This document shows positions 1 through 64,000 of a stretch of 64,000 bases of DNA, piece by piece (position 1 is the stretch's first letter; every line of letters starts with the position of its first letter). The notes under the pieces were generated by a model. That model saw only the letters and a program-made list of their open reading frames with translations, did not search any database and was not told the DNA's origin. The stretch is from Chryseobacterium fluminis (GTDB lineage: Bacteria; Bacteroidota; Bacteroidia; Flavobacteriales; Weeksellaceae). The position numbers and the translations under genes are program-made. The stretch spans positions 2,976,001 to 3,040,000 of the forward strand of contig NZ_CP111121.1 in assembly GCF_026314945.1 (NCBI RefSeq), read 5' to 3'.

Positions 1-759
1 GACGGAATCGGAGTGGGTGCACCCAACGGCAATTATTATAAAGGAACCATCGAGCAGGCGCCCAATTTACCATGGAAAGGAGTTGTTCCTTTTGCGGAAA
101 TGATGACCAGTAAATTCGGGATGCCGTGTACCATCACCAATGATGCCAATGCAGCAGCATTTGGGGAAATGCTTTTCGGAGCGGCCCGCGGAATGAAAGA
201 TTTTATCATGATCACACTGGGGACCGGAGTAGGAAGCGGAATCGTAGCGAGCGGAAGGCTGGTGTACGGCCATGACGGATTTGCCGGAGAGCTGGGGCAT
301 ACCATCGTAAAGCCAGGTGGAAGAAAACACTGGAGCACCGGTTCTGAAGGAAGCCTTGAAGCCTATGCATCGGCGACGGGAATCGCGATCACGGCCAAGA
401 AAATGAGAGCTGAGTTTCCGGAATCTATGCTGAGCCAGTTCCCTGAAGAGGCCATTAATTCTAAAACAGTACACGAATGTGCTTTAAAAGGAGATCCGAT
501 TTCGATTGAGGTTTTCAGGTATACCGGTCAGAAATTAGGAGAAGCTTTAGCTAATTTCGTGATGTTCTCATCACCCGAAGCCATACTTTTATTTGGAGGA
601 GTGATCAAAGCCGGCGATTTTATCTTAAAGCCTACAAAACTTCATATGGAAAGGAATCTTCTTCCTATTTTCAGAAATAAAGTAAAATTGGTGTTCAGTG
701 AACTGGACGAAGCCGACGCTGCTATTTTGGGAGCAAGCGCCCTGGTTTGGGAAAAATAA
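1..759 (+). CDS. ROK-family sugar kinase/glucokinase, 5' end outside window
   Basis: C-terminal part (about 252 residues) of a ROK protein, a family of cytoplasmic ATP-dependent glucokinases and transcription regulators. The reading frame is open from base 1, so the true start lies upstream; the GTG at 13 is not a credible start because conserved residues (GIGVGAPN) precede it. Visible motifs are the substrate-binding TNDANAAAFGE segment, the phosphate-binding ITLGTGVGSG loop, and the FAGELGH motif with its sugar-binding Glu/His. The segment where most ROK proteins carry the CxCGxxGCxE zinc motif reads KHWSTGSEGSLEAYAS here, so the zinc cysteines are absent. Glucokinase is the likeliest role, but substrate cannot be fixed from sequence. 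Confidence 0.88.
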   Translation, partial: DGIGVGAPNGNYYKGTIEQAPNLPWKGVVPFAEMMTSKFGMPCTITNDANAAAFGEMLFGAARGMKDFIMITLGTGVGSGIVASGRLVYGHDGFAGELGHTIVKPGGRKHWSTGSEGSLEAYASATGIAITAKKMRAEFPESMLSQFPEEAINSKTVHECALKGDPISIEVFRYTGQKLGEALANFVMFSSPEAILLFGGVIKAGDFILKPTKLHMERNLLPIFRNKVKLVFSELDEADAAILGASALVWEK

Positions 760-907
760 CACCTGAATGCTATTTAAATATATGGAGCATCCTTTTAAGG
801 GTGCTTTTTGTTTTTGAGTTTCCCACGGATCTCACGGATTCCCGCAGATGTTTAGGTTTAATTATTGTTTTACTATCAAAACTGTATAGATACAGCTTTG
901 TTAGAAT

Positions 908-990
908 CTTCGGCTGCTTCGCGCTAAGGATGATACTCTTAATATGATCTGTCCAATTTCATTCGAAAATCTGTAACGCTGTCATCCTGA
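908..990 (+). repeat. Intergenic direct repeat, copy 1
   Basis: Starts CTTCGGCTGCTTCGCGCTAA and runs through GATCTGTCCAATTTCATTCG to TCATCCTGA. A second copy at 1057-1140 matches along its whole length with scattered substitutions and a small indel. Confidence 0.75.
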
Positions 991-1056
991 GCCTGTCGAA
1001 GGATCTTTTATAATATTTCAATTCTTTTCTGTTTGAGATTCTGCTTCGTTGAAATA

Positions 1057-1140
1057 CTTCGGCTGCTGCACGCTAAGAATGATACTCTTGATAGATCTGT
1101 CCAATTTCATTCGAAAATTAGTAACGTTGGCACCCTGAAG
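1057..1140 (+). repeat. Intergenic direct repeat, copy 2
   Basis: Diverged copy of the unit at 908-990; it starts CTTCGGCTGCTGCACGCTAA and shares the long GATCTGTCCAATTTCATTCG word. The copies lie about 150 bp apart, so the pair could be a tandem duplication that has since decayed. Confidence 0.75.
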
Positions 1141-1313
1141 GATCTTATTATATTTGAATCCTCCTTATGAGGCACAATTTTGTAAGAATCCTTCGACTAT
1201 TGCCCGCTCAGGACTCCTCATCATGCAGAATTATACATGAATTAATTTGTCTCATCTATCATCATCATTTGTCTTTAGACGGGTTTGAAGACCCTACTTG
1301 AAAAACTTTTTCT

Positions 1314-1321
1314 TATTTTTG
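1314..1321 (+). promoter_or_regulatory. -7 element of the msrA promoter
   Basis: TATTTTTG is a full match to the Bacteroidota -7 consensus TAnnTTTG, 30 bp before the msrA start. No well-spaced -33 TTG was found. Confidence 0.55.
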
Positions 1322-1351
1322 ATTAGTTTTTTAATACAATAATCAACCTAA

Positions 1352-1906
1352 ATGGATAACAATAAATTAGAACAGATTACTTTCGGAGGCGGATGTTTCT
1401 GGTGTGTGGAAAGCTGTTTCAATATGCTTAAAGGAGTACAGTCTGCTGTTTCCGGATATTCGGGAGGTCACAAAGACCACCCTACTTATGAAGAGGTCTG
1501 CACAGGAGAAACGGGCCATGCGGAAGTAGTACAGATCACTTACGATCCGGCTGTAATCTCTTATGAACAATTAATGGATGTATTTTTCTTTCTCCATGAT
1601 CCTACCCAACTGAACAGACAGGGGAATGATATCGGAACTCAGTACCGTTCCGTAATTTACTATACAGATGATGCAGAAAAGTCAAAAGCTGAAGAAGCCA
1701 TCAAAACATCACAGGAATCAGGAAAATGGACCGGCACATACGTAACTGAAGTAACGAAATTCGAGAAATTCTGGGCTGCTGAACAGTACCACCAGGGATA
1801 TTATCATGAAAATCCTACGCAGCCTTATTGCAGCGCCGTCGTGGGCCCGAAAATCCAGAAGTTTAAAAAGCATTTCGGAGAACTGGGAATGCTGAATGAA
1901 GAATAA
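1352..1906 (+). CDS. msrA: Peptide-methionine (S)-S-oxide reductase MsrA
   Basis: Cytoplasmic repair enzyme that reduces methionine-S-sulfoxide in proteins, using thioredoxin. 184 residues, the usual size for a single-domain MsrA. The catalytic GGCFWCVE motif lies at about residues 13-20, with the nucleophilic Cys first; the SGYSGGH and TGHAEVVQ stretches and the C-terminal HQGYYHENP are family hallmarks, and a later Cys in PYCSAVVGP is a possible resolving residue. There is no MsrB fusion and no signal peptide. The gene stands alone: its own -7 element is 30 bp upstream and a strong bidirectional hairpin follows at 1967-1994. Confidence 0.97.
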   Translation: MDNNKLEQITFGGGCFWCVESCFNMLKGVQSAVSGYSGGHKDHPTYEEVCTGETGHAEVVQITYDPAVISYEQLMDVFFFLHDPTQLNRQGNDIGTQYRSVIYYTDDAEKSKAEEAIKTSQESGKWTGTYVTEVTKFEKFWAAEQYHQGYYHENPTQPYCSAVVGPKIQKFKKHFGELGMLNEE

Positions 1907-1966
1907 ACGGAGTCTGCATTTATTAATACCCATCAGATCGGACTTTATAATTTTAAGACAATAAAC

Positions 1967-1994
1967 GAAGCGAAGAGATATTTCTCTTCGCTTC
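1967..1994. terminator. Bidirectional terminator between msrA and susD
   Basis: Perfect 12-bp stem GAAGCGAAGAGA / TCTCTTCGCTTC with a 4-base loop, placed between convergent msrA and susD. The flanks are T-containing but not strong T-runs. Confidence 0.75.
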
Positions 1995-2026
1995 TGTGTA
2001 CAAAAATTAATTTGATATAAAGTAAC

Positions 2027-3805
2027 TTAATATCCAGGGTTTTGTGTAAAATCTTTTGAGGCATCAATAGTGGCCTGCGGAATCGGGAAAATTCTTCTGT
2101 ATGGTTGGGAAGCAGGTTTTGCGGTTCCCGGAAGGTCAAACTTTCCGAACCGGATCATTGCTTTTCTTCTGTACAATTCCCAATACAATTCGAAGCCACT
2201 TTCTTTAAACAAGGTATTGGCATCGAGTGAACCGATCGCAACGCCTGCAGTACTGCCCTTTAAAGCATCATTGGTTCTGCTGGTACGCAGCTTATTCACG
2301 TCAGCCAGGGCCGCTCCTGTATTCCCTTTTCTGAAATAGGCCTCTGCTCTCATCATATAAATTGTTCCCAGTCGGTACAATGGCACATCCATACCGCTTG
2401 TTCCGTTATTTCCGTATCCGGGATCAAATTCAAATTTGAAATTCCTTACTCCCCTATTGATCTGGGCTTGAGTTAATACGGCTTCTGCAGGATTATCAAA
2501 GTTAAGTTCAGGAGTAAAGTCAGCGGTAAGAGTCGTATTTTTTTCTGTAAACAGTTTATAGACTTTAATTCTGCCGTCAGCCGTCATGTCAAAATCTCCG
2601 CTGGCCAGAATTTTAGGGCCGTACTGCTGGCCCACCTGCAGCCCTCTGTTGAAATGAAACCAAGCCTTTCCGGTTCCTTCCACTTTGCTTGTGGCCGGCA
2701 CACTTATATCTGTACCGTCATTCCGGAACCATGTCCCGTCAGCATACTGATAGGTTCTCTGGAAACGGGGATCATTAAAATTTCCGGTCCAGGAATAATA
2801 GAATTCCGGAGTCACACAATTGGCATTGGTTCCCCTGTTATCCGGTGACGGCTTCTGAATTCTTTCCATAGACATATAAGCCAGGTCATTATCCGAACCT
2901 TTATCCGAATTTGAAATTTTCTTCTGAACCACGGTAAAAATCATCTCTTTACTGGTATCATTATTAATATCAAAATTGTGGAAATAATTGGACTCCAGGC
3001 TGAAATTCGGGTTGTTGATCAGCAGATTACTATATTCTATCACCTTATCCATATCCGTTCCTCCTCCATTTACGGCGGGTTCCAAGAAGTTGAAATTACT
3101 TGCTGTTTTATTTTTCAGAACGGCCCTGTTCAGATACATATCCGCCAGAAGCGCATAGGCTGCCTGCTTTGTAAATCTTCCGGCATGGGTATTCTGGGTT
3201 TTAATATCTGCCAGATTGGGAATCAGCCCTTCCACTTCAGTAATTAAAGCATCAATCGCTGTTTCTGCTTTTCTGATTTCAATCGGGGCACTCAGATTTC
3301 CCGGATCTCTGTAAGGAGCCTGTCCGTAAAGATCGAGTGTGGTATACGTATAAAATACCAGCAATCCTTTTGCTTCCGCCAGAAACAATGCTTTATTGGC
3401 AATACTGCTCTTTTCGATGCTTGAAATTGCTGTTAAGGACTTTGTAATCCCGAAATTAAGATTGTTCCAGGTCGTTTTTACTACGTCATTACCGGCATCC
3501 CAGGTAAATTCGTGCATGGCTCTCCATTTTCCGCCGTCGCCCCAGTCGCTTCCTCTTGTGGGTAACATCGCCTCATCAGTAGAGTACTCCTGTAAGGCAA
3601 ATACATTTCCGTGGTCTACAAAGGTTCCTTCCCCGAGCTGGCTGTAAGCAGCAGTAAGGGCAGCTTCGGGATCTATGTTTTCGGATCCCATTACCTCATC
3701 AATTACTTTTTCATCCAGGTTGGTACATCCTACTAAAGCCAGTGTAGCCACAGATAAAAAGATTCTGTTTATATTTAAAAATTTAGATCTCATACTTTCT
3801 TTCAT
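2027..3805 (-). CDS. SusD/RagB-family nutrient-binding outer membrane lipoprotein
   Basis: 592 residues. It begins with a lipoprotein signal whose lipobox LALVGC places the lipidated Cys near residue 27, followed by the N-terminal TNLDEKVIDEVMGSENI stretch typical of SusD and a helical TPR-like body; the C-terminal RRKAMIRFGKF and YRRIFPIPQ motifs are classic for the family. It acts on the cell surface as the lid that captures ligand for the SusC channel. It follows susC by 5 bp and is surely cotranscribed. A second ATG four codons in (3793) is an alternative start. The ligand is not evident: no glycoside hydrolase or sulfatase accompanies the pair, and the nearest divergent gene is a PI-phospholipase C. 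Confidence 0.95.
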   Translation of the reverse strand: MKESMRSKFLNINRIFLSVATLALVGCTNLDEKVIDEVMGSENIDPEAALTAAYSQLGEGTFVDHGNVFALQEYSTDEAMLPTRGSDWGDGGKWRAMHEFTWDAGNDVVKTTWNNLNFGITKSLTAISSIEKSSIANKALFLAEAKGLLVFYTYTTLDLYGQAPYRDPGNLSAPIEIRKAETAIDALITEVEGLIPNLADIKTQNTHAGRFTKQAAYALLADMYLNRAVLKNKTASNFNFLEPAVNGGGTDMDKVIEYSNLLINNPNFSLESNYFHNFDINNDTSKEMIFTVVQKKISNSDKGSDNDLAYMSMERIQKPSPDNRGTNANCVTPEFYYSWTGNFNDPRFQRTYQYADGTWFRNDGTDISVPATSKVEGTGKAWFHFNRGLQVGQQYGPKILASGDFDMTADGRIKVYKLFTEKNTTLTADFTPELNFDNPAEAVLTQAQINRGVRNFKFEFDPGYGNNGTSGMDVPLYRLGTIYMMRAEAYFRKGNTGAALADVNKLRTSRTNDALKGSTAGVAIGSLDANTLFKESGFELYWELYRRKAMIRFGKFDLPGTAKPASQPYRRIFPIPQATIDASKDFTQNPGY

Positions 3806-3810
3806 TTAAA

Positions 3811-6800
3811 TTAAAATTTGACAGTTGCTCCCAAAATAAAGGTTTTCGCCGAGGGATAAGTGGTATAGTCGATGCCCAGAGACTGGTTCCCGCCAACCTG
3901 CTTGTTGGTGTCCACAAGCGGATCATAGCCTGTATAATTCGTAATGGTAAATAAATTCTGTGCACTGACATACAGATTGATGCTTCTGAGAAATTTCAGC
4001 TGACTGATATCAAAAGTATAGCCTAATCTTACATTGTTAAGCCGTAAAAAATCTGATTTCTCAAGATACAGCGAAGACAACTGAGGCTGATTGGTAAAGC
4101 TTGCTCCCGAATCGTAGAAATTTTTCAGAACGTTTCTGTCTGAAGCCAAATTGTTGATATTTAAGTTCAAAGCGGTATTATTCACCAGATAACCGCCTGT
4201 CTGTCCTATGAAAGAGAATGAAAAATCAAACTTTTTATACTTCATATAGGAATTGATCCCGAAAGTGAAGTTAGGAATCGCTCCTTCAAATATTTTTCTG
4301 TCATTCTGATCTATTCTTCCGTCACTGTTGACATCTTCATAGATGTATTTACCGTTCGCATCGACTCCCTGGTAATTAAGCATATAGAAAGACCCCGCTT
4401 CATACCCGTTTTTATAGATATTGGCCGTGACCCCTGAAAGCCCGGGACCTGAAACTTCACCGGAATAAATCGCTGAAACCGGAAGATTTTTAACGACGTT
4501 ATTTACCGTGGCTCCGTTGACATCAAAATTCCATGTAAAATTTTCATTTTTAATAATTTCTGATCCTAAAGTGAATTCAAAACCTTTATTGACGATCTCT
4601 CCTGCCGCATTGATCCAGTAGTTAGCGGTTGGGCTTAAAGGAGGAGCCGTGATGAATAGAATCGGATCTTTTGTTGTTTTGTTGTAATATTCCAATGATC
4701 CGTATACTTTATTTTTCCATAAGCTGAAATCTGTCCCGATATTGGTCTGTTCCACGACCTCCCACTTAAGATCCGGGTTAGGAGTTCTGATGATGACCAC
4801 ACCATTGATCAGGTTTAGGTTGTCATATAAATAATAACCTGCAGACTGTGCCAACGAATAACTTGCCTGCGTAATTTTATTGGTCACTTCCTGGTTACCG
4901 GTCTGCCCCCAACTTCCTCTCAGTTTCAACTCATTCACCATTTGAGAATCTTTAAGGAAATTTTCATTAGACATGGTCCATCCCACTGCTACCGAAGGGA
5001 AATATCCGTATTTGTTGTTTAATCCGAAACGGGTAGAACCATCGGCCCGTAATGAAGCCGTTATCAGATATTTTTTGTCAAAATTATAGTTTACTCTTCC
5101 GAAATACGACTGCAATTCATTTTCCTGTGCATATCCGGCTCCCGGAACAAATGCCGTTCCCGAATATCCCGGATTTATTTCCGGTGCAACTCCTGCTCCC
5201 TGAGCTGCAATATCCTTTACCCCGAAATAAGTCCCTGTCGATTTGAATTTCTGATAAGAAAAACCTCCCAGAAGACTGAAGTTATGTCTGTTTAAGCTGA
5301 GGTCATAGGTTAAATAGTGTTCCAGAAGCACATTATAAGAATCAAGATTTGCCTGAACATACATTCCCTTCGGGGTTCTGTCGGTAACGTTCGGATACAT
5401 GGTTGTATTTCTTTCCGACATCGTCTTATCGATTCCTAAATTGAATTTATAATTCAAGCCCGGTACAATTCTCAGGGTAGCTTCTGTATTCCCCAATACT
5501 CTAAAGGTATTGGTTTTGTCATTATATACACTCAGGAGATACAAAGGATTGTAATGCGCATTCATGTTGAAATTCGTATACTTTCCGGTTTCATCGTATA
5601 CAGAACGGGTGGGATTTGCCATCAGGGCATGAATGATGACCTGACCGTCCGACCCTGCATTCCCGCCATTTGGGATTCCTGTTTCCTTGATATCACTTGC
5701 GGTAAGATTTACCTTAACTTTCAGTCTTTTATTATCGAAAAAAGACTCTTCTGCATTTAAACGGGCTGTTGTTCTTTTGAAGCTGCTGTTCAGCACGATA
5801 CCATCCTGATCCATATGAGAAAGGGATGCAAAATAGTTTCCGGTTTCGGTTGCTTTTGAAAATGAAACGGAGTGATTTGAGGACACTGCATTTCTGTAAA
5901 GCTCGTCCTGCCAGTCAGTGTTTCCGCCGTGATCATATAATTTATTAATGCCTGCAGCACGGTATTCATCAGCGGTCATCAGGTCCAGTTTTTTAATTAC
6001 TGAAGAAAAACCCAGATACGTATCATAGGTAAACATGGGCTCTCCTCTCTTTCCTCTTTTAGTTGTTACCAAAACAACCCCGTTGGATCCCCTGGCACCA
6101 TAAATAGCTGCTGCCGAAGCGTCTTTTAAAACAGTGATGGATTCTATATCACTGGTATTTAAGAAGTTTAACGGGTTTTTTGCCTGCGTATTTCCTAAAC
6201 CGACGTTCGGACTCTGTGCACTCACCGCATCGTTACTCAAAGGAACACCGTCTACAACGAATAAAGGGGTACTTCCGCTCCTGATCGATCCGATTCCTCT
6301 GATGGAAACATTTACTCCTGCTCCCGGTTCACCGCTCGACTGAACAATTCGCACACCGGCAATTTTTCCCTGCATCAGGTTATCTACGGAGATATTCATT
6401 CCATCTTTGAAATTCTCGGCCTTCAGCTGGCTTACCGCTCCTGTTAAATCCGATTTTTTCTGAGATCCATACCCTACCAGCGTTACCTCAGCAATAGAGG
6501 TATCTTTTTTGGACTGCAGATTAATGGAAATGCTGGTGCCGGAAATCCGGACTCTCTGATCCTCGAACCCATCGTAAGAAACCGATAAGTTTTGTCCTAC
6601 CGATGCTGCGATTGAAAAATTTCCTTCAGCATCGGTGGTGGCCGTTGCACCGCTTTCTATAACGGTGATGACCGCGCCAGCAACAGGTTTACCTTCCTGA
6701 TCCAGGATCTTTCCGGTAATGTTTTCGCTGGCCTGTGAGAACACAGGGTCATTTTTGGTAAATCCTTCTGCATGAACATTTCCCGCTACGAGAAAGATTA

Positions 6801-6852
6801 ATGCTATCGGAATTAGCTTTTTAAACTTAAAAAAATTAATTTTGTGGTACAT
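3811..6852 (-). CDS. SusC/RagA-family TonB-linked outer membrane transporter
   Basis: 1013 residues: a signal peptide (about 1-28, ending VHA), a carboxypeptidase-regulatory-like domain (ITGKILDQEGKPVAGAVITV, about 45-120), a TonB-box-like segment followed by VTLVGYGSQKKSDLTGAVSQ, the plug domain (VDNLMQGKIAGV, LFVVDGVPL, GARGSNGVVLVTTKRG) and a C-terminal beta barrel ending in ILGATVKF. It imports large nutrients across the outer membrane using TonB energy, gated by the SusD partner encoded 5 bp downstream. No anti-sigma factor or ECF sigma gene is adjacent, so regulation by that route is not visible; the leader instead contains a hairpin at 6894-6926. Confidence 0.96.
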   Translation of the reverse strand: MYHKINFFKFKKLIPIALIFLVAGNVHAEGFTKNDPVFSQASENITGKILDQEGKPVAGAVITVIESGATATTDAEGNFSIAASVGQNLSVSYDGFEDQRVRISGTSISINLQSKKDTSIAEVTLVGYGSQKKSDLTGAVSQLKAENFKDGMNISVDNLMQGKIAGVRIVQSSGEPGAGVNVSIRGIGSIRSGSTPLFVVDGVPLSNDAVSAQSPNVGLGNTQAKNPLNFLNTSDIESITVLKDASAAAIYGARGSNGVVLVTTKRGKRGEPMFTYDTYLGFSSVIKKLDLMTADEYRAAGINKLYDHGGNTDWQDELYRNAVSSNHSVSFSKATETGNYFASLSHMDQDGIVLNSSFKRTTARLNAEESFFDNKRLKVKVNLTASDIKETGIPNGGNAGSDGQVIIHALMANPTRSVYDETGKYTNFNMNAHYNPLYLLSVYNDKTNTFRVLGNTEATLRIVPGLNYKFNLGIDKTMSERNTTMYPNVTDRTPKGMYVQANLDSYNVLLEHYLTYDLSLNRHNFSLLGGFSYQKFKSTGTYFGVKDIAAQGAGVAPEINPGYSGTAFVPGAGYAQENELQSYFGRVNYNFDKKYLITASLRADGSTRFGLNNKYGYFPSVAVGWTMSNENFLKDSQMVNELKLRGSWGQTGNQEVTNKITQASYSLAQSAGYYLYDNLNLINGVVIIRTPNPDLKWEVVEQTNIGTDFSLWKNKVYGSLEYYNKTTKDPILFITAPPLSPTANYWINAAGEIVNKGFEFTLGSEIIKNENFTWNFDVNGATVNNVVKNLPVSAIYSGEVSGPGLSGVTANIYKNGYEAGSFYMLNYQGVDANGKYIYEDVNSDGRIDQNDRKIFEGAIPNFTFGINSYMKYKKFDFSFSFIGQTGGYLVNNTALNLNINNLASDRNVLKNFYDSGASFTNQPQLSSLYLEKSDFLRLNNVRLGYTFDISQLKFLRSINLYVSAQNLFTITNYTGYDPLVDTNKQVGGNQSLGIDYTTYPSAKTFILGATVKF

Positions 6853-6893
6853 ATCATTAAGTAAAGTAATTGCAAGACATTACATTGCCTGAT

Positions 6894-6926
6894 AAAAGCC
6901 GCTGTTGTTCCCGCAACAGTGGTTTT
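6894..6926 (-). promoter_or_regulatory. Terminator-like hairpin in the susC leader
   Basis: Read on the minus strand: a 13-base arm AAAACCACTGTTG, loop CGGGAA, arm CAACAGCGGCTTTT, then ATC; the stem allows G-U pairs. It sits about 45 nt before the susC start and about 30 nt after the presumed transcription start. It could attenuate susCD transcription or end a short leader RNA. Confidence 0.5.
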
Positions 6927-6958
6927 TCATTTCAGCACATTGTTAGTTTTTCGGCATA

Positions 6959-6966
6959 CAAAGTAA
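6959..6966 (-). promoter_or_regulatory. Possible -7 element for susC
   Basis: TTACTTTG on the minus strand differs from TAnnTTTG at one fixed position. It would give a leader of about 100 nt that includes the hairpin. No good -33 TTG is visible. Confidence 0.4.
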
Positions 6967-7151
6967 ATTCGTTTACATCGAAATCATTTTAACAGAGTAT
7001 TATGTTAAAATCAACAAAATATAAATACCTTAAAACAACCCTACAGAATATAACTAACCCTCAATGCATTACCAATTGATATTTTTATCCTGTTACAAAA
7101 GCTTAAAAAACACTTAACATAATAGATCATCTGCAAGCAGTCTGCGTGCAC

Positions 7152-7159
7152 TACCTTCG
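7152..7159 (+). promoter_or_regulatory. Possible -7 element for the PI-PLC gene
   Basis: TACCTTCG, one mismatch to TAnnTTTG, 20 bp before the ATG at 7180. Confidence 0.4.
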
Positions 7160-7179
7160 CAGATACAAAATCGGATACA

Positions 7180-8247
7180 ATGAAAAAGGCAGTTTATACA
7201 GGCTTCTATTTATCTTTACTTTCTGTCAGCCTGCTACAGGCCCAGCAGCTTGATGATCTGAAAATTAATCAGATTCAGGTCATCGGCTCACATAATTCTT
7301 ATAAAAAAGCAATTCTTCCGGAGGTGTACCGCTATCTGTCTAAAAAAGATTCGATGAATCTTCTGCCAAGAATTCAATATGAACACATTCCTATTCCTGA
7401 ACAACTGGATATGGGATTAAGAAATCTGGAAATTGACGTGTATGCAGACAGCAAAGGCGGAAAATATGCCCATCCTAAAATTCTGGATCTGGTAAACACA
7501 ACAATCCCTTTTGATCCAGAAGGAAAAATGAAAAAGCCGGGCTATAAAATGATTCATATCACCGATATTGACTATCAGACCTGGTATTATACCCTGGAAG
7601 ACTGTCTGAAAGATCTGAAAAAATGGTCTGATGCACATCCCGATCATGACCCGGTTTTTATTACCCTTGAGCCTAAAGACGGGAACACCAACCAATTCGG
7701 AACCGAACCTGAACATTATACTTCTGCGCTTTTTGATGAATTGGATAACGAACTTAGAAAGTATCTGGGAAAGAATAAAATAATTACTCCTGATGATATT
7801 CGCGGCCGTTATACAAGTTTAAATGAAGCTGTTCTACATCAGAACTGGCCAAAAATAAAAGATGCCAAAGGAAAGTTTCTTTTTGTCCTTGATAATAACA
7901 GCGAAAACAGAGATCTTTATATACAGGGACATCCATCATTACAAGGGAGAATGGTTTTTACCAATTCTGCTCCGGGAACAGCGGAAGCTGCCGTTCTGTT
8001 TATGAACGATCCGGGTCCGGAGATCTCCGGACTTGTAAAGCAGGGCTATCTGATCCGGACAAGAGCTGATGCAGATACGATGGAGGCAAGAAAAGAAGAT
8101 TATTCCCGATTTGAACGGGCAAAAGAAAGCGGTGCCCAGATTATCACAACAGATTATTATCAGCCCAGCAAACTTTTTAAATCCAGCTATAAAGTTAGTT
8201 TTGACAGTAAAACTTACGAAAGGAGGAATCCGGTTAATGCAAAATAG
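7180..8247 (+). CDS. Secreted Ca2+-dependent phosphoinositide phospholipase C-like protein
   Basis: 355 residues with a type I signal peptide (cleavage near residue 22, LLQAQ|Q). It matches the PI-PLC fold of the Streptomyces PLC1-like, Ca2+-dependent class: catalytic His38 in VIGSHNSY, putative metal ligands Glu84 and Asp86 in LEIDVYAD, a second conserved His98 in YAHPK, then LKDLKKW, FITLEPKDG and the C-terminal RTRADADT and AQIITTDYY strands of the TIM barrel. It probably cleaves inositol phospholipids or related head groups in the periplasm or outside the cell. It is transcribed away from susCD and is followed by a terminator. No lipid-attachment Cys is present. Confidence 0.85.
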   Translation: MKKAVYTGFYLSLLSVSLLQAQQLDDLKINQIQVIGSHNSYKKAILPEVYRYLSKKDSMNLLPRIQYEHIPIPEQLDMGLRNLEIDVYADSKGGKYAHPKILDLVNTTIPFDPEGKMKKPGYKMIHITDIDYQTWYYTLEDCLKDLKKWSDAHPDHDPVFITLEPKDGNTNQFGTEPEHYTSALFDELDNELRKYLGKNKIITPDDIRGRYTSLNEAVLHQNWPKIKDAKGKFLFVLDNNSENRDLYIQGHPSLQGRMVFTNSAPGTAEAAVLFMNDPGPEISGLVKQGYLIRTRADADTMEARKEDYSRFERAKESGAQIITTDYYQPSKLFKSSYKVSFDSKTYERRNPVNAK

Positions 8248-8274
8248 AACATTTTTTACCATTAGATTGATATG

Positions 8275-8312
8275 AAAAGGCTGTCAGAGTATTGGCAGTC
8301 TTTTCTTTTTTT
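8275..8312 (+). terminator. Terminator after the PI-PLC gene
   Basis: Stem AAAAGGCTGTCA / TGGCAGTCTTTT (two G-U pairs) with a 6-base loop, followed by a T-rich run. Confidence 0.8.
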
Positions 8313-8402
8313 CTACAGAGGCCTGAAGCTTGTAATCTCCCTCCAATCCCACAGATTACGCAGATGTTTGCGTTCTGCTTAATGTGTGATCTGTGCGAAA
8401 AA

Positions 8403-10193
8403 TCATAATCTTCTGATTTCCTGACTTTCTAAATCTATTTCAAAATGATCCGCCGGATCACCGTTGGACAGTAACGAAAGAATTTTAAAGACTGATTTCA
8501 GTTGTATTATAAAAAAATCCTGCGATTGATTTTCCTCAAATAGCTTTTCCAAGGCTTGATATTGCCGTAATCTTTCTTTTGGAATATCCGTTTTCGCCAA
8601 TTCATCTGCAGACTGAAATTTATAGAGATCCAGTAATACATCATTAAAATTCCATTTGCTGAAAGCTTTTGAGTTTATTCCTCTTTCTTTTAACTGACTC
8701 CTATTCTGAATTAATAATAACAGCTCCTCTCCATTCAGTTTTTCAGCTTTTTCAATAAAATCCTTCGGCCAATCGTTAGGAATCATTCTCAAACGAACGA
8801 GCTCTTTTAAATGAAAAAGCATAAAATCACGGTATGATTTCGACTGCAGAATATCTTTATCCCAGATGATTTTGGTTTTATCTTTCTGTAAGGTCTCATA
8901 TTCTTTTTCATACAAAGGAAACAATTCATCAAAGCGGGGAACCGTATTTAAAACTTCCGTCTGCACTTCCATTTTTTGAGGCGAATGAATCGTCAGAATT
9001 TTATAGGCCGGAACATAAGCTGCCAAAGAGGGAACCTGAACATTCACCAGCGTATGATCTCCAAATACGCGAATTCCGGTGTCATTAATATGCATATGTC
9101 CGGCAAAATGAATTTGTAAACCCGCTTCCGCAAATGCTTTAGCTACCTCTTCATCAGGAACTCTTTCCAGCTGCCATTTTTTTTCGCCCAACAGCTTTTT
9201 GATCTCTCCTGTAGCACCATCATTAAAATCAATCATGGGATAGTGGGTAAATGCAATAACTGTTTTTCCGTTAATTTTGGCTTCCCGGGTTATTTTTTTC
9301 CCCCAATCGATCAGGTATTTTTTATGGGTCAAAACATGATTATAGCCTATACCTGCCCCCTGATAATTTGTCGGATCACCGGAATGTTCTTTAAAGTTTT
9401 TAGGAATGTAGGTATTGCCATCAATCGCCATCAGCCACACGCCTTTCACAGGCTCAACCACATAACTCAGATCAGGAACAGAGAATCCTTCTGAAACTTC
9501 GTACATCCTTTTGGAATAATCAGCATTTTGAACTGCTCTTGCGAAAGAATAGTATTTATATAGGATTGAATCAAAAGGAGTACTCCAATAGATATCCCCT
9601 TTTTTGGGATAGAACCCAAAATTTTTCAATTCTTCCAGGATTTCCAGATAGCCTGATTCGGCAATATCTTTGGTAATGATTTCAGGTTTTATTTTGCTAA
9701 GCTTCTCCCGGCTGTAAATTCCTACCGGGTTTCCATCTTCTCCTAAAAAATCATCTTTTCCTGCATCCTGCCGGAACGGACCTACCGGATCATGATTGCC
9801 TGTGGTGATGTAAAAATTGATTCCATATTTTTTATGATACTGATCTAAAATCCTGTGGAGCCCCCGCAGGTTGTATGCCTGTCCGTCATCTGAAAAATCA
9901 CCGGGCATGGCAACAATGGTAATTCCTTTGGCTGCAATATCATCCAGTGCTTTCAGAAAAGCAAAATAGTTTTCATTAAAAATCCTGGTCGAATGCAGCT
10001 GAGCATCCATTGTCCTCAGAATAGTCGGTTTTCCGGTTTGGGGATTGATAATCCCTTTAAAGTCATGATCCGAAAAATGTCCGTACAGATCCTGAAAATG
10101 AACATCTGAAAGAAAAGCGATCTGCACCGGCTTCTGCTGTGCCGGAAACAACACGAGACTGCTGATTAAAAATAAGAATATTCCTTTATTCAT
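8403..10193 (-). CDS. Secreted metallophosphoesterase (calcineurin-like)
   Basis: 596 residues with an N-terminal signal peptide (about 1-18, LFPAQQ). The calcineurin-like catalytic core has all its metal-binding motifs: AFLSDVHF (D-H), MPGDFSDDG (GD), TTGNHDP (GNHD), AFTHYPM (H) and FAGHMHIND (GHMH). The last 200 residues form a mostly helical region that I do not recognise. It probably hydrolyses phosphomono- or diesters outside the cytoplasm. It converges on the PI-PLC gene, so together they could release phosphate from phospholipid head groups, though no shared operon exists. There is no canonical -7 close upstream; TACTTTCG at 10206-10213 is a weak candidate. Confidence 0.88.
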   Translation of the reverse strand: MNKGIFLFLISSLVLFPAQQKPVQIAFLSDVHFQDLYGHFSDHDFKGIINPQTGKPTILRTMDAQLHSTRIFNENYFAFLKALDDIAAKGITIVAMPGDFSDDGQAYNLRGLHRILDQYHKKYGINFYITTGNHDPVGPFRQDAGKDDFLGEDGNPVGIYSREKLSKIKPEIITKDIAESGYLEILEELKNFGFYPKKGDIYWSTPFDSILYKYYSFARAVQNADYSKRMYEVSEGFSVPDLSYVVEPVKGVWLMAIDGNTYIPKNFKEHSGDPTNYQGAGIGYNHVLTHKKYLIDWGKKITREAKINGKTVIAFTHYPMIDFNDGATGEIKKLLGEKKWQLERVPDEEVAKAFAEAGLQIHFAGHMHINDTGIRVFGDHTLVNVQVPSLAAYVPAYKILTIHSPQKMEVQTEVLNTVPRFDELFPLYEKEYETLQKDKTKIIWDKDILQSKSYRDFMLFHLKELVRLRMIPNDWPKDFIEKAEKLNGEELLLLIQNRSQLKERGINSKAFSKWNFNDVLLDLYKFQSADELAKTDIPKERLRQYQALEKLFEENQSQDFFIIQLKSVFKILSLLSNGDPADHFEIDLESQEIRRL

Positions 10194-10267
10194 CCTAAAA
10201 TAAGACGAAAGTAAAGGAATATCGCGGGAATTGTTTTACGTGAATTTTAAATAATTGTGAAGGAATA

Positions 10268-11101
10268 TTATTCTTCAACGAATAATGGTTGTGCATTTTC
10301 TCCTCCATGTTGAGCAAGCATATAATCAGTTGCTTCTTTAAGAGTCTTTCCAGTTTCTGGATTGATTCCAAAACTTGTGAAAAAATCAACATCTCCGTTA
10401 CTTTTGTCATACCAAACTTTTCCCGATGCATTATCAACCGTCAATGTATCTGGTCTAGTAATACGTTGAAGATATTTAAAATCATATTCTTTCATTGGAA
10501 TAACTTCTTTTTGAGGTCCGAGATCACTGCTATCTGTTGCAATAAATCTGTCTCCATCCCAATACATATAATCTTTTTTTAAACCAGATTTTCCCGTTGA
10601 TAAAAAACCTAGGCCAATTGGAACTTGACCATCTCCTTTTTTTCCATTTGAAAACATAACTCCTCCAGTAACAAGCAATAAAACAAAAGTCATTTCTAAA
10701 ATACCTAAACCATTTTTCTTAATGAAATCGGGCAATAGAACTGTTGGTGTTACTGTAATAATTATTTGCTGAAGCTTTTCCGATATATCATTAAAGCTTA
10801 ATGTAAAAGTCTTTAGATCGTCATTTTCTATGTTTATTTTATTGCAAAAATCTTCAAAGTTATCATATCTAATATATTTACTCAAATAATCCAAAGCCAG
10901 ATCATCAATATTATAGTCTGTATTCTCTTGGACTAAGCTTTTATAATATCTTACATATGCTCTCTCTTCTCTTTCAAAACCATATCGTTCCTCAAAAAGG
11001 GAACTTAGATATGAAGCAATAGAACTTTTATTTCCTCGAGAAATCTCATTTTTTGCTTTTTCAAACACAGTTTTCACTAAAAATCTTTTCTTCTCATACA
11101 T
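10268..11101 (-). CDS. Single-pass membrane protein of unknown function, IR-controlled
   Basis: 277 residues and no recognised family. The cytoplasmic N-terminal part (1-125) is helical and ends in a pattern (TDYNIDDLALDYLSKYIRYD then NFEDFCNKI) resembling the helical N-terminal module found in assorted Bacteroidota regulatory proteins. One membrane segment lies at about 131-150, followed by a glycine-rich linker and a soluble C-terminal domain of about 110 residues with a WYDKSNGDVDFF stretch. It has no signal peptide, so it may act as a membrane-tethered sensor. Its promoter carries the same inverted repeat, at the same 21-bp distance, as two promoters of the neighbouring two-component locus, which links it to that regulon. 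Confidence 0.8.
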   Translation of the reverse strand: MYEKKRFLVKTVFEKAKNEISRGNKSSIASYLSSLFEERYGFEREERAYVRYYKSLVQENTDYNIDDLALDYLSKYIRYDNFEDFCNKINIENDDLKTFTLSFNDISEKLQQIIITVTPTVLLPDFIKKNGLGILEMTFVLLLVTGGVMFSNGKKGDGQVPIGLGFLSTGKSGLKKDYMYWDGDRFIATDSSDLGPQKEVIPMKEYDFKYLQRITRPDTLTVDNASGKVWYDKSNGDVDFFTSFGINPETGKTLKEATDYMLAQHGGENAQPLFVEE

Positions 11102-11129
11102 AAATTTTCAGGTATTAATTATTTGCTGT

Positions 11130-11137
11130 CCAAATTA
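11130..11137 (-). promoter_or_regulatory. -7 element for the gene at 10268-11101
   Basis: TAATTTGG on the minus strand, one mismatch to TAnnTTTG, exactly 21 bp from the inverted repeat and about 30 bp before the ATG. Confidence 0.5.
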
Positions 11138-11158
11138 GACAAAAATCGGACAACTAAT

Positions 11159-11174
11159 TTGCGGTTTACCGTAA
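11159..11174. promoter_or_regulatory. Inverted-repeat operator, copy 1 (TTGCG-N6-CGTAA)
   Basis: TTGCG GTTTAC CGTAA, one mismatch from the perfect form seen at 14086 and 14906. It faces the minus-strand promoter of the gene at 10268-11101 with a 21-bp gap to the -7 element. Confidence 0.65.
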
Positions 11175-11239
11175 AAATCAAATATTTACGCTCGATCTAC
11201 CTGTCCGTCCCATGTCCGTAGATTCCATTACATCTATGC

Positions 11240-11247
11240 GATATTTG
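11240..11247 (+). promoter_or_regulatory. Possible -7 element for the structured leader RNA
   Basis: GATATTTG, one mismatch to TAnnTTTG. Transcription from here would run through the interleaved stems before reaching the peptide gene at 11477. Confidence 0.35.
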
Positions 11248-11307
11248 TAAAAGAAATCAGGGACAAAAAATAAAAACAAATCAAATCCTGATTTCAAACT
11301 ACCAGAT

Positions 11308-11376
11308 AAAACGGAAGAAAACTCCGGGTTGGGAAGCAGATGTTTCTCTTCCGTTTTTGAAGGTTCTACTTCCCAA
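11308..11376 (+). ncRNA. Candidate structured leader RNA with interleaved stems
   Basis: Stem A is AAAACGGAAGA (11308-11318) with TCTTCCGTTTT (11347-11357), 11 perfect pairs followed by a T. Stem B is TTGGGAAGCAGA (11329-11340) with TCTACTTCCCAA (11365-11376), 11 of 12 pairs. The order A-B-A'-B' means the two stems are either a pseudoknot or alternatives. Stem A plus its T-run looks like an intrinsic terminator and stem B would compete with it. No known riboswitch class is recognised. Confidence 0.5.
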
Positions 11377-11476
11377 AAAATTTAAGAAGCGCTTCGAAAT
11401 TTTTTAATCGTGAATACTATCTGTGATCTGTTTCGCAGGGAAGAACACGAATGCTTTAACATTAAATTTTTTGAAA

Positions 11477-11686
11477 ATGATCCAGTTTATTTTAATGCTA
11501 TTTGGCTTAGCATTCTCACATAATAACGCAAATACAGCAGCATGTCATAACAACCAGAATCCGGTAACCGTTCAAAGCGGCCCAAGTGATCCGGGAGGAG
11601 ATACAGGAACCGGTGGCAGTGAAGACGGAGGACCCGTAGGTGGAAATTCAGGACAATTACCTCCACCATATACACCACATCCATAA
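11477..11686 (+). CDS. Small secreted Gly/Pro-rich peptide
   Basis: 69 residues from the ATG at 11477, chosen because the signal-like segment IQFILMLFGLAFS begins directly there; a GTG 18 codons upstream is less likely. The mature part is low-complexity: SGPSDPGGDTGTGGSEDGG, then PVGGNSGQLPPPYTPHP. It has one Cys (TAACHNN). No function is known; it resembles the many short export-signal peptides with Gly/Pro-rich tails found in Chryseobacterium, some of which are mislabelled signal peptidase. It is followed by a strong terminator and the histidine kinase gene, suggesting a possible signal or substrate for that sensor. Confidence 0.65.
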   Translation: MIQFILMLFGLAFSHNNANTAACHNNQNPVTVQSGPSDPGGDTGTGGSEDGGPVGGNSGQLPPPYTPHP

Positions 11687-11696
11687 TAATTAATGT

Positions 11697-11725
11697 AGGA
11701 CAGATTGCATAAATCTGTCCTTTTT
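11697..11725 (+). terminator. Terminator after the small secreted peptide
   Basis: Perfect 10-bp stem AGGACAGATT / AATCTGTCCT with a 5-base loop and a run of five T. Confidence 0.85.
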
Positions 11726-11726
11726 C

Positions 11727-11734
11727 TTACTTTG
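11727..11734 (+). promoter_or_regulatory. -7 element for the histidine kinase gene
   Basis: TTACTTTG, one mismatch to TAnnTTTG, 14 bp before the ATG at 11749, just after the preceding terminator. Confidence 0.5.
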
Positions 11735-11748
11735 CACAAAACTATTTC

Positions 11749-13377
11749 ATGAAAAGATTATTCTTTCTTATCTTAATCATATTCCTATTTTCTTGTAAAA
11801 AAGAGAATAAAATACTGCATAATAATTATAATTATCAAAAAGCCCGGGTATTCAGAGAGGCTAATGAAAAAGATTCAGCATTTTATTACTATAACCTGGC
11901 CAAAAATGATTTTTTAAAAACTTCCGATTCTCTGGGCATAGGTAATTCCTTAGTGAATATGGCTGTAATTCAGACCGGCAAGGGAGATTTTTTTGGAGGC
12001 ATCGAATCTTCTCTTGAAGCCAATAAATTTCTTAAAAAACAAAATGACAGTGCCTATAGAAGGGCGCTATCCACCAATTATAATAATATCGGGCTGGCAT
12101 ATCATTTTCTTAAGGAGTTTGAAAGATCTTCCTCAAACTATATTACTGCGTTAGAATATATTGATAATGAGGAAGACAAATATTTATGTTACAACAACAT
12201 CGGTGATTTATTGATAAGCCAGAAAAAATATGATTCTGCAAAAGCTTATTTAAATAAAGCACTTGCCACTACAGACAGCGCTACCTTCTCCAAAGTCATC
12301 AACAATCTTGCAAAAGCGAAATACCTCAAGGATAAAAATTATAATCCGCTGCCTGAGTTATTTCAAGCTTTACACATTAGAGAACGGAGTGATGACGCAC
12401 TCGGCAGAAATTCAAGCTTTGAGACCTTATCAACCTATTATCTTGATAAAGATAACACCGTTTCATTATTTTTTGCCAAGTGCATGCTGCAGTCTGCTTT
12501 GGAAAACAAACTTCCCGATGATCAGATCACGGCATTAAAAAGAATTGTAACCTTAGATTCAGATCATTATCTGCAAAACTTCAAAAAACTTGATTCGATA
12601 AACGATCACCTACAGACAACCATAAGCAGGCACAAAAACCAATTTGCCAGTGTACGATATGATGTAGAACAGAAGAATGCTTTAAATCAGAAATTAAAAG
12701 TAGATAATTTCAAGAAAAATATCGGACTTCTCTCTTTAGGACTGTTGCTGATTGTTGGGACTTTCTATTTCAAAAAAAGAAAAAAACGCCTCGAACAGGA
12801 AAAAGAACTTGAAGTTAAAAACACTCAGCTTAAGCTTTCTAAAAAAGTTCATGATGTGGTCGCTAACGGGATCTATCAGGTGATGACAAAGATTGAAAAC
12901 CAGGAAGAATTTGACCGTAATAAGGCTCTTGATGAACTGGAATTTGTATACGAAAAATCACGGGATATCTCGTATGATAAAGCCGGTGAAGAAAAAGAAT
13001 TCAGTAAAGAGATTTCGGAACTTATTGCTTCGTTTAATAATGCAACCGTTAAAACCTTTACCGCAGGGAATAATCCTGCCATCTGGGAAAATCTTTCTCC
13101 TGCTATCAAAGAAGAGGTGTATCAGATCATCCGGGAACTTATGGTGAATATGAAAAAACACAGCCACGCCAGCCATGTTGCTTTTAAATTTGAAAGAACA
13201 GATAAAGAAGTCGAAATCCAATATAAAGACAACGGTATCGGGATTTCCGGAGAACCCGTTTTTCAAAACGGATTGCGAAATACGACTTCCCGCATTGAAG
13301 CCATCAACGGAACAATTATTTTTGATACGAAAATTGAAAAAGGACTGAAAGTAAATCTTTCTTTCCCTATCTCCTAA
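11749..13377 (+). CDS. TPR-containing lipoprotein sensor histidine kinase (LuxR-partner class)
   Basis: 542 residues. The N-terminus is a lipoprotein signal (lipobox LFSC, lipidated Cys16), then a periplasmic array of tetratricopeptide-like helices (about 30-300; NNIGLAYHFLKEFERSSSNY, NNIGDLLISQKKYDSAKAYL), one membrane segment at about 325-341, a coiled coil, and a HisKA_3-like dimerisation helix with phospho-acceptor His368 in KKVHDVVANGIYQ. The HATPase domain has an N-box (IIRELMVNMKKHSHA) and DNGIGI. This architecture pairs with NarL/LuxR-type response regulators, one of which starts 10 bp downstream. A lipidated kinase with a membrane segment is a common Flavobacteriia design; the signal sensed is unknown. 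Confidence 0.92.
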   Translation: MKRLFFLILIIFLFSCKKENKILHNNYNYQKARVFREANEKDSAFYYYNLAKNDFLKTSDSLGIGNSLVNMAVIQTGKGDFFGGIESSLEANKFLKKQNDSAYRRALSTNYNNIGLAYHFLKEFERSSSNYITALEYIDNEEDKYLCYNNIGDLLISQKKYDSAKAYLNKALATTDSATFSKVINNLAKAKYLKDKNYNPLPELFQALHIRERSDDALGRNSSFETLSTYYLDKDNTVSLFFAKCMLQSALENKLPDDQITALKRIVTLDSDHYLQNFKKLDSINDHLQTTISRHKNQFASVRYDVEQKNALNQKLKVDNFKKNIGLLSLGLLLIVGTFYFKKRKKRLEQEKELEVKNTQLKLSKKVHDVVANGIYQVMTKIENQEEFDRNKALDELEFVYEKSRDISYDKAGEEKEFSKEISELIASFNNATVKTFTAGNNPAIWENLSPAIKEEVYQIIRELMVNMKKHSHASHVAFKFERTDKEVEIQYKDNGIGISGEPVFQNGLRNTTSRIEAINGTIIFDTKIEKGLKVNLSFPIS

Positions 13378-13387
13378 ACATAGAAAC

Positions 13388-14050
13388 ATGTTCAAAAAAG
13401 TTTTAATCGTCGAAGATCAGGAAATAATGAACCAGGGAATCCTGAATACAATAAAAGAATTAAACATCCCTGATTTTGACTATGTAACGTATTGTGATGA
13501 AGCTTTAAGCAGAATCAGAACATCTTTAGAAAAGAAAAATCCATACGATCTGCTTATTGCTGATCTGTCATTTGACAAAGACCATATTCCACAGAAGCTT
13601 CTTTCCGGACAAGAGCTTATCTTTGAGGTGAAAAAGGTTCAGCCTGATTTAAAAGTAGTCGTATTTTCTGTAGAAAAGAAAGCTAAGACAATTGATGATC
13701 TTTACAAGATATATCAAGTTGACGGATTTGTAAGCAAAGCAAGACGTGACGGACAAGATCTGAAAAGCACAATACGGAAAATATTTAATGGAGAGACTGT
13801 TATTCCTCAGGAAGTTCTGAATACAATGCGCCATATTTCTTCTGAGTTTGATATGTATGATATTAAATTGCTTGAGCTCCTTGCTAAAGGGAACAAACAA
13901 AGTGAAATAAGTACCTATCTGAAAGAACATCGAATGATGCCTTACGGCATCAGATCCATTGAAAAGAGATTGAATGAACTTAGGGATAGTCTCGGTGCAA
14001 AAAACAATATTGAGATGATTGTGATCTGCAAAGATATTGGCCTGATCTGA
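13388..14050 (+). CDS. Response regulator with LuxR-like DNA-binding domain, first of two
   Basis: 220 residues. The receiver domain (about 1-125) has the acidic pair E9/D10, phospho-acceptor D59 in DLLIADLSF and a conserved VFSVEKK strand with the switch Ser. The C-terminal domain (about 150-220; LLELLAKGNKQSEISTYL, then SIEKRLNELRDSLGAKN) resembles a LuxR/NarL helix-turn-helix with a few extra residues (KEHRMMP) between the helices. It lies 10 bp after the kinase, so they form a pair. Its transcript ends at a terminator (14051-14077). It is a clear paralogue of the next gene, with an identical opening MFKKVLI. Confidence 0.9.
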   Translation: MFKKVLIVEDQEIMNQGILNTIKELNIPDFDYVTYCDEALSRIRTSLEKKNPYDLLIADLSFDKDHIPQKLLSGQELIFEVKKVQPDLKVVVFSVEKKAKTIDDLYKIYQVDGFVSKARRDGQDLKSTIRKIFNGETVIPQEVLNTMRHISSEFDMYDIKLLELLAKGNKQSEISTYLKEHRMMPYGIRSIEKRLNELRDSLGAKNNIEMIVICKDIGLI

Positions 14051-14077
14051 TGACCTCTGCTGAAAAGGTCATTTTTT
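14051..14077 (+). terminator. Terminator after the first response regulator
   Basis: TGACCT / AGGTCA stem with a 9-base loop and a run of six T, starting directly after the stop codon. Confidence 0.75.
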
Positions 14078-14085
14078 CTTACGCT

Positions 14086-14101
14086 TTACGTGAAACCGTA
14101 A
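14086..14101. promoter_or_regulatory. Inverted-repeat operator, copy 2 (TTACG-N6-CGTAA)
   Basis: Perfect TTACG TGAAAC CGTAA, 21 bp before the -7 element TACTTTTG of the second response regulator gene. This places it over roughly the -35 to -50 region, where an activator would bind. Confidence 0.75.
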
Positions 14102-14122
14102 TGATGAAAAAATAAATGAATA

Positions 14123-14130
14123 TACTTTTG
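14123..14130 (+). promoter_or_regulatory. -7 element for the second response regulator
   Basis: TACTTTTG is a full match to TAnnTTTG, 37 bp before the ATG at 14168 and 21 bp after the operator. Confidence 0.65.
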
Positions 14131-14167
14131 AGGTCTTAACCTATTTTTAAAATTAAACCGTATAACC

Positions 14168-14833
14168 ATGTTCAAAAAAGTTTTAATTTCCGAAGACCAT
14201 GAAAGCATCAACATTTCCGTTCAGAAAACCCTTGAGAGTCTGAATATCTCTAAGGTAGATTATGTATACTATTGCGACGACGCTATAGGAAAAATACAGA
14301 AATCTTTACGGGAAGAACAACCATACGACTTGTTAATTACAGATCTTTACTATGAGGATGATCATCACGAACAGAATCTTAAAGACGGAAAAGAACTCAT
14401 CAGAAAAGCAAAAGAGATACAGCCTGATTTGAAAGTTATTGTATTTTCGGCTGAACATAAAACCGGCGTAATAGAAAGTCTTTTTTCAGATTATCACATT
14501 AACGGATATGTTCGTAAAGCCAGAAACGATTCAAAAGATTTGAAAAAATCTATTGCAGCTGTATACATCGGGGAAAATTATTTATCTTTTGATCTGAAGG
14601 AAGACATGAAAAAGTTCAACAGCTATGAGTTTTCTACATTTGACATCACCCTCGTATCCCTTCTTTCTAAAGGAATATTACAGAAAAATATTCCTGCTCA
14701 TCTGGAAGAAAGAAATATTAAACCCTCCAGCCTGAGCAGTGTAGAAAAAAAACTCAACAACCTGAAAGAAGATCTTCAGATCACTAGTAATGAGCAACTT
14801 GTTGCTTTTTGTAAAGATTTAGGGATTATTTAA
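14168..14833 (+). CDS. Response regulator with LuxR-like DNA-binding domain, second of two
   Basis: 221 residues, collinear with the preceding regulator: E9/D10, phospho-acceptor D59 (DLLITDLYY), an IVFSAEHK strand and a C-terminal helix-turn-helix-like region (LVSLLSKGILQKNIPAHL, then SSVEKKLNNLKEDLQ, ending CKDLGII). It almost certainly arose by tandem duplication. Unlike its sister it has its own promoter carrying the inverted-repeat operator and its own terminator, so it is probably itself a target of the regulon, as in autoregulation or a feed-forward step. It has no separate kinase nearby. Confidence 0.9.
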   Translation: MFKKVLISEDHESINISVQKTLESLNISKVDYVYYCDDAIGKIQKSLREEQPYDLLITDLYYEDDHHEQNLKDGKELIRKAKEIQPDLKVIVFSAEHKTGVIESLFSDYHINGYVRKARNDSKDLKKSIAAVYIGENYLSFDLKEDMKKFNSYEFSTFDITLVSLLSKGILQKNIPAHLEERNIKPSSLSSVEKKLNNLKEDLQITSNEQLVAFCKDLGII

Positions 14834-14860
14834 GCTTCTCCTATTAATCCTGTGATATAC

Positions 14861-14889
14861 AAACCTTTCATTTTTGAAAGGTTTTTTTT
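14861..14889 (+). terminator. Terminator after the second response regulator
   Basis: Perfect 10-bp stem AAACCTTTCA / TGAAAGGTTT with a TTTT loop and a long T-run. Confidence 0.9.
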
Positions 14890-14905
14890 ATGAAGTAATT
14901 GCAAT

Positions 14906-14921
14906 TTACGGTTTTCCGTAA
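14906..14921. promoter_or_regulatory. Inverted-repeat operator, copy 3 (TTACG-N6-CGTAA)
   Basis: Perfect TTACG GTTTTC CGTAA (also readable as TTACGG TTTT CCGTAA), 21 bp before the -7 element at 14943. It controls the small gene at 14978 and probably the long gene run that follows. Confidence 0.75.
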
Positions 14922-14942
14922 TGAATCAAGATTTAATGCTCA

Positions 14943-14950
14943 TAATTTTG
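14943..14950 (+). promoter_or_regulatory. -7 element for the 14978-21113 gene run
   Basis: TAATTTTG is a full match to TAnnTTTG, 27 bp before the ATG at 14978 and at the same distance from the operator as the promoter at 14123. Confidence 0.65.
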
Positions 14951-14977
14951 AAGTGTTAAACCAATAAAATTTTTGCA

Positions 14978-15148
14978 ATGGAAAGAAAACCATTAGGAAC
15001 AAAAGCAAAGACAGGAGAAAATTGTCCTGAATCTGGAGTTTGGAAAGTCGTTGGGAACCCTTCTACTACAGCCCCAATTTCAAAAGGAAATAGAATGCCT
15101 CCTTATGATGGAAAAGCAGTTACCTGGGAATTAATTCAGTACGCTTAA
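14978..15148 (+). CDS. 56-residue protein with a CPxSGxW motif
   Basis: Short gene from ATG 14978 to TAA 15146-15148. The protein starts MERKPLGTKAKTGENCPESG and continues VWKVVGNPSTTAP, a KGNRMPPYDGK loop and a final TWELIQYA. The spacing of the Pro-x-x-SG-aromatic motif, the later Gly-x-x-x-Pro turn and the terminal Trp recalls small YjzC-type proteins, but this is only a pattern likeness. No signal peptide. It is the first gene after the operator-bearing promoter, and a hairpin separates it from the next gene, so it may be made in excess over the rest of the operon. Confidence 0.75.
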   Translation: MERKPLGTKAKTGENCPESGVWKVVGNPSTTAPISKGNRMPPYDGKAVTWELIQYA

Positions 15149-15162
15149 CTAAGTCTTTATTT

Positions 15163-15192
15163 CCAGCGATTATTAATAAAAAATGTCGCTGG
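15163..15192 (+). terminator. Weak hairpin between the 56-residue gene and the YegP-like gene
   Basis: Seven-base-pair stem CCAGCGA / TCGCTGG with a 16-base AT loop, followed by ATTTTAATT. It may be a leaky terminator or an mRNA-processing or stability element. No independent -7 consensus was found between it and 15218, so read-through is likely. Confidence 0.45.
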
Positions 15193-15217
15193 ATTTTAAT
15201 TAAAAAAAATAATAATC

Positions 15218-15556
15218 ATGGGAAAATTCGTAATCACTCAAAGAGTTAACAGAGAGTATCAGTTCAATCTGAAAGCCGGAAACGGTGAAATTATTCTAAC
15301 CAGCGAAGGATATGTTCAGAAAGCATCCTGCCAGAAAGGAATTGAGTCCGTAAAAGTTAATTCTCAGGATCTTTCAAGATACGACAGAAGGCTTGCAAAA
15401 AATGGAAAAGACTATTTCGTGTTAAAAGCAAGAAATGGTGAAATTATCGGAAACAGCCAAATGTACAGCACAAAATCCGGAATGGAAAATGGTATCGCTT
15501 CCGTAAAATCAAACGCTCCGACAGCAGAAATCGTTGATGAAACTTTAAAAAACTAA
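15218..15556 (+). CDS. YegP-like DUF1508 protein (two tandem repeats)
   Basis: 112 residues made of two copies of the roughly 50-residue DUF1508 unit: FNLKAGNGEIILTSEGYVQK then KGIESVK in the first, and FVLKARNGEIIGNSQMYSTK then NGIASVK in the second. The family (E. coli YegP) is widespread and of unknown biochemical role, often induced under stress. No signal peptide, so it is cytoplasmic. It leads a run of nine tightly spaced genes and starts 5 bp before the next coding region. Confidence 0.9.
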   Translation: MGKFVITQRVNREYQFNLKAGNGEIILTSEGYVQKASCQKGIESVKVNSQDLSRYDRRLAKNGKDYFVLKARNGEIIGNSQMYSTKSGMENGIASVKSNAPTAEIVDETLKN

Positions 15557-15561
15557 AAACT

Positions 15562-16632
15562 ATGGATCTTAAAATTAAACTTGAGCAACTGCATCAGAAA
15601 GTAATTGGTCTTAAAGACAAGATAGGAACAGAAGAAGCGACAAAAAACGCCTTTGTAATGCCTTTCATACAAATCCTTGGTTATGATATTTTCAATCCTA
15701 CTGAAGTTGTTCCTGAACACGTCTGTGATATCGGAACAAAAAAAGGAGAAAAAGTGGATTATTTGATCAAAAATAATGATGAACCCATCTTCATCATTGA
15801 ATGTAAGCACTGGAAAGAAAGCGCTGATGCTCATAATTCGCAGCTTCACAGATATTATCATGTTTCAAAAACAAGATTCGGAGTTCTCACCAATGGGATT
15901 GTGTACAACTTTTATACGGATTTGGAAAAGCCTAATATTATGGATGAAAAGCCGTTTTTTACCATCAATATTGAAGATCTTAAAGACAGCTCCATTAAAA
16001 TTCTGGAAAGCTTTACCAAAAAAGATTATAATCTGGAAAGTATCCTCGATTCTGCAGAAGCATTGAAATACATCAAAGCCATCAGAAAGGAATTCGAAAA
16101 AGAAATCGAAAACCCATCTGACGAACTGGTAAAACTTCTGGTGAACCGCTTCTTTGAAAAGCCCTTAACAGCCAACAGAATGGTTTCCTTCAAGGAATAT
16201 GCTAAAAAAGCATTGACTACTTCTATTAATGAGTCGATCAGCTTCCGGTTAAAATCCGCTTTGAGCATCAATGAACAGATAGAAAAAAACGAAGACGATG
16301 TGAAATCATCACAGCCCATCGATCAAAATAACGATTCTAAAATTGTAACTACGGAGGAAGAGCTCGAAGGTTTTCAAATTGTAAAAGCTATTCTAAGGGA
16401 GAAAATTCCATCTTCAAGAATTGCTTACAGAGATACTCTTTCCTATTTCGGGGTGTTGTTGGATGATAACAACAGAAAGCCACTTTGCAGATTGCATTTT
16501 AATACAACGAATAAATATCTGGAGACTTTTCACAACGGAAAAGAAGCAGGAGAAAAGATGTTATTAAATACACTGGATGAGATCTCCAATTATAGAAATC
16601 AGCTTCATCTGACGCTGGAAAATTATGTATAA
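15562..16632 (+). CDS. HsdR-N-type PD-(D/E)XK nuclease-like protein, stand-alone
   Basis: 356 residues. The N-terminal 150 match the type I restriction R-subunit N-terminal (HSDR_N) nuclease fold: the lead Glu in TEEATKNAFVMPFIQ, then GYDIFNP, and the active-site strand KVDYLI followed by IFIIECKHW giving D-x(n)-E-C-K, then QLHRYYHV and GVLTNGI. The C-terminal domain (about 275-356; GFQIVKAILREKIPSSRIAY, FGVLLDDNNRKPLCRL) is a separate small fold found after such nucleases. No HsdM, HsdS or helicase motor is present, so it is not a classical restriction system. It sits inside an envelope/stress-like operon. A DNA-directed role is inferred from fold only. Confidence 0.82.
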   Translation: MDLKIKLEQLHQKVIGLKDKIGTEEATKNAFVMPFIQILGYDIFNPTEVVPEHVCDIGTKKGEKVDYLIKNNDEPIFIIECKHWKESADAHNSQLHRYYHVSKTRFGVLTNGIVYNFYTDLEKPNIMDEKPFFTINIEDLKDSSIKILESFTKKDYNLESILDSAEALKYIKAIRKEFEKEIENPSDELVKLLVNRFFEKPLTANRMVSFKEYAKKALTTSINESISFRLKSALSINEQIEKNEDDVKSSQPIDQNNDSKIVTTEEELEGFQIVKAILREKIPSSRIAYRDTLSYFGVLLDDNNRKPLCRLHFNTTNKYLETFHNGKEAGEKMLLNTLDEISNYRNQLHLTLENYV

Positions 16633-16643
16633 AATTAATAGCC

Positions 16644-17168
16644 ATGAAAACTTTAATATCTTTCATAATACTGATATTCAGCTTATTTCTTTTAAATTCT
16701 TGTCTGAAAGCCAATGACAATGTAGGACACGGCGGAAGATGTACGGGTTCGGCCTATTGTTCCGCTTGTTCCAACTGTTCAGGATGTGCCCACTGCAGCA
16801 GTGGTGGAACTTGTGGTGTTTGTCGTGGTGGATCTTACAGAAAAAGCTCTTCTTCGGGAAGCTCTTCGAAAAGCAAGTCTAAAAAACATAAATCCCCGGA
16901 TTCTTACAGATCTTCAAAGCCCCATACCAGTAAACCTCCAAAAGTATTTATTGAAAAGGTAAATATCAATCTAAATTCTAACAACAGATACATTGCAGGC
17001 ATTGCAATAACAAATGTTTATGAAAAACCTACCTTTCGATCTAAAGTAATAACAAAAGTACCTAAAGATGCCAAACTGTTAAAGCTTTCAAAGGAAGGAT
17101 CATGGTATAAAGTACAGGTCAAACCAAATGGAAAGACAGGATATGTCTTCAATAAAGATATAAAATAA
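16644..17168 (+). CDS. Cys-rich lipoprotein with C-terminal SH3b domain
   Basis: 174 residues. A lipoprotein signal (lipobox LLNSC, Cys near 20) is followed by a compact cluster with repeated Cys-x-x-Cys spacing (RCTGSAYCSACSNCSGCAHC then CGVC), a Ser/Lys-rich linker, and a bacterial SH3 domain (about 115-174; IAITNVYEKPTFRSKVITKV, GSWYKVQV, TGYVF). The SH3 part should bind peptidoglycan or protein at the envelope; the Cys cluster could bind metal or form disulfides. It lies 11 bp after the nuclease-like gene and 17 bp before the PH-SHOCT gene. Confidence 0.85.
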   Translation: MKTLISFIILIFSLFLLNSCLKANDNVGHGGRCTGSAYCSACSNCSGCAHCSSGGTCGVCRGGSYRKSSSSGSSSKSKSKKHKSPDSYRSSKPHTSKPPKVFIEKVNINLNSNNRYIAGIAITNVYEKPTFRSKVITKVPKDAKLLKLSKEGSWYKVQVKPNGKTGYVFNKDIK

Positions 17169-17185
17169 TCAAAAAACAAAATAAT

Positions 17186-17812
17186 ATGAACTTAAAGAAA
17201 TTTTTAAATGAAGAACAGGATCCTCAAGCTGTTCAAAAGCTTTTAGGAAGAATTAACAGCCTTCTTACCTCAAAAGAAGCTGTAGAATATATAGCTGTTC
17301 AGAAAAAACCTGTAATAAATTTATCCCCTGATTGTATTGCCCTTACCAATAGAAGAATTATTTTCTGCAGGCCAAAAAACTTCGGCTTATCTATGGATTT
17401 TCAGGATTACAGTTGGGTGGATATTGCTGATTGTCACATCAAAGAAGGAATTGTTGGCTCTACCTTTATTATGAGAACTACAAAAAACTTTACAAATATG
17501 ATGGATTATCTTCCTAAAAACCAAGCCAGAAAGCTGTATCAGTTTGCACAGGAAGTGGAAGAAAAAATGCGGGGGCTCAGACGAGAAAAAAATCTTGAAA
17601 CATTGAGAGCCTCTGCAGGGGGCGTTACTGTGAATAATGCTACCCCTATTATCACACAACCTCAACAATTTCAGGAAGAAAAAAAGCCATTGTTGATAGA
17701 GAATGAAGATCCTTTTGCTTTATTGCAGAAGTTAAAAGACTTAAAAGAGAACGGAATCATTTCTCCTGAAGAGTTTGAAACAAAAAAGAACGAAGTTTTA
17801 TCAAGAGTTTAA
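17186..17812 (+). CDS. Bacterial PH-domain protein with C-terminal SHOCT
   Basis: 208 residues with no membrane segment. The N-terminal half carries a bacterial PH-like fold (about 35-130: IALTNRRIIFCRPKNFG, then DFQDYSWVDIADCHIKEGIV). A flexible Gln-rich linker leads to a SHOCT motif at the extreme C-terminus (DPFALLQKLKDLKENGIISP then EEFETKKNEVL), a short helical module thought to aid oligomerisation. It is a likely cytoplasmic scaffold at the membrane with the neighbouring TM2 protein, 3 bp downstream; PH, SHOCT and TM2 domains often occur together. Confidence 0.88.
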   Translation: MNLKKFLNEEQDPQAVQKLLGRINSLLTSKEAVEYIAVQKKPVINLSPDCIALTNRRIIFCRPKNFGLSMDFQDYSWVDIADCHIKEGIVGSTFIMRTTKNFTNMMDYLPKNQARKLYQFAQEVEEKMRGLRREKNLETLRASAGGVTVNNATPIITQPQQFQEEKKPLLIENEDPFALLQKLKDLKENGIISPEEFETKKNEVLSRV

Positions 17813-17815
17813 ATT

Positions 17816-18031
17816 ATGAAATCAAAATCTACCGCCGCATTACTTGCTTTTTTCTTGGGAGGATTAGGCATTCACAGGTTTTACCTAGGTCAAAATATTA
17901 TGGGAATATTGTATTTGGTATTTTGCTGGACTTTCATTCCCGCATTAATTGCATTGTTTGATTTCTTTGTACTTATTTTTATGTCTGAAAGCCGTTTTAA
18001 TTATAAATATAATCTCAAAACAGGATTTTAA
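17816..18031 (+). CDS. TM2-domain membrane protein
   Basis: 71 residues that are essentially one TM2 domain: KSKSTAALLAFFLGGLGIHR then FYLG, a turn with Gly-Gly-x-x-x-x-x-Arg-Phe-Tyr, and a second membrane helix (LYLVFCWTFIPALIALFDFF). The family is of unknown molecular role. It follows the PH-SHOCT gene by 3 bp and precedes the next membrane protein by 9 bp, so translation is probably coupled. Confidence 0.92.
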   Translation: MKSKSTAALLAFFLGGLGIHRFYLGQNIMGILYLVFCWTFIPALIALFDFFVLIFMSESRFNYKYNLKTGF

Positions 18032-18040
18032 GCAAACATT

Positions 18041-18442
18041 ATGAAACCATTTCTCACCTTCTGTGCGTTATGTTGTTTCGCTGGTATTTTCAAACTTCCT
18101 ATAGAATATTATACTTTTCTTAGAATTATTATTTCCATTGGAGCTTTATTGGTTTTATACAATACGCTGAGCTCTAAACAACATTATTTCAGTATATTAT
18201 TTCTAATCATTCTCATTCTTTTCAATCCCGTTTTTCCTTTTTATTTATATAGGAAAAGCATTTGGATCCCGATTGATATCATCACAGGAATTTTATTTCT
18301 GCTGATCAACTTCGCAGAAAGAAAAGAACAAAAAAAGGAAGAAGAAGTTCCTGAAGAAACCACGAAACAATCTGCTCCCATCCAACAAAGAACTGTTTCA
18401 AGAGACAGAATCATTAATCCTAAAAAGCCAAAAGAAGAATAA
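18041..18442 (+). CDS. Small integral membrane protein, DUF6804-like
   Basis: 133 residues. It has about four hydrophobic segments in the first 90 residues (FLTFCALCCFAGIFKLP, LRIIISIGALLVLYN, FSILFLIILILFNPVFPFYL, IWIPIDIITGILFLLINFA) and a charged cytoplasmic tail (KEQKKEEEVPEE). The FNPVFPFYLY..SIWIPIDI pattern reminds me of the DUF6804 family, which has no known function; this assignment is from memory and uncertain. It is in tight tandem with its neighbours (5 bp to the next start). Confidence 0.75.
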   Translation: MKPFLTFCALCCFAGIFKLPIEYYTFLRIIISIGALLVLYNTLSSKQHYFSILFLIILILFNPVFPFYLYRKSIWIPIDIITGILFLLINFAERKEQKKEEEVPEETTKQSAPIQQRTVSRDRIINPKKPKEE

Positions 18443-18447
18443 CCATT

Positions 18448-18855
18448 ATGGAGAACAATCAAATAACTGAAAATCTCAAAGCACATTTTTTACGATTGTA
18501 TCAAATGGCTATCTGTGATGATGATTTCAGTGCACTAGAATTAAAAATGCTCTACAAATGTGCAGAAGAAAGGGGAATTCCATCCAAAAATTTAGATGAA
18601 ATCCTTTTAAATCCAATCAATTTAAAATCATTGGTACCACAGACTATTGAGGAGAAAGTAGATTATTTATATGATCTCACCGTAATGATCTGGGCAGATG
18701 GAATTGTTTCTCCAAACGAATATATTGCTATGCAAAAATACGTTCTGATGTTTGGTTTTGTAGAAGAAAATGCACCTTCCATTGTAGATTATCTTATTGA
18801 AGCCGTGAAAATCGGAAAGAATAAAAGCGAAATTTTATATGAATTAAAAAACTAA
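18448..18855 (+). CDS. TerB-like helical protein
   Basis: 135 residues, all-helical, no signal or membrane segment. It shows the two pseudo-repeat acidic motifs typical of the TerB fold (LYQMAICDDDFSALELKML near the N-terminus and VMIWADGIVSPNEYIAM in the middle), which in TerB bind metal near the membrane. TerB-like proteins occur in tellurite/phage/stress-associated Ter systems together with VWA proteins; a VWA-like lipoprotein is two genes downstream here. No other ter genes (terC, terD, terZ) are present in the window. Confidence 0.8.
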   Translation: MENNQITENLKAHFLRLYQMAICDDDFSALELKMLYKCAEERGIPSKNLDEILLNPINLKSLVPQTIEEKVDYLYDLTVMIWADGIVSPNEYIAMQKYVLMFGFVEENAPSIVDYLIEAVKIGKNKSEILYELKN

Positions 18856-18861
18856 CTTATC

Positions 18862-20202
18862 ATGGATACCACCAGTATAAAAAATTTATTTAAACTCAAA
18901 TCCGTTCCGATAGAGTCCAAACAGGAACATCTTCCTAAAACCGATATCATTCCAAGCGATGAATCTCTCGAAGAAACCCGAAAAAGAACCTATCATGAAT
19001 CAGGTTACAGGGACAGCTCACGAACCAACGGAAACCACTCTACTCTATCCATTTGCCTGGATGCCGTTTATTCGAAATTTCAGAACGAAGAAAAGGAAAT
19101 GGTCGAAAAACAGAAAAATCTGAAAGAATCCTACGTCAACGAACAAAAAAACAGAGAAACTGAAATTAAGGCGCTGACAGTATCACAGGAAACAAAAGAA
19201 GAGCAGCTAAAAAACAAAAATATAGAAATTGAAAATCATCAGCATACAATTGAAAATTTAAAAGCTGAAATCCTTGATCTACCCAGAAACCCGGAAAAGC
19301 ACAATATAAAAGCAACAAAAGGAGCTTCTGCAAAATTCTGGATCGGGCTTTTCCTTTTGATTCCCATAACTTTATATTTAGGAACATTTTATATCTCAAC
19401 TTCTTATTCAGCTTTTTTCAAAAGTTTTGATGCAAAAAGTACAATTATCCAAAGTGTTTTAGATGCACAGGCTTTCAGTAAAGCGTGGAACGAAGGAGTA
19501 ATTGAAGGAGCTTTTGTTACCTTGATCCCGTTTGTATTTCTCGGGTTGGGATATTTGATTCATATGTTTTGGGAGAATAAAACAAGAGCCAATTATATCA
19601 AGCTGGGATTATTATTTATCGTAACATTTATTTTCGACTGCATTCTAGCCTACGAAATTGAGTCAAAATTGTATGAATTAAACAAAACTTTTGAATCACC
19701 ACCATTTGATATTAAAATTGCTTTTACCAAAATTCAGTTTTGGGGAATTATTTTCGCTGGATTCATTGTATACATTATTTGGGGACTGGTTTTCGACTTT
19801 GTAATGAAAGAACACCGTGAAAAAGATAAGATCAAAAATGAACAGGAAATCAGACAGAAGAGGATTGAATTCTTTCAGGAAAAGATCAATATTCTGAAAA
19901 AGGAAATTGAAGAAATCCTGGCCAATATCGGAAGTACAAAAGAATCAATTATCAAAACACGAGGAAGAATAGAAGAACTTCAGAATATTATTGACGGTGT
20001 AATCATACCTACTAAAGATTACAAATTATATGCGTCAGAGTATGTTCAAGGTTGGATCACTTTTATCGGTGAAAAAATAGCAGTATCAAGAACGGAAAAG
20101 CAAACGATGATTGATGACTGTATTGCAACCTACAATGTCAATCTGGAAACGGTAGGTGCTAATTCCGACAACCAAAACTTAGTGTATTTATCATCCTTGT
20201 AA
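18862..20202 (+). CDS. Four-helix membrane protein with flanking coiled coils
   Basis: 446 residues of no family that I can name. Layout: a charged N-terminus, a long coiled coil (about 75-145), two membrane segments (about 155-180 and 215-238), two more (about 245-265 and 290-315), a second coiled coil (about 320-375) and a soluble C-terminal tail. The arrangement suggests a membrane scaffold or mechanosensitive-like complex whose coiled coils bind other operon products. It starts 6 bp after the TerB-like gene and ends 11 bp before the VWA-like gene. No catalytic motif is visible. Confidence 0.82.
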   Translation: MDTTSIKNLFKLKSVPIESKQEHLPKTDIIPSDESLEETRKRTYHESGYRDSSRTNGNHSTLSICLDAVYSKFQNEEKEMVEKQKNLKESYVNEQKNRETEIKALTVSQETKEEQLKNKNIEIENHQHTIENLKAEILDLPRNPEKHNIKATKGASAKFWIGLFLLIPITLYLGTFYISTSYSAFFKSFDAKSTIIQSVLDAQAFSKAWNEGVIEGAFVTLIPFVFLGLGYLIHMFWENKTRANYIKLGLLFIVTFIFDCILAYEIESKLYELNKTFESPPFDIKIAFTKIQFWGIIFAGFIVYIIWGLVFDFVMKEHREKDKIKNEQEIRQKRIEFFQEKINILKKEIEEILANIGSTKESIIKTRGRIEELQNIIDGVIIPTKDYKLYASEYVQGWITFIGEKIAVSRTEKQTMIDDCIATYNVNLETVGANSDNQNLVYLSSL

Positions 20203-20213
20203 AATTACAAATT

Positions 20214-21113
20214 ATGAAAAAATTACTTTATTTATTGATGATCATTTCGTTGGTTTCCTGTTGCAAAGGCAAAGATGACGGAACAGTCAAAGGAAATACG
20301 GATTCTATTGTTGTTGACTCAAACAATATCAATGTCAGCATTTTAATTGATTTATCAGACAGAATTGATACAGTAGCTAATCCTAATCCCACAATGGAAT
20401 ATTATCAAAGGGACACGGAATATATTAAGGCCATTGAAAAAGGATTTTTAAACCATGTCAAATCAAAAAAAATCATCACATATGATGATCAGATGCAGGT
20501 TTTCTTCAACCCGGAGCCTTCAGACCCGAAAATGAATGAACTTACAAAAGAGCTGAAAGTTTCCTTTAATAAGGATATTCCAAAAAGTTATTTTGATTCT
20601 GTTGACAAAAAATATTTGGAATTACCTTTACAAATCTATAAATCAGCCATTAAAGATAGAGAATACATTGGCTCCGATATTTGGGAGTTTTTCAAAAACA
20701 AAGTGAAAGATTATTGCATTAAAGATGATCGCAGAAACATTCTTTTCATTTTAACCGACGGCTATATGTATCATGAAAATACTAAGTTTGATGAAAAGAA
20801 GGAAAAATCATACAAAACTTCCTATTTAACAACCAAGCTTATAAAAGCTAATAACCTGACAACATCCGGTTTTAAAGATACCATTGAAAAAAATGGCTTT
20901 GGCTTTGTAAAAGCAAATGAAAACCTGAGTAATCTCGAAGTTATTGTTTTAGGAATCAATCCCGAAAAAGGAAATCCTTTTGAAGAAGCTGTTATTAAAG
21001 AATACTGGGAAAATTGGTTTAAAGAAATGAAAATCAAAAAGTACCAGATCAGATCTGCCGACCTCCCTTCCAATCTGGAACCCATTATCTTAAAAGCTAT
21101 TTCAGGGAAATAA
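20214..21113 (+). CDS. VWA-like lipoprotein
   Basis: 299 residues with a lipoprotein signal (lipobox LVSC at about residues 13-16). The mature part looks like a von Willebrand factor A fold: the first strand ISILIDLSDRID carries D-x-S, a later strand reads RRNILFILTDGYM with the TDG motif, and a third LEVIVLGINPEKGN. The usual DxSxS MIDAS is DLSDR here, so metal binding may be altered. It is the last gene of the run that starts at 14978 and is followed by a bidirectional terminator. Pairing with a TerB-like protein recalls Ter-type stress modules. Confidence 0.8.
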   Translation: MKKLLYLLMIISLVSCCKGKDDGTVKGNTDSIVVDSNNINVSILIDLSDRIDTVANPNPTMEYYQRDTEYIKAIEKGFLNHVKSKKIITYDDQMQVFFNPEPSDPKMNELTKELKVSFNKDIPKSYFDSVDKKYLELPLQIYKSAIKDREYIGSDIWEFFKNKVKDYCIKDDRRNILFILTDGYMYHENTKFDEKKEKSYKTSYLTTKLIKANNLTTSGFKDTIEKNGFGFVKANENLSNLEVIVLGINPEKGNPFEEAVIKEYWENWFKEMKIKKYQIRSADLPSNLEPIILKAISGK

Positions 21114-21136
21114 AAAACACACTCCAATATTTAACT

Positions 21137-21173
21137 AAAAACAGCGAAGAATTAAATTTCTTTGCTGTTTTTT
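21137..21173. terminator. Bidirectional terminator between the VWA-like gene and elaA
   Basis: Arms AAAAACAGC-GAAGAA and TTTCTTT-GCTGTTTTT around a short AT loop, with one unpaired base, T-runs on one strand and A-runs on the other. It overlaps the elaA stop codon. Confidence 0.75.
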
Positions 21174-21621
21174 ACTTTCTCAACATTTCCGTATGAGGAA
21201 TATTGTCTTCCAGGTATTTTTTTCCGGTATCTTCAAATCCGAAATCTGAATAGAATCTCAACAGGTAATCCTGGGCCGAAATTCTTATTTCGGAAGTATG
21301 AAAGCGGTTTTCTATGGTTTCTACAGCATACTGTATCAACTGCTTGCCAAGGCTCTTCCCTCTCGCTTTTTCTGTTGTCAGCACTCTTCCCAGAGAGGTT
21401 TCCTCATATTTTATCCCTTTGTTAAAAATCCTGCAGTAGGCTAATACGTCACCATCTTCCTTTGCCCAGATATGAAGAGCTTTCTGATCATAATTATCCA
21501 GATCAGGATAAGGACAGTTCTGTTCAATAACAAAAACATCGATGCGGGCTTTTAAAACAGCGTACAGCTCAGGAACAGTGAATTCTTCAAAACTTTTAAT
21601 TTTCCAGATTGTATTACTCAT
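21172..21621 (-). CDS. elaA: GNAT-family N-acetyltransferase, ElaA type
   Basis: 149 residues, the usual ElaA length. Family features are the N-terminal LYAVLKARIDVFVIEQNCPY then PDLDNYD, the central strand LGRVLTTEKARGKSLGKQLI (acetyl-CoA pyrophosphate loop, R/G-x-x-x-G-K/A) and the final FYSDFGFEDTGKKYLEDNIP then H. The substrate of ElaA is not established. The start overlaps the end of engB by 8 bp, so the two genes are translationally coupled. Confidence 0.92.
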   Translation of the reverse strand: MSNTIWKIKSFEEFTVPELYAVLKARIDVFVIEQNCPYPDLDNYDQKALHIWAKEDGDVLAYCRIFNKGIKYEETSLGRVLTTEKARGKSLGKQLIQYAVETIENRFHTSEIRISAQDYLLRFYSDFGFEDTGKKYLEDNIPHTEMLRK

Positions 21622-22237
21622 CGAAACTTACCGCATTATTAATTAAAAACTCGTTGGTTTTCTGTATAAAACTCAGAATCTCTTCCCCACCCACTTTCTT
21701 TTCTGCAGAAGTCACATAAATTTCCGGCAGATCTTCCCAGGTCTTATGAAGTTCTGCTTTATAGTTTTCTACATTTTTAATGGCGATATTCGGTTTTAGT
21801 TTATCAACTTTTGTAAATACAATAGAAAACGGCACCCCGCTTTCCCCACACCACTGAATAAATTCCAGGTCGATCTTTTGTGGCGTGTGTCTTGAATCTA
21901 CCAGCACAAAAAGATTGACTAAATTTCTTCTGTTTAAAATATAATTGGTGATGAGTTTCTCGAAATCTTTTCTGATAGATTTAGAAACCTTGGCGTATCC
22001 GTAACCCGGTAAATCGGTCAGGTACCAGTTTTCATTAACTAAAAAATGATTAATAAGTTGGGTTTTTCCGGGAGTCCCTGATGTTTTAGCTAAATCTTTG
22101 TGATTCATCATTGCATTAATCAGTGAAGACTTTCCCACATTGGACCTTCCGATAAAAGCATATTCGGGAATGGTAGGTTCCGGGCAATCCTGCCATTTTC
22201 CGCTACTCTTTACAAAATTTGCAGTTTTAATAACCAT
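21614..22237 (-). CDS. engB: Ribosome biogenesis GTPase YihA/YsxC (EngB)
   Basis: 207 residues. Essential GTPase that acts in assembly of the large ribosomal subunit. All G motifs are present: G1 GRSNVGKSSL, G2 Thr in SGTPGKTQLINHF, G3 DLPGYGYAKV, G4 TKVDK and G5 SAEK. No other domain. Transcribed with elaA downstream. The preceding alpha/beta hydrolase gene ends with its own terminator, so engB probably has its own promoter in the short spacer, though I see no clear -7 consensus there. Confidence 0.96.
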   Translation of the reverse strand: MVIKTANFVKSSGKWQDCPEPTIPEYAFIGRSNVGKSSLINAMMNHKDLAKTSGTPGKTQLINHFLVNENWYLTDLPGYGYAKVSKSIRKDFEKLITNYILNRRNLVNLFVLVDSRHTPQKIDLEFIQWCGESGVPFSIVFTKVDKLKPNIAIKNVENYKAELHKTWEDLPEIYVTSAEKKVGGEEILSFIQKTNEFLINNAVSFDE

Positions 22238-22263
22238 TTTTTTTGAATATTTTAAGAAAAATA

Positions 22264-22290
22264 AACCATTAAGAAAAGCTCTTAATGGTT
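22264..22290 (-). terminator. Terminator of the alpha/beta hydrolase gene
   Basis: 11-bp perfect stem AACCATTAAGA / TCTTAATGGTT with a 5-base loop; on the minus strand it is followed by TTATTTTTC. Confidence 0.8.
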
Positions 22291-22303
22291 CATTTATATT
22301 TTA

Positions 22304-23065
22304 TTAAACTTTATTTTTCAACCAGCTGTAGAGAATCTCATTAAATTCATCCGGCTTCTCCATCATGGCAGCATGACCACATTTATCGATCCAGAACAAA
22401 TCTGAATTCGGAATAAATTTGTGCATATCTTCTGCCACCTCTGGCGGTGTTACATTATCCTGTTTTCCCCAGATCAGGCAGGTTGGGGTTAAAATTTTAG
22501 GAAGATCATGCAACATATTATGTTTGATTGCACTTCTGGCCAGCATCACTGTTTTGATGCCTTTCATTCTGTCATTGACTACACCAAAAACTTCATCTAC
22601 CAGATCTTCGGTGGCTACTGAAGGATCATAAAAAACCTCTTCTGTCTTCTTCCTTATATAAGAACGGTCGTTCTTTCTAGGAAAGCTGTCTCCGAAAGTT
22701 CTTTCATACAAACCTGAACTTCCCGTGAGCACAAGATTACTTACAAGATCAGGTCTTGCTAATGTTAAGATAAGTCCCACATGGCCACCCATCGAGTTTC
22801 CGACAATGGTAACAGGCTCTTCAATATGGCTCTCTATAAACTTTATAATATATTTTGCAATCGTGGTGAGATTCGTATTAAGTACCGGCAAATCATAGAT
22901 CGGTAATTGAGGTACGTACACCTTAAATCCTTTCTCTGAAAAAAAATTCACCATCTTATCGAAATTACTCAAACCACCCATTAAACCGTGCAATAGCACC
23001 AATGGATGTCCTTCCCCCGCTTCTACAAAGGTATATTTCTTTTCTTTTTTTGTACTAAATATCAT
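22304..23065 (-). CDS. Alpha/beta-fold hydrolase
   Basis: 253 residues from the ATG at 23065. That start is preferred over an in-frame ATG at 23110 because a perfect -7 element (23088-23095) lies between the two. The catalytic triad is visible: nucleophile Ser in VGNSMGGHVG, Asp in WGKQDNVTPP and His in KCGHAAMMEKP; the oxyanion HGLMGG follows strand 3. No signal peptide. It belongs to the broad class of cytoplasmic C-C hydrolases, esterases and haloperoxidase-like enzymes, and the substrate is unknown. It lies divergent to mraZ. Confidence 0.9.
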   Translation of the reverse strand: MIFSTKKEKKYTFVEAGEGHPLVLLHGLMGGLSNFDKMVNFFSEKGFKVYVPQLPIYDLPVLNTNLTTIAKYIIKFIESHIEEPVTIVGNSMGGHVGLILTLARPDLVSNLVLTGSSGLYERTFGDSFPRKNDRSYIRKKTEEVFYDPSVATEDLVDEVFGVVNDRMKGIKTVMLARSAIKHNMLHDLPKILTPTCLIWGKQDNVTPPEVAEDMHKFIPNSDLFWIDKCGHAAMMEKPDEFNEILYSWLKNKV

Positions 23066-23087
23066 AAAATGCCTTAATAAAGCCTTG

Positions 23088-23095
23088 CAAAAATA
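23088..23095 (-). promoter_or_regulatory. -7 element for the alpha/beta hydrolase
   Basis: TATTTTTG on the minus strand, a full match, 22 bp before the ATG at 23065. Confidence 0.6.
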
Positions 23096-23288
23096 CAAAT
23101 TAAACCTCAAAAATATTTTGATTACCCTAATTTAAAATAAAAATAATATAATAACCATTATTTTAACGCTTTTTTTGAAAATCTCTTAGTATGCCCCAAA
23201 TAACACATTTCACAACCTATTGCACGTCAATTCATTACACTACAAAATCTAAATCTTTGATAAAACTTATTAACATTAAGTCAAAAAG

Positions 23289-23313
23289 TGGGAAAAAGTG
23301 GGAATTTTTGGAA
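23289..23313 (+). promoter_or_regulatory. MraZ box: three direct repeats spaced by 5 bp
   Basis: TGGGA (23289-23293), TGGGA (23299-23303) and TGGAA (23309-23313), each separated by 5 bases. This is the known MraZ operator layout (TGGGN repeats with 5-base gaps) and lies directly upstream of the -7 element, so MraZ should autoregulate the dcw cluster. Confidence 0.85.
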
Positions 23314-23322
23314 ATTATTATA

Positions 23323-23330
23323 TAAATTTG
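23323..23330 (+). promoter_or_regulatory. -7 element of the dcw cluster promoter
   Basis: TAAATTTG, a full match to TAnnTTTG, only 6 bases before the mraZ ATG; the transcript is probably leaderless. Confidence 0.65.
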
Positions 23331-23336
23331 CTCCAA

Positions 23337-23795
23337 ATGAAAAGTTTCATTGGGACATATGAGTGTAAAATTGACGACAAAGGCCGCTTAAAAGTTCCTT
23401 CATCATTAATTAAACAGATGGAAAACTTCGAGGATAAGGCATTTGTAGTCAAAAGATCCGTGTTCCAACCTTGCCTGGAAGTTTACCCTATGAATGCATG
23501 GGACAAAGTGATGGGCAAGATTAATAAATTAAACCGTTTCATTAAAAAGAATGCTGATTTCATCAGAATGTTTACGGCAGGAGTAAAAACGGTAGAATTG
23601 GATAATGCTGGAAGATTACAGATTTCAAAAGACCTGATGCATTTTGCAACCCTACAGAAGGATGTTGTTATTACAAGTGCAGGAGAGCTTTTTGAAGTTT
23701 GGGATAAAGAAGCCTATGAAAAAGTAATTTCTACCGATGAAGTTGATTTTGCAAGCCTCGCGGAGGATGTAATGGGCGCTTTTGATGAAGAATAA
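23337..23795 (+). CDS. mraZ: Transcriptional regulator MraZ
   Basis: 152 residues. The ATG at 23337 is chosen over a GTG at 23298 because the latter would lie inside the MraZ box and before the -7 element. Two SpoVT-AbrB-like DNA-binding halves are visible (IGTYECKIDDKGRLKVPSSL near the N-terminus and TVELDNAGRLQISKDLM in the middle), which in known MraZ form a ring that binds TGGGN repeats. First gene of the division and cell-wall cluster; rsmH follows after 38 bp. Confidence 0.95.
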   Translation: MKSFIGTYECKIDDKGRLKVPSSLIKQMENFEDKAFVVKRSVFQPCLEVYPMNAWDKVMGKINKLNRFIKKNADFIRMFTAGVKTVELDNAGRLQISKDLMHFATLQKDVVITSAGELFEVWDKEAYEKVISTDEVDFASLAEDVMGAFDEE

Positions 23796-23833
23796 CCGCG
23801 CTGTTAAAAAGCGTAAAAAAACACAATTTAGAC

Positions 23834-24727
23834 ATGTATCATAACCCCGTTTTGTTGAAGCAAAGTGTTGATGATTTGGTGACGAATCCAGACGGAACAT
23901 ACGTGGACTGTACTTTTGGTGGCGGTGGTCATTCGAAGGAGATCCTGAGCAGACTTTCGGATAAAGGAAGGCTGTTTAGTTTTGACCAGGATTTAGATGC
24001 CCTTAAGAATACAATAGATGACCCGAGATTTACCCTGATCAATCAGAATTTCAGATTTCTGGAAAATTCCCTGCTTATGTATGGTATTTCTCAGATTGAT
24101 GGGGTCCTGGCAGATCTTGGCGTTTCATCACATCAGTTTGATGAAGCGGAAAGAGGCTTTTCGACAAGAAGCGATGCGCCTCTGGACATGAGAATGAATG
24201 TAATGCAGGGGCTGGATGCCAAAAGAGTCATCAATGATTACGAGGAAGAGCAGCTGGCTGATATTTTTTATTATTACGGCGAACTGAGAGAAGCGAGAAA
24301 ACTGGCCAGAGATATTGTTCATCACCGGAAAAACAAGAGTATCAACACCACGGAAGATCTGAAAAAATTATTCAGCTATCTTCCTCCGCATAAAGTTAAT
24401 AAATTTTATGCCCAGCTTTTTCAGGCGATAAGAATTGAAGTAAACCAGGAACTGGAAGTTTTAAAGGAAATGCTGGTTCAGGCCTATAATGTTTTAAAAC
24501 CGGAGGGCAGACTGGTTGTAATCTCCTATCATTCATTAGAAGACAGGCTGGTCAAAAGATTTTTGAAAAACGGAATGTTTGAAGGGGAACCTCAAAGAGA
24601 CATTTACGGAAATTATAAAAAAGCATTCGAACTGGTAAAGAGCAAAGCGATCATTCCTGATGATAAGGAAATCGAAGAAAACTCAAGAGCGCGAAGTGCA
24701 AAAATGAGAACAGGAATAAAAGTGTAG
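23834..24727 (+). CDS. rsmH: 16S rRNA (cytosine1402-N4)-methyltransferase RsmH (MraW)
   Basis: 297 residues. N4-methylates C1402 of 16S rRNA in the decoding centre, using S-adenosylmethionine. Motif I is TYVDCTFGGGGHSKEIL, followed by the acidic FSFDQDLDA, then GVLADLGVSSHQFDEAERGF (motif IV region, DLGVSS) and the C-terminal VISYHSLEDRLVKRFLK. All are typical. Standard second gene of the dcw cluster, between mraZ and ftsL. Confidence 0.96.
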   Translation: MYHNPVLLKQSVDDLVTNPDGTYVDCTFGGGGHSKEILSRLSDKGRLFSFDQDLDALKNTIDDPRFTLINQNFRFLENSLLMYGISQIDGVLADLGVSSHQFDEAERGFSTRSDAPLDMRMNVMQGLDAKRVINDYEEEQLADIFYYYGELREARKLARDIVHHRKNKSINTTEDLKKLFSYLPPHKVNKFYAQLFQAIRIEVNQELEVLKEMLVQAYNVLKPEGRLVVISYHSLEDRLVKRFLKNGMFEGEPQRDIYGNYKKAFELVKSKAIIPDDKEIEENSRARSAKMRTGIKV

Positions 24728-24789
24728 TTTCTGGTTTACTGTTGAGGGTTTATAATCTCGCAACAAACAACCATTAACAGGTAAATGAG

Positions 24790-25158
24790 ATGGCAAAAAG
24801 AGCAACAACAAATCGCCCTCAGAAAAGATTAACCTTTATTGACATTATAAAGGGGAATTTCCTGAACCGTGATGAGATCAAAATACATTATAAGTATTTC
24901 CTCCTGTTGTTTATCTTAATGATGGCCATGATTTACAGCAATCACCTTGTCAACAAAAAGATTAAAATTGTTAACGCTTTAAAAGAAGAAACAGAAGAAT
25001 ATAAATCACGAAACGCTTACGCCCAAAGTAAGCTGATCAAAGTAAAAATGGAATCGCAATTGGGGAAAGAAGTGGCAAGGGACTCTTTAATGACCCTTGA
25101 AAATCATCCTCATAAACTGCTGATAAAACTGGACAGTACCGATGCAAAAGCAAAGTGA
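24790..25158 (+). CDS. ftsL: FtsL-like division protein
   Basis: 122 residues: a basic cytoplasmic tail (about 1-35), one membrane helix (YFLLLFILMMAMIYSNHLV) and an extracytoplasmic coiled coil (KIKIVNALKEETEEYKSRNA) ending in a Lys/Asp-rich tail. Sequence conservation in FtsL is poor, and the call rests on this topology and its fixed place between rsmH and ftsI. Its 3' end overlaps ftsI by 17 bp. It should recruit FtsI/FtsW to the septum with FtsQ. Confidence 0.88.
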   Translation: MAKRATTNRPQKRLTFIDIIKGNFLNRDEIKIHYKYFLLLFILMMAMIYSNHLVNKKIKIVNALKEETEEYKSRNAYAQSKLIKVKMESQLGKEVARDSLMTLENHPHKLLIKLDSTDAKAK

Positions 25159-27133
25159 ATACGATAACAAACGTAAAAAAACGTTAAGGTGGGGCTACCT
25201 CTTCGCAGTGGTAGCTTTGTGCGTGTTTGTAATGTTCATTGCAAGAATTATAATCCTTCAAAACACCAATGTCCAGGAAATCAAAGACGATTACATTAAT
25301 AAAAACTACCGCGAAGCCACTTTAAAAGCTGCCCGCGGAAACCTGTTTGCTTCAGACGGTTCGATCCTCGCCACTACCGTAATGCGTTACGATATCTATC
25401 TCGATTTCAAAACAATGAGGGATACCGTTTACACCAACAATATCGGTGCATTAACGGATTCCTTAAGCAAGATGTTCGGAAAACCAAGAGGTGAATTCAG
25501 AAAGAAATTTGATGAACAGAGAAGGAAAAAGAACCAGTATTATACTTTGGTGAAAGGTCTTGATTTTGATCAGTACGACAGAATAAGACAATTTCCTATT
25601 TTTAAAAAAGGTAAAAACAAAGGTGGTTTTATTGTTGACAGAAATTATAAACGGGAACTTGCCACATCTGAAATCGGAGCCGGAACGATCGGAATGGATG
25701 ACGGTGAGCATACGGCCGGGCTTGAGGGTGCTTTCTCAAAATACTTAAGAGGGACCGACGGAAAAAGATTAGAGCAGAGAATCAATTCTTCCCAATGGAA
25801 GCCTATTGATTTCTGGAAAGTTCAGGAACCTGTGGATGGCGAAGATGTTTACACCACTTTAGACCTTAGAATTCAGGATATCGCCCACTCCGCTTTAGAA
25901 AAACAACTGATCAATTTTGAGGCAAAACACGGAACTGTCATCGTGATGGAAGTCGAGACGGGTAAAGTGCGGGCTATGGTTAATTTAAGAAGAACCGAAG
26001 ACGGAGATTATGCAGATTCCTACAACTATGCCTTAAAAGATAATATAGAACCCGGATCTACTTTTAAAACCATTTCACTTCTGGCGGCAATGGATGATGG
26101 TTTTATTGACGAAAATACAACCGTGAACGTAGGAAACGGAGTTTGGGTATATGCCAAACAAAGGATTTCAGACGGTCACGGCGGCGGAACTTACGACATC
26201 AGTGACGTTTTGGCAAAATCCAGCAACGTGGGTACTGCAAAACTGATCACAAAGTATTATGCTGAAAAACCCCAAATCTTTCTGGATCACCTGAAACGCT
26301 GGAAGTTATTTGACAAAATGGATATCGAACTTCCGGGGATTACAAAGCCTAAAATTGTAACCCCTCAGAACAAAAGATGGAATGCTGCAACTTTAGCGTC
26401 TATCTCTTACGGTTATTCTTCAAACATTAATTTATTACAGTTAACGAGCTTTTATAATGGAGTTGCTAACGGTGGAAAAATGCTTAAGCCTTTATTCATC
26501 GACAAAATCATGAAAGACGGAAAGATCATGTACAGTGCAAAACCTGAAGTAATGGTCAACAGAATGGCATCTGACAAAGCGATTAAAATGATGACCAATG
26601 CGTTAACAAAGGCGGTTGAAAAAGGCACCGGACGAAGTATTTTTACTCCTAATTTAAAAATGGCAGGAAAAACCGGGACGGCCAGATTTGAATACTGGTT
26701 ACCGGGGCCGATGAAATACAGAGCCTCTTTCGCAGGATTTTATCCCGCAGATCATCCTAAGTACACCTGTTACGTAATGATCAGTGAGCCCAATACGGCA
26801 AAAGGGTTTTATGGAGGAACGGTTTCAGCACCTGTTTTCAAAGAAATCGCAGGAAAAACATTCCTGAAGACCCCTCAAAATGTTGAGAAAGAAATGCTTG
26901 TAGACAGAAAGGTTAACCTGAATAAAATGGTTGAGCCTAATGTAAAAGTAGTGGTAAGTAATAAACAGATGCCAGGCGTCGTAGGTCTGATAGGAAAGAA
27001 TGTAATTCCACAACTGGAAAATTTAGGCTACCGCGTTAATTTTAAAGGAGTAGGAAGAATAACAGAGCAATTTCCTATGGAAGGCACCACCATTAGTAAA
27101 AATCAGAGAATATATTTATCTCTGCAGAATTAA
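25142..27133 (+). CDS. ftsI: Septal peptidoglycan transpeptidase FtsI (PBP3) with PASTA domain
   Basis: 663 residues. A short cytoplasmic tail and a membrane anchor (about 15-38), a pedestal domain (AARGNLFASDGSILATTVMR), then the transpeptidase domain with SxxK at Ser306 (EPGSTFKTIS), SxN (LAKSSNVGTAK) and KTG at about 510 (AGKTGTARF). A single C-terminal PASTA domain (about 595-660; MPGVVGLIGKNVIPQLENLG) is present, as in Bacteroidota and Gram-positive homologues. It cross-links septal peptidoglycan in the periplasm with FtsW. It overlaps ftsL by 17 bp. Confidence 0.96.
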   Translation: MQKQSEYDNKRKKTLRWGYLFAVVALCVFVMFIARIIILQNTNVQEIKDDYINKNYREATLKAARGNLFASDGSILATTVMRYDIYLDFKTMRDTVYTNNIGALTDSLSKMFGKPRGEFRKKFDEQRRKKNQYYTLVKGLDFDQYDRIRQFPIFKKGKNKGGFIVDRNYKRELATSEIGAGTIGMDDGEHTAGLEGAFSKYLRGTDGKRLEQRINSSQWKPIDFWKVQEPVDGEDVYTTLDLRIQDIAHSALEKQLINFEAKHGTVIVMEVETGKVRAMVNLRRTEDGDYADSYNYALKDNIEPGSTFKTISLLAAMDDGFIDENTTVNVGNGVWVYAKQRISDGHGGGTYDISDVLAKSSNVGTAKLITKYYAEKPQIFLDHLKRWKLFDKMDIELPGITKPKIVTPQNKRWNAATLASISYGYSSNINLLQLTSFYNGVANGGKMLKPLFIDKIMKDGKIMYSAKPEVMVNRMASDKAIKMMTNALTKAVEKGTGRSIFTPNLKMAGKTGTARFEYWLPGPMKYRASFAGFYPADHPKYTCYVMISEPNTAKGFYGGTVSAPVFKEIAGKTFLKTPQNVEKEMLVDRKVNLNKMVEPNVKVVVSNKQMPGVVGLIGKNVIPQLENLGYRVNFKGVGRITEQFPMEGTTISKNQRIYLSLQN

Positions 27134-27195
27134 TTAGAAAGAAGACTCAAAGAGATATAGACAGAATAGGCTGAATCCTATTAAAGAATAAAGAA

Positions 27196-28656
27196 ATGCA
27201 GTTAAATGAATTATTGAACAGAGTTCCGGTCCTTGAAATTCACGGTGATAACACCCGTGAGATTTCAGATCTGGTATCTGACAGCAGGAAGATTACGGAA
27301 AACTCTTTGTATATCGCAATGAGAGGAACGGTTGTGGATGGACATTCATTTATTGCATCTTCCATTGAAAATGGAGCTAAAGCAATCGTATGTGAAGAAT
27401 TTCCTGAAAACTTCGCAGATAACATTACGTATGTTATGGTGAAAGATTCTTCCAGGGCTTTAGGGCAGCTGGCTTCCAATTTCTACGGAAATCCTTCTGA
27501 AAAATTAAAGCTGATAGGAGTTACGGGAACGAACGGGAAAACTTCAGTTTCTACCCTGCTTTTCGATGTATTTAAAAATTTAGGCTACGATTCTGCTTTA
27601 CTTTCTACGGTAGAAATCAGAATAGGAGAAAAAAAGATTCCGGCGACCCATACCACTCCGGATGTGATTACCATCAATAAAATTTTAGCCCAGGCTGTGG
27701 AAGAAGGTTGTGAATTCGCTTTTATGGAAGTAAGTTCTCACGGAATTTCCCAGAACAGGATCGAAGGTCTTCATTTTGAAGTAGCCGGATTTACAAATCT
27801 TACCCACGACCATTTAGATTATCATAAAACTTTTGACGGGTATTTAAAAACCAAAAAAAGGTTTTTTGATGAACTTCAGCATACCGCAGTTGCCATCACC
27901 AATATTGATGACAAGAACGGAAATGTGATGCTTCAGAACACAAAAGCAACAAAAAAGTCCTATGCCTTGAAAACAATGGCAGATTTCCATGGGAAACTTC
28001 TGGAAGTAGACTTTAACGGAATGCTGCTGAACTTCAATGGCAAAGAATTCTGGACAACGCTGACAGGAAAATTTAATGTTTATAATCTATTGCTTGTGTA
28101 CGCGATCGCTTCAGAGCTGGGTTTTGAGCAGGATGAAATTCTGCAGGCCATCAGTAAATTAAAAAGAGTTTCCGGAAGGTTTGAAACCTTCAAATCCGGC
28201 GGAGGAATTTTCTTTATCGTCGATTATGCACATACTCCGGACGCTCTGGAAAATATTCTGGACAGCATCAATGATATCAGAACAAAAAATGAAAGACTGA
28301 TTACTGTTTTCGGTTGCGGAGGAGACAGAGATCATTCCAAGAGATCAGAAATGGGAAATATCGCCACGAAGAAATCTACGCTGGCGATCATCACTTCAGA
28401 CAATCCGAGAACGGAAGATCCTGCAGTCATTATAAAGGAAATAGAAGCCGGCGTGGAGCCTCAGAACTTCAGCAAATACACTTCAATTCCGGACAGAAGG
28501 GAAGCCATAAAAATGGCCATCAAGTTTGCAGAACCTAAAGATATCGTTCTCGTAGCCGGAAAAGGTCACGAAACCTATCAGGAGATTAATGGGGTAAAAC
28601 AACATTTTGATGATAAGGAAGTAATCGATGAGCTTTGGAAATTAATGTCCAAATAA
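27196..28656 (+). CDS. murE: UDP-MurNAc-L-Ala-D-Glu ligase MurE (meso-DAP adding)
   Basis: 486 residues. Cytoplasmic ATP-dependent ligase of peptidoglycan synthesis. The P-loop is GVTGTNGKTSVSTLL, followed by HTTPDVI, FMEVSSHGISQNR, NLTHDHLDYHKTF and the carbamylated-Lys region (YLKTKKRFF). The substrate-selecting motif DNPR occurs in ITSDNPRTEDP, which marks enzymes that add meso-diaminopimelate and not lysine. The C-terminal AGKGHETYQ is also conserved. It lies after ftsI (62-bp spacer) and before mraY (108-bp spacer with a palindrome). Confidence 0.96.
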   Translation: MQLNELLNRVPVLEIHGDNTREISDLVSDSRKITENSLYIAMRGTVVDGHSFIASSIENGAKAIVCEEFPENFADNITYVMVKDSSRALGQLASNFYGNPSEKLKLIGVTGTNGKTSVSTLLFDVFKNLGYDSALLSTVEIRIGEKKIPATHTTPDVITINKILAQAVEEGCEFAFMEVSSHGISQNRIEGLHFEVAGFTNLTHDHLDYHKTFDGYLKTKKRFFDELQHTAVAITNIDDKNGNVMLQNTKATKKSYALKTMADFHGKLLEVDFNGMLLNFNGKEFWTTLTGKFNVYNLLLVYAIASELGFEQDEILQAISKLKRVSGRFETFKSGGGIFFIVDYAHTPDALENILDSINDIRTKNERLITVFGCGGDRDHSKRSEMGNIATKKSTLAIITSDNPRTEDPAVIIKEIEAGVEPQNFSKYTSIPDRREAIKMAIKFAEPKDIVLVAGKGHETYQEINGVKQHFDDKEVIDELWKLMSK

Positions 28657-28670
28657 AATTGAAAGACCGA

Positions 28671-28755
28671 ATGCATTTAAAATTTAAAAATTTGATAAAA
28701 ATATAAGGAATCCATCTTAAATAGACTGAATTTTTAAATTTTTAAATAATAAAAA
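28671..28755. repeat. AT-rich imperfect palindrome in the murE-mraY spacer
   Basis: AAAATTTAAAAATTTG near 28678 faces GAATTTTTAAATTTTTAAAT near 28729. It is one of several spacer-specific inverted repeats in the dcw cluster. Confidence 0.5.
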
Positions 28756-28764
28756 AAAAGAAAC

Positions 28765-30006
28765 ATGCTATACTATCTATATGAATATTTAACTGCCCAT
28801 GGAATACACGTTCCCGGATTAGGATTGTTACGATACATTTCTTTCCGTGCCGGAATGGCAGTTTTGTTTTCTCTAACCATTGCTCTTGTTTACGGAAAAA
28901 GAATCATCAATTACCTGAGAGCAAAACAGATGGGTGAGCTGGTTCGTGATCTTGGACTAGACGGGCAAAAGCAAAAAGAAGGAACTCCTACCATGGGAGG
29001 TCTGATCATCATATTGGCAACGCTGATCCCTGTTCTTCTGTTTACAAAAATTACCAATATATACATTGTCCTTCTTATCGTTTCCGTCATCTGGATGGGC
29101 GCCATTGGTTTTTTAGATGATTACCTGAAGAAAATCAAAAAAAATAAAGACGGATTAAGTGGTAAATTCAAAATTGTAGGACAGGTGGGATTAGGGCTAA
29201 TCATCGGAGTAACAATGTATTTCCATCCTGACATTACTGTTAAAAGAAAATATGCAGACGCAAAAGTGGTCAACAGGAATAATGTAGAGCAGAACTTCAT
29301 GCCTACCGAGAAAATCACTGTTTCTACTGTTCCGTTTACTAAAAATAATGAGTTTGACTACAGTGGAATCCTTTTTTGGATGAATGATAAAGATGCCCAC
29401 GAGTGGGCCTGGGTTGTTTTTATACCTATTGTTATATTCATTGTAACCGCAGTATCCAACGGCGCTAATATCACTGATGGAATTGATGGTCTCGCTGCGG
29501 GAACAAGTACCGTTATTTTATTGGCTTTAGGCCTTTTTGCCTACCTATCCGGGAACATCATTTTTGCGGACTATCTCAACATTATGTTTCTCCCTAATAT
29601 GGGTGAAACCACCATTTTTGTTGTCGCCATGGTGGGAGCTGTTATCGGCTTTTTCTGGTATAATACATACCCGGCACAGGTTTTCATGGGTGATACCGGA
29701 AGTCTTATGCTTGGGGGCGTTATCGCCGTCCTGGCCATCATTTTAAGAAAAGAATTGATGATTCCTGTGTTATGCGGAATCTTTTTAATAGAAAACTTAT
29801 CGGTAATGTTGCAGGTCGTGGTTTTCAAATACAGAAAAAGAAAATATGGGCTGGAATATGCCCAGACTAATAGATTGTTCAGAATGTCCCCTTTACATCA
29901 CCACTATCAGAAGGGAGGATTTCATGAGAGCAAAATAGTTAACCGAATGATCATCATCGGTGTAATGCTGGCCATTGTATGTCTGATTACGTTGAAGATG
30001 AGATAA
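28765..30006 (+). CDS. mraY: Phospho-MurNAc-pentapeptide transferase MraY
   Basis: 413 residues, integral membrane enzyme that transfers phospho-MurNAc-pentapeptide to undecaprenyl phosphate to make lipid I. Conserved motifs are [38 protein letters not shown] and [11 protein letters not shown]. It is about 50 residues longer than E. coli MraY, due to an inserted soluble stretch (about 150-205, between [11 protein letters not shown] and [11 protein letters not shown]), which I take as a Bacteroidota lineage insertion. The start lies 108 bp after murE. Confidence 0.96.
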
Positions 30007-30089
30007 TTTTTATAAAAGTAAAATAGTAAGGTAATCAGATTGAAAATACATGATATGCTTTACATTTTACATATTACAAAAAAATTAAT

Positions 30090-31427
30090 ATGAAAATAGT
30101 TGTTTTAGGAGGAGGTGAAAGCGGTTGTGGAGCTGCTTATTTGGCTAAAAAACAAGGTCTGGAGGTTTTTCTTTCAGACAAGGGAGCTATTAAAGATAAC
30201 TATAAGCAGTTTCTTATTGAAAATGAGATTCAATTTGAAGAACAAAACCATGATGAAGAAAGAATTCTGAATGCCGACTGGATCGTAAAAAGCCCGGGAA
30301 TTCCAAAGAAGGCCGATATTATTCATAAAATTCATGAGAGAGGAATCAGACTTTCTTCTGAAATTGAATTTGCTGCCGGGTTTACCGATGCAAAAATCAT
30401 AGCCATCACAGGAAGCAACGGAAAAACAACAACGACTTCATTAATATATCATATCCTTAAAAATGATGGATTAAACGTTGGGTTAGGCGGAAATATAGGC
30501 TACAGTTTTGCCAGACAGGTAGCTGATGAAAACCATGAATATTATGTATTGGAAGTAAGCTCTTTCCAGTTGGACGATATTCAGAATTTCAGACCTTATA
30601 TTTCTTTGTTGCTGAACCTGTCACAGGACCATCTGGATCAGTACAACTACAATTATGAAGAATATGCCTTAGCCAAATTCAGGATTACTGAAAACCAGGA
30701 GAATGATAATTTCTTCATCTACAATAAGGATGACGAAATGAGTAAAATCATTCTTGAAAAACTAGAGATCAAAGCCAAAATGATTCCTTTTTCCACAAAA
30801 GAAAAAGTAGCGGAAGGAGGTTTCATTAATGATGATAAAATAGAAGTTAAACTCAAAGATGATTTTTCAATGAAAATTGAAGAATTATCCCTTCTCGGAA
30901 CACATAACGTAGCCAACAGTCTGGCCGCTTCCATAGCAGGTAAGATATTACAGATTAATAATGAAAGTATCAGACATTCATTAATGACTTTTCAGGCCGT
31001 CGAACACAGACTGGAGTTTGTTTCTGAAATCGGAGGCGTTAAATACATTAATGACAGTAAGGCGACCAATGTCAATGCAGCCTATTATGCACTGGAAAGC
31101 ATGAAAACTCCTACCGTATGGATTGTGGGAGGACTGGACAAAGGAAATGACTACTCAGAAATTGAAGAGTTGGTTAAAAGAAAAGTTAAAGCGATTGTCT
31201 GCCTGGGAATTGATAATGATAAGATTATTAATTTCTTTAAAGACAAAATAGAGTTTATTTACGACACCTCAAGCATGGAAAAAGCGGTGGAGACTGCAAA
31301 AGCGCTGGCAAAGAAAGGAGATACGGTTTTATTATCCCCTTGTTGTGCTAGTTTCGACTTATTTCAAAGCTATGAGGACAGAGGACGTCAGTTTAAAGAC
31401 CAGGTATTAAAAGCCATAAGCCAATAG
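30090..31427 (+). CDS. murD: UDP-MurNAc-L-alanine:D-glutamate ligase MurD
   Basis: 445 residues. Cytoplasmic ATP-dependent ligase that adds D-Glu. The N-terminal nucleotide-binding KIVVLGGGESGCGAAYLAKK, the P-loop ITGSNGKTTTTSLIYHILK, VLEVSSFQLD, LNLSQDHLDQY, and the C-terminal NDSKATNVNAAYYALES and LLSPCCASFDLFQSYEDRG are all MurD hallmarks. It starts 84 bp after mraY and is followed after 6 bp by ftsW, so it is translationally close to it. Confidence 0.96.
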   Translation: MKIVVLGGGESGCGAAYLAKKQGLEVFLSDKGAIKDNYKQFLIENEIQFEEQNHDEERILNADWIVKSPGIPKKADIIHKIHERGIRLSSEIEFAAGFTDAKIIAITGSNGKTTTTSLIYHILKNDGLNVGLGGNIGYSFARQVADENHEYYVLEVSSFQLDDIQNFRPYISLLLNLSQDHLDQYNYNYEEYALAKFRITENQENDNFFIYNKDDEMSKIILEKLEIKAKMIPFSTKEKVAEGGFINDDKIEVKLKDDFSMKIEELSLLGTHNVANSLAASIAGKILQINNESIRHSLMTFQAVEHRLEFVSEIGGVKYINDSKATNVNAAYYALESMKTPTVWIVGGLDKGNDYSEIEELVKRKVKAIVCLGIDNDKIINFFKDKIEFIYDTSSMEKAVETAKALAKKGDTVLLSPCCASFDLFQSYEDRGRQFKDQVLKAISQ

Positions 31428-31433
31428 CAATAT

Positions 31434-32672
31434 ATGAACGAACAAGACACAGAAAGCAGATTTGAATTTCTAAAGGGTGATAAAGTACTTTGGATGGTCA
31501 TTCTTGTGATCTCCATTTTTTCTATCTTCCCTGTTTATTCTGCAAGTTCGAATCTGGAATATATTGTCAATAACGGGACCACTACCGGTCACGTTATCAA
31601 ACATATGTTCTTTGTAGTCTTAGGCCTGGGAATTATGAGAGTGGTCGGGATGGTAAAGTATGAATATATCGGGAAGCTCAGCAGCATTCTTCTTGGGTTA
31701 ATGATTATTCTGCTGGTCGTTACGATGTTTACAGGACAAACCATCGACGGAGCGAGCGCCTCCAGATGGCTGAAAATCCCGGGAACCCCGATTTCATTTC
31801 AGCCCTCTTCATTCGCTTTCTTAATGCTGATTATCTATCTGTGCAGATACCTGACCAAGAAAATTACCCGGGAAAGACTTCCGATCGAGAATATCATGTA
31901 TATTTTCGGACCTATTTTACTGGTCTTTGTATTGGTGGCAAAAGATAACGGATCTACAGCGTTAATGATTTTAATGGTCTCAGTGATCGTTCTGATTATC
32001 GGTCAGCTGCACTGGAAATATATCGCAGGATTTATTTCAGCATCGTTTGTAGCGATTGTCTTCTTTTTAGTAATTGCACTCAATACGAATATGATCGGGG
32101 GGAACCGTGTTCATACCTGGATGAGCCGTATTGAAACATTTACATCAACCAAAGCAAAGACAGCCGATGTAGACGATGAAAGTCTGAAGGCCAAAAACTA
32201 TCAGGTCATGCAGGCAAAAGCCGCCATTGTTCATGGTGGAATCACAGGTATGGGACCCGGAAAAAGTGCTTTAAAACAAATGCTTCCACAATCTGCATCC
32301 GACTTTATTTTCGCTGTTATTGTTGAAGAGTACGGTGTTATCGGCGCTGCTTTTCTCATCAGTTTATATTTAATTATGATGATCCGTATCGTGATGATTG
32401 CCAGCAAGATGCCCGCATTTTTCGGATCCCTGCTGGTCCTCAGCCTCGGGGTGATGATATTCATACAACTTGCTGTCAATATTGCAGTTGCAGTGAATTT
32501 AATCCCTGTTACCGGGCAACCGCTGCCATTGATCAGTTACGGAGGAACCTCGATGTTGGTAACATATTTGCAGTTGGGAATTATTTTAAACATAAGCTCC
32601 AGAATACAGATTTATGATGAAGAAGGAATGGGTAAAAAACAAAGCATAGCCGAGATCAACGATATCGCTTAA
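31434..32672 (+). CDS. ftsW: Peptidoglycan glycosyltransferase FtsW (SEDS)
   Basis: 412 residues with about ten membrane helices. SEDS-family polymerase of septal glycan strands, the partner of FtsI. Conserved features are VYSASSNLE after helix 1, DGASASRWLKIPGTPISFQP then SSFA, VAKDNGSTALMILMVS (the catalytic Asp region is in the large loop), YQVMQAKAAIVHGGITGMGP and the terminal TGQPLPLISYGGTSMLVT. The start is 6 bp after murD, and murG follows after 36 bp. Confidence 0.95.
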   Translation: MNEQDTESRFEFLKGDKVLWMVILVISIFSIFPVYSASSNLEYIVNNGTTTGHVIKHMFFVVLGLGIMRVVGMVKYEYIGKLSSILLGLMIILLVVTMFTGQTIDGASASRWLKIPGTPISFQPSSFAFLMLIIYLCRYLTKKITRERLPIENIMYIFGPILLVFVLVAKDNGSTALMILMVSVIVLIIGQLHWKYIAGFISASFVAIVFFLVIALNTNMIGGNRVHTWMSRIETFTSTKAKTADVDDESLKAKNYQVMQAKAAIVHGGITGMGPGKSALKQMLPQSASDFIFAVIVEEYGVIGAAFLISLYLIMMIRIVMIASKMPAFFGSLLVLSLGVMIFIQLAVNIAVAVNLIPVTGQPLPLISYGGTSMLVTYLQLGIILNISSRIQIYDEEGMGKKQSIAEINDIA

Positions 32673-32708
32673 CATCAGAGCAAGAGTAAAGAAACAAGAT
32701 AAAAAAAA

Positions 32709-33860
32709 ATGGACAATCAATCAGTTAATAGCCAAAAACCAAAAACCATCCGCGTCTTATTATCAGGCGGAGGGACAGGAGGTCATATCTTCCCTGCCAT
32801 TGCTATTGCTGACGAGATCAGAAGGAGATTTCCTGATGCAGAATTTTTGTTCATCGGGGCTAACGGAAAAATGGAAATGGAAAAGGTTCCGCAGGCAGGC
32901 TACAGGATCGAAGGAATAGAAATCGCAGGAATAGACAGAGGAAATATGGTTTCAAATTTGGGTCTGCCTTTCAAAATCCTAAAAAGTTTATCTAAATCTA
33001 AAAAGATCATTAAAGCTTTTGCTCCGGATTTTGCCGTGGGAACAGGAGGCTTTGCGAGCGGGCCGGCTTTGTATGAAGCATCCAAAATGGGAATTCCTAT
33101 TTTTATTCAGGAGCAGAATGCACATGCCGGAGTAACGAATAAAATTTTAAGTAAAAAAGCACAAGCCGTGTTTACAGCCTACCCGAAAGTGGAGGGTTTT
33201 CCGGCTGAAAAAATAAAATTTCTGGGTAATCCGATCCGTGAGAATATTATCTCAGGAATGCAGGATACTACTCAGGCAAAAGAGAAAATGGGCCTTGATA
33301 AGGACAGACTGACGATTTTATCTGTCGGCGGATCTTTAGGCTCAAGAACACTAAATAACGGCTGGAAAGACAATCTTGAAAACCTTAAAGAAAAAGGCTA
33401 TCAGCTGATCTGGCAGACGGGAAAACTGGATTATAAGGATATTGTTGACCACTGTCAGTCGCCGGATGCTGGAACTGGCCCACAGGGAACAGCCAACAGC
33501 CAGATACAGATCAGGGAATTCATCAAAGATATGGAGACAGCGTATTCTGCAGCAGATGTGATCGTTTCAAGAGCCGGAGCAATTGCCATTTCAGAGCTGG
33601 CAGTAGCCCGGAAGCCGGTTTTATTGGTTCCTTTTCCTTTTGCGGCAGAAGACCACCAGACAAAAAATGCGATGAATCTGGTTAATAAAAACGCAGCCAG
33701 AATGGTAAAAGACTCTGAAATGCAGGAAAAATTCTGGGATACACTTTCAGAAATCTGTGAAGACGAAAATATAAGAGAAGAAATGTCTGTCAATCTGAAA
33801 TATTTTGCCAAACCGGATGCGGCAAAAGATATTGTGGACGAGATATTTGATAAAGTGTAA
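32709..33860 (+). CDS. murG: UDP-GlcNAc:lipid I GlcNAc transferase MurG
   Basis: 383 residues. GT-B glycosyltransferase at the inner face of the membrane that makes lipid II. The glycine-rich loops LLSGGGTGGHIFPAIAIADE (N-domain) and SVGGSLGSRTLN (C-domain), the AVGTGGFASGP turn, the QEQNAHAGVTNKILSK stretch and the donor-site SRAGAIAISELAVARKPVLL then VPFPFAAEDHQ are all present. It ends at a spacer of TAC-AAAGTA words. Confidence 0.96.
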   Translation: MDNQSVNSQKPKTIRVLLSGGGTGGHIFPAIAIADEIRRRFPDAEFLFIGANGKMEMEKVPQAGYRIEGIEIAGIDRGNMVSNLGLPFKILKSLSKSKKIIKAFAPDFAVGTGGFASGPALYEASKMGIPIFIQEQNAHAGVTNKILSKKAQAVFTAYPKVEGFPAEKIKFLGNPIRENIISGMQDTTQAKEKMGLDKDRLTILSVGGSLGSRTLNNGWKDNLENLKEKGYQLIWQTGKLDYKDIVDHCQSPDAGTGPQGTANSQIQIREFIKDMETAYSAADVIVSRAGAIAISELAVARKPVLLVPFPFAAEDHQTKNAMNLVNKNAARMVKDSEMQEKFWDTLSEICEDENIREEMSVNLKYFAKPDAAKDIVDEIFDKV

Positions 33861-33975
<115 letters not shown>

Positions 33976-33985
33976 GACAATAAAA

Positions 33986-35353
33986 ATGAACAATTTAGAA
34001 ACATATCAAAATTTTTACTTCGTGGGAATCGGAGGTATTGGAATGAGTGCTCTTGCACGCTATTTCCATGCTTCGGGCAAAAAAGTATTGGGCTATGACA
34101 AAACCAATACCAAATTAACTGCAGCTCTGATCAACGAGGGAATTGATATTGTTTTTGAAGATACCATAGACGGGAGAATTACTTTATTACAGAAAGAAAA
34201 TACATTGGTCATTTATACCCCGGCCATTAAAAAACTTGACATCCTAGATTTTTTTAATGACCATCAGTTTGAAGTATTAAAGCGTGCCAAAGTATTAGGA
34301 TTAATTACTGAAAATACAGATTGTATTGCCGTTGCCGGAACCCACGGAAAGACCACAACCTCTACCCTCGTGGCACATCTTTGTAAGGAGTCCGATCTGC
34401 CTTTTTCATGCTTCTTGGGAGGCATTTCAGAAAATTTCAGGTCCAATTTTCTATATAACGGTTCGCAATATTCTGTAGTGGAAGCAGATGAATATGACAG
34501 AAGTTTCCTGAACCTTTCTCCGGATTGGGCAGTCATTACTTCTACGGATGCTGATCATCTTGATATATATGGGGATAAAAATACCATTGAAGAAGGATTT
34601 AGGCAATTTGCAGCGCTTGTTCCGGATAATCAGCATCTATTTGTAAGAAAAGGAATTGACATCGGTAGACCTCATATCACCTATGCCGTGAATGAGGTGG
34701 CAGATTACTACTCCGATAACCTCAGAATGGAGGATGATAAAATTTATTTTGATTTCCATACACCCACCGAAACTGTTAAGGATTTTATCTGGGAAACACC
34801 GGGAATTCATAATGTAGAAAATGCAACGGTGGCCCTTGCCATTTTAAACAATTTAGGAGTAGATTTTGAAACTTTAAAAAAGGCAATTGCCCATTTTAAA
34901 GGAATCAAAAGAAGATATACCAAGCACAGATATCAGAACGGTAAAATTTACATTGATGATTACGCTCACCATCCTACAGAAATAAATGCGGTGATAAGCT
35001 CGATCCGGACCTTTTACCCTGATAAGAAGTTACTGGTGGTTTTTCAGCCTCATCTTTTCAGCAGAACGAGAGATTTTGCAGATGGATTTGCTGAGAGTCT
35101 GAATCACGCTGATGAGTTAATCCTGCTTGATATATACCCGGCAAGAGAACTTCAGGAAAATTTTGAAGGAATAACCTCAGAATGGCTGTTGGAAAAAGTG
35201 ACATTAAGTAAAAAAGAAGCATCCACTTTAGCTGATGCGTTTAAGAAGATAAAAGAAAAAGATTTTGATATCCTCCTTACAGTAGGCGCAGGAAACGTCG
35301 ATACGCTATATGACCCTGTCTGTGAGTGGTTACAACCTTTACAAAGTACATGA
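33986..35353 (+). CDS. murC: UDP-MurNAc:L-alanine ligase MurC
   Basis: 455 residues. First amino-acid ligase of the muropeptide pathway (cytoplasm). Visible are the N-terminal FVGIGGIGMSALARYFHASG, the P-loop AVAGTHGKTTTSTLVAHL, SVVEADEYDRSFL, STDADHLDIYG, HNVENATVALAIL and the DDYAHHPTEI and VFQPHLFSRTRDF motifs of the C-terminal domain. It is followed by an 87-bp AT-rich spacer and ftsQ. Confidence 0.96.
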   Translation: MNNLETYQNFYFVGIGGIGMSALARYFHASGKKVLGYDKTNTKLTAALINEGIDIVFEDTIDGRITLLQKENTLVIYTPAIKKLDILDFFNDHQFEVLKRAKVLGLITENTDCIAVAGTHGKTTTSTLVAHLCKESDLPFSCFLGGISENFRSNFLYNGSQYSVVEADEYDRSFLNLSPDWAVITSTDADHLDIYGDKNTIEEGFRQFAALVPDNQHLFVRKGIDIGRPHITYAVNEVADYYSDNLRMEDDKIYFDFHTPTETVKDFIWETPGIHNVENATVALAILNNLGVDFETLKKAIAHFKGIKRRYTKHRYQNGKIYIDDYAHHPTEINAVISSIRTFYPDKKLLVVFQPHLFSRTRDFADGFAESLNHADELILLDIYPARELQENFEGITSEWLLEKVTLSKKEASTLADAFKKIKEKDFDILLTVGAGNVDTLYDPVCEWLQPLQST

Positions 35354-35437
35354 TAAAATGTATTTTGAATAAAAAGTAAAAAATAATAATTTAATACATC
35401 AAAATATTGTACTTTTTACATTAGACATCGTACAAAA
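35354..35437. repeat. AT-rich inverted words in the murC-ftsQ spacer
   Basis: GTACATGATAAAATGTATTT and similar words on the left face ATACATCAAAATATTGTACT and TTTTTACATTAGACATCGTA on the right. It has the same TAC/GTA vocabulary as the murG-murC spacer. Confidence 0.45.
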
Positions 35438-35440
35438 ATT

Positions 35441-36388
35441 ATGAAGAATAAATACAGAATATTAAAAATTGCGGTTACCGTCATCCTCCTAGGATTTCTG
35501 TTGAGTTTCTCATTGAAGAGGTTCAACAGCCAGAAGATTACGGACCAGAAGATTTCTGTAAAAATGAACGAAAAAACACAGGTCTATTTTGTTGATGAAA
35601 AAGATATCCGGGAAATTGTAAAAAAAGAAAACCCGTCAGAAAAAATAGGTGATCTCGACATTCCTGCTTTAGAAAAGAAAATTAATGCATTACCTGCTAT
35701 TGACAGTGCCAATGTATATTTGAACTTAAACGGAAAATTAAATTTAGATATAAAACAGAGAGTTCCTGTTTTCAGGCTCAATAAAGACGGCAGAGACTTT
35801 TACGTCGATGAAAAGGGAATTGAGTTTCCCATTTCCAAAACCTATTCACATCCGTGTATGCTGGTGACCGGGAATGTGAAGAAAGATGAATATGAAAAAC
35901 TGGCAGAGCTGGTTGAAAAAATCGATAAAGATGACTTCAGTAAGAAATATTTTATCGGAATATCCAAAGATAACAATGGAGATTATAATCTTCTGACCAG
36001 TGAAGGAAATTATAAGGTAGAATTGGGAGATTTAGATCATATAGACTTAAAAGTAAAAGGCTTTAAGGCATTTGTAGAGAAATACCTTGTATATCAGGAT
36101 CCTCAGAAATATAATATGGTCTCTATAAAATATCAGAACCAGATTGTAGCTACTTTAAATCCTTATTTCAAAGAAAACGACAGTATTTTAAAAGCAGGGA
36201 ATAAAATACTGGCAAAGCCTCCTACTCCTGTAATGGTCAAGAAAACAGAAGTAAAAAAGGAAATTAAGAAAACACCTTCAAAAGAAAGTAAAAATACAAA
36301 AACACTAACCAGACCCAAGGACTCAAAAAAAACAGAGAAACAGACGGCATCAAAACCGAAAACAAAAGCAAAAGTTAAAATAGAATAA
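35441..36388 (+). CDS. ftsQ: Cell division protein FtsQ/DivIB-like
   Basis: 315 residues. Short cytoplasmic tail, one membrane helix (about 10-28; VTVILLGFLLSFSL), a POTRA-like and beta domain in the periplasm (VDEKDIREIV, IDSANVYLNLNGKLNLDIKQ then RVPVFRLN, FYVDEKGIEFPISKTY), and an unusual very basic, low-complexity C-terminal tail of about 55 residues rich in Lys/Thr/Pro (KKEIKKTPSKESKNTKTLTR). Position between murC and ftsA supports the call. It bridges FtsL/FtsI to the Z ring. Confidence 0.9.
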   Translation: MKNKYRILKIAVTVILLGFLLSFSLKRFNSQKITDQKISVKMNEKTQVYFVDEKDIREIVKKENPSEKIGDLDIPALEKKINALPAIDSANVYLNLNGKLNLDIKQRVPVFRLNKDGRDFYVDEKGIEFPISKTYSHPCMLVTGNVKKDEYEKLAELVEKIDKDDFSKKYFIGISKDNNGDYNLLTSEGNYKVELGDLDHIDLKVKGFKAFVEKYLVYQDPQKYNMVSIKYQNQIVATLNPYFKENDSILKAGNKILAKPPTPVMVKKTEVKKEIKKTPSKESKNTKTLTRPKDSKKTEKQTASKPKTKAKVKIE

Positions 36389-36482
36389 CGAAGGGCGTCC
36401 TAGCGGACTGATAGATGGATAATCTTATTTAACTTTACATTAAAACAGGGATCAACAGAAAAAAATCAAATCGAAATAAAAA

Positions 36483-37868
36483 ATGGATAATCAAGAGTAT
36501 TCAGTAGGTCTGGACATCGGGACAACAAAGATTGTTGCGATAGTCGGAAGGAGGAATGCACACGGGAAAATAGAGGTTCTCGGTGTAGGAAAGGCGAAAA
36601 GTCTTGGGGTTCACAAAGGTATCGTGAATAATATTTCACAGACCATTAATTCAATCAAAGCAGCTGTGTCCGAGGCACAGTCAAGCGCAGGAGTGCCCAT
36701 CCGTAAAGTTACGGTAGGAATTGCAGGAAAACATATCCGTTCTTTGCAGCATTCTGATTATATTATGCGTGAACATCCCGATAAATTCATCACGGACGAC
36801 GACATTGAAGCATTGAAAGATCAGGTGAAAAAGCTGGTCATGCTTCCTGGAGAAGAAATTATTCACGTTCTGCCACAAGAATACAAGGTGGATTCGGAAG
36901 GTGAAATACAAGAACCCGTTGGAATGCACGGAAAACGTCTGGAAGCTAATTTCCACGTCGTGGTAGGCCAAATGGGAAGCATCCGAAACATCGCCAGATG
37001 TGTAAGAGAAGCTGGATTAGAAATGGAAGCCCTCACTTTAGAGCCTCTGGCATCATCTGAAGCGGTACTTACAAAAGAAGAAAAAGAAGCCGGCGTTGCC
37101 ATTGTAGACATCGGCGGTGGTACCACCGATATTGCCATCTTTAAAGATAATATCATCCGCCATACCTGTGTTATTCCTTACGGAGGAGGAATTATTACAG
37201 AGGATATCAAAGAAGGCTGTTCAATTATTGAAAAACATGCGGAACAACTCAAAGTAAAATTCGGTTCTGCGGTTCCTGAGCTTGAAAAAGACAGTACCTA
37301 TGTTACGATTCCAGGACTTCACGGAAGACCGGATAAAGAAATTTCCTTAAAAACTCTGGCACAGATCATCAATGCAAGAGTAGAGGAAATTCTGGAAATG
37401 GTCAATACCGAATTAAAAGCGTACGGCGCTTTTGAACAGAAGAAAAAACTGATTGCCGGGATCGTTCTGACAGGTGGTGGTTCAAATCTGAAGCACCTCC
37501 GACAGCTTGCCAACTATACTACAGGTTTCGACAGCAGAATCGGTTTTGCCAATGAATATATTGCCAATGATAAAAATCAGTATCTTAAAGGTCCTGAATT
37601 TGCTACTTCTATAGGATTATTAATGGAAAGTTTAAAAATTAGAGATAAAAAACTTATTATTGTAGAAGAGGAAGTTGTTCAGGAAAAATCCGAGCAGGAG
37701 ACTGTAAATAGTGCTGCTCCTGCAGAAACCGTTCAGCCGATACACGCTGCTCCGGTACAGGAGCCGGAAATGGTCAGCGAACAGCAACAAGTTAAAAAAG
37801 CAGCAAGACTGACATTCGGTCAGTCGCTGATGGAAAAAGTAAAAAAATTCTTTGAAGAAGTAGAGTAA
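36483..37868 (+). CDS. ftsA: Cell division actin-like ATPase FtsA
   Basis: 461 residues. Actin-fold protein that tethers FtsZ to the membrane. The phosphate-1 loop GLDIGTTKIVAIVGRR, the SHS2 (1C) domain region, phosphate-2 VAIVDIGGGTTDIAIFKDN and the adenosine motif GIVLTGGGSNLKHL are visible. The C-terminus ends in an amphipathic helix (LTFGQSLMEKVKKFFEEVE) after a Gln/Glu-rich linker; this is the membrane-targeting sequence. ftsZ follows with an 82-bp spacer. Confidence 0.96.
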   Translation: MDNQEYSVGLDIGTTKIVAIVGRRNAHGKIEVLGVGKAKSLGVHKGIVNNISQTINSIKAAVSEAQSSAGVPIRKVTVGIAGKHIRSLQHSDYIMREHPDKFITDDDIEALKDQVKKLVMLPGEEIIHVLPQEYKVDSEGEIQEPVGMHGKRLEANFHVVVGQMGSIRNIARCVREAGLEMEALTLEPLASSEAVLTKEEKEAGVAIVDIGGGTTDIAIFKDNIIRHTCVIPYGGGIITEDIKEGCSIIEKHAEQLKVKFGSAVPELEKDSTYVTIPGLHGRPDKEISLKTLAQIINARVEEILEMVNTELKAYGAFEQKKKLIAGIVLTGGGSNLKHLRQLANYTTGFDSRIGFANEYIANDKNQYLKGPEFATSIGLLMESLKIRDKKLIIVEEEVVQEKSEQETVNSAAPAETVQPIHAAPVQEPEMVSEQQQVKKAARLTFGQSLMEKVKKFFEEVE

Positions 37869-37950
37869 AATTATAATGATGAATGATAATCGATAAATGA
37901 CTTTCTTATCCATTATCATAAGTCGGTTATCAATTATTAAAAATATAAGC
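37869..37950. repeat. AT-rich imperfect palindrome in the ftsA-ftsZ spacer
   Basis: AATGATGAATGATAATCGAT near 37876 faces CATTATCATAAGTCGGTTAT near 37912; both are made of GATAAT/ATTATC words. An in-frame ATG at 37897 inside this spacer is not taken as the ftsZ start. Confidence 0.5.
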
Positions 37951-39846
37951 ATGGAAAATATAGGAACACAGGGATTTTCATTTGATTTGCCAAAAGGGAA
38001 TTCATCCATCATCAAAGTAATCGGTGTAGGAGGTGGTGGAAACAACGCCCTGAAACACATGTATGAGAAAGGGATACACGGAGTAGATTTCGTTATTTGT
38101 AATACGGATGCTCAAACGTTGGACAATAACCCGGTTGCCAATAAGGTACAGCTGGGAACTACGATCACAGAAGGTCTTGGAGCAGGTGCCGATCCGGAAG
38201 TGGGCGAAAAATCGGCAATCGAAAGCATCGAAGATATTAAGGCAGCCATGGGGCAAAACACCAAGATGGTTTTCATTACCGCCGGAATGGGTGGCGGAAC
38301 CGGTACGGGTGCAGCTCCTGTCATTGCTAAAGTAGCCAAAGACATGGGTATTTTAACCGTAGGTATTGTGACTGTTCCTTTTAGTTTTGAAGGTAAAAGA
38401 AGATTAGAGCAGGCCGAAAACGGTCTTGATAAATTAAGAAATAATGTTGATTCTTTAATTGTTATTAATAATGACAAATTAAGACAGCAGTTTGGAAACC
38501 TTGGTTTTAAACAGGGATTCTCCAAAGCTGATGAGGTATTAACCAATGCTGCCAAAGGAATGGCGGAAGTGATTACCGGTTATTTCGATGTAAACATTGA
38601 CTTCAGGGACGCGAAATCTGTCCTTCAGAATTCGGGTACAGCACTGATGTCTACAGGGACGGCTTCCGGTGAAAATAAAGCAGAAGAAGCGGTAAGGAAA
38701 GCACTGGATTCTCCGTTGTTGAACGATAATAAAATTACGGGCGCTAAAAACGTGCTGTTGCTGATCAGAAGTGGTGCCGAAGAAGTAACCATGGATGAGA
38801 TCGGTATCATCATGGATCATATCCAGAAAGAAGCAGGACATACTGCTGATATTATTTTCGGGGTGGGTGCTGATGACGAATTAGGGGATGCAGTAAGTGT
38901 TCTTGTTATCGCAACAGGTTTTTCAAACGAAGACAAGAAATTTGCAGGACCTACAGAAAAAATAAAAATCAGCCTTAACGACAGTTTGGATACTCCGAAA
39001 GAATCTCCTTTTAAAACGAGAGAAGAAAGAGGATCTGCTGCTCCTGAATACAACTATAATTTCGGAGATAAAAACCACTTCAGACTGGATGATGAGGACA
39101 ATGAAAGCCCTCAGTTTGGCATGACGTCCACTGAAAAAAAAATGATTATTGACAGTGAAGAGAAAAAAACGGAAGTAAGATTCTCTGATAACGAAGAAGA
39201 TACCCCTTCTCATCACTGGAGAAATGAAGAAGAACACGAGGAGTCTTACAGTCTGTTTTCTTCAGAAGATGACAGTGAAGATCCGAATGATCTGGAAATT
39301 CAGTCTTTTTCATTTGATTTCGAGAAAAAAGAAGAGCCGCGGACAGAACAAACGCCGAATAATACTTTTTCAGAATCGAAACCTGTTGAATTCAGTTTCT
39401 TTGTGAATGACTCTGTCAATGAGCCTAAATCAGATTACGGACAGCCCAAAGCAGAGTTTCAGGTACCAGCCAATACAGCAGTTCAGATTACTGAAGAAAC
39501 GACTCAGAAGATTGAGACCTTTTATCAGGAAGAGACCAGAACTACTATTGAAAACAAAAGAGAAACTGAAACGCCCCAGCCGGCAGATTCAGAATTTACC
39601 TTTGTTAACAAAACGGTAGATCAGGAAAGAATTATCGAAAGAAGAAATAAACTGAAGGAATTCAACTCGCGCTATCAGAGCTTTGACAGCACCAGCGAAT
39701 TCGAATCTGTGCCTGCATTCAAAAGAAAGAATATTTCTATCGACGGAAACAATGCTTCAGAACAAAACATCAATACCTATCTGTCTGATAACAACGGAAA
39801 CATGCAGATCAGAGAGAACAGATTTTTAAATAAAGACGTAGACTAA
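37951..39846 (+). CDS. ftsZ: Cell division tubulin homologue FtsZ (long form)
   Basis: 631 residues, counting from the ATG at 37951, which directly precedes the conserved FSFDLPKGNSSIIKVIGVGG. The GTPase core (about 15-330) has GVGGGGNN, the tubulin signature GGGTGTGAAP and the T7 catalytic loop NIDFRDAKSVL. A disordered acidic linker of about 230 residues follows. The conserved C-terminal peptide that binds FtsA appears to be FESVPAFKRKNI (near 595), but about 35 further residues follow it, ending in NRFLNKDVD. Bacteroidota FtsZ tails are generally long. Confidence 0.95.
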   Translation: MENIGTQGFSFDLPKGNSSIIKVIGVGGGGNNALKHMYEKGIHGVDFVICNTDAQTLDNNPVANKVQLGTTITEGLGAGADPEVGEKSAIESIEDIKAAMGQNTKMVFITAGMGGGTGTGAAPVIAKVAKDMGILTVGIVTVPFSFEGKRRLEQAENGLDKLRNNVDSLIVINNDKLRQQFGNLGFKQGFSKADEVLTNAAKGMAEVITGYFDVNIDFRDAKSVLQNSGTALMSTGTASGENKAEEAVRKALDSPLLNDNKITGAKNVLLLIRSGAEEVTMDEIGIIMDHIQKEAGHTADIIFGVGADDELGDAVSVLVIATGFSNEDKKFAGPTEKIKISLNDSLDTPKESPFKTREERGSAAPEYNYNFGDKNHFRLDDEDNESPQFGMTSTEKKMIIDSEEKKTEVRFSDNEEDTPSHHWRNEEEHEESYSLFSSEDDSEDPNDLEIQSFSFDFEKKEEPRTEQTPNNTFSESKPVEFSFFVNDSVNEPKSDYGQPKAEFQVPANTAVQITEETTQKIETFYQEETRTTIENKRETETPQPADSEFTFVNKTVDQERIIERRNKLKEFNSRYQSFDSTSEFESVPAFKRKNISIDGNNASEQNINTYLSDNNGNMQIRENRFLNKDVD

Positions 39847-39963
39847 ATTAATTTGAAAATGATATAATTTGAGAATTTGAAAGTTAACCGTATACATCAG
39901 GAACAGGTTATACCACTTTATAAATTTCAAATTGTCTCATTTTCAAATTTTCAAATCATAATT
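39847..39963. repeat. AT-rich imperfect palindrome in the ftsZ-yqeY spacer
   Basis: AATTTGAAAATGATATAATT on the left (about 39850) faces TTTCAAATTGTCTCATTTTC and AAATTTTCAAAT on the right (39925-39957). The in-frame ATG at 39877 within it is unlikely to be the gene start. Confidence 0.55.
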
Positions 39964-40410
39964 ATGAGTTTAGAAAATACCATAAGTGAAGCCATAAAAA
40001 CGGCAATGCGGGCAAAAGATAGAGTCGCTTTGGATTCCCTCCGCGCTGTAAAGTCACAGATATTACTACTGAAAACCGAAGCACGTGGCGCTGAAGTTTC
40101 TACAGAGCAGGAAATTGCTATCGTTCAGAGAATGATAAAGCAACGTAAAGATTCCTATGAGCAGTTTACTGCGCAGGGCAGAAATGATCTTGCTGAAGTA
40201 GAGGAAGCCCAGATGAAGGTCATCGAACAGTTTTTACCGAAACAGCTTTCTCCGGAAGAACTGGAGGATGAAATGAAAAAGATCATCGCTGATACAGGAG
40301 CGGAATCGATCAAAGACCTTGGAAAAGTAATGGGAATTGCTTCCAAAACTTTTGCAGGTAAATCTGACGGTAAAAGTATTTCAGAAATGGCCAAGAAATT
40401 ACTTTCATAA
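39964..40410 (+). CDS. yqeY: GatB/YqeY-domain protein
   Basis: 148 residues from the ATG at 39964, the usual length of stand-alone YqeY proteins; this start is at the conserved SLENTISEAIKTAMRAKDRV then AL. The family is helical and related to the tail of the GatB amidotransferase subunit; its exact role is unknown, though tRNA-linked functions are suspected. LRAVKSQILLLKTEARG, EEAQMKVIEQFLPKQLS and KDLGKVMGIASKTFAGKSDG are characteristic. It closes the dcw run. Confidence 0.93.
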   Translation: MSLENTISEAIKTAMRAKDRVALDSLRAVKSQILLLKTEARGAEVSTEQEIAIVQRMIKQRKDSYEQFTAQGRNDLAEVEEAQMKVIEQFLPKQLSPEELEDEMKKIIADTGAESIKDLGKVMGIASKTFAGKSDGKSISEMAKKLLS

Positions 40411-40505
40411 TGAGATTCGGGGTAAGGGATTAAGTTCTGCTCCCTAGCCTAATTCAGCTTAACTACCATACGGATATTCATCCTTTGCATATCGATTTGA
40501 TTAAA

Positions 40506-40535
40506 GAAGCCCGGAACATCTATGTTCCGGGCTTC
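40506..40535. terminator. Bidirectional terminator at the end of the dcw run
   Basis: Perfect 14-bp arms GAAGCCCGGAACAT / ATGTTCCGGGCTTC around a 2-base centre, followed by ATTTTATC. Confidence 0.8.
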
Positions 40536-40780
40536 ATTTTATCTTACTCCCATATCATCTGTTCAGACGGAATCTAATGTTTCAATGGGTTCAGAAGGTT
40601 GTAAATGTTTTTCTCATATTGTTTGTCTTCAGAATCATTTCAAATTTAACAAAATTATTCCTATATACCTGTTTTTAATTTAGATATTACAGCATATATT
40701 TAAATTATTAATATTCTTTCCATCTTATTTTCTTAATCACCTGATAGTTTTTATATATTGAACAAACGGCAGGAATTGTT

Positions 40781-40788
40781 TAACTTTG
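40781..40788 (+). promoter_or_regulatory. -7 element of the bacilliredoxin promoter
   Basis: TAACTTTG, a full match to TAnnTTTG, with TTG at 40758-40760 some 20 bp upstream as a plausible -33 element. Confidence 0.7.
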
Positions 40789-40810
40789 CATAGATTAAAA
40801 AACAAATTTT

Positions 40811-41221
40811 ATGTATCCAACAGATTTAGTAATGCCTATGAAGGCAGAGCTTACAGATAAAGGTTTCGAAGATTTAACGTCACCGGCACAGGTAGAGGAA
40901 GCTCTAAAGCAATCAGGAACAACTCTTTTAGTAATTAATTCTGTATGCGGATGTGCTGCAGGAGCTGCAAGACCGGGAGTTGTTTATTCTTTAACAGGAG
41001 ATAAAAAACCGGATCATCTAACTACTGTTTTCGCAGGTTTTGATACGGAAGCTGTTGTAGAAGCCAGAAAACATTTGGCTCCATTCCCTCCAAGCTCACC
41101 TTGTGTGGCTCTTTTCAAAGACGGAGAATTGGTTCATATGCTTGAGAGACACCATATTGAAGGAAATCCTGCAGGAGCTATTGCTGCGAATCTTCAGGCT
41201 GCTTATGATGAATATTGCTAG
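40811..41221 (+). CDS. BrxA/BrxB-family bacilliredoxin-like protein
   Basis: 136 residues, thioredoxin-like fold, cytoplasmic. The YphP/YqiW signature is visible: a Cys-x-Cys active site in NSVCGCAAGAARPG, then VFAGFDTEAVVEAR, the cis-Pro region APFPPSSPCVALFKDG and HMLERHHIEGN, with a terminal Cys. In Bacilli it removes bacillithiol from proteins; in Flavobacteriia it is common too. It has a good promoter and its own terminator, so it is a single-gene unit. Confidence 0.95.
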   Translation: MYPTDLVMPMKAELTDKGFEDLTSPAQVEEALKQSGTTLLVINSVCGCAAGAARPGVVYSLTGDKKPDHLTTVFAGFDTEAVVEARKHLAPFPPSSPCVALFKDGELVHMLERHHIEGNPAGAIAANLQAAYDEYC

Positions 41222-41241
41222 GAATAATACAGCAAAATATG

Positions 41242-41275
41242 AAACCGTTACTATTTGTAACGGTTTTTTTTATTT
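41242..41275 (+). terminator. Terminator after the bacilliredoxin gene
   Basis: 10-bp stem AAACCGTTAC / GTAACGGTTT with a TATTT loop and a long T-run. Confidence 0.9.
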
Positions 41276-41312
41276 AACAGAGTAAAAAATTCCCTGAAAA
41301 TTCAAATATTGT

Positions 41313-41320
41313 TATATTTG
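41313..41320 (+). promoter_or_regulatory. -7 element for the GH3-family gene
   Basis: TATATTTG, a full match, with only 5 bases before the ATG at 41326; the transcript is probably leaderless. Confidence 0.55.
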
Positions 41321-41325
41321 TTGAA

Positions 41326-42840
41326 ATGGCAACGAAAGCACTTTTCAATACTGTGGTAAACTGGTTTATTCGTCAGAGAATAGATCAGATCCAGAATTTC
41401 ATAGACCATCCTATTGAGACTCAGAAGGGTATTCTATTTTCCCAACTTTTTCATGCGGAAGATACCGAGTACGGCAGAAAGAATGGTTTTAATTCTATAT
41501 CAAGCTACCAGGACTTTAAAAGTAAGGTCCCGATTGTTACCTATGAAGATTTCGAACCCTACATCGAAAGAGCAAGACAGGGACATAAGGATGTGAGCTG
41601 GCCTGGATATATCAAACATTTTGCGAAGTCCTCAGGAACGACCAACGCAAAAAGTAAATTTATTCCTATTTCAGCAGAAAGTCTTGAATATTGTCACATG
41701 AAGGCAGGAAAGGATATGGTTTCCATCTACGCCAATAATCATCCGGAAAACCAACTTTTCACCAATAAAAATCTGAGGCTGGGCGGAAGTTCTGAACTGT
41801 ATGCGGACTTCAATACGAAATTTGGAGATCTCTCTGCCATTTTAATTGATAATCTTCCGTTTTGGGTAGAGATCACGACCACACCCAGTAAAAAGGTTTC
41901 TCTGATGGGAGAATGGGAAAGTAAGCTGAAAGCGATCGTCTCTGAGGTTAAAAATGAAGACGTGGGAAGTATTTTGGGCGTTCCCAGCTGGATGATGGTC
42001 CTTCTGCAGCGGGTTTTAAAAGAAACTGATATTAAAAACATTTCAGAGCTGTGGCCGAACCTTGAAGTATTTTTTCACGGAGGTATCAGTTTTAAGCCTT
42101 ACCGGGAACAATACAGGCAGATTATCGGAAAAAAGATAAATTATTATGAGATTTATAACGCTTCTGAGGGCTTTTTTGGGATTCAGGACAGATCTGATAG
42201 TGATGAGATGCTTCTAATGCTCGATTACGGCATTTTCTACGAATTCATTCCTATGGATCAGTTTCACTCTGCAGATCCCAAAGTTATCAACCTGGAAGAT
42301 GTGGAGACAGGAATAAACTATGCAATGGTCATCACGACCAATGGCGGCTTATGGCGTTATTTAATTGGAGACACGGTAGTTTTCACGTCTGTAAATCCAT
42401 TCAGAATCAGAATCACAGGAAGGACGAAACATTATATCAATGCTTTCGGGGAAGAACTGATGATCACGAATGTAGAATCAGCACTATCCAAAGCATGTGA
42501 AGAAACCAATGCAGCTGTCTCGGACTTCACAGGGGCGCCTGTTTTCATGAAAGAAAATGAAAGCGGGGCTCATGAGTGGATTTTTGAATTCTGCGAAAAA
42601 CCAGATAGCTTAGAACATTTTGTGGATATTTTTGATCAGCATCTGAAAGCCATTAATTCAGATTATGAAGCCAAACGATACAACGATATAACGTTAAAAA
42701 GACCCATCGTCCATATAGCAAAGCCCAACCTTTTTTATCATTGGCTGGAATCCAAAGGAAAATTGGGTGGTCAGAACAAAGTACCGAGACTGAGCAACGA
42801 CAGAGAATACATCGATCCTTTGCTGGAGTTGAACAAATAG
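41326..42840 (+). CDS. GH3 auxin-responsive-family acyl-adenylating enzyme
   Basis: 504 residues. Bacterial member of the GH3 family, whose plant relatives join acyl acids to amino acids through an adenylate. The ATP-binding loop FAKSSGTTNAKSKFIPIS, the NASEGFFGIQDR motif (nucleotide binding), IGDTVVFTSVNPFRIRITGR then TKHYIN, and the GEELMITNVE turn fit well. No signal peptide. The natural substrates in Flavobacteriia are unknown. It stands alone between two terminators. Confidence 0.93.
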   Translation: MATKALFNTVVNWFIRQRIDQIQNFIDHPIETQKGILFSQLFHAEDTEYGRKNGFNSISSYQDFKSKVPIVTYEDFEPYIERARQGHKDVSWPGYIKHFAKSSGTTNAKSKFIPISAESLEYCHMKAGKDMVSIYANNHPENQLFTNKNLRLGGSSELYADFNTKFGDLSAILIDNLPFWVEITTTPSKKVSLMGEWESKLKAIVSEVKNEDVGSILGVPSWMMVLLQRVLKETDIKNISELWPNLEVFFHGGISFKPYREQYRQIIGKKINYYEIYNASEGFFGIQDRSDSDEMLLMLDYGIFYEFIPMDQFHSADPKVINLEDVETGINYAMVITTNGGLWRYLIGDTVVFTSVNPFRIRITGRTKHYINAFGEELMITNVESALSKACEETNAAVSDFTGAPVFMKENESGAHEWIFEFCEKPDSLEHFVDIFDQHLKAINSDYEAKRYNDITLKRPIVHIAKPNLFYHWLESKGKLGGQNKVPRLSNDREYIDPLLELNK

Positions 42841-42842
42841 AA

Positions 42843-42873
42843 AAACCGCAGAACGATCTGCGGTTTCTTTTTT
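42843..42873. terminator. Bidirectional terminator after the GH3 gene
   Basis: 10-bp stem AAACCGCAGA / TCTGCGGTTT with an ACGA loop and T-run on the plus strand; it also lies at the end of the converging lipoprotein gene. Confidence 0.85.
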
Positions 42874-43282
42874 ATTTACTTAAATCTTCTTTTAATTTTT
42901 TAGCGGCGTCTTCAACTTTCGAAGCTCCTTTCGCAGCAGCAGCTTTTGCGTCTTTGCCAACTTTATTTGCTTCTGTTTTGATGTCCTGTCCTGCTTTCTG
43001 AAGGTCCTGCTTCGTTTTATCCGCAGTAGCGTCTATTCTGTCTTTTGCCTTCTGAGCGGCATCATCTATTTTATTTCCGGCTTCATCAACTTTAGTCTGA
43101 ACATCTTCTTTAGTCGCATTAATTTTCGAAGTGTCAACGTTCACACCAGGTCCGGAAACCGTGGTTGTGGTCGTTGTAACCGAACCATCCGGATTTTCAG
43201 TCTGCTCTGTTTTAGTGGTTGATTTTGTGCATGATACAATTAATAGAGAAACGATACCAGCAGTCAAAATGTTTTTTTTCAT
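42872..43282 (-). CDS. Lys/Ala-rich helical lipoprotein
   Basis: 136 residues. Lipoprotein signal (lipobox LIVSC, Cys at about 18), a Thr-rich stretch (SVTTTTTTVSGPGV) and then repeated heptad-like units such as VDEAGNKIDDAAQKAKDRID and KTKQDLQKAGQDIKTEANKV, of the LEA/apolipophorin-like amphipathic type. No function is assigned; similar periplasmic lipoproteins may act in envelope stress. It is the last gene of the mutL operon, 21 bp after the preceding lipoprotein gene. Confidence 0.8.
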   Translation of the reverse strand: MKKNILTAGIVSLLIVSCTKSTTKTEQTENPDGSVTTTTTTVSGPGVNVDTSKINATKEDVQTKVDEAGNKIDDAAQKAKDRIDATADKTKQDLQKAGQDIKTEANKVGKDAKAAAAKGASKVEDAAKKLKEDLSK

Positions 43283-43303
43283 ATTCTATATTTTAAAATA
43301 ATT

Positions 43304-43666
43304 TTATTGTTTTGTTGTCTCAGCAGTGGCCGGTGTTTCAGTCTTTTGCTGTTTTTTTTCCTTTTCTGTCTTTTTCTTTTCTTCGTCCTGCACCTTTTTA
43401 TTCTCTTTTTCTAATTCTGCCTTTAATTTCTCCTCCTGTTGCTGGGTTTTTAAAGCCTCTTTTACAGAATCCCTGTATTTCTGTGAAGACATTCTGATCT
43501 GGCGGATAATATCTACCGATGTCGCCCCTGCAGAAAAGGAATCTTTTGGCACCGTATCATAACTTGTCTTTGGCGTATCCTGAGGATACAGATTACCGGG
43601 CTCTTTTTTAGAACACGACATTATGATAAAGAAAAAGCTAATAATTAAAAAAAGAAAGTTTTTCAT
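43304..43666 (-). CDS. Charged coiled-coil lipoprotein
   Basis: 120 residues. Lipoprotein signal (lipobox IIMSC, Cys near 18), a short Pro/Thr-rich region, a conserved-looking VDIIRQIRMSSQKYRDSVKE segment, and a highly charged Lys/Glu coiled coil to the end. Family unknown. It begins 4 bp after the end of the upstream EEP gene, so it is part of the mutL operon. Confidence 0.75.
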   Translation of the reverse strand: MKNFLFLIISFFFIIMSCSKKEPGNLYPQDTPKTSYDTVPKDSFSAGATSVDIIRQIRMSSQKYRDSVKEALKTQQQEEKLKAELEKENKKVQDEEKKKTEKEKKQQKTETPATAETTKQ

Positions 43667-43670
43667 AGAA

Positions 43671-44645
43671 CTAATTTAGCAGAAATTCTGCGATTACAGG
43701 ATAATGATCCGATAATTTTACAGACTGATCTACTTTATAGCTTAATGGAATAATGGATTTTGAACTGAAAATATAATCGATCCTTAGGGGAACCTTATAA
43801 TCGTGAAAACTGGAGGAACTTCCGTTTCCAGCCACCAAAAAAGCATCCTGGAGGTCTTTTCCCAAATTATAATATTCATAAGAATTGGGAACAGAATTAA
43901 AATCCCCGGCCAGAATAACAGGATATGGGGAAAGATCAATAATCTTTCTTATTTTTCTGATCTGGTCTTCATGAGCCTTGAAAGTAGGAATCATGTGAGA
44001 GAGGAGGTCATTTACTTTTCCGGCCTGCTTTTCTATTCCGTTAAATTTAAGCATGGATTTATGCAGTCTGAAAGGTTCCAGATAAACATTTACAATCCTA
44101 ATGATTTTACCATTGATATCAATATCGGCGTAAAAAGAATTTCCACGCGAATTATCGGTGATCAGTTCTTCCTGTCTGACGATTTTATGTTTTGTTTTCA
44201 GAATAACGGAAGGGTATTTTACAAGATCCTGCCTGATCGCCCTGTTGGTATCCCTTTCCTGTACCAGGATAATATCTGCATTCTGATCTGCAATATATTT
44301 TTTCACTTTATCCCATCCGAAATCTCCGTATTTTACATTAAATGTAAGTACCTTGATATCTCTTATGCTTTTAACATTAGCTGTTTTGGGAGTAAGATTC
44401 ACCCATCGTCTGATAGGGTTATAAAAAAGAAAAATTCCGAGGACAAACGCAATGGCCACTTTCTTCTGTTTAACGATCCAGACCAAGGTTAGTACAATAT
44501 ATAAAGTCATTAAATAAGGGAAACCCAGTGACAGCAGATTCAGAGCCCCCAAAAGATTAGGAGGGACCCATGCATTTCCCAGTGTGCATAATAGCAATAC
44601 AGCAACGGAAATATGGACAAATAACAGAATCTGGTTAAATTTCAT
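43671..44645 (-). CDS. Membrane-anchored endonuclease/exonuclease/phosphatase (EEP) protein, copy 2
   Basis: 324 residues from the ATG at 44645, chosen because it aligns with the start of its upstream paralogue; an ATG at 44666 is also in frame. Two to three N-terminal membrane helices (about 5-85; NLLSLGFPYLMTLYIVLTLV) are followed by an EEP domain with VLTFNVKYG, IILVQERD (catalytic Glu), ILAGDFNSVPNSYEY (Asp/Asn) and KLSDHYPVIAEF (Asp-His). The catalytic domain should face the periplasm if the helices insert as predicted; the substrate (nucleic acid or phospholipid head group) is unknown. Confidence 0.9.
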   Translation of the reverse strand: MKFNQILLFVHISVAVLLLCTLGNAWVPPNLLGALNLLSLGFPYLMTLYIVLTLVWIVKQKKVAIAFVLGIFLFYNPIRRWVNLTPKTANVKSIRDIKVLTFNVKYGDFGWDKVKKYIADQNADIILVQERDTNRAIRQDLVKYPSVILKTKHKIVRQEELITDNSRGNSFYADIDINGKIIRIVNVYLEPFRLHKSMLKFNGIEKQAGKVNDLLSHMIPTFKAHEDQIRKIRKIIDLSPYPVILAGDFNSVPNSYEYYNLGKDLQDAFLVAGNGSSSSFHDYKVPLRIDYIFSSKSIIPLSYKVDQSVKLSDHYPVIAEFLLN

Positions 44646-44716
44646 GAAAAGCTTATAAGTAATCAAATTTAAGCAAAAACTTTACCAAGATCAATACTTT
44701 AACTTTTTTTATAAGT

Positions 44717-45712
44717 TTACCGGCTGAGTTTAAGGGTAGAAATTACAGGATAATGATCTGAAATTTTTACTGAACGGTCCACCTTATAACTTATCGGTCT
44801 TACCGTCTCCGAGGTAAAAATATAGTCAATTCTTATTGGAAATTTATAGTCGTGAAAGCTTGTTGCACTTCCTTTCCCTGCTTCAACAAATGCATCCTGC
44901 AAACCTTCAGACAAATGATAATATTCATAAGAATTGGGAACTGAATTAAAGTCACCGGCCAGGATTACCGGATATGGAGAACCGTCTATTCCTTTTCGAA
45001 CCTCTTCTACCTGCTCCTGATGCATTTTAAAGGTCGGGATCAGCCTTCTGACGATATTTTTAAGCTTCTGTTCGTCGGCATCACTGTTGCCGTTCAGTTT
45101 CACCATCTCTTTTTCAAACTTAAAGGGCTGGAGATACACGTTAATAAAACGGTAAGTCTTCCCTTTTATTTCGATATCCGTCTGGTTGGCATAAGCATTA
45201 TTGTATTCATAATCGCTGTTGATAAGCTGCTTCTGGTCAATAATTTTATATTTTGAATAGATTGAAATCAGCTGGGTTTCCGGGCCGCTTTTCAATCCTT
45301 TGAATTCATATTTTTTCTTCCCTCCATATTCCTGCAGAAGGACCACATCGGCCTGAAGACCATTAATATATTTTTCAATATTTGCCACTCCGGTACCTCC
45401 TGCTTTTACATTAAAGGAAACAATCTTTAAATCGGCAGCTTCTTTTTTATCCGGTGAGTAATTGACCCATCGTTTAACAGGACCTGTGAATATTAATCCC
45501 AGAAACATAAAGACAAATGCTCTTTTTTTCCAGCTGAAGATCCAGAAAAAAGTAAGCAGTATATACCCTGTCAACAAAACAGGGAACCCCAGAGAAAGTA
45601 AATTGAACCATGGAAATATTTTCGGCGGAACGTAAGCATTCATTAACATTCCGACTAAAAGAAGGAAAATCCCTAAATGTAAAATTAAAAATATAAGACG
45701 AACGATTTTCAC
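44717..45712 (-). CDS. Membrane-anchored EEP protein, copy 1
   Basis: 331 residues, same layout as the gene downstream: N-terminal helices (MKIVRLIFLILHLGIFLLLV, NLLSLGFPVLLTGYILLTFF), then IVSFNVKAGG, VLLQEYGG, LAGDFNSVPNSYEYYHL and KISDHYPVISTL. The two EEP genes are tandem duplicates with a 71-bp gap. It starts 5 bp after the rhomboid gene. Catalytic residues are intact in both copies. Confidence 0.91.
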   Translation of the reverse strand: MKIVRLIFLILHLGIFLLLVGMLMNAYVPPKIFPWFNLLSLGFPVLLTGYILLTFFWIFSWKKRAFVFMFLGLIFTGPVKRWVNYSPDKKEAADLKIVSFNVKAGGTGVANIEKYINGLQADVVLLQEYGGKKKYEFKGLKSGPETQLISIYSKYKIIDQKQLINSDYEYNNAYANQTDIEIKGKTYRFINVYLQPFKFEKEMVKLNGNSDADEQKLKNIVRRLIPTFKMHQEQVEEVRKGIDGSPYPVILAGDFNSVPNSYEYYHLSEGLQDAFVEAGKGSATSFHDYKFPIRIDYIFTSETVRPISYKVDRSVKISDHYPVISTLKLSR

Positions 45713-45717
45713 AGGCT

Positions 45718-46476
45718 TTAATTAAAACGGTATAAATGTTTTCTCCATATTTTTGCCAAAAGAAACCCAACCAGCGCACCTCCCACGTGAGCTAAGTGAG
45801 CCGTACCACTATCATTTCCACGGTATCCCAAAAAAAGAGAAATTACTATACTGAAAATAAGAAGATGTTTGGCTTTTATAGGAAAAGGAACAAATAAAAT
45901 CATAAGTTTTGTATTCGGGTAAATTGTAGCAAACGCTGCTAATACGCCAAAAATAGCTCCTGAAGCCCCAACGAGAGGAGTAGAAATTATCTTTATAATT
46001 TTTTCAATTAATTCTTTCTGCGTGGCTATTGACTCTTGGGAACCTTTCAAAATCTGATTAGTATTTGAAAAATATTCATAAATATTAAACCCAAGACTTT
46101 CTAATTCTCTCGCAAAAATTTCAACCTGAACAAATTCCCAAGCATTAAATATTACATAAGCTCCTATTCCACTAAGAAAATAAAGTATTAAGTATCTTTT
46201 TCCTCCTAATATATTTTCTAAAAAAGAAAAATTATACAACATAAACATATTAAAAAAAATATGCATTAATCCTGACCCATCTCCCAATGGAGCATGCATG
46301 AACATTGATGTAATAATCTGCCATGATTTAAAGAACGGTGAAAAAGGATAATATGCCGATAGTATTGAATATAACTGAAAATTGCCTAAAGCATAAAGAA
46401 AAAAATTAGTTATCACATAGACAACAATATTTATAATGATAATATTTCTCGTAATTGGCGGTATATTATTAAACAT
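45718..46476 (-). CDS. Rhomboid-family intramembrane serine protease
   Basis: 252 residues from the ATG at 46476, just past the mutL stop; an earlier in-frame ATG at 46518 overlaps mutL and adds non-conserved residues. Six-helix rhomboid fold with HIFFNMFMLYNF in helix 2 (HxxxN), the Ser nucleophile in GASGAIFGVLAAF (GxSG) and His in HLAHVGGALVGFLLA. A long loop between helices (about 130-165) is atypical. It cuts membrane proteins within or near their helices; targets are unknown. Confidence 0.93.
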   Translation of the reverse strand: MFNNIPPITRNIIIINIVVYVITNFFLYALGNFQLYSILSAYYPFSPFFKSWQIITSMFMHAPLGDGSGLMHIFFNMFMLYNFSFLENILGGKRYLILYFLSGIGAYVIFNAWEFVQVEIFARELESLGFNIYEYFSNTNQILKGSQESIATQKELIEKIIKIISTPLVGASGAIFGVLAAFATIYPNTKLMILFVPFPIKAKHLLIFSIVISLFLGYRGNDSGTAHLAHVGGALVGFLLAKIWRKHLYRFN

Positions 46477-46480
46477 CTTT

Positions 46481-48259
46481 TTAAAATTTATTTTTAAAAT
46501 CATTAAAAGGAACTTCAAAGAAGCATCTTTTCCCGTTGGGTAAAAACTCAGGAAAACCCAATGCCGTAAAATCTTTGATCAGCTGTTCCGCATCCTTTTT
46601 ATAAATAAAATCGAATCTTGATTTAGACTGCAGCTTGCCCCACTGATTCTGATAAAACTGCATGAATTCTTCTTCTGTTTTATATTCCAGAATCTCAAAC
46701 AGATTTTCAAGGAATTTCATCACCTGGGTTTCTTTCAGCCCTTCCGGAACGGCATCGATTCTCAATACACTTTCATGAGCGACACTTATTTCGAACCCCA
46801 GCTCCGGGAGATACTTTTTGATCGATTTATACTTTGTATTTTCAATCTCATTCATATGATACTCCAGAGAAAACAGCAGGGCATGGCTGCCCGGTGCACT
46901 TCTTTTTGTAGGTTTACTGTTCTCGGAAACCATCAGCCTGTGCATTCTGCCCAAATCCAGCATTAATGTACGGTCTCCTTTATTGAACAGCCAGTATCCA
47001 TTAGGCAACCTCATTAAGTCTTCATCAAAATCTTCATCTTCAAAGAGATTGATCTTTGAAGGCTCTGCTGTGATATTGGTGTGATACATTTCGGTGAGGT
47101 TCTGAATTTCTCCCTGATTAAAAACCTCCCGCTCTTCCAAAAACGGGTTATAATCTTTATCAACGATAATCTCCGGCATTCTAAGCACTCCTCCATTGCT
47201 TTTGCTCGGTGAGGTATTCATCATACTGTCCAATTCCGGATCTCTCTCGAAATCAAGACTTGGTGCTACATTATAAATCCCTAAAGATCTTTTTATCGTA
47301 GAACGGAGCAAAGCAAATATAAGATGCTCATCCTCAAATTTCACTTCCGTTTTCTGCGGATGGATATTCACGTCTATTTTCCCGGGATCAAGATCCAGGT
47401 ACAGGAAGAATGTAGGTACATAACCCGGCATCAAAAGACCGTCAAAAGCTTCCTGAACCGCTTTATTAAAGTAGGCACTTTTAAAATACCTTCCGTTCAC
47501 GAAAAGAAACTGCTCACCCCGGGTCTTTTTAGCTCCTTCCGGCTTGGCAACAAATCCCTGAAGCTTACACCAGATAATATCTTCTTTAATAGGAATTAAT
47601 TGTGGCTGCAACTTTCTTCCGAATACATCGACAATACGCTGCATCAGACTTCCCTTTCTGAGCCTGAAAACAGCCTCATCATCATGAAACAGAGAAAACT
47701 CCAGACCTTCATGAGCCAGGGCAACACGTTGAAATTCATCAATGACATGTCTGAATTCAACATTATTGTTTTTAAGAAACTTTCTGCGGGCAGGAACATT
47801 ATAGAAAAGGTTTTTAACCAAAAAATTAGACCCTTCCGCCGTTTGTACCGGATCCTGAAACTGAAAAACGCCGCCTTCAATATAGATGTTGGTACCAATG
47901 GCGGCAGCTTTCTGTTTTGTTCTTAATTCAACCTGGGAAACTGCAGCAATAGAAGCGAGTGCCTCCCCGCGAAACCCTTTCGTTATAATCTTAAAAATAT
48001 CTTCCGTCCCTCTGATTTTGGATGTCGCATGTCTTTCAAATGCCATTCTTGCATCTGTTTCGGACATGCCCTTCCCGTCATCTACAACCTGTATCAGATT
48101 TTTTCCGGCATCTCTGAGGATCAACTCAATTTTGGTAGCTTCTGCATCAATAGCATTTTCCAAAAGTTCTTTCACGATGGATGCAGGTCTTTGCACGACC
48201 TCTCCTGCCGCAATTTGGTTGGCTACATGATCCGGTAAAAGCTGAATAATATCTGACAT
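46481..48259 (-). CDS. mutL: DNA mismatch repair protein MutL
   Basis: 592 residues. The N-terminal GHKL ATPase is complete: IAAGEVVQRPASIVKELLEN then AIDA, VVDDGKGM, FERHATSKI, GFRGEALASIAAVS; the transducer domain carries FVNGRYF and VNIHPQKTEVKF. In the C-terminal dimer domain, the DQHA-x2-E endonuclease motif expected in many MutL proteins is absent: the equivalent reads LMLDLGRMHRLMVSENS. It may therefore act without endonuclease activity. It leads an operon with rhomboid, two EEP and two lipoprotein genes. Confidence 0.93.
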   Translation of the reverse strand: MSDIIQLLPDHVANQIAAGEVVQRPASIVKELLENAIDAEATKIELILRDAGKNLIQVVDDGKGMSETDARMAFERHATSKIRGTEDIFKIITKGFRGEALASIAAVSQVELRTKQKAAAIGTNIYIEGGVFQFQDPVQTAEGSNFLVKNLFYNVPARRKFLKNNNVEFRHVIDEFQRVALAHEGLEFSLFHDDEAVFRLRKGSLMQRIVDVFGRKLQPQLIPIKEDIIWCKLQGFVAKPEGAKKTRGEQFLFVNGRYFKSAYFNKAVQEAFDGLLMPGYVPTFFLYLDLDPGKIDVNIHPQKTEVKFEDEHLIFALLRSTIKRSLGIYNVAPSLDFERDPELDSMMNTSPSKSNGGVLRMPEIIVDKDYNPFLEEREVFNQGEIQNLTEMYHTNITAEPSKINLFEDEDFDEDLMRLPNGYWLFNKGDRTLMLDLGRMHRLMVSENSKPTKRSAPGSHALLFSLEYHMNEIENTKYKSIKKYLPELGFEISVAHESVLRIDAVPEGLKETQVMKFLENLFEILEYKTEEEFMQFYQNQWGKLQSKSRFDFIYKKDAEQLIKDFTALGFPEFLPNGKRCFFEVPFNDFKNKF

Positions 48260-48279
48260 AAAATAAGTAAATCAACTTA

Positions 48280-48287
48280 CAAAAATA
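48280..48287 (-). promoter_or_regulatory. -7 element of the mutL operon
   Basis: TATTTTTG on the minus strand, full match, 20 bp before the mutL start. Confidence 0.6.
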
Positions 48288-48424
48288 GTTAATGAAAACC
48301 GGAATTAAAACTTTAAAACGGTGAATTAAAATTTAATTATCAACATTTTGACCACTTTATCCCCATTATCAGGATCCGTTTAAGTTTGGAAAATGACCCT
48401 TTTGTTTCCCTGTCTTTTAAAAGC

Positions 48425-48455
48425 ACACCCCTTTTCCATGACAGAGAAGGGGTGT
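48425..48455 (-). terminator. Terminator after the YoaK-like gene
   Basis: ACACCCCTT / AAGGGGTGT, a 9-bp stem; on the minus strand it is followed by GCTTTT. It lies about 80 bp past the stop of the gene at 48537. Confidence 0.7.
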
Positions 48456-48536
48456 TTCACAGCTAGTTTACACAAAATTAATACTGATATTTATATCTTT
48501 TAGTATGGTCTGATGATCATGTACTCATCAGAATAT

Positions 48537-49376
48537 CTATTCATCGAATACAAGCTTGCGCTTTTTTTCTCTTTTTGTTTTAAGTTCAGGAACTCCATGA
48601 ATTTTATCGTACAGGTAGGCCATTAGATTTGGCTTCTTGTAAATTTTGCTGTACCTGTACTGGGTGTTGAAGTGTCTGATGTGAATTTTATAGGCATCAT
48701 ACCCGATCACGACTAAGAGACAGAGACTAATGACGTAAAATACTCTGAATTCCAGGTAATAATAAGTCAGCCCGGAGAACACTGCACCAAAAACATAGGC
48801 AACCATGATACTTGATAAAAGTTTGGCTCTTCCGATCAGTTCCCCGTTCTTCCTGAATTTCTTCTGCGTAAACATGGAAAACAGAATTCCAAGGTCGGTG
48901 GTGGTCCCCGTAAGGTGGGTCGTCTTCACGGAGAAATTGGAGATACTTGCCGTGAGACCATTCTGAAGACCTGTGGCAAACAGCATCAATGCGACCAGGT
49001 ATTCCGTTTCTTCCAGTGTTTTCTGGTAGAAAAACTGCCCGTATACTCCTACAAACAACAAACAGATGATCTCCAGCACAATAGGCATCGAATGAGCAAA
49101 ATATTTGCTTTTTTTATTGAAATTAATGACAATAAAATTCGATACGAAGCTTCCGAAGAAGAAAAGGAAGATCCAAAGTCCTACCACCGCTACCTGCGTC
49201 CAGTTTCCTTTACTGATCTCTGCTGCCAGGATAGCATAGTGCCCTGTCACGTTTGACGTAAAAGAGAGAAATATTAATAGGGATGCTATATTTATAGTAC
49301 CTGCCGTAAAGGCAGTCAGCGTTCCCAATCTGATGTTGTCTCCCAACGTCCTGCTGTTACTATAATTCCTTAACAT
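48537..49376 (-). CDS. YoaK/DUF1275-family membrane protein
   Basis: 279 residues with about six membrane helices. Family marks: LTAFTAGTINIASLLIFLSF then TSNVTGHYAILAA near the N-terminus, and LFATGLQNGLTASISNFSVK then TTHLTGTTTDLG in the middle. DUF1275 proteins are of unknown transport function. A basic cytoplasmic C-terminal tail (KTKREKKRKLVFDE) is present. It starts 30 bp after the Usp-like gene and is probably cotranscribed with it. Confidence 0.9.
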   Translation of the reverse strand: MLRNYSNSRTLGDNIRLGTLTAFTAGTINIASLLIFLSFTSNVTGHYAILAAEISKGNWTQVAVVGLWIFLFFFGSFVSNFIVINFNKKSKYFAHSMPIVLEIICLLFVGVYGQFFYQKTLEETEYLVALMLFATGLQNGLTASISNFSVKTTHLTGTTTDLGILFSMFTQKKFRKNGELIGRAKLLSSIMVAYVFGAVFSGLTYYYLEFRVFYVISLCLLVVIGYDAYKIHIRHFNTQYRYSKIYKKPNLMAYLYDKIHGVPELKTKREKKRKLVFDE

Positions 49377-49406
49377 TGTAATAATTTTTAAATAATGGAT
49401 TATTTT

Positions 49407-49901
49407 CTAGACCTCAACAAAAATCTCAGCCAACCTTCCTCTTTCGGGAAGCTTTTCCGGAATCTCAACCTTTACTTCATAAGATGGCAGATCCTTACAG
49501 TTTTTAATGTAGGGAATAAGGTCGAACTTGCCCTTTCCCTTGCTCTTAATCGAAGGCGAATAGTATGCCTCTTCAATATTTTCTGCCTTTACATAATTAT
49601 TAAAGGCCCTCTGGAAACTTCCCGTAAAAACATCGCAAAGGATCTTATTGATCAGGTGAGGATATTTATTTTTTATGATTCCGAAAGCTTCGTTAAATTC
49701 CTGTGGTTTTATTTTGTTAAAAACCGTGCTCTTCGTCGTAAAGAGAAGATCTCTTATCGAATCTCCCATGTCATATCCTGAAACCAGCATAATGTCATAC
49801 TGATTCGGGTCTTCATTCGTATCTTTCTCTTTGAGTATTTTCTTTAATATATTCAATGACTCAAGAGAGTAATCTGTGGCAATTAAAATTTTTCTGGTCA
49901 T
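49407..49901 (-). CDS. Usp-like nucleotide-binding-fold protein
   Basis: 164 residues. The N-terminus (RKILIATDYSLESLNILKKI) resembles the first strand and helix of universal stress proteins (D-x-S), then YDIMLVSGYDMGDSIRDLLF. The usual GxxGxxG nucleotide loop is not evident and the C-terminus diverges, so I regard it as a divergent Usp-like protein of unknown role. Its promoter (49944-49951) overlaps an inverted repeat (49922-49944). Confidence 0.7.
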   Translation of the reverse strand: MTRKILIATDYSLESLNILKKILKEKDTNEDPNQYDIMLVSGYDMGDSIRDLLFTTKSTVFNKIKPQEFNEAFGIIKNKYPHLINKILCDVFTGSFQRAFNNYVKAENIEEAYYSPSIKSKGKGKFDLIPYIKNCKDLPSYEVKVEIPEKLPERGRLAEIFVEV

Positions 49902-49921
49902 ATGATGTATTATTTAGTTCC

Positions 49922-49944
49922 GTATTATCGTAATTTGATAATAC
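49922..49944. promoter_or_regulatory. Inverted repeat at the Usp-like promoter
   Basis: GTATTATC-N7-GATAATAC, perfect 8-bp arms covering the start-site region just downstream of the -7 element. Candidate operator or 5'-UTR hairpin. Confidence 0.55.
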
Positions 49945-49951
49945 AAAACTA
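49944..49951 (-). promoter_or_regulatory. -7 element for the Usp-like gene
   Basis: TAGTTTTG on the minus strand, full match to TAnnTTTG, 42 bp before the ATG at 49901. Confidence 0.6.
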
Positions 49952-50109
49952 TCATGACCAAATTAAAAGGGCTTTGGAATAGAATTAAAATGTGATTAAA
50001 GAGATTAGAATGAGATTAGAAAATTGTTAACAGGAGTTAATATCACTCAAGAAGCCGGTGAAATAGACCCTAAAGCAAAGCTTGCGTCGGAGCAGGCTGA
50101 CAATACCGA

Positions 50110-51522
50110 TTATACTTCTTTGCTTTCCTGCTGCATGGTGCTGTAAAAATTAGGAAAGCGCATCTGAACGGTTGTTCCCTGGTTTTCATGAGAACTTACG
50201 ATCAGTTCACCGTGGTGCATTCTTACAATATTTCTTGCCAGGGGAAGACCTATTCCGTATCCTTCGTAATTTTTGGTATTCGAAGCCCGAAAAAAAGGAT
50301 CATATATTTTATTCATTTCCACTTCCGGGATTCCGATGCCGTAATCTTTTACAATGATGTACACATCTGTATCCGTCGCGCCCAGGGAAACTTTAACCTG
50401 CTGGAAGTCGGAATACTTACAGCCGTTGTTAATAATATTAGTCACGGCAAGATGCAGAAGCTGTTCATTTCCCTGAACTTTCAGTTTTTTCGGATTATCC
50501 GGCAGCATGCTTATATCCAGATAAATATTATTTCTTGAATCCAGCCTTCTCAATGTTTCGATAACGTCCCAGAGCAGCTGGTCGATTCTTACTTTATCAA
50601 TTTTCTGAATTTTCCCGTCAAAGCCGGTTTGGGCAATCATCAGAAGTGCCTTGATCTTTTTATCAAGCTTTTCCGCTTCATCCAGAATGACTTCCAGGGT
50701 TTCTTTATATTCACCGGCCGTTCTGCCGATTGAAAGCGCAACATCAGCTTCACCCATGATAGAGGTGAGAGGCGTTCTCAGTTCGTGAGATACATTTCCG
50801 ATCAGGTGGTTCTGCGTTTCAAAGGAGGTCTCAATACGGTTCAGCATATCATTAAAGGTATCCACCAATTCGTTAAGTTCTTTGTTATCCGGCTGAGCTT
50901 CCAACCGTAAATGAAGATTTTCAGAGCTTATCTCTTTTACCTTTCCTGTAATCTTTAAAATCGGCTTAAATAGGGTTTTAGACAGATAGAAAGAAAAGAT
51001 CATACTGAAGAAAAGTGAAAGCACGATACAGGTGATCAGAGTTCTCTTTAAAAAACCTAAATAATAAACGACGTAGTGGTTTTTAGCTGACGCAATGGCA
51101 ATATAATCTTTATCCTCATATTTAAAAGTCTGCCCGATATAATAAAATTCTTTATCATTATAATTGGCTTCGCCATTCCTTACAATGCTCTTAAAGAAAT
51201 AATCCGGAATATGCACTTCATGAGAGATCTTCTTAAAATTGGAATCTGCAGGCACCGCGAACACATAATCTTTTTCCATAGGCAGTTCCTCATCATTGAG
51301 ACTGTTGAGCACATAATTTTCCGGCAGATCCAGATCTTCTTTGCTTTTTTCGATCTGTATAATGGTAGTCGTACGGATTTTCAGCAATTCGTAAAACCGC
51401 TGGTGTGAAAAATTAACGATGGAGAAATAAACCAAACCGCTAAACAGTAATATGATGGCAGTAAAAACCAACATCAGGAGAACCATCGTTTTGGTTTGAT
51501 TGGTGATCACTTTATTAAACAT
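50110..51522 (-). CDS. OmpR-partner sensor histidine kinase with HAMP domain
   Basis: 470 residues. Two membrane helices (about 13-34 and 165-185) bracket a periplasmic sensor domain of about 130 residues, then HAMP, a HisKA helix with phospho-acceptor His in LIGNVSHELRTPLTSIMGEA, and HATPase with NIINNGCKYS (N-box), VKDYGIGIP (G1) and GYGIGLPLARNIV (G2). It follows its response regulator by 3 bp. The signal is unknown. Confidence 0.95.
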   Translation of the reverse strand: MFNKVITNQTKTMVLLMLVFTAIILLFSGLVYFSIVNFSHQRFYELLKIRTTTIIQIEKSKEDLDLPENYVLNSLNDEELPMEKDYVFAVPADSNFKKISHEVHIPDYFFKSIVRNGEANYNDKEFYYIGQTFKYEDKDYIAIASAKNHYVVYYLGFLKRTLITCIVLSLFFSMIFSFYLSKTLFKPILKITGKVKEISSENLHLRLEAQPDNKELNELVDTFNDMLNRIETSFETQNHLIGNVSHELRTPLTSIMGEADVALSIGRTAGEYKETLEVILDEAEKLDKKIKALLMIAQTGFDGKIQKIDKVRIDQLLWDVIETLRRLDSRNNIYLDISMLPDNPKKLKVQGNEQLLHLAVTNIINNGCKYSDFQQVKVSLGATDTDVYIIVKDYGIGIPEVEMNKIYDPFFRASNTKNYEGYGIGLPLARNIVRMHHGELIVSSHENQGTTVQMRFPNFYSTMQQESKEV

Positions 51523-51525
51523 TCG

Positions 51526-52230
51526 TTACGGCTTTTTTAATACATACCCCATTCCTATCACCGTGTGGATGATTTTATTATCATCATGATGATCTAACTT
51601 CTTTCTCAGATAGTTCACATATACATCCACCACGTTGGTTCCCAGTTCATAATTAACGCCCCATACCGCGTCTAAAATTTCAGCCCTTGAAATTACTTTT
51701 TCAGGATTATTAAGGAAATACATCAGAAGCTTATATTCTGTGGAAGTAAGAGAAATTTCCTCGCCTCCACGGGTAACTTTTTTGGTATAATCATTCAGGA
51801 TCAGATCTGAAAACTGAAAAACATATTCATTATCAATTTCCGGCTCTTCAACTTCCTGAATATTTCCATTACTCCTTCTCAACAAAGATTTTACACGGGC
51901 CACCAATTCGATAAATTTAAACGGCTTCACCAGATAGTCATCTCCTCCACTTTCCAGTCCGAGAACAATATTTTCGGAAGCTCCCAAAGCTGTTAAAAAC
52001 AAAATAGGGACATGCTTATTGGTTTTTCTGATCTCTTTACAGACATCCAACCCGTTCATTTCAGGAAGCATAATATCTAAAATTACCAGATCAAATTCGT
52101 TGGACTGCACCAGATTCACACCGGTACGCCCGTCAAAAGCCACGGAAATTTCATATCCGTTTTCCTGGAGCCCTTTTTTTATAAAAGAGACCACGCTCGT
52201 TTCATCTTCGATCAGAATAATTTTTTTCAT
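51526..52230 (-). CDS. OmpR/PhoB-family response regulator
   Basis: 234 residues. Receiver domain with IEDE acidic pocket, phospho-acceptor Asp in LVILDIMLPEMNG, Thr in FLTALGA and Lys in LVKPFKFIEL; winged-helix DNA-binding domain from about 130 (LTSTEYKLLMYFLNNPEKVI then SRAEIL, NVVDVYVNYLRKKLD). First gene of the pair with the kinase downstream; a perfect -7 lies 18 bp before the start. Confidence 0.96.
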   Translation of the reverse strand: MKKIILIEDETSVVSFIKKGLQENGYEISVAFDGRTGVNLVQSNEFDLVILDIMLPEMNGLDVCKEIRKTNKHVPILFLTALGASENIVLGLESGGDDYLVKPFKFIELVARVKSLLRRSNGNIQEVEEPEIDNEYVFQFSDLILNDYTKKVTRGGEEISLTSTEYKLLMYFLNNPEKVISRAEILDAVWGVNYELGTNVVDVYVNYLRKKLDHHDDNKIIHTVIGMGYVLKKP

Positions 52231-52247
52231 TGAAATAAGGAATTAGA

Positions 52248-52255
52248 CAAAAATA
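52248..52255 (-). promoter_or_regulatory. -7 element of the two-component operon
   Basis: TATTTTTG on the minus strand, full match, 17 bp before the ATG at 52230. Confidence 0.6.
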
Positions 52256-52378
52256 GAAAATTATTTCGGGAATAACCAGCTTCGACCGGAAGTGAATAAC
52301 AGACATTGAAACGATTAGACCGTAAAAAGAATACGGAAGTCAACGGACTGTTTTTGATGGATTATATTGACTCACTTA

Positions 52379-53188
52379 TCAGAAAATCAATATATAGATT
52401 TTTCCGTCAATAGGATTATTGTATTTCCGGATGACATCTTTCAGATAATTATTCATGTCCTTATACGAAGCATCTCTGCTTCCGCTGAATTTATAATCAA
52501 ACTGATCTCCGGAAGTATTAACTAATTTAAAGTTCTGGGAACCCGGATCTTTCAAGAAATTGAAGATAAATGTGTCTGCCTTTTTCTTGCTTATTTTAAC
52601 ATATTTTGTCTTGGAGAAAGTCTCGGCATAGCCTGAGGAAGTGCTTTTTATAAGTTCTATCATTTCAAAGCTATAGTCTCCGTCTTCAGAATATACTTTC
52701 AGAATTAAACCCGGCAAACCGGAGAATTTGTAGGGTCCTGCTGAAATTGGAATTTCAGGAGAAAATAAGGCAGTCCATTTTCTGCCATCCAGCTCTATTT
52801 TGGCTTCCTGAACTTTATAACCGCTAAAATCAGAAGTTTTATTATTAACCGTCCAGCCGGTTTTTAAAGGTTCATTAAAAACATAGTACAGGTCATTAAA
52901 ATTTCCGTAATAAGAATATCTTTTATCTTCCTGTATCACTGTAAACCGCAGATAAGGCACCCGATTTTCTTTCGCATCGGCCATTGAATCATCTTTATTG
53001 CTAAAATTGTAGAAAATACTTTTAGAAGCCGAGGTTTCCAAACGCATATATTCTGTTTTGAGATCAGTATTATCCTTTTTGGGGTGAAAGTTTACTTTGT
53101 ATAAGATCTGATAGTTTTGTGAAAACCCAAAAAATCCACTCGCAAAACAGAGTATAAAAAATAAATATTTCAGTTTGAGAATGGTCAT
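52379..53188 (-). CDS. GLPGLI-family secreted protein
   Basis: 269 residues with a signal peptide (about 1-23, ending GFSQ). The family-naming motif is present in AGPYKFSGLPGLILKVYSED, after the usual W-T-V and W-x-A-L/F-S-P-E-I-P-I segment (KWTALFSPEIPI). GLPGLI proteins are Bacteroidota-specific and mostly uncharacterised, often co-occurring with TonB-dependent transporters or peptidases. Its start overlaps the upstream gene by 4 bp (ATGA), indicating coupling. Confidence 0.93.
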   Translation of the reverse strand: MTILKLKYLFFILCFASGFFGFSQNYQILYKVNFHPKKDNTDLKTEYMRLETSASKSIFYNFSNKDDSMADAKENRVPYLRFTVIQEDKRYSYYGNFNDLYYVFNEPLKTGWTVNNKTSDFSGYKVQEAKIELDGRKWTALFSPEIPISAGPYKFSGLPGLILKVYSEDGDYSFEMIELIKSTSSGYAETFSKTKYVKISKKKADTFIFNFLKDPGSQNFKLVNTSGDQFDYKFSGSRDASYKDMNNYLKDVIRKYNNPIDGKIYILIF

Positions 53189-54099
53189 TTATTATTAAAT
53201 TTTTCTTTTAATACTTTAAGATAATATTCTTTATTTTCACTATTAATTTTATTATAATAATTAAATTTATTTTTAAAATAATAGGCCTGACATTTTTCAG
53301 GAAGATACTGGTTTACAGGATCATCTCCGGTATTTTCAATAACGGTATATTTTGGCAGAGTAATACCAAGCTGACTGCTGTATCTGGCCAGTTCACTCAG
53401 ATTAGAATATTGGAATCTAACATCACAGTCAAAATTTTCAATATCCTTTACCATGTAGGTATTGTAGTAATACAACATCAACTCTTTAGATTGATGGTCA
53501 AGTGTTTTCTTGCCGGTCAGAAAAAGAAACAATGATGAAATCCAATCCTGAACAGCATATTTTTCCATCCGTTTGTATCTTTCATCCTCCCTTCCAAGCG
53601 GTGAAGCATTCATAGATCTTATTTTTGCCAGATATTCCGAAAGTATAAGCTCAGAAAAATTGATGAGTTCTTTGGTGTTTTTCTTTGAATAAAAGATATT
53701 CTGATATTTCACAACATTCTTGTACAGAATAGTATGCTGTTGATTGACTATCAATTTATGTAGCTCACCCTTATCACCCTTGAAATCAACATCATTATAA
53801 TCATTTACAGTAAGATCTAATGATTCCCCACTGTTAAGAAAAATGGGTAAGGCCTGCTCTGTACTCTTTCCGTCATTCAGGGTAATATAGAGAAAATTAA
53901 GATCCTTACCGGTAATGGTTTTGGTTTCTCCCGTTTTAAGTTTAACCTTGTTATTATTGTATCGAAGTGTGATTACCGAAGTATTTTTATTTTCAATCGA
54001 TATTTTCTGACCCGATCCCCACAAAAAAAGAAGCAGGAAAAGAATAATGTATACTTTACGATTTAAATACAATAAGCTTATTTTATGTAAATGAGACAA
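53185..54099 (-). CDS. Secreted protein of unknown function, paired with GLPGLI
   Basis: 304 residues. An N-terminal hydrophobic segment (about 16-28; VYIILFLLLFLWGSGQ) is probably a signal peptide or anchor; if the true start is later the signal would be shorter. The rest begins with a small beta-rich domain (about 35-110) and continues as a helical domain; this beta-then-helical layout resembles the N-terminal part of AhpC/TSA-linked DUF4369-type proteins, but no thioredoxin motif is seen. Coupled to the GLPGLI gene. A perfect -7 lies 20 bp upstream. Confidence 0.75.
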   Translation of the reverse strand: MSHLHKISLLYLNRKVYIILFLLLFLWGSGQKISIENKNTSVITLRYNNNKVKLKTGETKTITGKDLNFLYITLNDGKSTEQALPIFLNSGESLDLTVNDYNDVDFKGDKGELHKLIVNQQHTILYKNVVKYQNIFYSKKNTKELINFSELILSEYLAKIRSMNASPLGREDERYKRMEKYAVQDWISSLFLFLTGKKTLDHQSKELMLYYYNTYMVKDIENFDCDVRFQYSNLSELARYSSQLGITLPKYTVIENTGDDPVNQYLPEKCQAYYFKNKFNYYNKINSENKEYYLKVLKEKFNNK

Positions 54100-54472
54100 G
54101 GGTTTATTTTAGTTTTCACAAATATAATAATTCCAAAGAAGTTTCCATTGCATACATCTTCTTTCCGTGGCTGATTATCTCTATTTCCAATGTCGTAAGC
54201 TGTGGCAGTCGTAAAACCGGCAATTCCACGATCACCACCATAGATTGCCAACCCCTGTAAAAAAAATACATTTGACTATATTTTTAACATCATTCTTAAG
54301 CTGAAAACATTCTTTAAAGAGAATTGTCGCATTATAAATCATTAACTACCAGTTAATTAAATTTAACACCACATATTATTCATGTTAAGTTCACATATGT
54401 TTACAAATCGTCATTTAATTCTAACATTATAGATTTAAATTCACTTTTACAATTTCCAAAACGATCACATTT
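54100..54472. other. Spacer with a possible gene remnant
   Basis: 373 bases. The minus-strand stretch between about 54085 and 54270 is open for some 60 codons without a start (see findings); the plus-strand part up to 54472 is AT-rich and shows no clear -7 element for the phosphatase gene. Confidence 0.5.
54119..54126 (-). promoter_or_regulatory. -7 element for the 54099-52379 gene pair
   Basis: TATATTTG on the minus strand, full match to TAnnTTTG, 19 bp before the ATG at 54099. Confidence 0.55.
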
Positions 54473-56329
54473 ATGAAAACGAAATTATTTTCACTTATTG
54501 TTTTAGTAAGCTGCTTCATGGGAGCTCAGACTAAAAAAGTTCTATTTATCGGTATTGATGGTTGCCGTCCGGATGTTATGATGTCCGTCAACACGCCCAA
54601 TATTCACAGCCTGATCAGCCAGTCTATCTATTCGCTGGACGGGCTTTGTGCCGCAACAACCTGGAGCGGAAACGGATGGAGCACGATGCTTACGGGAGTC
54701 TGGCACACCAAGCATCATGTTCAGGACAATAATTTCAGCAATCCTAATTTTGCCAACTACCCTGATTTTCTTACAAGGGCAGAGACCTACAATCCCAACT
54801 TAAGGACTATTTCGCTGGCGCATTGGGCGATGATTAATGATAAGATTGTTGAAAATGCAGATGTACAGACTAATTTTGCCAGTGATCTGGCAGTAAAAAA
54901 TGCAGCCGTCAATGCTTTACAGACTGACAATCCGGATATTTTATTTGTTGATTTCGATGATGTGGATCATTCCGGGCATTCCTATGGATTTAATGCCAAC
55001 ACGCCCCAGTATGTTTCATCCATAGAGACTACCGATACCTATATCGGTGAGATCGTCAATGCGATGAAAGCGAGATCTACCTACAGTGATGAAGACTGGC
55101 TGGTGGTATTAACGACGGACCATGGTGCTACAGACACCTCTCATGGCGGAGGAGATCTTTCTGAACGAGATATTTTTACCATATATTCCAACCCGGGGTT
55201 TACCCCTCAGCAGATCAGTAAAACCGTTCTGGAATCTAACAAAACATTCAGCCAGTTGAGTTTTCCGGCAGGGACGTATGCAAAACCTGCCAATCAGGCG
55301 CCCTTTAACTTCGGTGCCAGCCAGGATTTCACCATTGAATTCTGGGTGAAACCCAACGCAGGCTATTCAAGCGATCCGGTAATGCTGAGCAATAAAAACT
55401 GGGACAACGGAAGTAACAAAGGTTTTGTCATTTCAGGATACTCGGGACAGACCTTCAGGATGAATATCGGTGACGGAACCAACAGGATAGATCTTACAGG
55501 CGGAAAAGCAGAAACCAACCAGTGGAAACATATCGCGGTAAGTTTTGACAGAGACGGATTGGTCACAATGTACGAGGATGGCGTTCCCGTAACTTTTGCC
55601 AAAATGAATATCATTGGAAATATCGATTCCGGACTTCCTTTAACAATCAACCAGGATGGGACCAATACTTATAATCTCAACTTATCCGCTTCTTATAAAG
55701 ACATCAGGATCTGGAATTCGGCACTGCCCAATGACGTTATTGTCGAGTGGGCAAACCAGGGTATTACGCCTTCACATCCCTACTACAACCAGTTACTGGC
55801 CAATTATACATGCGACCAGGCTTTAGGGAACACATTAATTGATTCCAGCCCCCACAACAACAATGCGGTTATTACCGGTACTCCGGCTTTCGCTGCTAAT
55901 ACTTCGGCTACATTTAAAATTTATAATTACCTGAACACCCCCAGGGAAACAGACCATCTGCCGACGGTTTTGAACTGGCTCTGCATTCCTGTCCAGTCGT
56001 CATGGGGCATTGATGGTGTCAACAGAATCCCTGTCTGTCAGAGCGGAAGTTTATCTGCATCAGATACGGCTGAGGCCACCTATGATCATCTTAAAATATT
56101 TCCAAATCCTGCTTCACAGAGCATCAACATTCAGTTCAGGTCAGAAGATAAAGAAATGAAAACGGAGATTATTGATTCAAAAGGATCAGTTGTTTTATTA
56201 AAAAAGATAAAGTCTCGTAATGGATATTATGATGAAAAAATCGATACAGGCCGTCTCGCCAGTGGCATCTATTTTATTAAAATCAGCGGACCTTCAAAAT
56301 CTTTGTCAAAAACCTTTATAAAAAAATAG
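54473..56329 (+). CDS. T9SS-secreted alkaline-phosphatase-superfamily protein with LamG domain
   Basis: 618 residues. Signal peptide (about 1-18, MGAQ), then a type I phosphodiesterase/alkaline phosphatase-like domain (about 20-245): KKVLFIGIDGCRPD (metal Asp), ATTWSGNGWSTMLTGVW (Thr/Ser nucleophile region), DFDDVDHSGHSYGF (Asp/His) and TTDHGATDTSHGG (Asp-His). A LamG/concanavalin-like domain follows (about 250-450; FTIEFWVKPNAG, WKHIAVSFDRDG), and the last 75 residues are a type A T9SS sorting domain (LKIFPNPASQSINIQF to SKTFIKK). The mature enzyme should be exported and attached to the surface. The substrate is unknown; LamG suggests glycan binding. Confidence 0.94.
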   Translation: MKTKLFSLIVLVSCFMGAQTKKVLFIGIDGCRPDVMMSVNTPNIHSLISQSIYSLDGLCAATTWSGNGWSTMLTGVWHTKHHVQDNNFSNPNFANYPDFLTRAETYNPNLRTISLAHWAMINDKIVENADVQTNFASDLAVKNAAVNALQTDNPDILFVDFDDVDHSGHSYGFNANTPQYVSSIETTDTYIGEIVNAMKARSTYSDEDWLVVLTTDHGATDTSHGGGDLSERDIFTIYSNPGFTPQQISKTVLESNKTFSQLSFPAGTYAKPANQAPFNFGASQDFTIEFWVKPNAGYSSDPVMLSNKNWDNGSNKGFVISGYSGQTFRMNIGDGTNRIDLTGGKAETNQWKHIAVSFDRDGLVTMYEDGVPVTFAKMNIIGNIDSGLPLTINQDGTNTYNLNLSASYKDIRIWNSALPNDVIVEWANQGITPSHPYYNQLLANYTCDQALGNTLIDSSPHNNNAVITGTPAFAANTSATFKIYNYLNTPRETDHLPTVLNWLCIPVQSSWGIDGVNRIPVCQSGSLSASDTAEATYDHLKIFPNPASQSINIQFRSEDKEMKTEIIDSKGSVVLLKKIKSRNGYYDEKIDTGRLASGIYFIKISGPSKSLSKTFIKK

Positions 56330-56364
56330 TTTGAGCAATAAATAAGTAATAGATTTTCATTTTT

Positions 56365-56410
56365 GATATCAGGACAAAGATCATCCGGTCCCAGTTCTGA
56401 TATCTTTTTT
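56365..56410 (+). terminator. Terminator after the phosphatase gene
   Basis: GATATCAG / CTGATATC arms with a 24-base loop and a run of T. Confidence 0.6.
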
Positions 56411-56553
56411 TATGAGTGATGCCTCCAGTCCCGAATTATTTTGCAATACAATGCTGATAGGAGAATCGCTAACCGGAATATGTTAAAACAGATTTCCTGT
56501 AGTTTCATTTTCAGGATCAATGAAATTAATAAATAAAGACACCGAATAAACAA

Positions 56554-56586
56554 AAAAAGCTGATAATCTAAAATTATCAGCTTTTT
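56554..56586 (+). terminator. Strong terminator
   Basis: 14-bp stem AAAAAGCTGATAAT / ATTATCAGCTTTTT with a CTAAA loop. Confidence 0.85.
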
Positions 56587-56588
56587 AA

Positions 56589-56609
56589 AGTACCCCGGGC
56601 GGGGGTACT
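56589..56609. repeat. GC-rich hairpin at the island boundary
   Basis: AGTACCCC-GGGCG-GGGGTACT, perfect 8-bp arms in otherwise AT-rich DNA, directly after the terminator and just before the base composition changes. Confidence 0.6.
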
Positions 56610-56771
56610 ATATAATTTTCTTTAATTTTTATTTTTTTTTAATTGATTTATATTCAATAACTTCGATATATAGAATAATTAGGTAATATAAATTTTTCAA
56701 ATTTAAACCAATTTGAATTTAACCACCCTTTTAGCCACCCTTTATTTTATTTTAATAAATTTAAATACAGA

Positions 56772-57221
56772 ATGAAGTTAGTTTTTGAATTAAGAAAGGA
56801 AAAGATTAATAAAAATGGTTCAATTCCAATTCAACTTACTATTAGAAATGATGGTATAAGAATTAGAAAAAACACAGGTTTAACTGTTTTAGAAAACCAT
56901 TGGACAGGTCACCGAGTAAAACCAAATTTAAAAAAAGAAACTGATAATAACTACCAGCTTATTAATGATGATTTGCAAAGAATAGAAGAAAAGGTTTCTA
57001 AAATATTTCTTTATCTGCTTTCAATTTATCCTAATCCAATTAAAAATGGTGAATATTTGTATCTTAATAAAAAGGTAAATGAAATCCTTATTTATAATAG
57101 TGAAGGAAGACTGATTAATAAATCAAACTTAAAAAGCAATTCAATATTAATAGATAATCTATTGGAAGGTATCTATTTTCTTAAAACAGAAAATATGACC
57201 CATAAATTTATAGTTAATTAG
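56772..57221 (+). CDS. Chimera: integrase arm-binding domain joined to a T9SS sorting domain
   Basis: 149 residues. The first 78 match the N-terminal arm-DNA-binding domain of Bacteroidota tyrosine recombinases (LVFELRKEKINKNGSIPIQL, IRIRKNTGLTVLENHW, then a helix DLQRIEEKVSKIF). The catalytic core is missing; instead the last 68 residues are a type A T9SS sorting domain (LSIYPNPIKNGEYLYL, LINKSNLKSNSILIDNLLEG then IYFLK, ending KFIVN). No signal peptide, so the sorting domain cannot work. It is most simply a deletion or recombination scar that fused a truncated integrase to the tail of a secreted-protein gene. A terminator follows. Confidence 0.8.
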   Translation: MKLVFELRKEKINKNGSIPIQLTIRNDGIRIRKNTGLTVLENHWTGHRVKPNLKKETDNNYQLINDDLQRIEEKVSKIFLYLLSIYPNPIKNGEYLYLNKKVNEILIYNSEGRLINKSNLKSNSILIDNLLEGIYFLKTENMTHKFIVN

Positions 57222-57234
57222 TAATCTTTAAGAC

Positions 57235-57271
57235 AAAAATCCATCTCAAACAATTTTGAAGATGGATTTTT
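57235..57271 (+). terminator. Terminator after the chimeric integrase gene
   Basis: AAAAATCCATCT / AGATGGATTTTT stem with a 13-base loop. Confidence 0.8.
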
Positions 57272-57301
57272 ATAAGTTTATTTTCAACTTAAAAAGAAAA
57301 A

Positions 57302-57356
57302 ACTGTTCAGGTTTTAGAAATCCTGCCGTTAAGCTGTTCAGATTTTATAAATCCTG
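57302..57356 (+). repeat. Two tandem 24-bp repeats
   Basis: ACTGTTCAGGTTTTAGAAAT then CCTG (57302-57325) and GCTGTTCAGATTTTATAAAT then CCTG (57333-57356); each is also a weak inverted repeat. Only two units, so not a CRISPR. The rest of the 57222-57520 spacer holds nothing else that I recognise. Confidence 0.65.
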
Positions 57357-57520
57357 TTTTTTTGTTGGTAAAAATAGTATATTTTCTTTAAAAAACAATT
57401 TTTGACGGTTTCAAACTATTAATAAATTTTTCAGTCATCACTTCTTCAGACTGCTCGTTTCTTCAAAACGCTTGTCACTCGTTGCTCCTTTGTTCAAAAT
57501 TTTTTATTTCTTGAGATTTT

Positions 57521-58417
57521 TTACGCTGTCGAAAATTCCTGTATTTCAACATTTAGATCTTCGAGTGTAGTTAAATAACTATTAATGACATTAAAATGAG
57601 CATTAGTAAGAGCTTGCATATCTAGATAAGCGGAATGTGCATCATTTGCTATATCAAGAACCTCTATCGCAATAGCATCTCTTGGAACATGATTCTTTGA
57701 TAATTCAATTATAGGTAATAAAAAATTTGCATCAATTTTGTTATGATCAGCTGTTGATGTGTCATCATTTGCAATATCAGATTGTGTTAATTTAAAATAT
57801 TCTTGCATAAATATATCATCAGCATTATAAGCCCATTCTATTCTTCCAGCATTTTCTCTATAATTAACGGCTCTCAAGTTAGAGAATTTAAAGAATTTTG
57901 TGTACAAAATTTGTCTATACCCATTTTTAAATTTTGTCTCATGAATATTATGTTTTGAGATAAAGTTATTTAGTTCTGATCTCAAATTTTCCAAAATCGT
58001 ATCATTAGAATACAAACTAGCTAGCAGGTGATTTAAAGTTGTTATTCCTTGATCAGATTTTTCATTGTATAAAGTTCTTACTTTAATAAATTTTAAAAAA
58101 TTTACTTGAAGTATAGGATTAATTTTTAATCTGAAATCTTTGTTTTCTATATATTCTTTCAAAAAACCAATTTGTACTTGAACGTTGTTTTGTAATTCCT
58201 GTAGATTATTTATAAACAATTCATTCTCAGATTTGATATTTCTTTCCTCCTCAGAAGCTTTATCTTTTTTATCCCGTTTATAAGTTCTTTCACCTAAATA
58301 ATATGCAAACCAGATACTTAAAACTGTTATAGTGAGTGTTGACAAGAGTGATAGCCAACCAAACCAGCCCGGAGAGCTACTTTCAAACTCTCCAAATTGA
58401 AAATTAATTAGTGACAT
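57521..58417 (-). CDS. Single-pass membrane protein of unknown function in the accessory island
   Basis: 298 residues. One N-terminal membrane helix (about 20-42; WLSLLSTLTITVLSIWFAYY), a basic stretch (YKRDKKDKASEEERN), a long helical cytoplasmic domain and a helical C-terminus. No known motif; it could be a membrane-bound effector or sensor. Base composition is AT-rich like its neighbours. It lies 32 bp after the next upstream gene on the same strand and so probably shares its transcript. Confidence 0.7.
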   Translation of the reverse strand: MSLINFQFGEFESSSPGWFGWLSLLSTLTITVLSIWFAYYLGERTYKRDKKDKASEEERNIKSENELFINNLQELQNNVQVQIGFLKEYIENKDFRLKINPILQVNFLKFIKVRTLYNEKSDQGITTLNHLLASLYSNDTILENLRSELNNFISKHNIHETKFKNGYRQILYTKFFKFSNLRAVNYRENAGRIEWAYNADDIFMQEYFKLTQSDIANDDTSTADHNKIDANFLLPIIELSKNHVPRDAIAIEVLDIANDAHSAYLDMQALTNAHFNVINSYLTTLEDLNVEIQEFSTA

Positions 58418-58449
58418 TTTATAGATTTTTTTTTCTAATCATTTGCCTT

Positions 58450-59073
58450 TTAAAAAAATCCATTAACTCCTATAAAATTATCCATACCATTGAAAGACAT
58501 AAGTATTTCTATATTTTCTTCAACTGTATTACTTAAAAGAGATTCAATTGGAAGATAACTTGATTTATGCTCCGAATTTCCTTCGAAAATAAATATCATA
58601 TTTAATTTATTGAAATTGAAAATGAAGGTACTTTTATTATATCCTTCATGTTTTATCAACTTTCTCATTCTATTAGTCTGACAATCGAAATCATAAAGAT
58701 CTGCAAATTCATGCTCTTCCTTCAATTTAGTTATCATATTTTTTACAGTTTCAAAATATGCCAGGTTTTTGTCTTCATCCGCTTCTTTAGCTAAAATAAG
58801 GTTGTCTATAATTTCTTTGAATCGAGCTCCTGTTTTTGCAGCATTCAATTGAGGTTCAATAAAATTATACTTTGAATTTATCCATCTCTGTTTATTGACA
58901 AAAATGTGATCTTTCAAAATATTAATGATTATATAAGAACTATCTTGATTATACAATGTGAAAAAATTCGTTTCACTATTGTTAAATCCTTGGTCAAGTA
59001 AAAGTGCACAATATTCTTTTATGACTTTCTGTTGATTGTCATCAAAACTTGTCCATGTTAAATCTAAATTCAT
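58450..59073 (-). CDS. Protein of unknown function in the accessory island
   Basis: 207 residues, mixed alpha/beta, no signal or membrane segment. Nothing recognised. The stretch NQQKVIKEYCALLLDQGFNN and a central helical part (KDHIFVNKQRW to LILAKEADEDKNL) are followed by beta-rich STFIFNFNKLNMIFIFEGN. It sits downstream of the ABC-3C ATPase gene (141-bp gap) and upstream of the membrane protein gene. Confidence 0.65.
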   Translation of the reverse strand: MNLDLTWTSFDDNQQKVIKEYCALLLDQGFNNSETNFFTLYNQDSSYIIINILKDHIFVNKQRWINSKYNFIEPQLNAAKTGARFKEIIDNLILAKEADEDKNLAYFETVKNMITKLKEEHEFADLYDFDCQTNRMRKLIKHEGYNKSTFIFNFNKLNMIFIFEGNSEHKSSYLPIESLLSNTVEENIEILMSFNGMDNFIGVNGFF

Positions 59074-59214
59074 AATATTAGTTTTTGAATGTTATTATCT
59101 TTACAAATCTTTTCAATACAGATATCACTATGAATTGAAGAATACCCCCTCTTATAAATCATTTTAGAAGATTAGAATATTCCTAAAAATTTATATTTAA
59201 TATTTAAATATAAA

Positions 59215-60972
59215 TTAAAAACTATGAAGGAAAAGTTTTCCTAAATCATCTCGGTCATTTAGCTCCAAGCAAATTTCATCATGCGTGAAAATATATTTTT
59301 CCCCTTTTTCATCAGTAGGTATATCCGAATCAATCAATGATAGGATGTATTGTAAATCATATTCATCACAGATGCTTTTTACCTTGTTCAATAATTTGAT
59401 TTTTATACGATCATCGAGCCCTTCTAAAATTCCATCGTGATAAGCAAATCTATAAAAAGAATTTTTACGATAGTGAATTAATAGAGCCAAATCAAAAGCC
59501 ATACAAAGTATTTTTTTATATGTAGTACCCTGTGATTCAGAAGTAGTTAATAGATCGGCTGGATTTTGATAATCAGCACTGTATTCTACATTTCCTTGCT
59601 TGTTCAGCTGTATTGATATTAAAGCATTGGTTCCGAGAATATCAACAATAATATTATTGAAAATTCTGTTTATCTCTGCGTGCTTTCTTTTGCTCACAGC
59701 CTCCCTAATCGCTGTTACCGCATTTTCGACCTGCAAATGTATTCCCTGAATTTGTTCATCGATTTCCAAAGATTGGTCAACAGCTTTTATCTTATCATAA
59801 ATTCTACTAATTTCTGCTTCTAATTTAGAAAGCTTTTTTTGGTATGATTTAAATTTTTCATAACTATCTTTCTCAGTCAGAAATGCAAGCTTATCACTTT
59901 TATCAATTTCAAGGCTTTTAAGTTCTTTATTTACAGCAGTAATCTGTGTCTTTAAATCTTCTAAATTTTCATTTAGATATTTCTTTCTGTCTATAGATAT
60001 TGCTTCATTGAATTTTATTAAGTCTGAATAGTCTTTCTTTAAAACCTCAGGAAAATAAAGTTCAGTTTCTCTATATAATTCTTCTAAATCCTGAATTTTA
60101 ATATTTAGATTTAAATGGGACAAAGACTCTTCAAGCTTGTTGACTTCATAATCCAAGCGATAACGCTCTGTGTTCAAGAGTTGTATTTTATTATCTATTT
60201 GCTCAATCAATTCTTTGTTAAGGCTTTTGTCCTGTTCAAAAAAATTAAATTTATCAATAGTGTGTAATGCTACTTCTAAATCCTGTTTTTTAATATCAAG
60301 CAAACCTTCTAATTTATCTTTGTCTTCAATGTTTATGCGAGCTTCTTCTTTCAGAACTTTTATAATTCCTTTTTTCTTTTCAATATCATCCTCTAATGAT
60401 AGTTTTTTAATTATCAAATTACTGTCATATCCCAGGAGCTCAAATACAAAAGGTTTCCAATCAATATGTTTTCCTTTGAACTTGTCCAATTTGTAGACGT
60501 CAAGAAAATCTTGTTGTGTTCTTAAAAAATATGTAATAGTTTTTCGATAGTCAAAATTTATAACAACATCAAATCCCAAATATTCATTTAATTTTTTTCT
60601 AGACTTGTCGAAAGGAAGATTTTCTTCATCCCAAATAATAGGAGGATTAAAGTTTTGACTTTTATTGTCATCGATCTTAAATGAAATTTTCGTATTAGTA
60701 TCTATTTCCCTTCTTATGGTAAGGTATTGTCCATTATTCAACTTTAGCTCCCCATAAAATATAACACCTCTGAAAATATCATTTTCAAATATTTTTTTAT
60801 TGAAAGAACCTAAAAGAATAAAATTGATTACGTGTATTAAAGATGTCTTTCCTAGGTTATGAGTGTCTTTTTTATTTAATTTATCATTGATAGTAGCCAA
60901 TACTACATTGAATTTTGGATTAAACTCAATGTTCTTAAGATTTTTGTTAGCGTATATTTTGACTAATTTCAT
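59215..60972 (-). CDS. ABC-3C system SMC/Rad50-like ATPase (DUF2326 type)
   Basis: 585 residues. N-terminal ATPase half with a modified P-loop (DTHNLGKTSLIHVINF), a central coiled coil (about 190-440, with KKKGIIKVLKEEARINIEDK and LEESLSHLNLNIKIQDLEEL), and the C-terminal half with the signature-like LLTTSESQGTTYKKILCMAF, the Walker B/D-loop region RFAYHDGILEGLDDRIKIKL and a later switch-like ILSLIDSDIP. DUF2326 ATPases form the core of ABC-three-component (ABC-3C) anti-invader systems. The gene for the middle component ends 3 bp upstream. Confidence 0.88.
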   Translation of the reverse strand: MKLVKIYANKNLKNIEFNPKFNVVLATINDKLNKKDTHNLGKTSLIHVINFILLGSFNKKIFENDIFRGVIFYGELKLNNGQYLTIRREIDTNTKISFKIDDNKSQNFNPPIIWDEENLPFDKSRKKLNEYLGFDVVINFDYRKTITYFLRTQQDFLDVYKLDKFKGKHIDWKPFVFELLGYDSNLIIKKLSLEDDIEKKKGIIKVLKEEARINIEDKDKLEGLLDIKKQDLEVALHTIDKFNFFEQDKSLNKELIEQIDNKIQLLNTERYRLDYEVNKLEESLSHLNLNIKIQDLEELYRETELYFPEVLKKDYSDLIKFNEAISIDRKKYLNENLEDLKTQITAVNKELKSLEIDKSDKLAFLTEKDSYEKFKSYQKKLSKLEAEISRIYDKIKAVDQSLEIDEQIQGIHLQVENAVTAIREAVSKRKHAEINRIFNNIIVDILGTNALISIQLNKQGNVEYSADYQNPADLLTTSESQGTTYKKILCMAFDLALLIHYRKNSFYRFAYHDGILEGLDDRIKIKLLNKVKSICDEYDLQYILSLIDSDIPTDEKGEKYIFTHDEICLELNDRDDLGKLFLHSF

Positions 60973-60975
60973 TAT

Positions 60976-61209
60976 CTAGTTTTGTTTGATAGAATCAAGT
61001 TCCTTTAAATAGTGAATTCTATCCAAAAGATATAAAAAAGAAAGTGCTTGCTCAAAATTCTCATTTGCTTTGTTTCCTATTTTTTGCATTAAGATATTTT
61101 TTAATTCATCGTACTTAATAATACCACTCAGCTGTATTTCTTTCAACATAATAGCAGAAAGATATACAACTGAATATTTTATATCTGTATGTTTGTCTGG
61201 TTTAAGCAT
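60976..61209 (-). CDS. ABC-3C system middle component (MC6-like)
   Basis: 77 residues: LKPDKHTDIKYSVVYLSAIM then LKEIQ, a helical LSGIIKYDELKNILMQKIG and an ending FEQALSFLYLLDRIHYLKEL. The short length, helix pattern and location between nuclease and ATPase match the ABC-3C middle component, which links the ATPase to the effector; the subtype (MC6) is my best guess. It overlaps the nuclease gene by 8 bp. Confidence 0.82.
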   Translation of the reverse strand: MLKPDKHTDIKYSVVYLSAIMLKEIQLSGIIKYDELKNILMQKIGNKANENFEQALSFLYLLDRIHYLKELDSIKQN

Positions 61210-62131
61210 CTTTTTTACCTATATCACAAGTGCAATACATATAGTGCAAAAATAGACGAATTAATCTTTTCTTTCCTGCTAATTCAGAATTATTAGTAAT
61301 TACATAATCATATAATTCTTCCAACAGATGTTCAAAAGCATTATATGCACTTCTATTGATTACAATTTTGGCATTTAAATCATCTATTGTATCATCATAA
61401 ATTTCTTTTAAAGATTTATTGATTGGATCTTTCAAAAAATCTCGAATAAAATCAAAATATGTGTAATTCTTTTTAATTATTTCATCAAAATAATCTTGAC
61501 TTAAAGCATTAATCTCATTTTTACGTTCTATTGCCACATAAGTAAAATCTTCTTCACTTTTTCCTGCTATACTAGTATCGGGAATGGTTTTGTGAAATTC
61601 AATAATGACGTTTTTTAAGTCCTGCTCATCAAACTGTAATGGCGTTAACAAACTCTGTAATTTTGCTTCTTTAACTATATCAGGATAGGCTTGTAACCAC
61701 TGTTGTATTTTCTCTTCTGCAATAACAATATTTGTAATGCCTGTATTTTCATCAATTAAATTTTCAATTTTCTCATCTTGCTTACCTGTTAATTTGCGAT
61801 TTGTAAAAAGCATATAATACTCTACCTTTTTTACACCTTTCAAACGCTCAATTGCAGGAACTACATCATTCTTAAGAATCTTTTGAAAATCACTATCAGA
61901 ACAACTTGTATTCTCCTTTGTTGTATGTTTTGCCTGAATAACTATTTTTCCATCCCAAGGTTCTGTTGTGCTTGGAAAACAATTTGCTTTTCCGTGAAAT
62001 CTACCATCTCTTCCCCCGTCCGTACCTTTCGTAAAAGGAATAACAGCCTCTCCGAGAATTTTTTTACAAATCAATGTAGCTAAATTTTCAAATTCGGTAT
62101 CATTTAAATAATGTAAGGGATATTTTCTCAT
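61202..62131 (-). CDS. ABC-3C effector: Mrr-like nuclease with ABC-3C C-terminal domain
   Basis: 309 residues. N-terminal restriction-endonuclease-like domain (about 5-160): EFENLATLICKKILGEAVIP, catalytic Asp in GTDGGRDGRFHG and Q-x-K in KIVIQAKHTT, giving D-x(n)-QAK. The C-terminal domain (about 190-309), ending in KKRLIRLFLHYMYCTCDIGK, is the ABC-3C C-terminal adaptor that binds the middle component. First gene of the three-gene operon; a perfect -7 lies 7 bp before the ATG. Confidence 0.87.
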   Translation of the reverse strand: MRKYPLHYLNDTEFENLATLICKKILGEAVIPFTKGTDGGRDGRFHGKANCFPSTTEPWDGKIVIQAKHTTKENTSCSDSDFQKILKNDVVPAIERLKGVKKVEYYMLFTNRKLTGKQDEKIENLIDENTGITNIVIAEEKIQQWLQAYPDIVKEAKLQSLLTPLQFDEQDLKNVIIEFHKTIPDTSIAGKSEEDFTYVAIERKNEINALSQDYFDEIIKKNYTYFDFIRDFLKDPINKSLKEIYDDTIDDLNAKIVINRSAYNAFEHLLEELYDYVITNNSELAGKKRLIRLFLHYMYCTCDIGKKDA

Positions 62132-62138
62132 AAAGTTT

Positions 62139-62146
62139 CAAATATA
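62139..62146 (-). promoter_or_regulatory. -7 element of the ABC-3C operon
   Basis: TATATTTG on the minus strand, full match, 7 bp before the start codon; a near-leaderless transcript is expected. Confidence 0.55.
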
Positions 62147-62301
62147 ATTAAAGAAATCAATGATAATAAGATGATTTAATAAGTATGAGTCTATCAAATG
62201 ACAATAGTTCTTATCTAAATAGATCTCAAATTTTGGTTTTATTATGATTAATCAGTTTTGATGTTCTCATTAATATTTACTACTCACGGTTATACTTTTT
62301 T

Positions 62302-63459
62302 TTATTTTCTTTCTTCAGGTAACCCCGTAAAAGCATTGTCATCATAAATAACAGCCTCTGTTAAATACTCTAAACTCTTTATTTTAACTAATGATGAGTT
62401 TTTCGAAGTATATTTAAATTTAGAAGAATCAAAAATAAGTGCATTATAACCTTCATAAACAGAACTTTTAAATAAAATTCCATCATACTCTAAATCTCTA
62501 ATAATATCAGAAATAAATTGAGTTATCAAATATTGTTCATTCATCTCTGGGAGAATAGGAGAACATAATTCATCTGAAATGTCTTTGAGAAAAAGATATT
62601 TTTTTAAACTTTCTTTATCATCAAAATGATCATACAAATTTATAAATCTTAAATCTGCCATTTTAAGATCGTCCAAGTTTTCAAAGCAACCTATAGAAAC
62701 ATAATGCCCTGGTTGTGGTCTAACCTCTCCTAAAGCCACTCCTTCACTAGAAGCCAGGTATAAGTAAGAAACTCCTTGCCTGTTCAACCTACCCGAAGTT
62801 GATTTAAAAATTGGGGGAGACGAGATTGAATCTTTTTCGAAAGCTTTTTTTATTTTAACTGAAAATTCTTCTTCTATTTTTTCTTCTTTGTATCCTATTC
62901 TAGCTCTGTACAATAGAGTGCCGGAGAGCAAGGTGTATTTATTATCTTCAAAAGCTTGTTTGAATATTAAAGAAGCTTCATTTATTAAAAGGTAATGATT
63001 CTTTTTTTGTAATTCTGGTTTATATTTATGCCAATATTTTGAACCATTTTCTTTTAAAGAATAAGAAAACAAACCCCTTCCAGTATCGTCATACCCATAA
63101 TATAAGTCATCAAAAGGATATTCATTTAAATCAAATAGTGTATCTATAAATTGATCTATTTCTTCTTCTCTAGATATTTTATCTGCAAATTCATGATTGA
63201 TTATACTGTTCTGCATATAAAATGGAAGTGGAAAATCCTCTCCACCCCATCGTGAATTATATATATACTCTGGAAAATGATATCTAATTAAAAATCTGCA
63301 AAATCTATTAAATTTTTCGTTAATTGTTACATCTATATTATAATTATTAGATAAACAAATTGTGCATGGAAATGAATTTTTATTAGAGTTGATTAAAACA
63401 TAATTTTTTAATGACTCATCTTTACAACAATTACTACATAAAAAAAAATTTTCATCCAT
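62302..63459 (-). CDS. HEPN/RES-type protein with RES domain
   Basis: 385 residues. N-terminal zinc-ribbon-like part (CSNCCKD, CTICL), a helical region (about 30-160), then a RES domain (about 175-370): LLYRARIGYK (conserved Arg), SGRLNRQGVSYLYLASSEGV then ALGEVRPQPG (conserved Tyr and Glu) and a late QFISDIIRDLEYDGILFKSS. RES toxins use NAD+; in stand-alone HEPN/RES-type proteins the role is often in defence. No partner antitoxin (Xre-like) is adjacent. A perfect -7 lies 40 bp upstream. Confidence 0.85.
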   Translation of the reverse strand: MDENFFLCSNCCKDESLKNYVLINSNKNSFPCTICLSNNYNIDVTINEKFNRFCRFLIRYHFPEYIYNSRWGGEDFPLPFYMQNSIINHEFADKISREEEIDQFIDTLFDLNEYPFDDLYYGYDDTGRGLFSYSLKENGSKYWHKYKPELQKKNHYLLINEASLIFKQAFEDNKYTLLSGTLLYRARIGYKEEKIEEEFSVKIKKAFEKDSISSPPIFKSTSGRLNRQGVSYLYLASSEGVALGEVRPQPGHYVSIGCFENLDDLKMADLRFINLYDHFDDKESLKKYLFLKDISDELCSPILPEMNEQYLITQFISDIIRDLEYDGILFKSSVYEGYNALIFDSSKFKYTSKNSSLVKIKSLEYLTEAVIYDDNAFTGLPEERK

Positions 63460-63498
63460 AGTTCGAAATATACATTTTAGAGATTAATATATGCATTA

Positions 63499-63506
63499 CA
63501 AATATA
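63499..63506 (-). promoter_or_regulatory. -7 element of the RES-domain gene
   Basis: TATATTTG on the minus strand, full match to TAnnTTTG, about 40 bp before the ATG at 63459. Confidence 0.55.
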
Positions 63507-63539
63507 GTTACATTCAATTTTCTCCTATTATGGATTACC

Positions 63540-64000
63540 GTAAAAAATGAAAATAAATTCTACTTGCATTTATAATGGATCAGTATAAAAAGTTGGGGAG
63601 AAAAATTAATAAATGTAATTTTACCAGATGTCATCTGAGAAAGAATTATTAAAATTACTGTTACCGGAATATCTGGTTGAATACTTTGATATTACCCATT
63701 TTGAAGAAAAAGAAGGATTGCTTCATCTTTATTTTGAGGAAAAAAATACTGTTCCCAAAGAGCTTTCCTCTTTGCATCTACAATCCAAAGGCTTTCATGA
63801 AGAAATCACGGTTAATGACTTTCCTCTCCGTGGAAAACCTGTAAAACTTCACATCAGACGAAGAAGATGGACCGATATAAAATCTGGTAAGATCCTGCAG
63901 AGAGACTGGAATCTCATTGCCGTTGGAACCCGCATGACAAAGGACTTTGCGGAGTTCTTAAAAAAAATCAGCCGATACTAAAGCCCTTCCCTTAGAAACC
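63540..64000 (+). mobile_element. Left part of an ISAon1-type insertion sequence (runs past the window)
   Basis: Inferred from the transposase ORF at 63628-63981; the exact left end is uncertain and the 63540 boundary is only approximate. It borders the RES-domain gene and closes the accessory island as seen here. Confidence 0.45.
63628..63981 (+). CDS. ISAon1-type transposase, N-terminal-region ORF
   Basis: 117 residues, complete. It matches the short first ORF of ISAon1-type insertion sequences of Bacteroidota: LLKLLLPEYLVEYFDITHFE, then an HLYFEEKNTVPKEL and ESKGFHEEITVNDFPLRGK-like block and LHIRRRRWTD with DFAEFLKK near the end. The second ORF with the catalytic domain would lie beyond the window, so the element is only partly visible; its left terminal repeat was not identified. 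Confidence 0.88.
   Translation: MSSEKELLKLLLPEYLVEYFDITHFEEKEGLLHLYFEEKNTVPKELSSLHLQSKGFHEEITVNDFPLRGKPVKLHIRRRRWTDIKSGKILQRDWNLIAVGTRMTKDFAEFLKKISRY

Follow-up and report, generated by a model that had tools for sequence, protein, structure and literature searches.

Introduction

Peptide-receptor pherotypes are familiar from Gram-positive bacteria. In the Rcs and Cpx pathways, a small envelope protein feeds a two-component system that controls envelope genes, and Ter-dependent stress systems bring TerB, a VWA domain and a nuclease together in one neighbourhood. For ComQXPA of Bacillus, one source describes variability that peaks at the peptide C-terminus and is pronounced in the N-terminal domain of the kinase, with a conserved cytoplasmic domain (PMC4008528), and another describes polymorphic communication groups (PMC4408185).

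The locus reported here lies in a window of 64,000 nucleotides, the whole stretch analysed, from Chryseobacterium fluminis (contig NZ_CP111121.1). Its layout recalls ComQXPA, since in both a small peptide gene immediately precedes the genes for a histidine kinase and a regulator; a rule-based search found a PEP-like ORF in 79 of 86 HK loci and in 92 of 100 further ones, the remaining 8 of the 100 lacking it by the same rule. Unlike ComP, whose sensor is a series of transmembrane helices, the kinase here belongs to a Gram-negative member of the Bacteroidota, carries a TPR sensor behind a predicted lipobox, and serves a signalling role that is putative. No isoprenyl transferase (ComQ) gene was found at the locus, where only the PEP-holding ORF and opposite-strand ORFs lie between g277 and HK. 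The locus also resembles Rcs and Cpx in joining a small envelope protein, a two-component system and envelope genes, and differs from them in its TPR sensor and in PEP-HK alleles that are polymorphic and exchanged.

Organization of the locus

The features are as follows (positions within the window).

10268..11101, minus strand: g277, divergent and hypervariable, 277 aa with a single hydrophobic stretch; nothing above the Pfam cut-off
11477..11686, plus strand: PEP, small ORF of 69 aa, predicted to be secreted or anchored in the membrane; N-terminus conserved, Gly/Pro tail variable; not named in the sequence-only reading
11749..13377, plus strand: HK, with predicted lipobox, TPR sensor, TM and HATPase (Pfam TPR_12 8e-9, HATPase_c 8.9e-7)
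13388..14050, plus strand: RR1, response regulator (PF00072 and DUF5932)
14168..14833, plus strand: RR2, response regulator (PF00072)
14978..15148, plus strand: YjzC-like, 56 aa (PF14168 E 0.015, 16 of 25 bits, below cut-off)
15218..15556, plus strand: YegP-like, DUF1508 twice (Pfam 2.4e-44, two stretches)
15562..16632, plus strand: HSDR, HsdR-N PD-(D/E)XK nuclease-like (PF04313, HSDR_N, 1.8e-14)
16644..17168, plus strand: SH3_3 protein, lipobox by eye (Pfam 4.7e-10)
17186..17812, plus strand: bPH_3 and SHOCT protein (Pfam 6.4e-20 and 1e-8, respectively)
17816..18031, plus strand: TM2 membrane protein (Pfam 4.8e-20)
18041..18442, plus strand: DUF6804 membrane protein (Pfam 7.5e-22)
18448..18855, plus strand: TerB-like (PF05099 E 0.057, 14.1 of 24.4 bits, below cut-off)
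18862..20202, plus strand: SCAF, four predicted TM helices with a coiled coil on either side (alignment, predicted model)
20214..21113, plus strand: VWA protein, lipobox by eye (alignment, AlphaFold2 model, Foldseek)

The sequence-only reading had described a ten-gene run at 14978-21113, and all ten ORFs are present there on the plus strand in the order given. From the YegP-like gene onward the gaps are 5, 11, 17, 3, 9, 5, 6 and 11 bp, within the 3-17 bp it had stated, and spacing is wider upstream (YjzC-YegP 69 bp, RR2-YjzC 144 bp, RR1-RR2 117 bp). Two of the three small membrane proteins it had counted, TM2 and DUF6804, are clear; the third is not.

A two-component system does lie upstream, but it is not dedicated to this run, HK being matched in 141 of 148 same-genus genomes versus VWA in 69. 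In twenty loci that have the two-component system and lack VWA, the cargo is different or absent; in these hand-picked genomes the triad of TerB-like, SCAF and VWA proteins is missing, yet HSDR stands behind the two-component system in 10/20 and YegP in 7/20. The TPR sensor of HK spans residues 20-320 approximately and is predicted to be periplasmic. Only three weak HK paralogue matches occur in the bacterium's own genome, so a second cassette is absent there.

A hypervariable peptide-sensor allele block

The stronger discovery lies just upstream of the ten-gene run. The PEP tail and the TPR sensor of HK form one hypervariable allele block that sits on different backbones and is inherited together, and the kinase half, the regulator and the cargo vary independently of it. 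Tail and sensor similarity correlated with a Mantel r of 0.642 across 47 loci (0.52 and 0.20 inside two tail classes), of 0.651 in 53 new loci for which the analysis plan had been fixed beforehand, and of 0.577 in 68 loci under a relaxed parse. The Mantel permutations ignore relatedness, and the kinase half of the same HK gene serves as internal control: across the three locus sets, tail and kinase gave r of -0.07, -0.02 and 0.01, and the PEP N-terminus and sensor gave -0.08, 0.00 and -0.10.

Under our own division of tails into classes K and P, according to whether or not they end in KK or RK, the nearest sensor predicted tail class in 44 of 47 loci by leave-one-out (kinase 25, majority 31) and in 49 of the 53 new loci (kinase 36, majority 40). 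Two loci from outside the set, L237 and L238, behave likewise: their nearest sensors, at 58% and 55% identity, belong to loci with near-identical tails, and the next-best sensors reach 39% and 50%. At the residue level, coupling above z = 8 was seen for 329 of 3262 tail-sensor pairs and for 0 of 1506 tail-kinase pairs; tail position -5, numbered from PP, is among the strongest, as are N185, T226 and I85 of the sensor. PEP itself has a pooled pN/pS of 0.33 over codons 2-14 (40 loci). Two records titled Chryseobacterium lathyri carry different alleles on a near-identical backbone, which makes allele specificity directly testable.

Physical linkage explains much of this correlation, residue coupling included, and may account for all of it, because the intergenic DNA and the tail covary about equally with the sensor (r 0.633 for the 60 nt behind PEP and 0.628 for the tail; 0.445 for the tail given the intergenic DNA). 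Peptide C-terminus and sensor are polymorphic in step and the kinase half stands apart, as in ComQXPA; linkage confounds this comparison. Between EngB and PEP class there is also a small association (z 2.9, p 0.009, n=38), so some background structure is present. The strength of the intergenic signal would suit an external attacker: a phage or toxin that exploits or imitates the sensor block would drive its diversity, and tail and sensor would covary only as one exchanged DNA block; the conflict-like look of the cargo and the near absence of covariation with the equally hypervariable g277 point the same way. Against it, the exchanged block of a mosaic pair ends inside PEP and near the HK membrane helix, limits that match the pattern reported for ComX/ComP. 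In each of the six sensor-identity bins the tail is also more similar than the intergenic DNA, a weak argument given that protein and DNA scales differ. On balance, we judge the attacker explanation unlikely.

In 86 of 107 distinct loci the divergent gene g277 is read from the strand opposite the operon, and it has a mean pairwise identity of 0.44 (34 same-site loci). Its correlation with the sensor was r 0.07 (p 0.12) in 34 loci, and across 112 loci it reached r 0.07-0.11 with the tail and 0.08-0.10 with the sensor. These low values rule it out as a strong third partner of tail and sensor and set the locus apart from ComQXPA; a weak link stands, and a test against PEP class gave z 5.0 (n=44).

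PEP may stay membrane-anchored, and lipobox-type ORFs hold its position in several Flavobacteriaceae loci. A second explanation builds on such features: PEP would be the cell's own membrane or lipoprotein probe for the TPR kinase, as RcsF and NlpE are in their pathways, and the cargo would guard or repair the envelope and clear periplasmic DNA with no cell-to-cell signal. The lipobox-type ORFs fit it, as do residue C16 in the predicted HK lipobox, invariant in 15 of 15 sequences, and the envelope-type nature of the SH3, VWA, TM2, PH-SHOCT and DUF6804 proteins; a single cell could house the action of all the parts. By itself it does not predict alleles common to several species or swaps confined to the PEP tail and sensor, and we regard it as doubtful.

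Cargo proteins and their domains

HSDR exceeds the HSDR_N cut-off (54.5 versus 25.1 bits in Pfam), and its D...ExK residues D66, E80 and K82 are kept in 8 of 8 aligned sequences. By match and catalytic residues it qualifies as a member of the PD-(D/E)XK nuclease family with predicted activity. Its mean pairwise identity is 0.91 (36 loci).

In the TerB-like protein, two D-x6-E motifs (D24/E31 and D84/E91) are invariant in 33 rows, and the best PDB chains by sequence profile are 2h5n (E 0.026), which we take to be a TerB-like structure, and 2ou3 (E 0.067), whose record title is tellurite resistance protein. SCAF has Pfam matches below cut-off only, and its D259 is invariant in 41 rows. Its model (pLDDT 79.7, pTM 0.50) agrees with the scaffold of coiled coils and four helices described earlier, the helices being compatible with four membrane spans flanked by long coiled coils; Foldseek gave it no match at E 0.001, and the weaker hits were coiled-coil chains.

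For the protein at 20214-21113, Pfam gave no match at all, even below cut-off. The VWA reading is supported by modelling: an AlphaFold2 model with a mean pLDDT of 88 retrieved SpaC, Rpn10, BRCA1-A and TFIIH chains in Foldseek, presumably VWA domains, mixed with FMN azoreductases and all at low TM-scores. Residues D46, S48, R50, T181 and D182 are invariant in 42 rows. The canonical MIDAS motif of the VWA metal site is DxSxS; it is absent from these 42 rows, where the first motif is DxSxR.

A Ter-type tellurite or metal stress system would account for TerB-like and VWA proteins in one operon, and TerB-like, VWA and nuclease do stand together here as in Ter systems. The VWA protein, however, lacks a Pfam family and has an altered MIDAS, and SCAF has no family. 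Membership is rejected on the below-cut-off TerB score, the lack of a TerB match at E 0.001 in the bacterium's own genome, and the lack of TerC or TerD matches in Pfam among the 16 proteins scanned (8403-21113). The explanation is therefore extremely improbable, and the earlier Ter comparison is left with that TerB match and the VWA protein.

Proposed mechanism

As a working model held tentatively, the locus could be a sensor-plus-cargo unit in which a peptide-tuned kinase controls a conflict-type membrane-nuclease cargo. The PEP tail would act as ligand or bound inhibitor of the TPR sensor, alleles would define recognition groups like ComX/ComP pherotypes, and the engaged kinase would switch the regulator or regulators and induce the cargo. 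The products may form an inner-membrane assembly in which SCAF spans the membrane, with its coiled coils in the cytosol, the TerB-like protein bound inside, and the VWA and SH3 lipoproteins on the outer side. Such an assembly could position nucleases against incoming DNA: HSDR would act inside, and relatives would use secreted SNase or EEP, or else PLD fused to SCAF. The cargo would then be a signal-controlled module for conflict with other bacteria or with phage; its function is probably either signal-controlled conflict or defence, or envelope stress.

The fullest version of this model is somewhat doubtful. It proposes pherotype self-recognition in Bacteroidota, with a Gly/Pro PEP tail sensed by a lipid-anchored TPR kinase, dozens of trans-species alleles under balancing selection, and a switch governing envelope cargo that is interchangeable; at this locus the cargo would be a new TerB-SCAF-VWA machine deploying nucleases with various folds against incoming DNA. 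If it is true, Bacteroidota too have peptide-receptor pherotypes, built on a different receptor architecture and controlling an unnamed membrane-nuclease module found in several families of the phylum. Within the literature searched, which covered few subscription journals, no recognisable account of the TerB-SCAF-VWA triad or of a TPR-kinase peptide cassette in Bacteroidota was found.

The TerB-SCAF-VWA triad and its nucleases across genomes

The end of the ten-gene run is a widely shared unit. Of 107 distinct SCAF+VWA loci, 98 have the TerB-like, SCAF and VWA genes side by side, more than expected by chance, and HK lies upstream in 89 of the 98 triad loci. Among 19 sampled family genomes that contain both HSDR and the rest of the set, 18 have them linked. 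The sequence-only reading was thus partly supported: the set travels as a unit with its nuclease linked, the idea of a dedicated two-component system was not supported, and the likeness to Ter stops at the TerB match and the VWA protein.

A nuclease-family gene is present at 80 of the 98 triad loci, with HSDR the commonest (75/98), and 18 lack a recognised nuclease. Three nuclease families recur beside the triad, which in relatives adjoins SNase and EEP genes (Pfam) with signal-peptide-like starts by eye; a fourth, PLD (PLDc_2 in Pfam), is fused to SCAF. The suggested membrane-spanning complex with a DNA-cutting arm is hypothetical and agrees with this recurrence and fusion. The secreted-looking SNase and EEP genes would also suit extracellular DNA scavenging, in which signal-controlled nucleases and membrane proteins import DNA as a nutrient; the commonest nuclease, HSDR, has no signal-peptide-like start by eye, and scavenging seems very unlikely.

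No PADLOC model matched any of the ten proteins at E 1e-3, which rules out a listed anti-phage defence system; weaker matches linked the TerB-like protein to PDC-S48 (0.0021) and HSDR to Cas4 (0.0075). In searches for mobile carriage, VWA had no plasmid match and SCAF no phage-record match, with one distant viral contig for VWA. The SCAF+VWA pair offers a search handle for related systems, and a likeness to PADLOC systems appears among its distant relatives: one such pair follows a DpdF-like helicase, another adjoins CARF/Card1 genes, a DprA gene also lies near a distant pair, and the PLD domain of a paralogue resembles DrmC (6.6e-8).

Gene content of the run

10268..11101, minus strand: g277, a gene upstream of the two-component system
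11477..11686: PEP, a 69-aa small ORF between g277 and the histidine kinase gene
14978..21113, plus strand: ten-gene run encoding YjzC-like, YegP-like (DUF1508), HSDR (HsdR-N nuclease-like), SH3, PH-SHOCT, TM2, DUF6804, TerB-like, SCAF (four-TM coiled-coil) and VWA (VWA-like lipoprotein) proteins

The ORF listing of the window confirms the ten genes at the positions given in a sequence-only reading; starting at the YegP-like gene, the intergenic gaps measure 5, 11, 17, 3, 9, 5, 6 and 11 bp. Pfam matches over cut-off identify DUF1508, HSDR_N, SH3_3, bPH_3 with SHOCT, TM2 and DUF6804 among the run's proteins; the TerB and YjzC matches, and all those of SCAF, fall below it, and the VWA protein has no Pfam match. 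On the 5' side, Pfam recognises a TPR histidine kinase (HK) and two response regulators (RR1 and RR2), the two-component system (TCS).

The predicted structure of the VWA protein has a mean pLDDT of 88, and its Foldseek list mixes, at low TM-scores, azoreductases with chains of SpaC, Rpn10, BRCA1-A and TFIIH, which we take to be VWA domains. SCAF is modelled as two coiled coils separated by helices that would fit four membrane spans (pLDDT 79.7, pTM 0.50), and the structure search with this model gave no informative structural relative. For the TerB-like profile, the top PDB chains are 2h5n (E 0.026), presumably TerB-like, and 2ou3 (E 0.067), titled tellurite resistance protein. The locus is not a Ter system, the kind of system with which the sequence-only reading compared it: its TerB match is sub-threshold, and neither TerC nor TerD has a match there. 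PADLOC models gave no match at E 1e-3 for the ten proteins, and among the literature matches listed there was no recognisable description of the system.

A conserved triad

The TerB-like, SCAF and VWA genes form a triad. Among 120 genomes of the family, VWA is present in 26 and SCAF in 25, and tblastn of the fetched regions places the two as neighbours in all 25 (our own window counted, one interrupted by a contig end). A GTDB contig scan with the VWA alignment returned 231 relatives, the best 80 of which are titled Chryseobacterium, Epilithonimonas, Elizabethkingia, Halpernia, Pedobacter, Olivibacter, Flavobacterium, Galbibacter and Cellulophaga, plus two less resolved names. Merging loci with SCAF at least 99.5% identical reduces 120 fetched loci with adjoining SCAF and VWA to 107 distinct ones. 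The TerB-like gene adjoins the pair in 98 of these, three of the nine exceptions lying at contig edges, which bears out the proposal that the set travels as a unit. HK lies 5' of the pair in 90 of the 107 loci and 89 of the 98 triad loci, and DUF6804 is close by in 82 of the 107. A phylum-wide search gives VWA matches in 20 of 395 genomes, and SCAF and VWA are still neighbours in the five remotest of these (L222-L226), with no TerB-like match.

Exchangeable cargo and nucleases

The TCS had been read as dedicated to the run, a claim that fails: HK-profile matches occur in 141 of 148 genomes of the genus (E 1e-60) versus 69 for VWA (E 1e-40; in seven only weaker matches, comparable to that of the own genome's paralogue), and other cargo stands behind the TCS. 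HK sites were inspected in 20 hand-picked genomes of the genus that lack VWA; in 14 the site adjoins GNAT/EngB. Their cargo is HSDR accompanied by small genes, another module (567-aa protein, AAA ATPase and small proteins; five genomes), a related 573-aa protein (one genome), or small genes only; in two, nothing lies between TCS and GNAT/EngB. The alternative module was inspected as sequence in L371, L377 and L380 and by ORF lengths only in the other two, and an AAA domain (PF00004, 5e-31) was found in L371, the only one of its loci tested for AAA. Locus L237 retains PEP, HK and RR beside GNAT/EngB and lacks the cargo, and L238 retains HSDR and SH3 with no triad.

A nuclease-family gene is close to the triad in 80 of 98 loci (HSDR alone 64, HSDR with SNase 8, SNase alone 5, EEP with HSDR 3); the other 18 have no recognised nuclease nearby. 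Pfam confirms the SNase (PF00565) and Exo_endo_phos (EEP; PF03372) genes beside triads, and in the own genome's SCAF paralogue a PLDc_2 domain (PF13091) as an N-terminal fusion. HSDR residues D66, E80 and K82 are kept in 8/8 aligned sequences. The supposed link of the nuclease-like gene to the rest is found in 18 of the 19 family genomes holding both. HSDR also occurs apart from the triad. Of the 33 family genomes (among 120) with an HSDR match, 14 lack SCAF, two of these having weak partial matches, and HSDR stands behind the TCS in 10 of the 20 VWA-less genomes.

The own-genome paralogous locus (L078, 8370-11420; G000:C2 about 1637370-1640420) encodes the PLD-SCAF-like protein, then a VWA protein. 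VWA matches about as strong as this paralogue's occur in eight other same-genus genomes and are the sole VWA match in seven.

A variable block joining PEP tail and sensor

PEP, absent from the sequence-only reading, has counterparts by one rule in 79 of 86 HK loci, among them lipobox-bearing Flavobacterium ORFs and Pedobacter ORFs; a further 100 loci from the genus yielded 92. Its start is under constraint (pooled pN/pS 0.33, codons 2-14, 40 loci). Over 40 same-site Chryseobacterium loci (24 to 40 sequences per gene), mean pairwise identity is 0.44 for g277, 0.49 for HK and 0.58 for PEP, and for the conserved genes 0.91 (HSDR), 0.90 (EngB), 0.84 (TerB-like) and 0.81 (SCAF). HK varies mainly in its TPR sensor half (0.41 vs 0.65 in the kinase).

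The first covariation set held 47 of 49 candidate loci (L131 and L135 dropped because HK was short or PEP absent; L125, L127, L143 and L144 excluded beforehand). The last 18 PEP residues follow HK sensor identity (Mantel r 0.642, 0/2000 permutations as high), with r -0.07 for tail against kinase and -0.08 for the PEP N-terminal 20 residues against sensor. Inside the two tail classes (PEP end KK/RK or other), tail-sensor r is 0.52 and 0.20 (p 0.028). PEP-class association reaches z 4.7-16.8 over HK 1-324, drops to 1.7 at 325-360 and is absent in the kinase and from RR to VWA (z -1.2 to 0.5); outside HK, g277 gives z 5.0 and EngB 2.9.

A replication planned beforehand went from 100 new loci to 81 parsed kinases, 75 with PEP and, after removal of 22 near-identical ones, 53. 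It gave r 0.651 for tail and sensor, -0.02 for tail and kinase and 0.00 for PEP N-terminus and sensor; the nearest sensor predicts tail class in 49/53, the nearest kinase in 36/53 and the majority class in 40/53. With a relaxed parse (68 loci), tail-sensor r is 0.577 and prediction 60/68 vs 43/68 (majority 46/68). Residue coupling exceeds z 8 in 329/3262 tail-sensor pairs, 0/344 tail-TM pairs and 0/1506 tail-kinase pairs, peaking at tail position -5 (highest mean) and N185 (highest single value), with z not corrected for relatedness or linkage.

PEP tail and sensor are inherited as one block, since covariation with the sensor is as strong for the 60 nt that follow the PEP stop codon (0.633) as for the tail (0.628; n 100). 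Either one retains about 0.45 with the other held fixed, and the 60 nt before PEP give 0.09. Correlation by itself is no proof of tail-sensor contact. Tail similarity exceeds intergenic similarity in 6/6 sensor-identity bins, a comparison across differing scales that carries little weight.

The exchange is visible in mosaic pairs. Two C. lathyri-titled records are 97% alike in RR and 90% in kinase, only 38% in sensor; their PEP fronts are alike and their tails different, and a 200-column DNA window ending inside the PEP front reaches 98% identity, flanked by two diverged blocks, g277 on one side and PEP end with sensor on the other. Two Epilithonimonas carry the same PEP, and sensors 96% alike, on distant backbones (kinase 44%, SCAF 69%). 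In L122/L126, the entire TCS differs and the cargo is near-identical.

As for g277, it is as hypervariable as the sensor yet almost uncoupled from it; in L117/L129 it alone differs (43% vs at least 89% for other genes).

Proposed function

A functional tail-sensor link is favoured because the block ends inside PEP and near the kinase's membrane helix, and because this pattern matches ComX/ComP, where variation is greatest at the ComX C-terminus and ComP N-terminal domain and the cytoplasmic domain is conserved, as reported in PMC4008528. By analogy, the locus would signal in the manner of a pherotype TCS, but one that lacks the ComQ feature. The PEP tail would be the ligand of the TPR sensor, and the kinase would act through the regulator on the operon; SCAF, TerB-like and VWA proteins may form one membrane complex, with a nuclease arm that might act on incoming DNA.

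Envelope-stress sensing is the main rival to a conflict or defence role. The latter is favoured because nuclease folds vary around a constant SCAF and VWA pair, because the sensor has diversified, and because a DpdF-like helicase, CARF/Card1 genes or a DprA gene is found close to distant pairs. On the viral contig L193 (IMG/VR; 824-8747), a DpdF-like DEAD helicase protein, a coiled-coil protein, SCAF, a 127-aa ORF and VWA are consecutive; in L225 (8015-12991) the pair adjoins Cas_NE0113 and Card1 CARF-endonuclease genes, and in L222 it is near the DprA gene.

Further cargo proteins

The alternative cargo of L371 (5328-9782) comprises 159-aa, 567-aa and 171-aa proteins and the AAA ATPase, which matches IetA models across its AAA domain. 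At many loci, including L065 (10491-10998), a small protein with the motif CTYNG...GGCYY...YVDRSYCSGCN, which we label PBC, replaces the SH3/PH-SHOCT/TM2 genes; it has no Pfam match at E 0.01. A 422-aa protein present at several loci (L061, 8711-9979) matches PADLOC PDC-S48 (1e-5) across the stretch of the model that the TerB-like protein also hits (0.0021), which suggests that it contains a TerB-like domain. The TerB-like gene of L053 (11881-12287) and the PH-SHOCT gene of L058 (7709-8330) each show matches in two frames.
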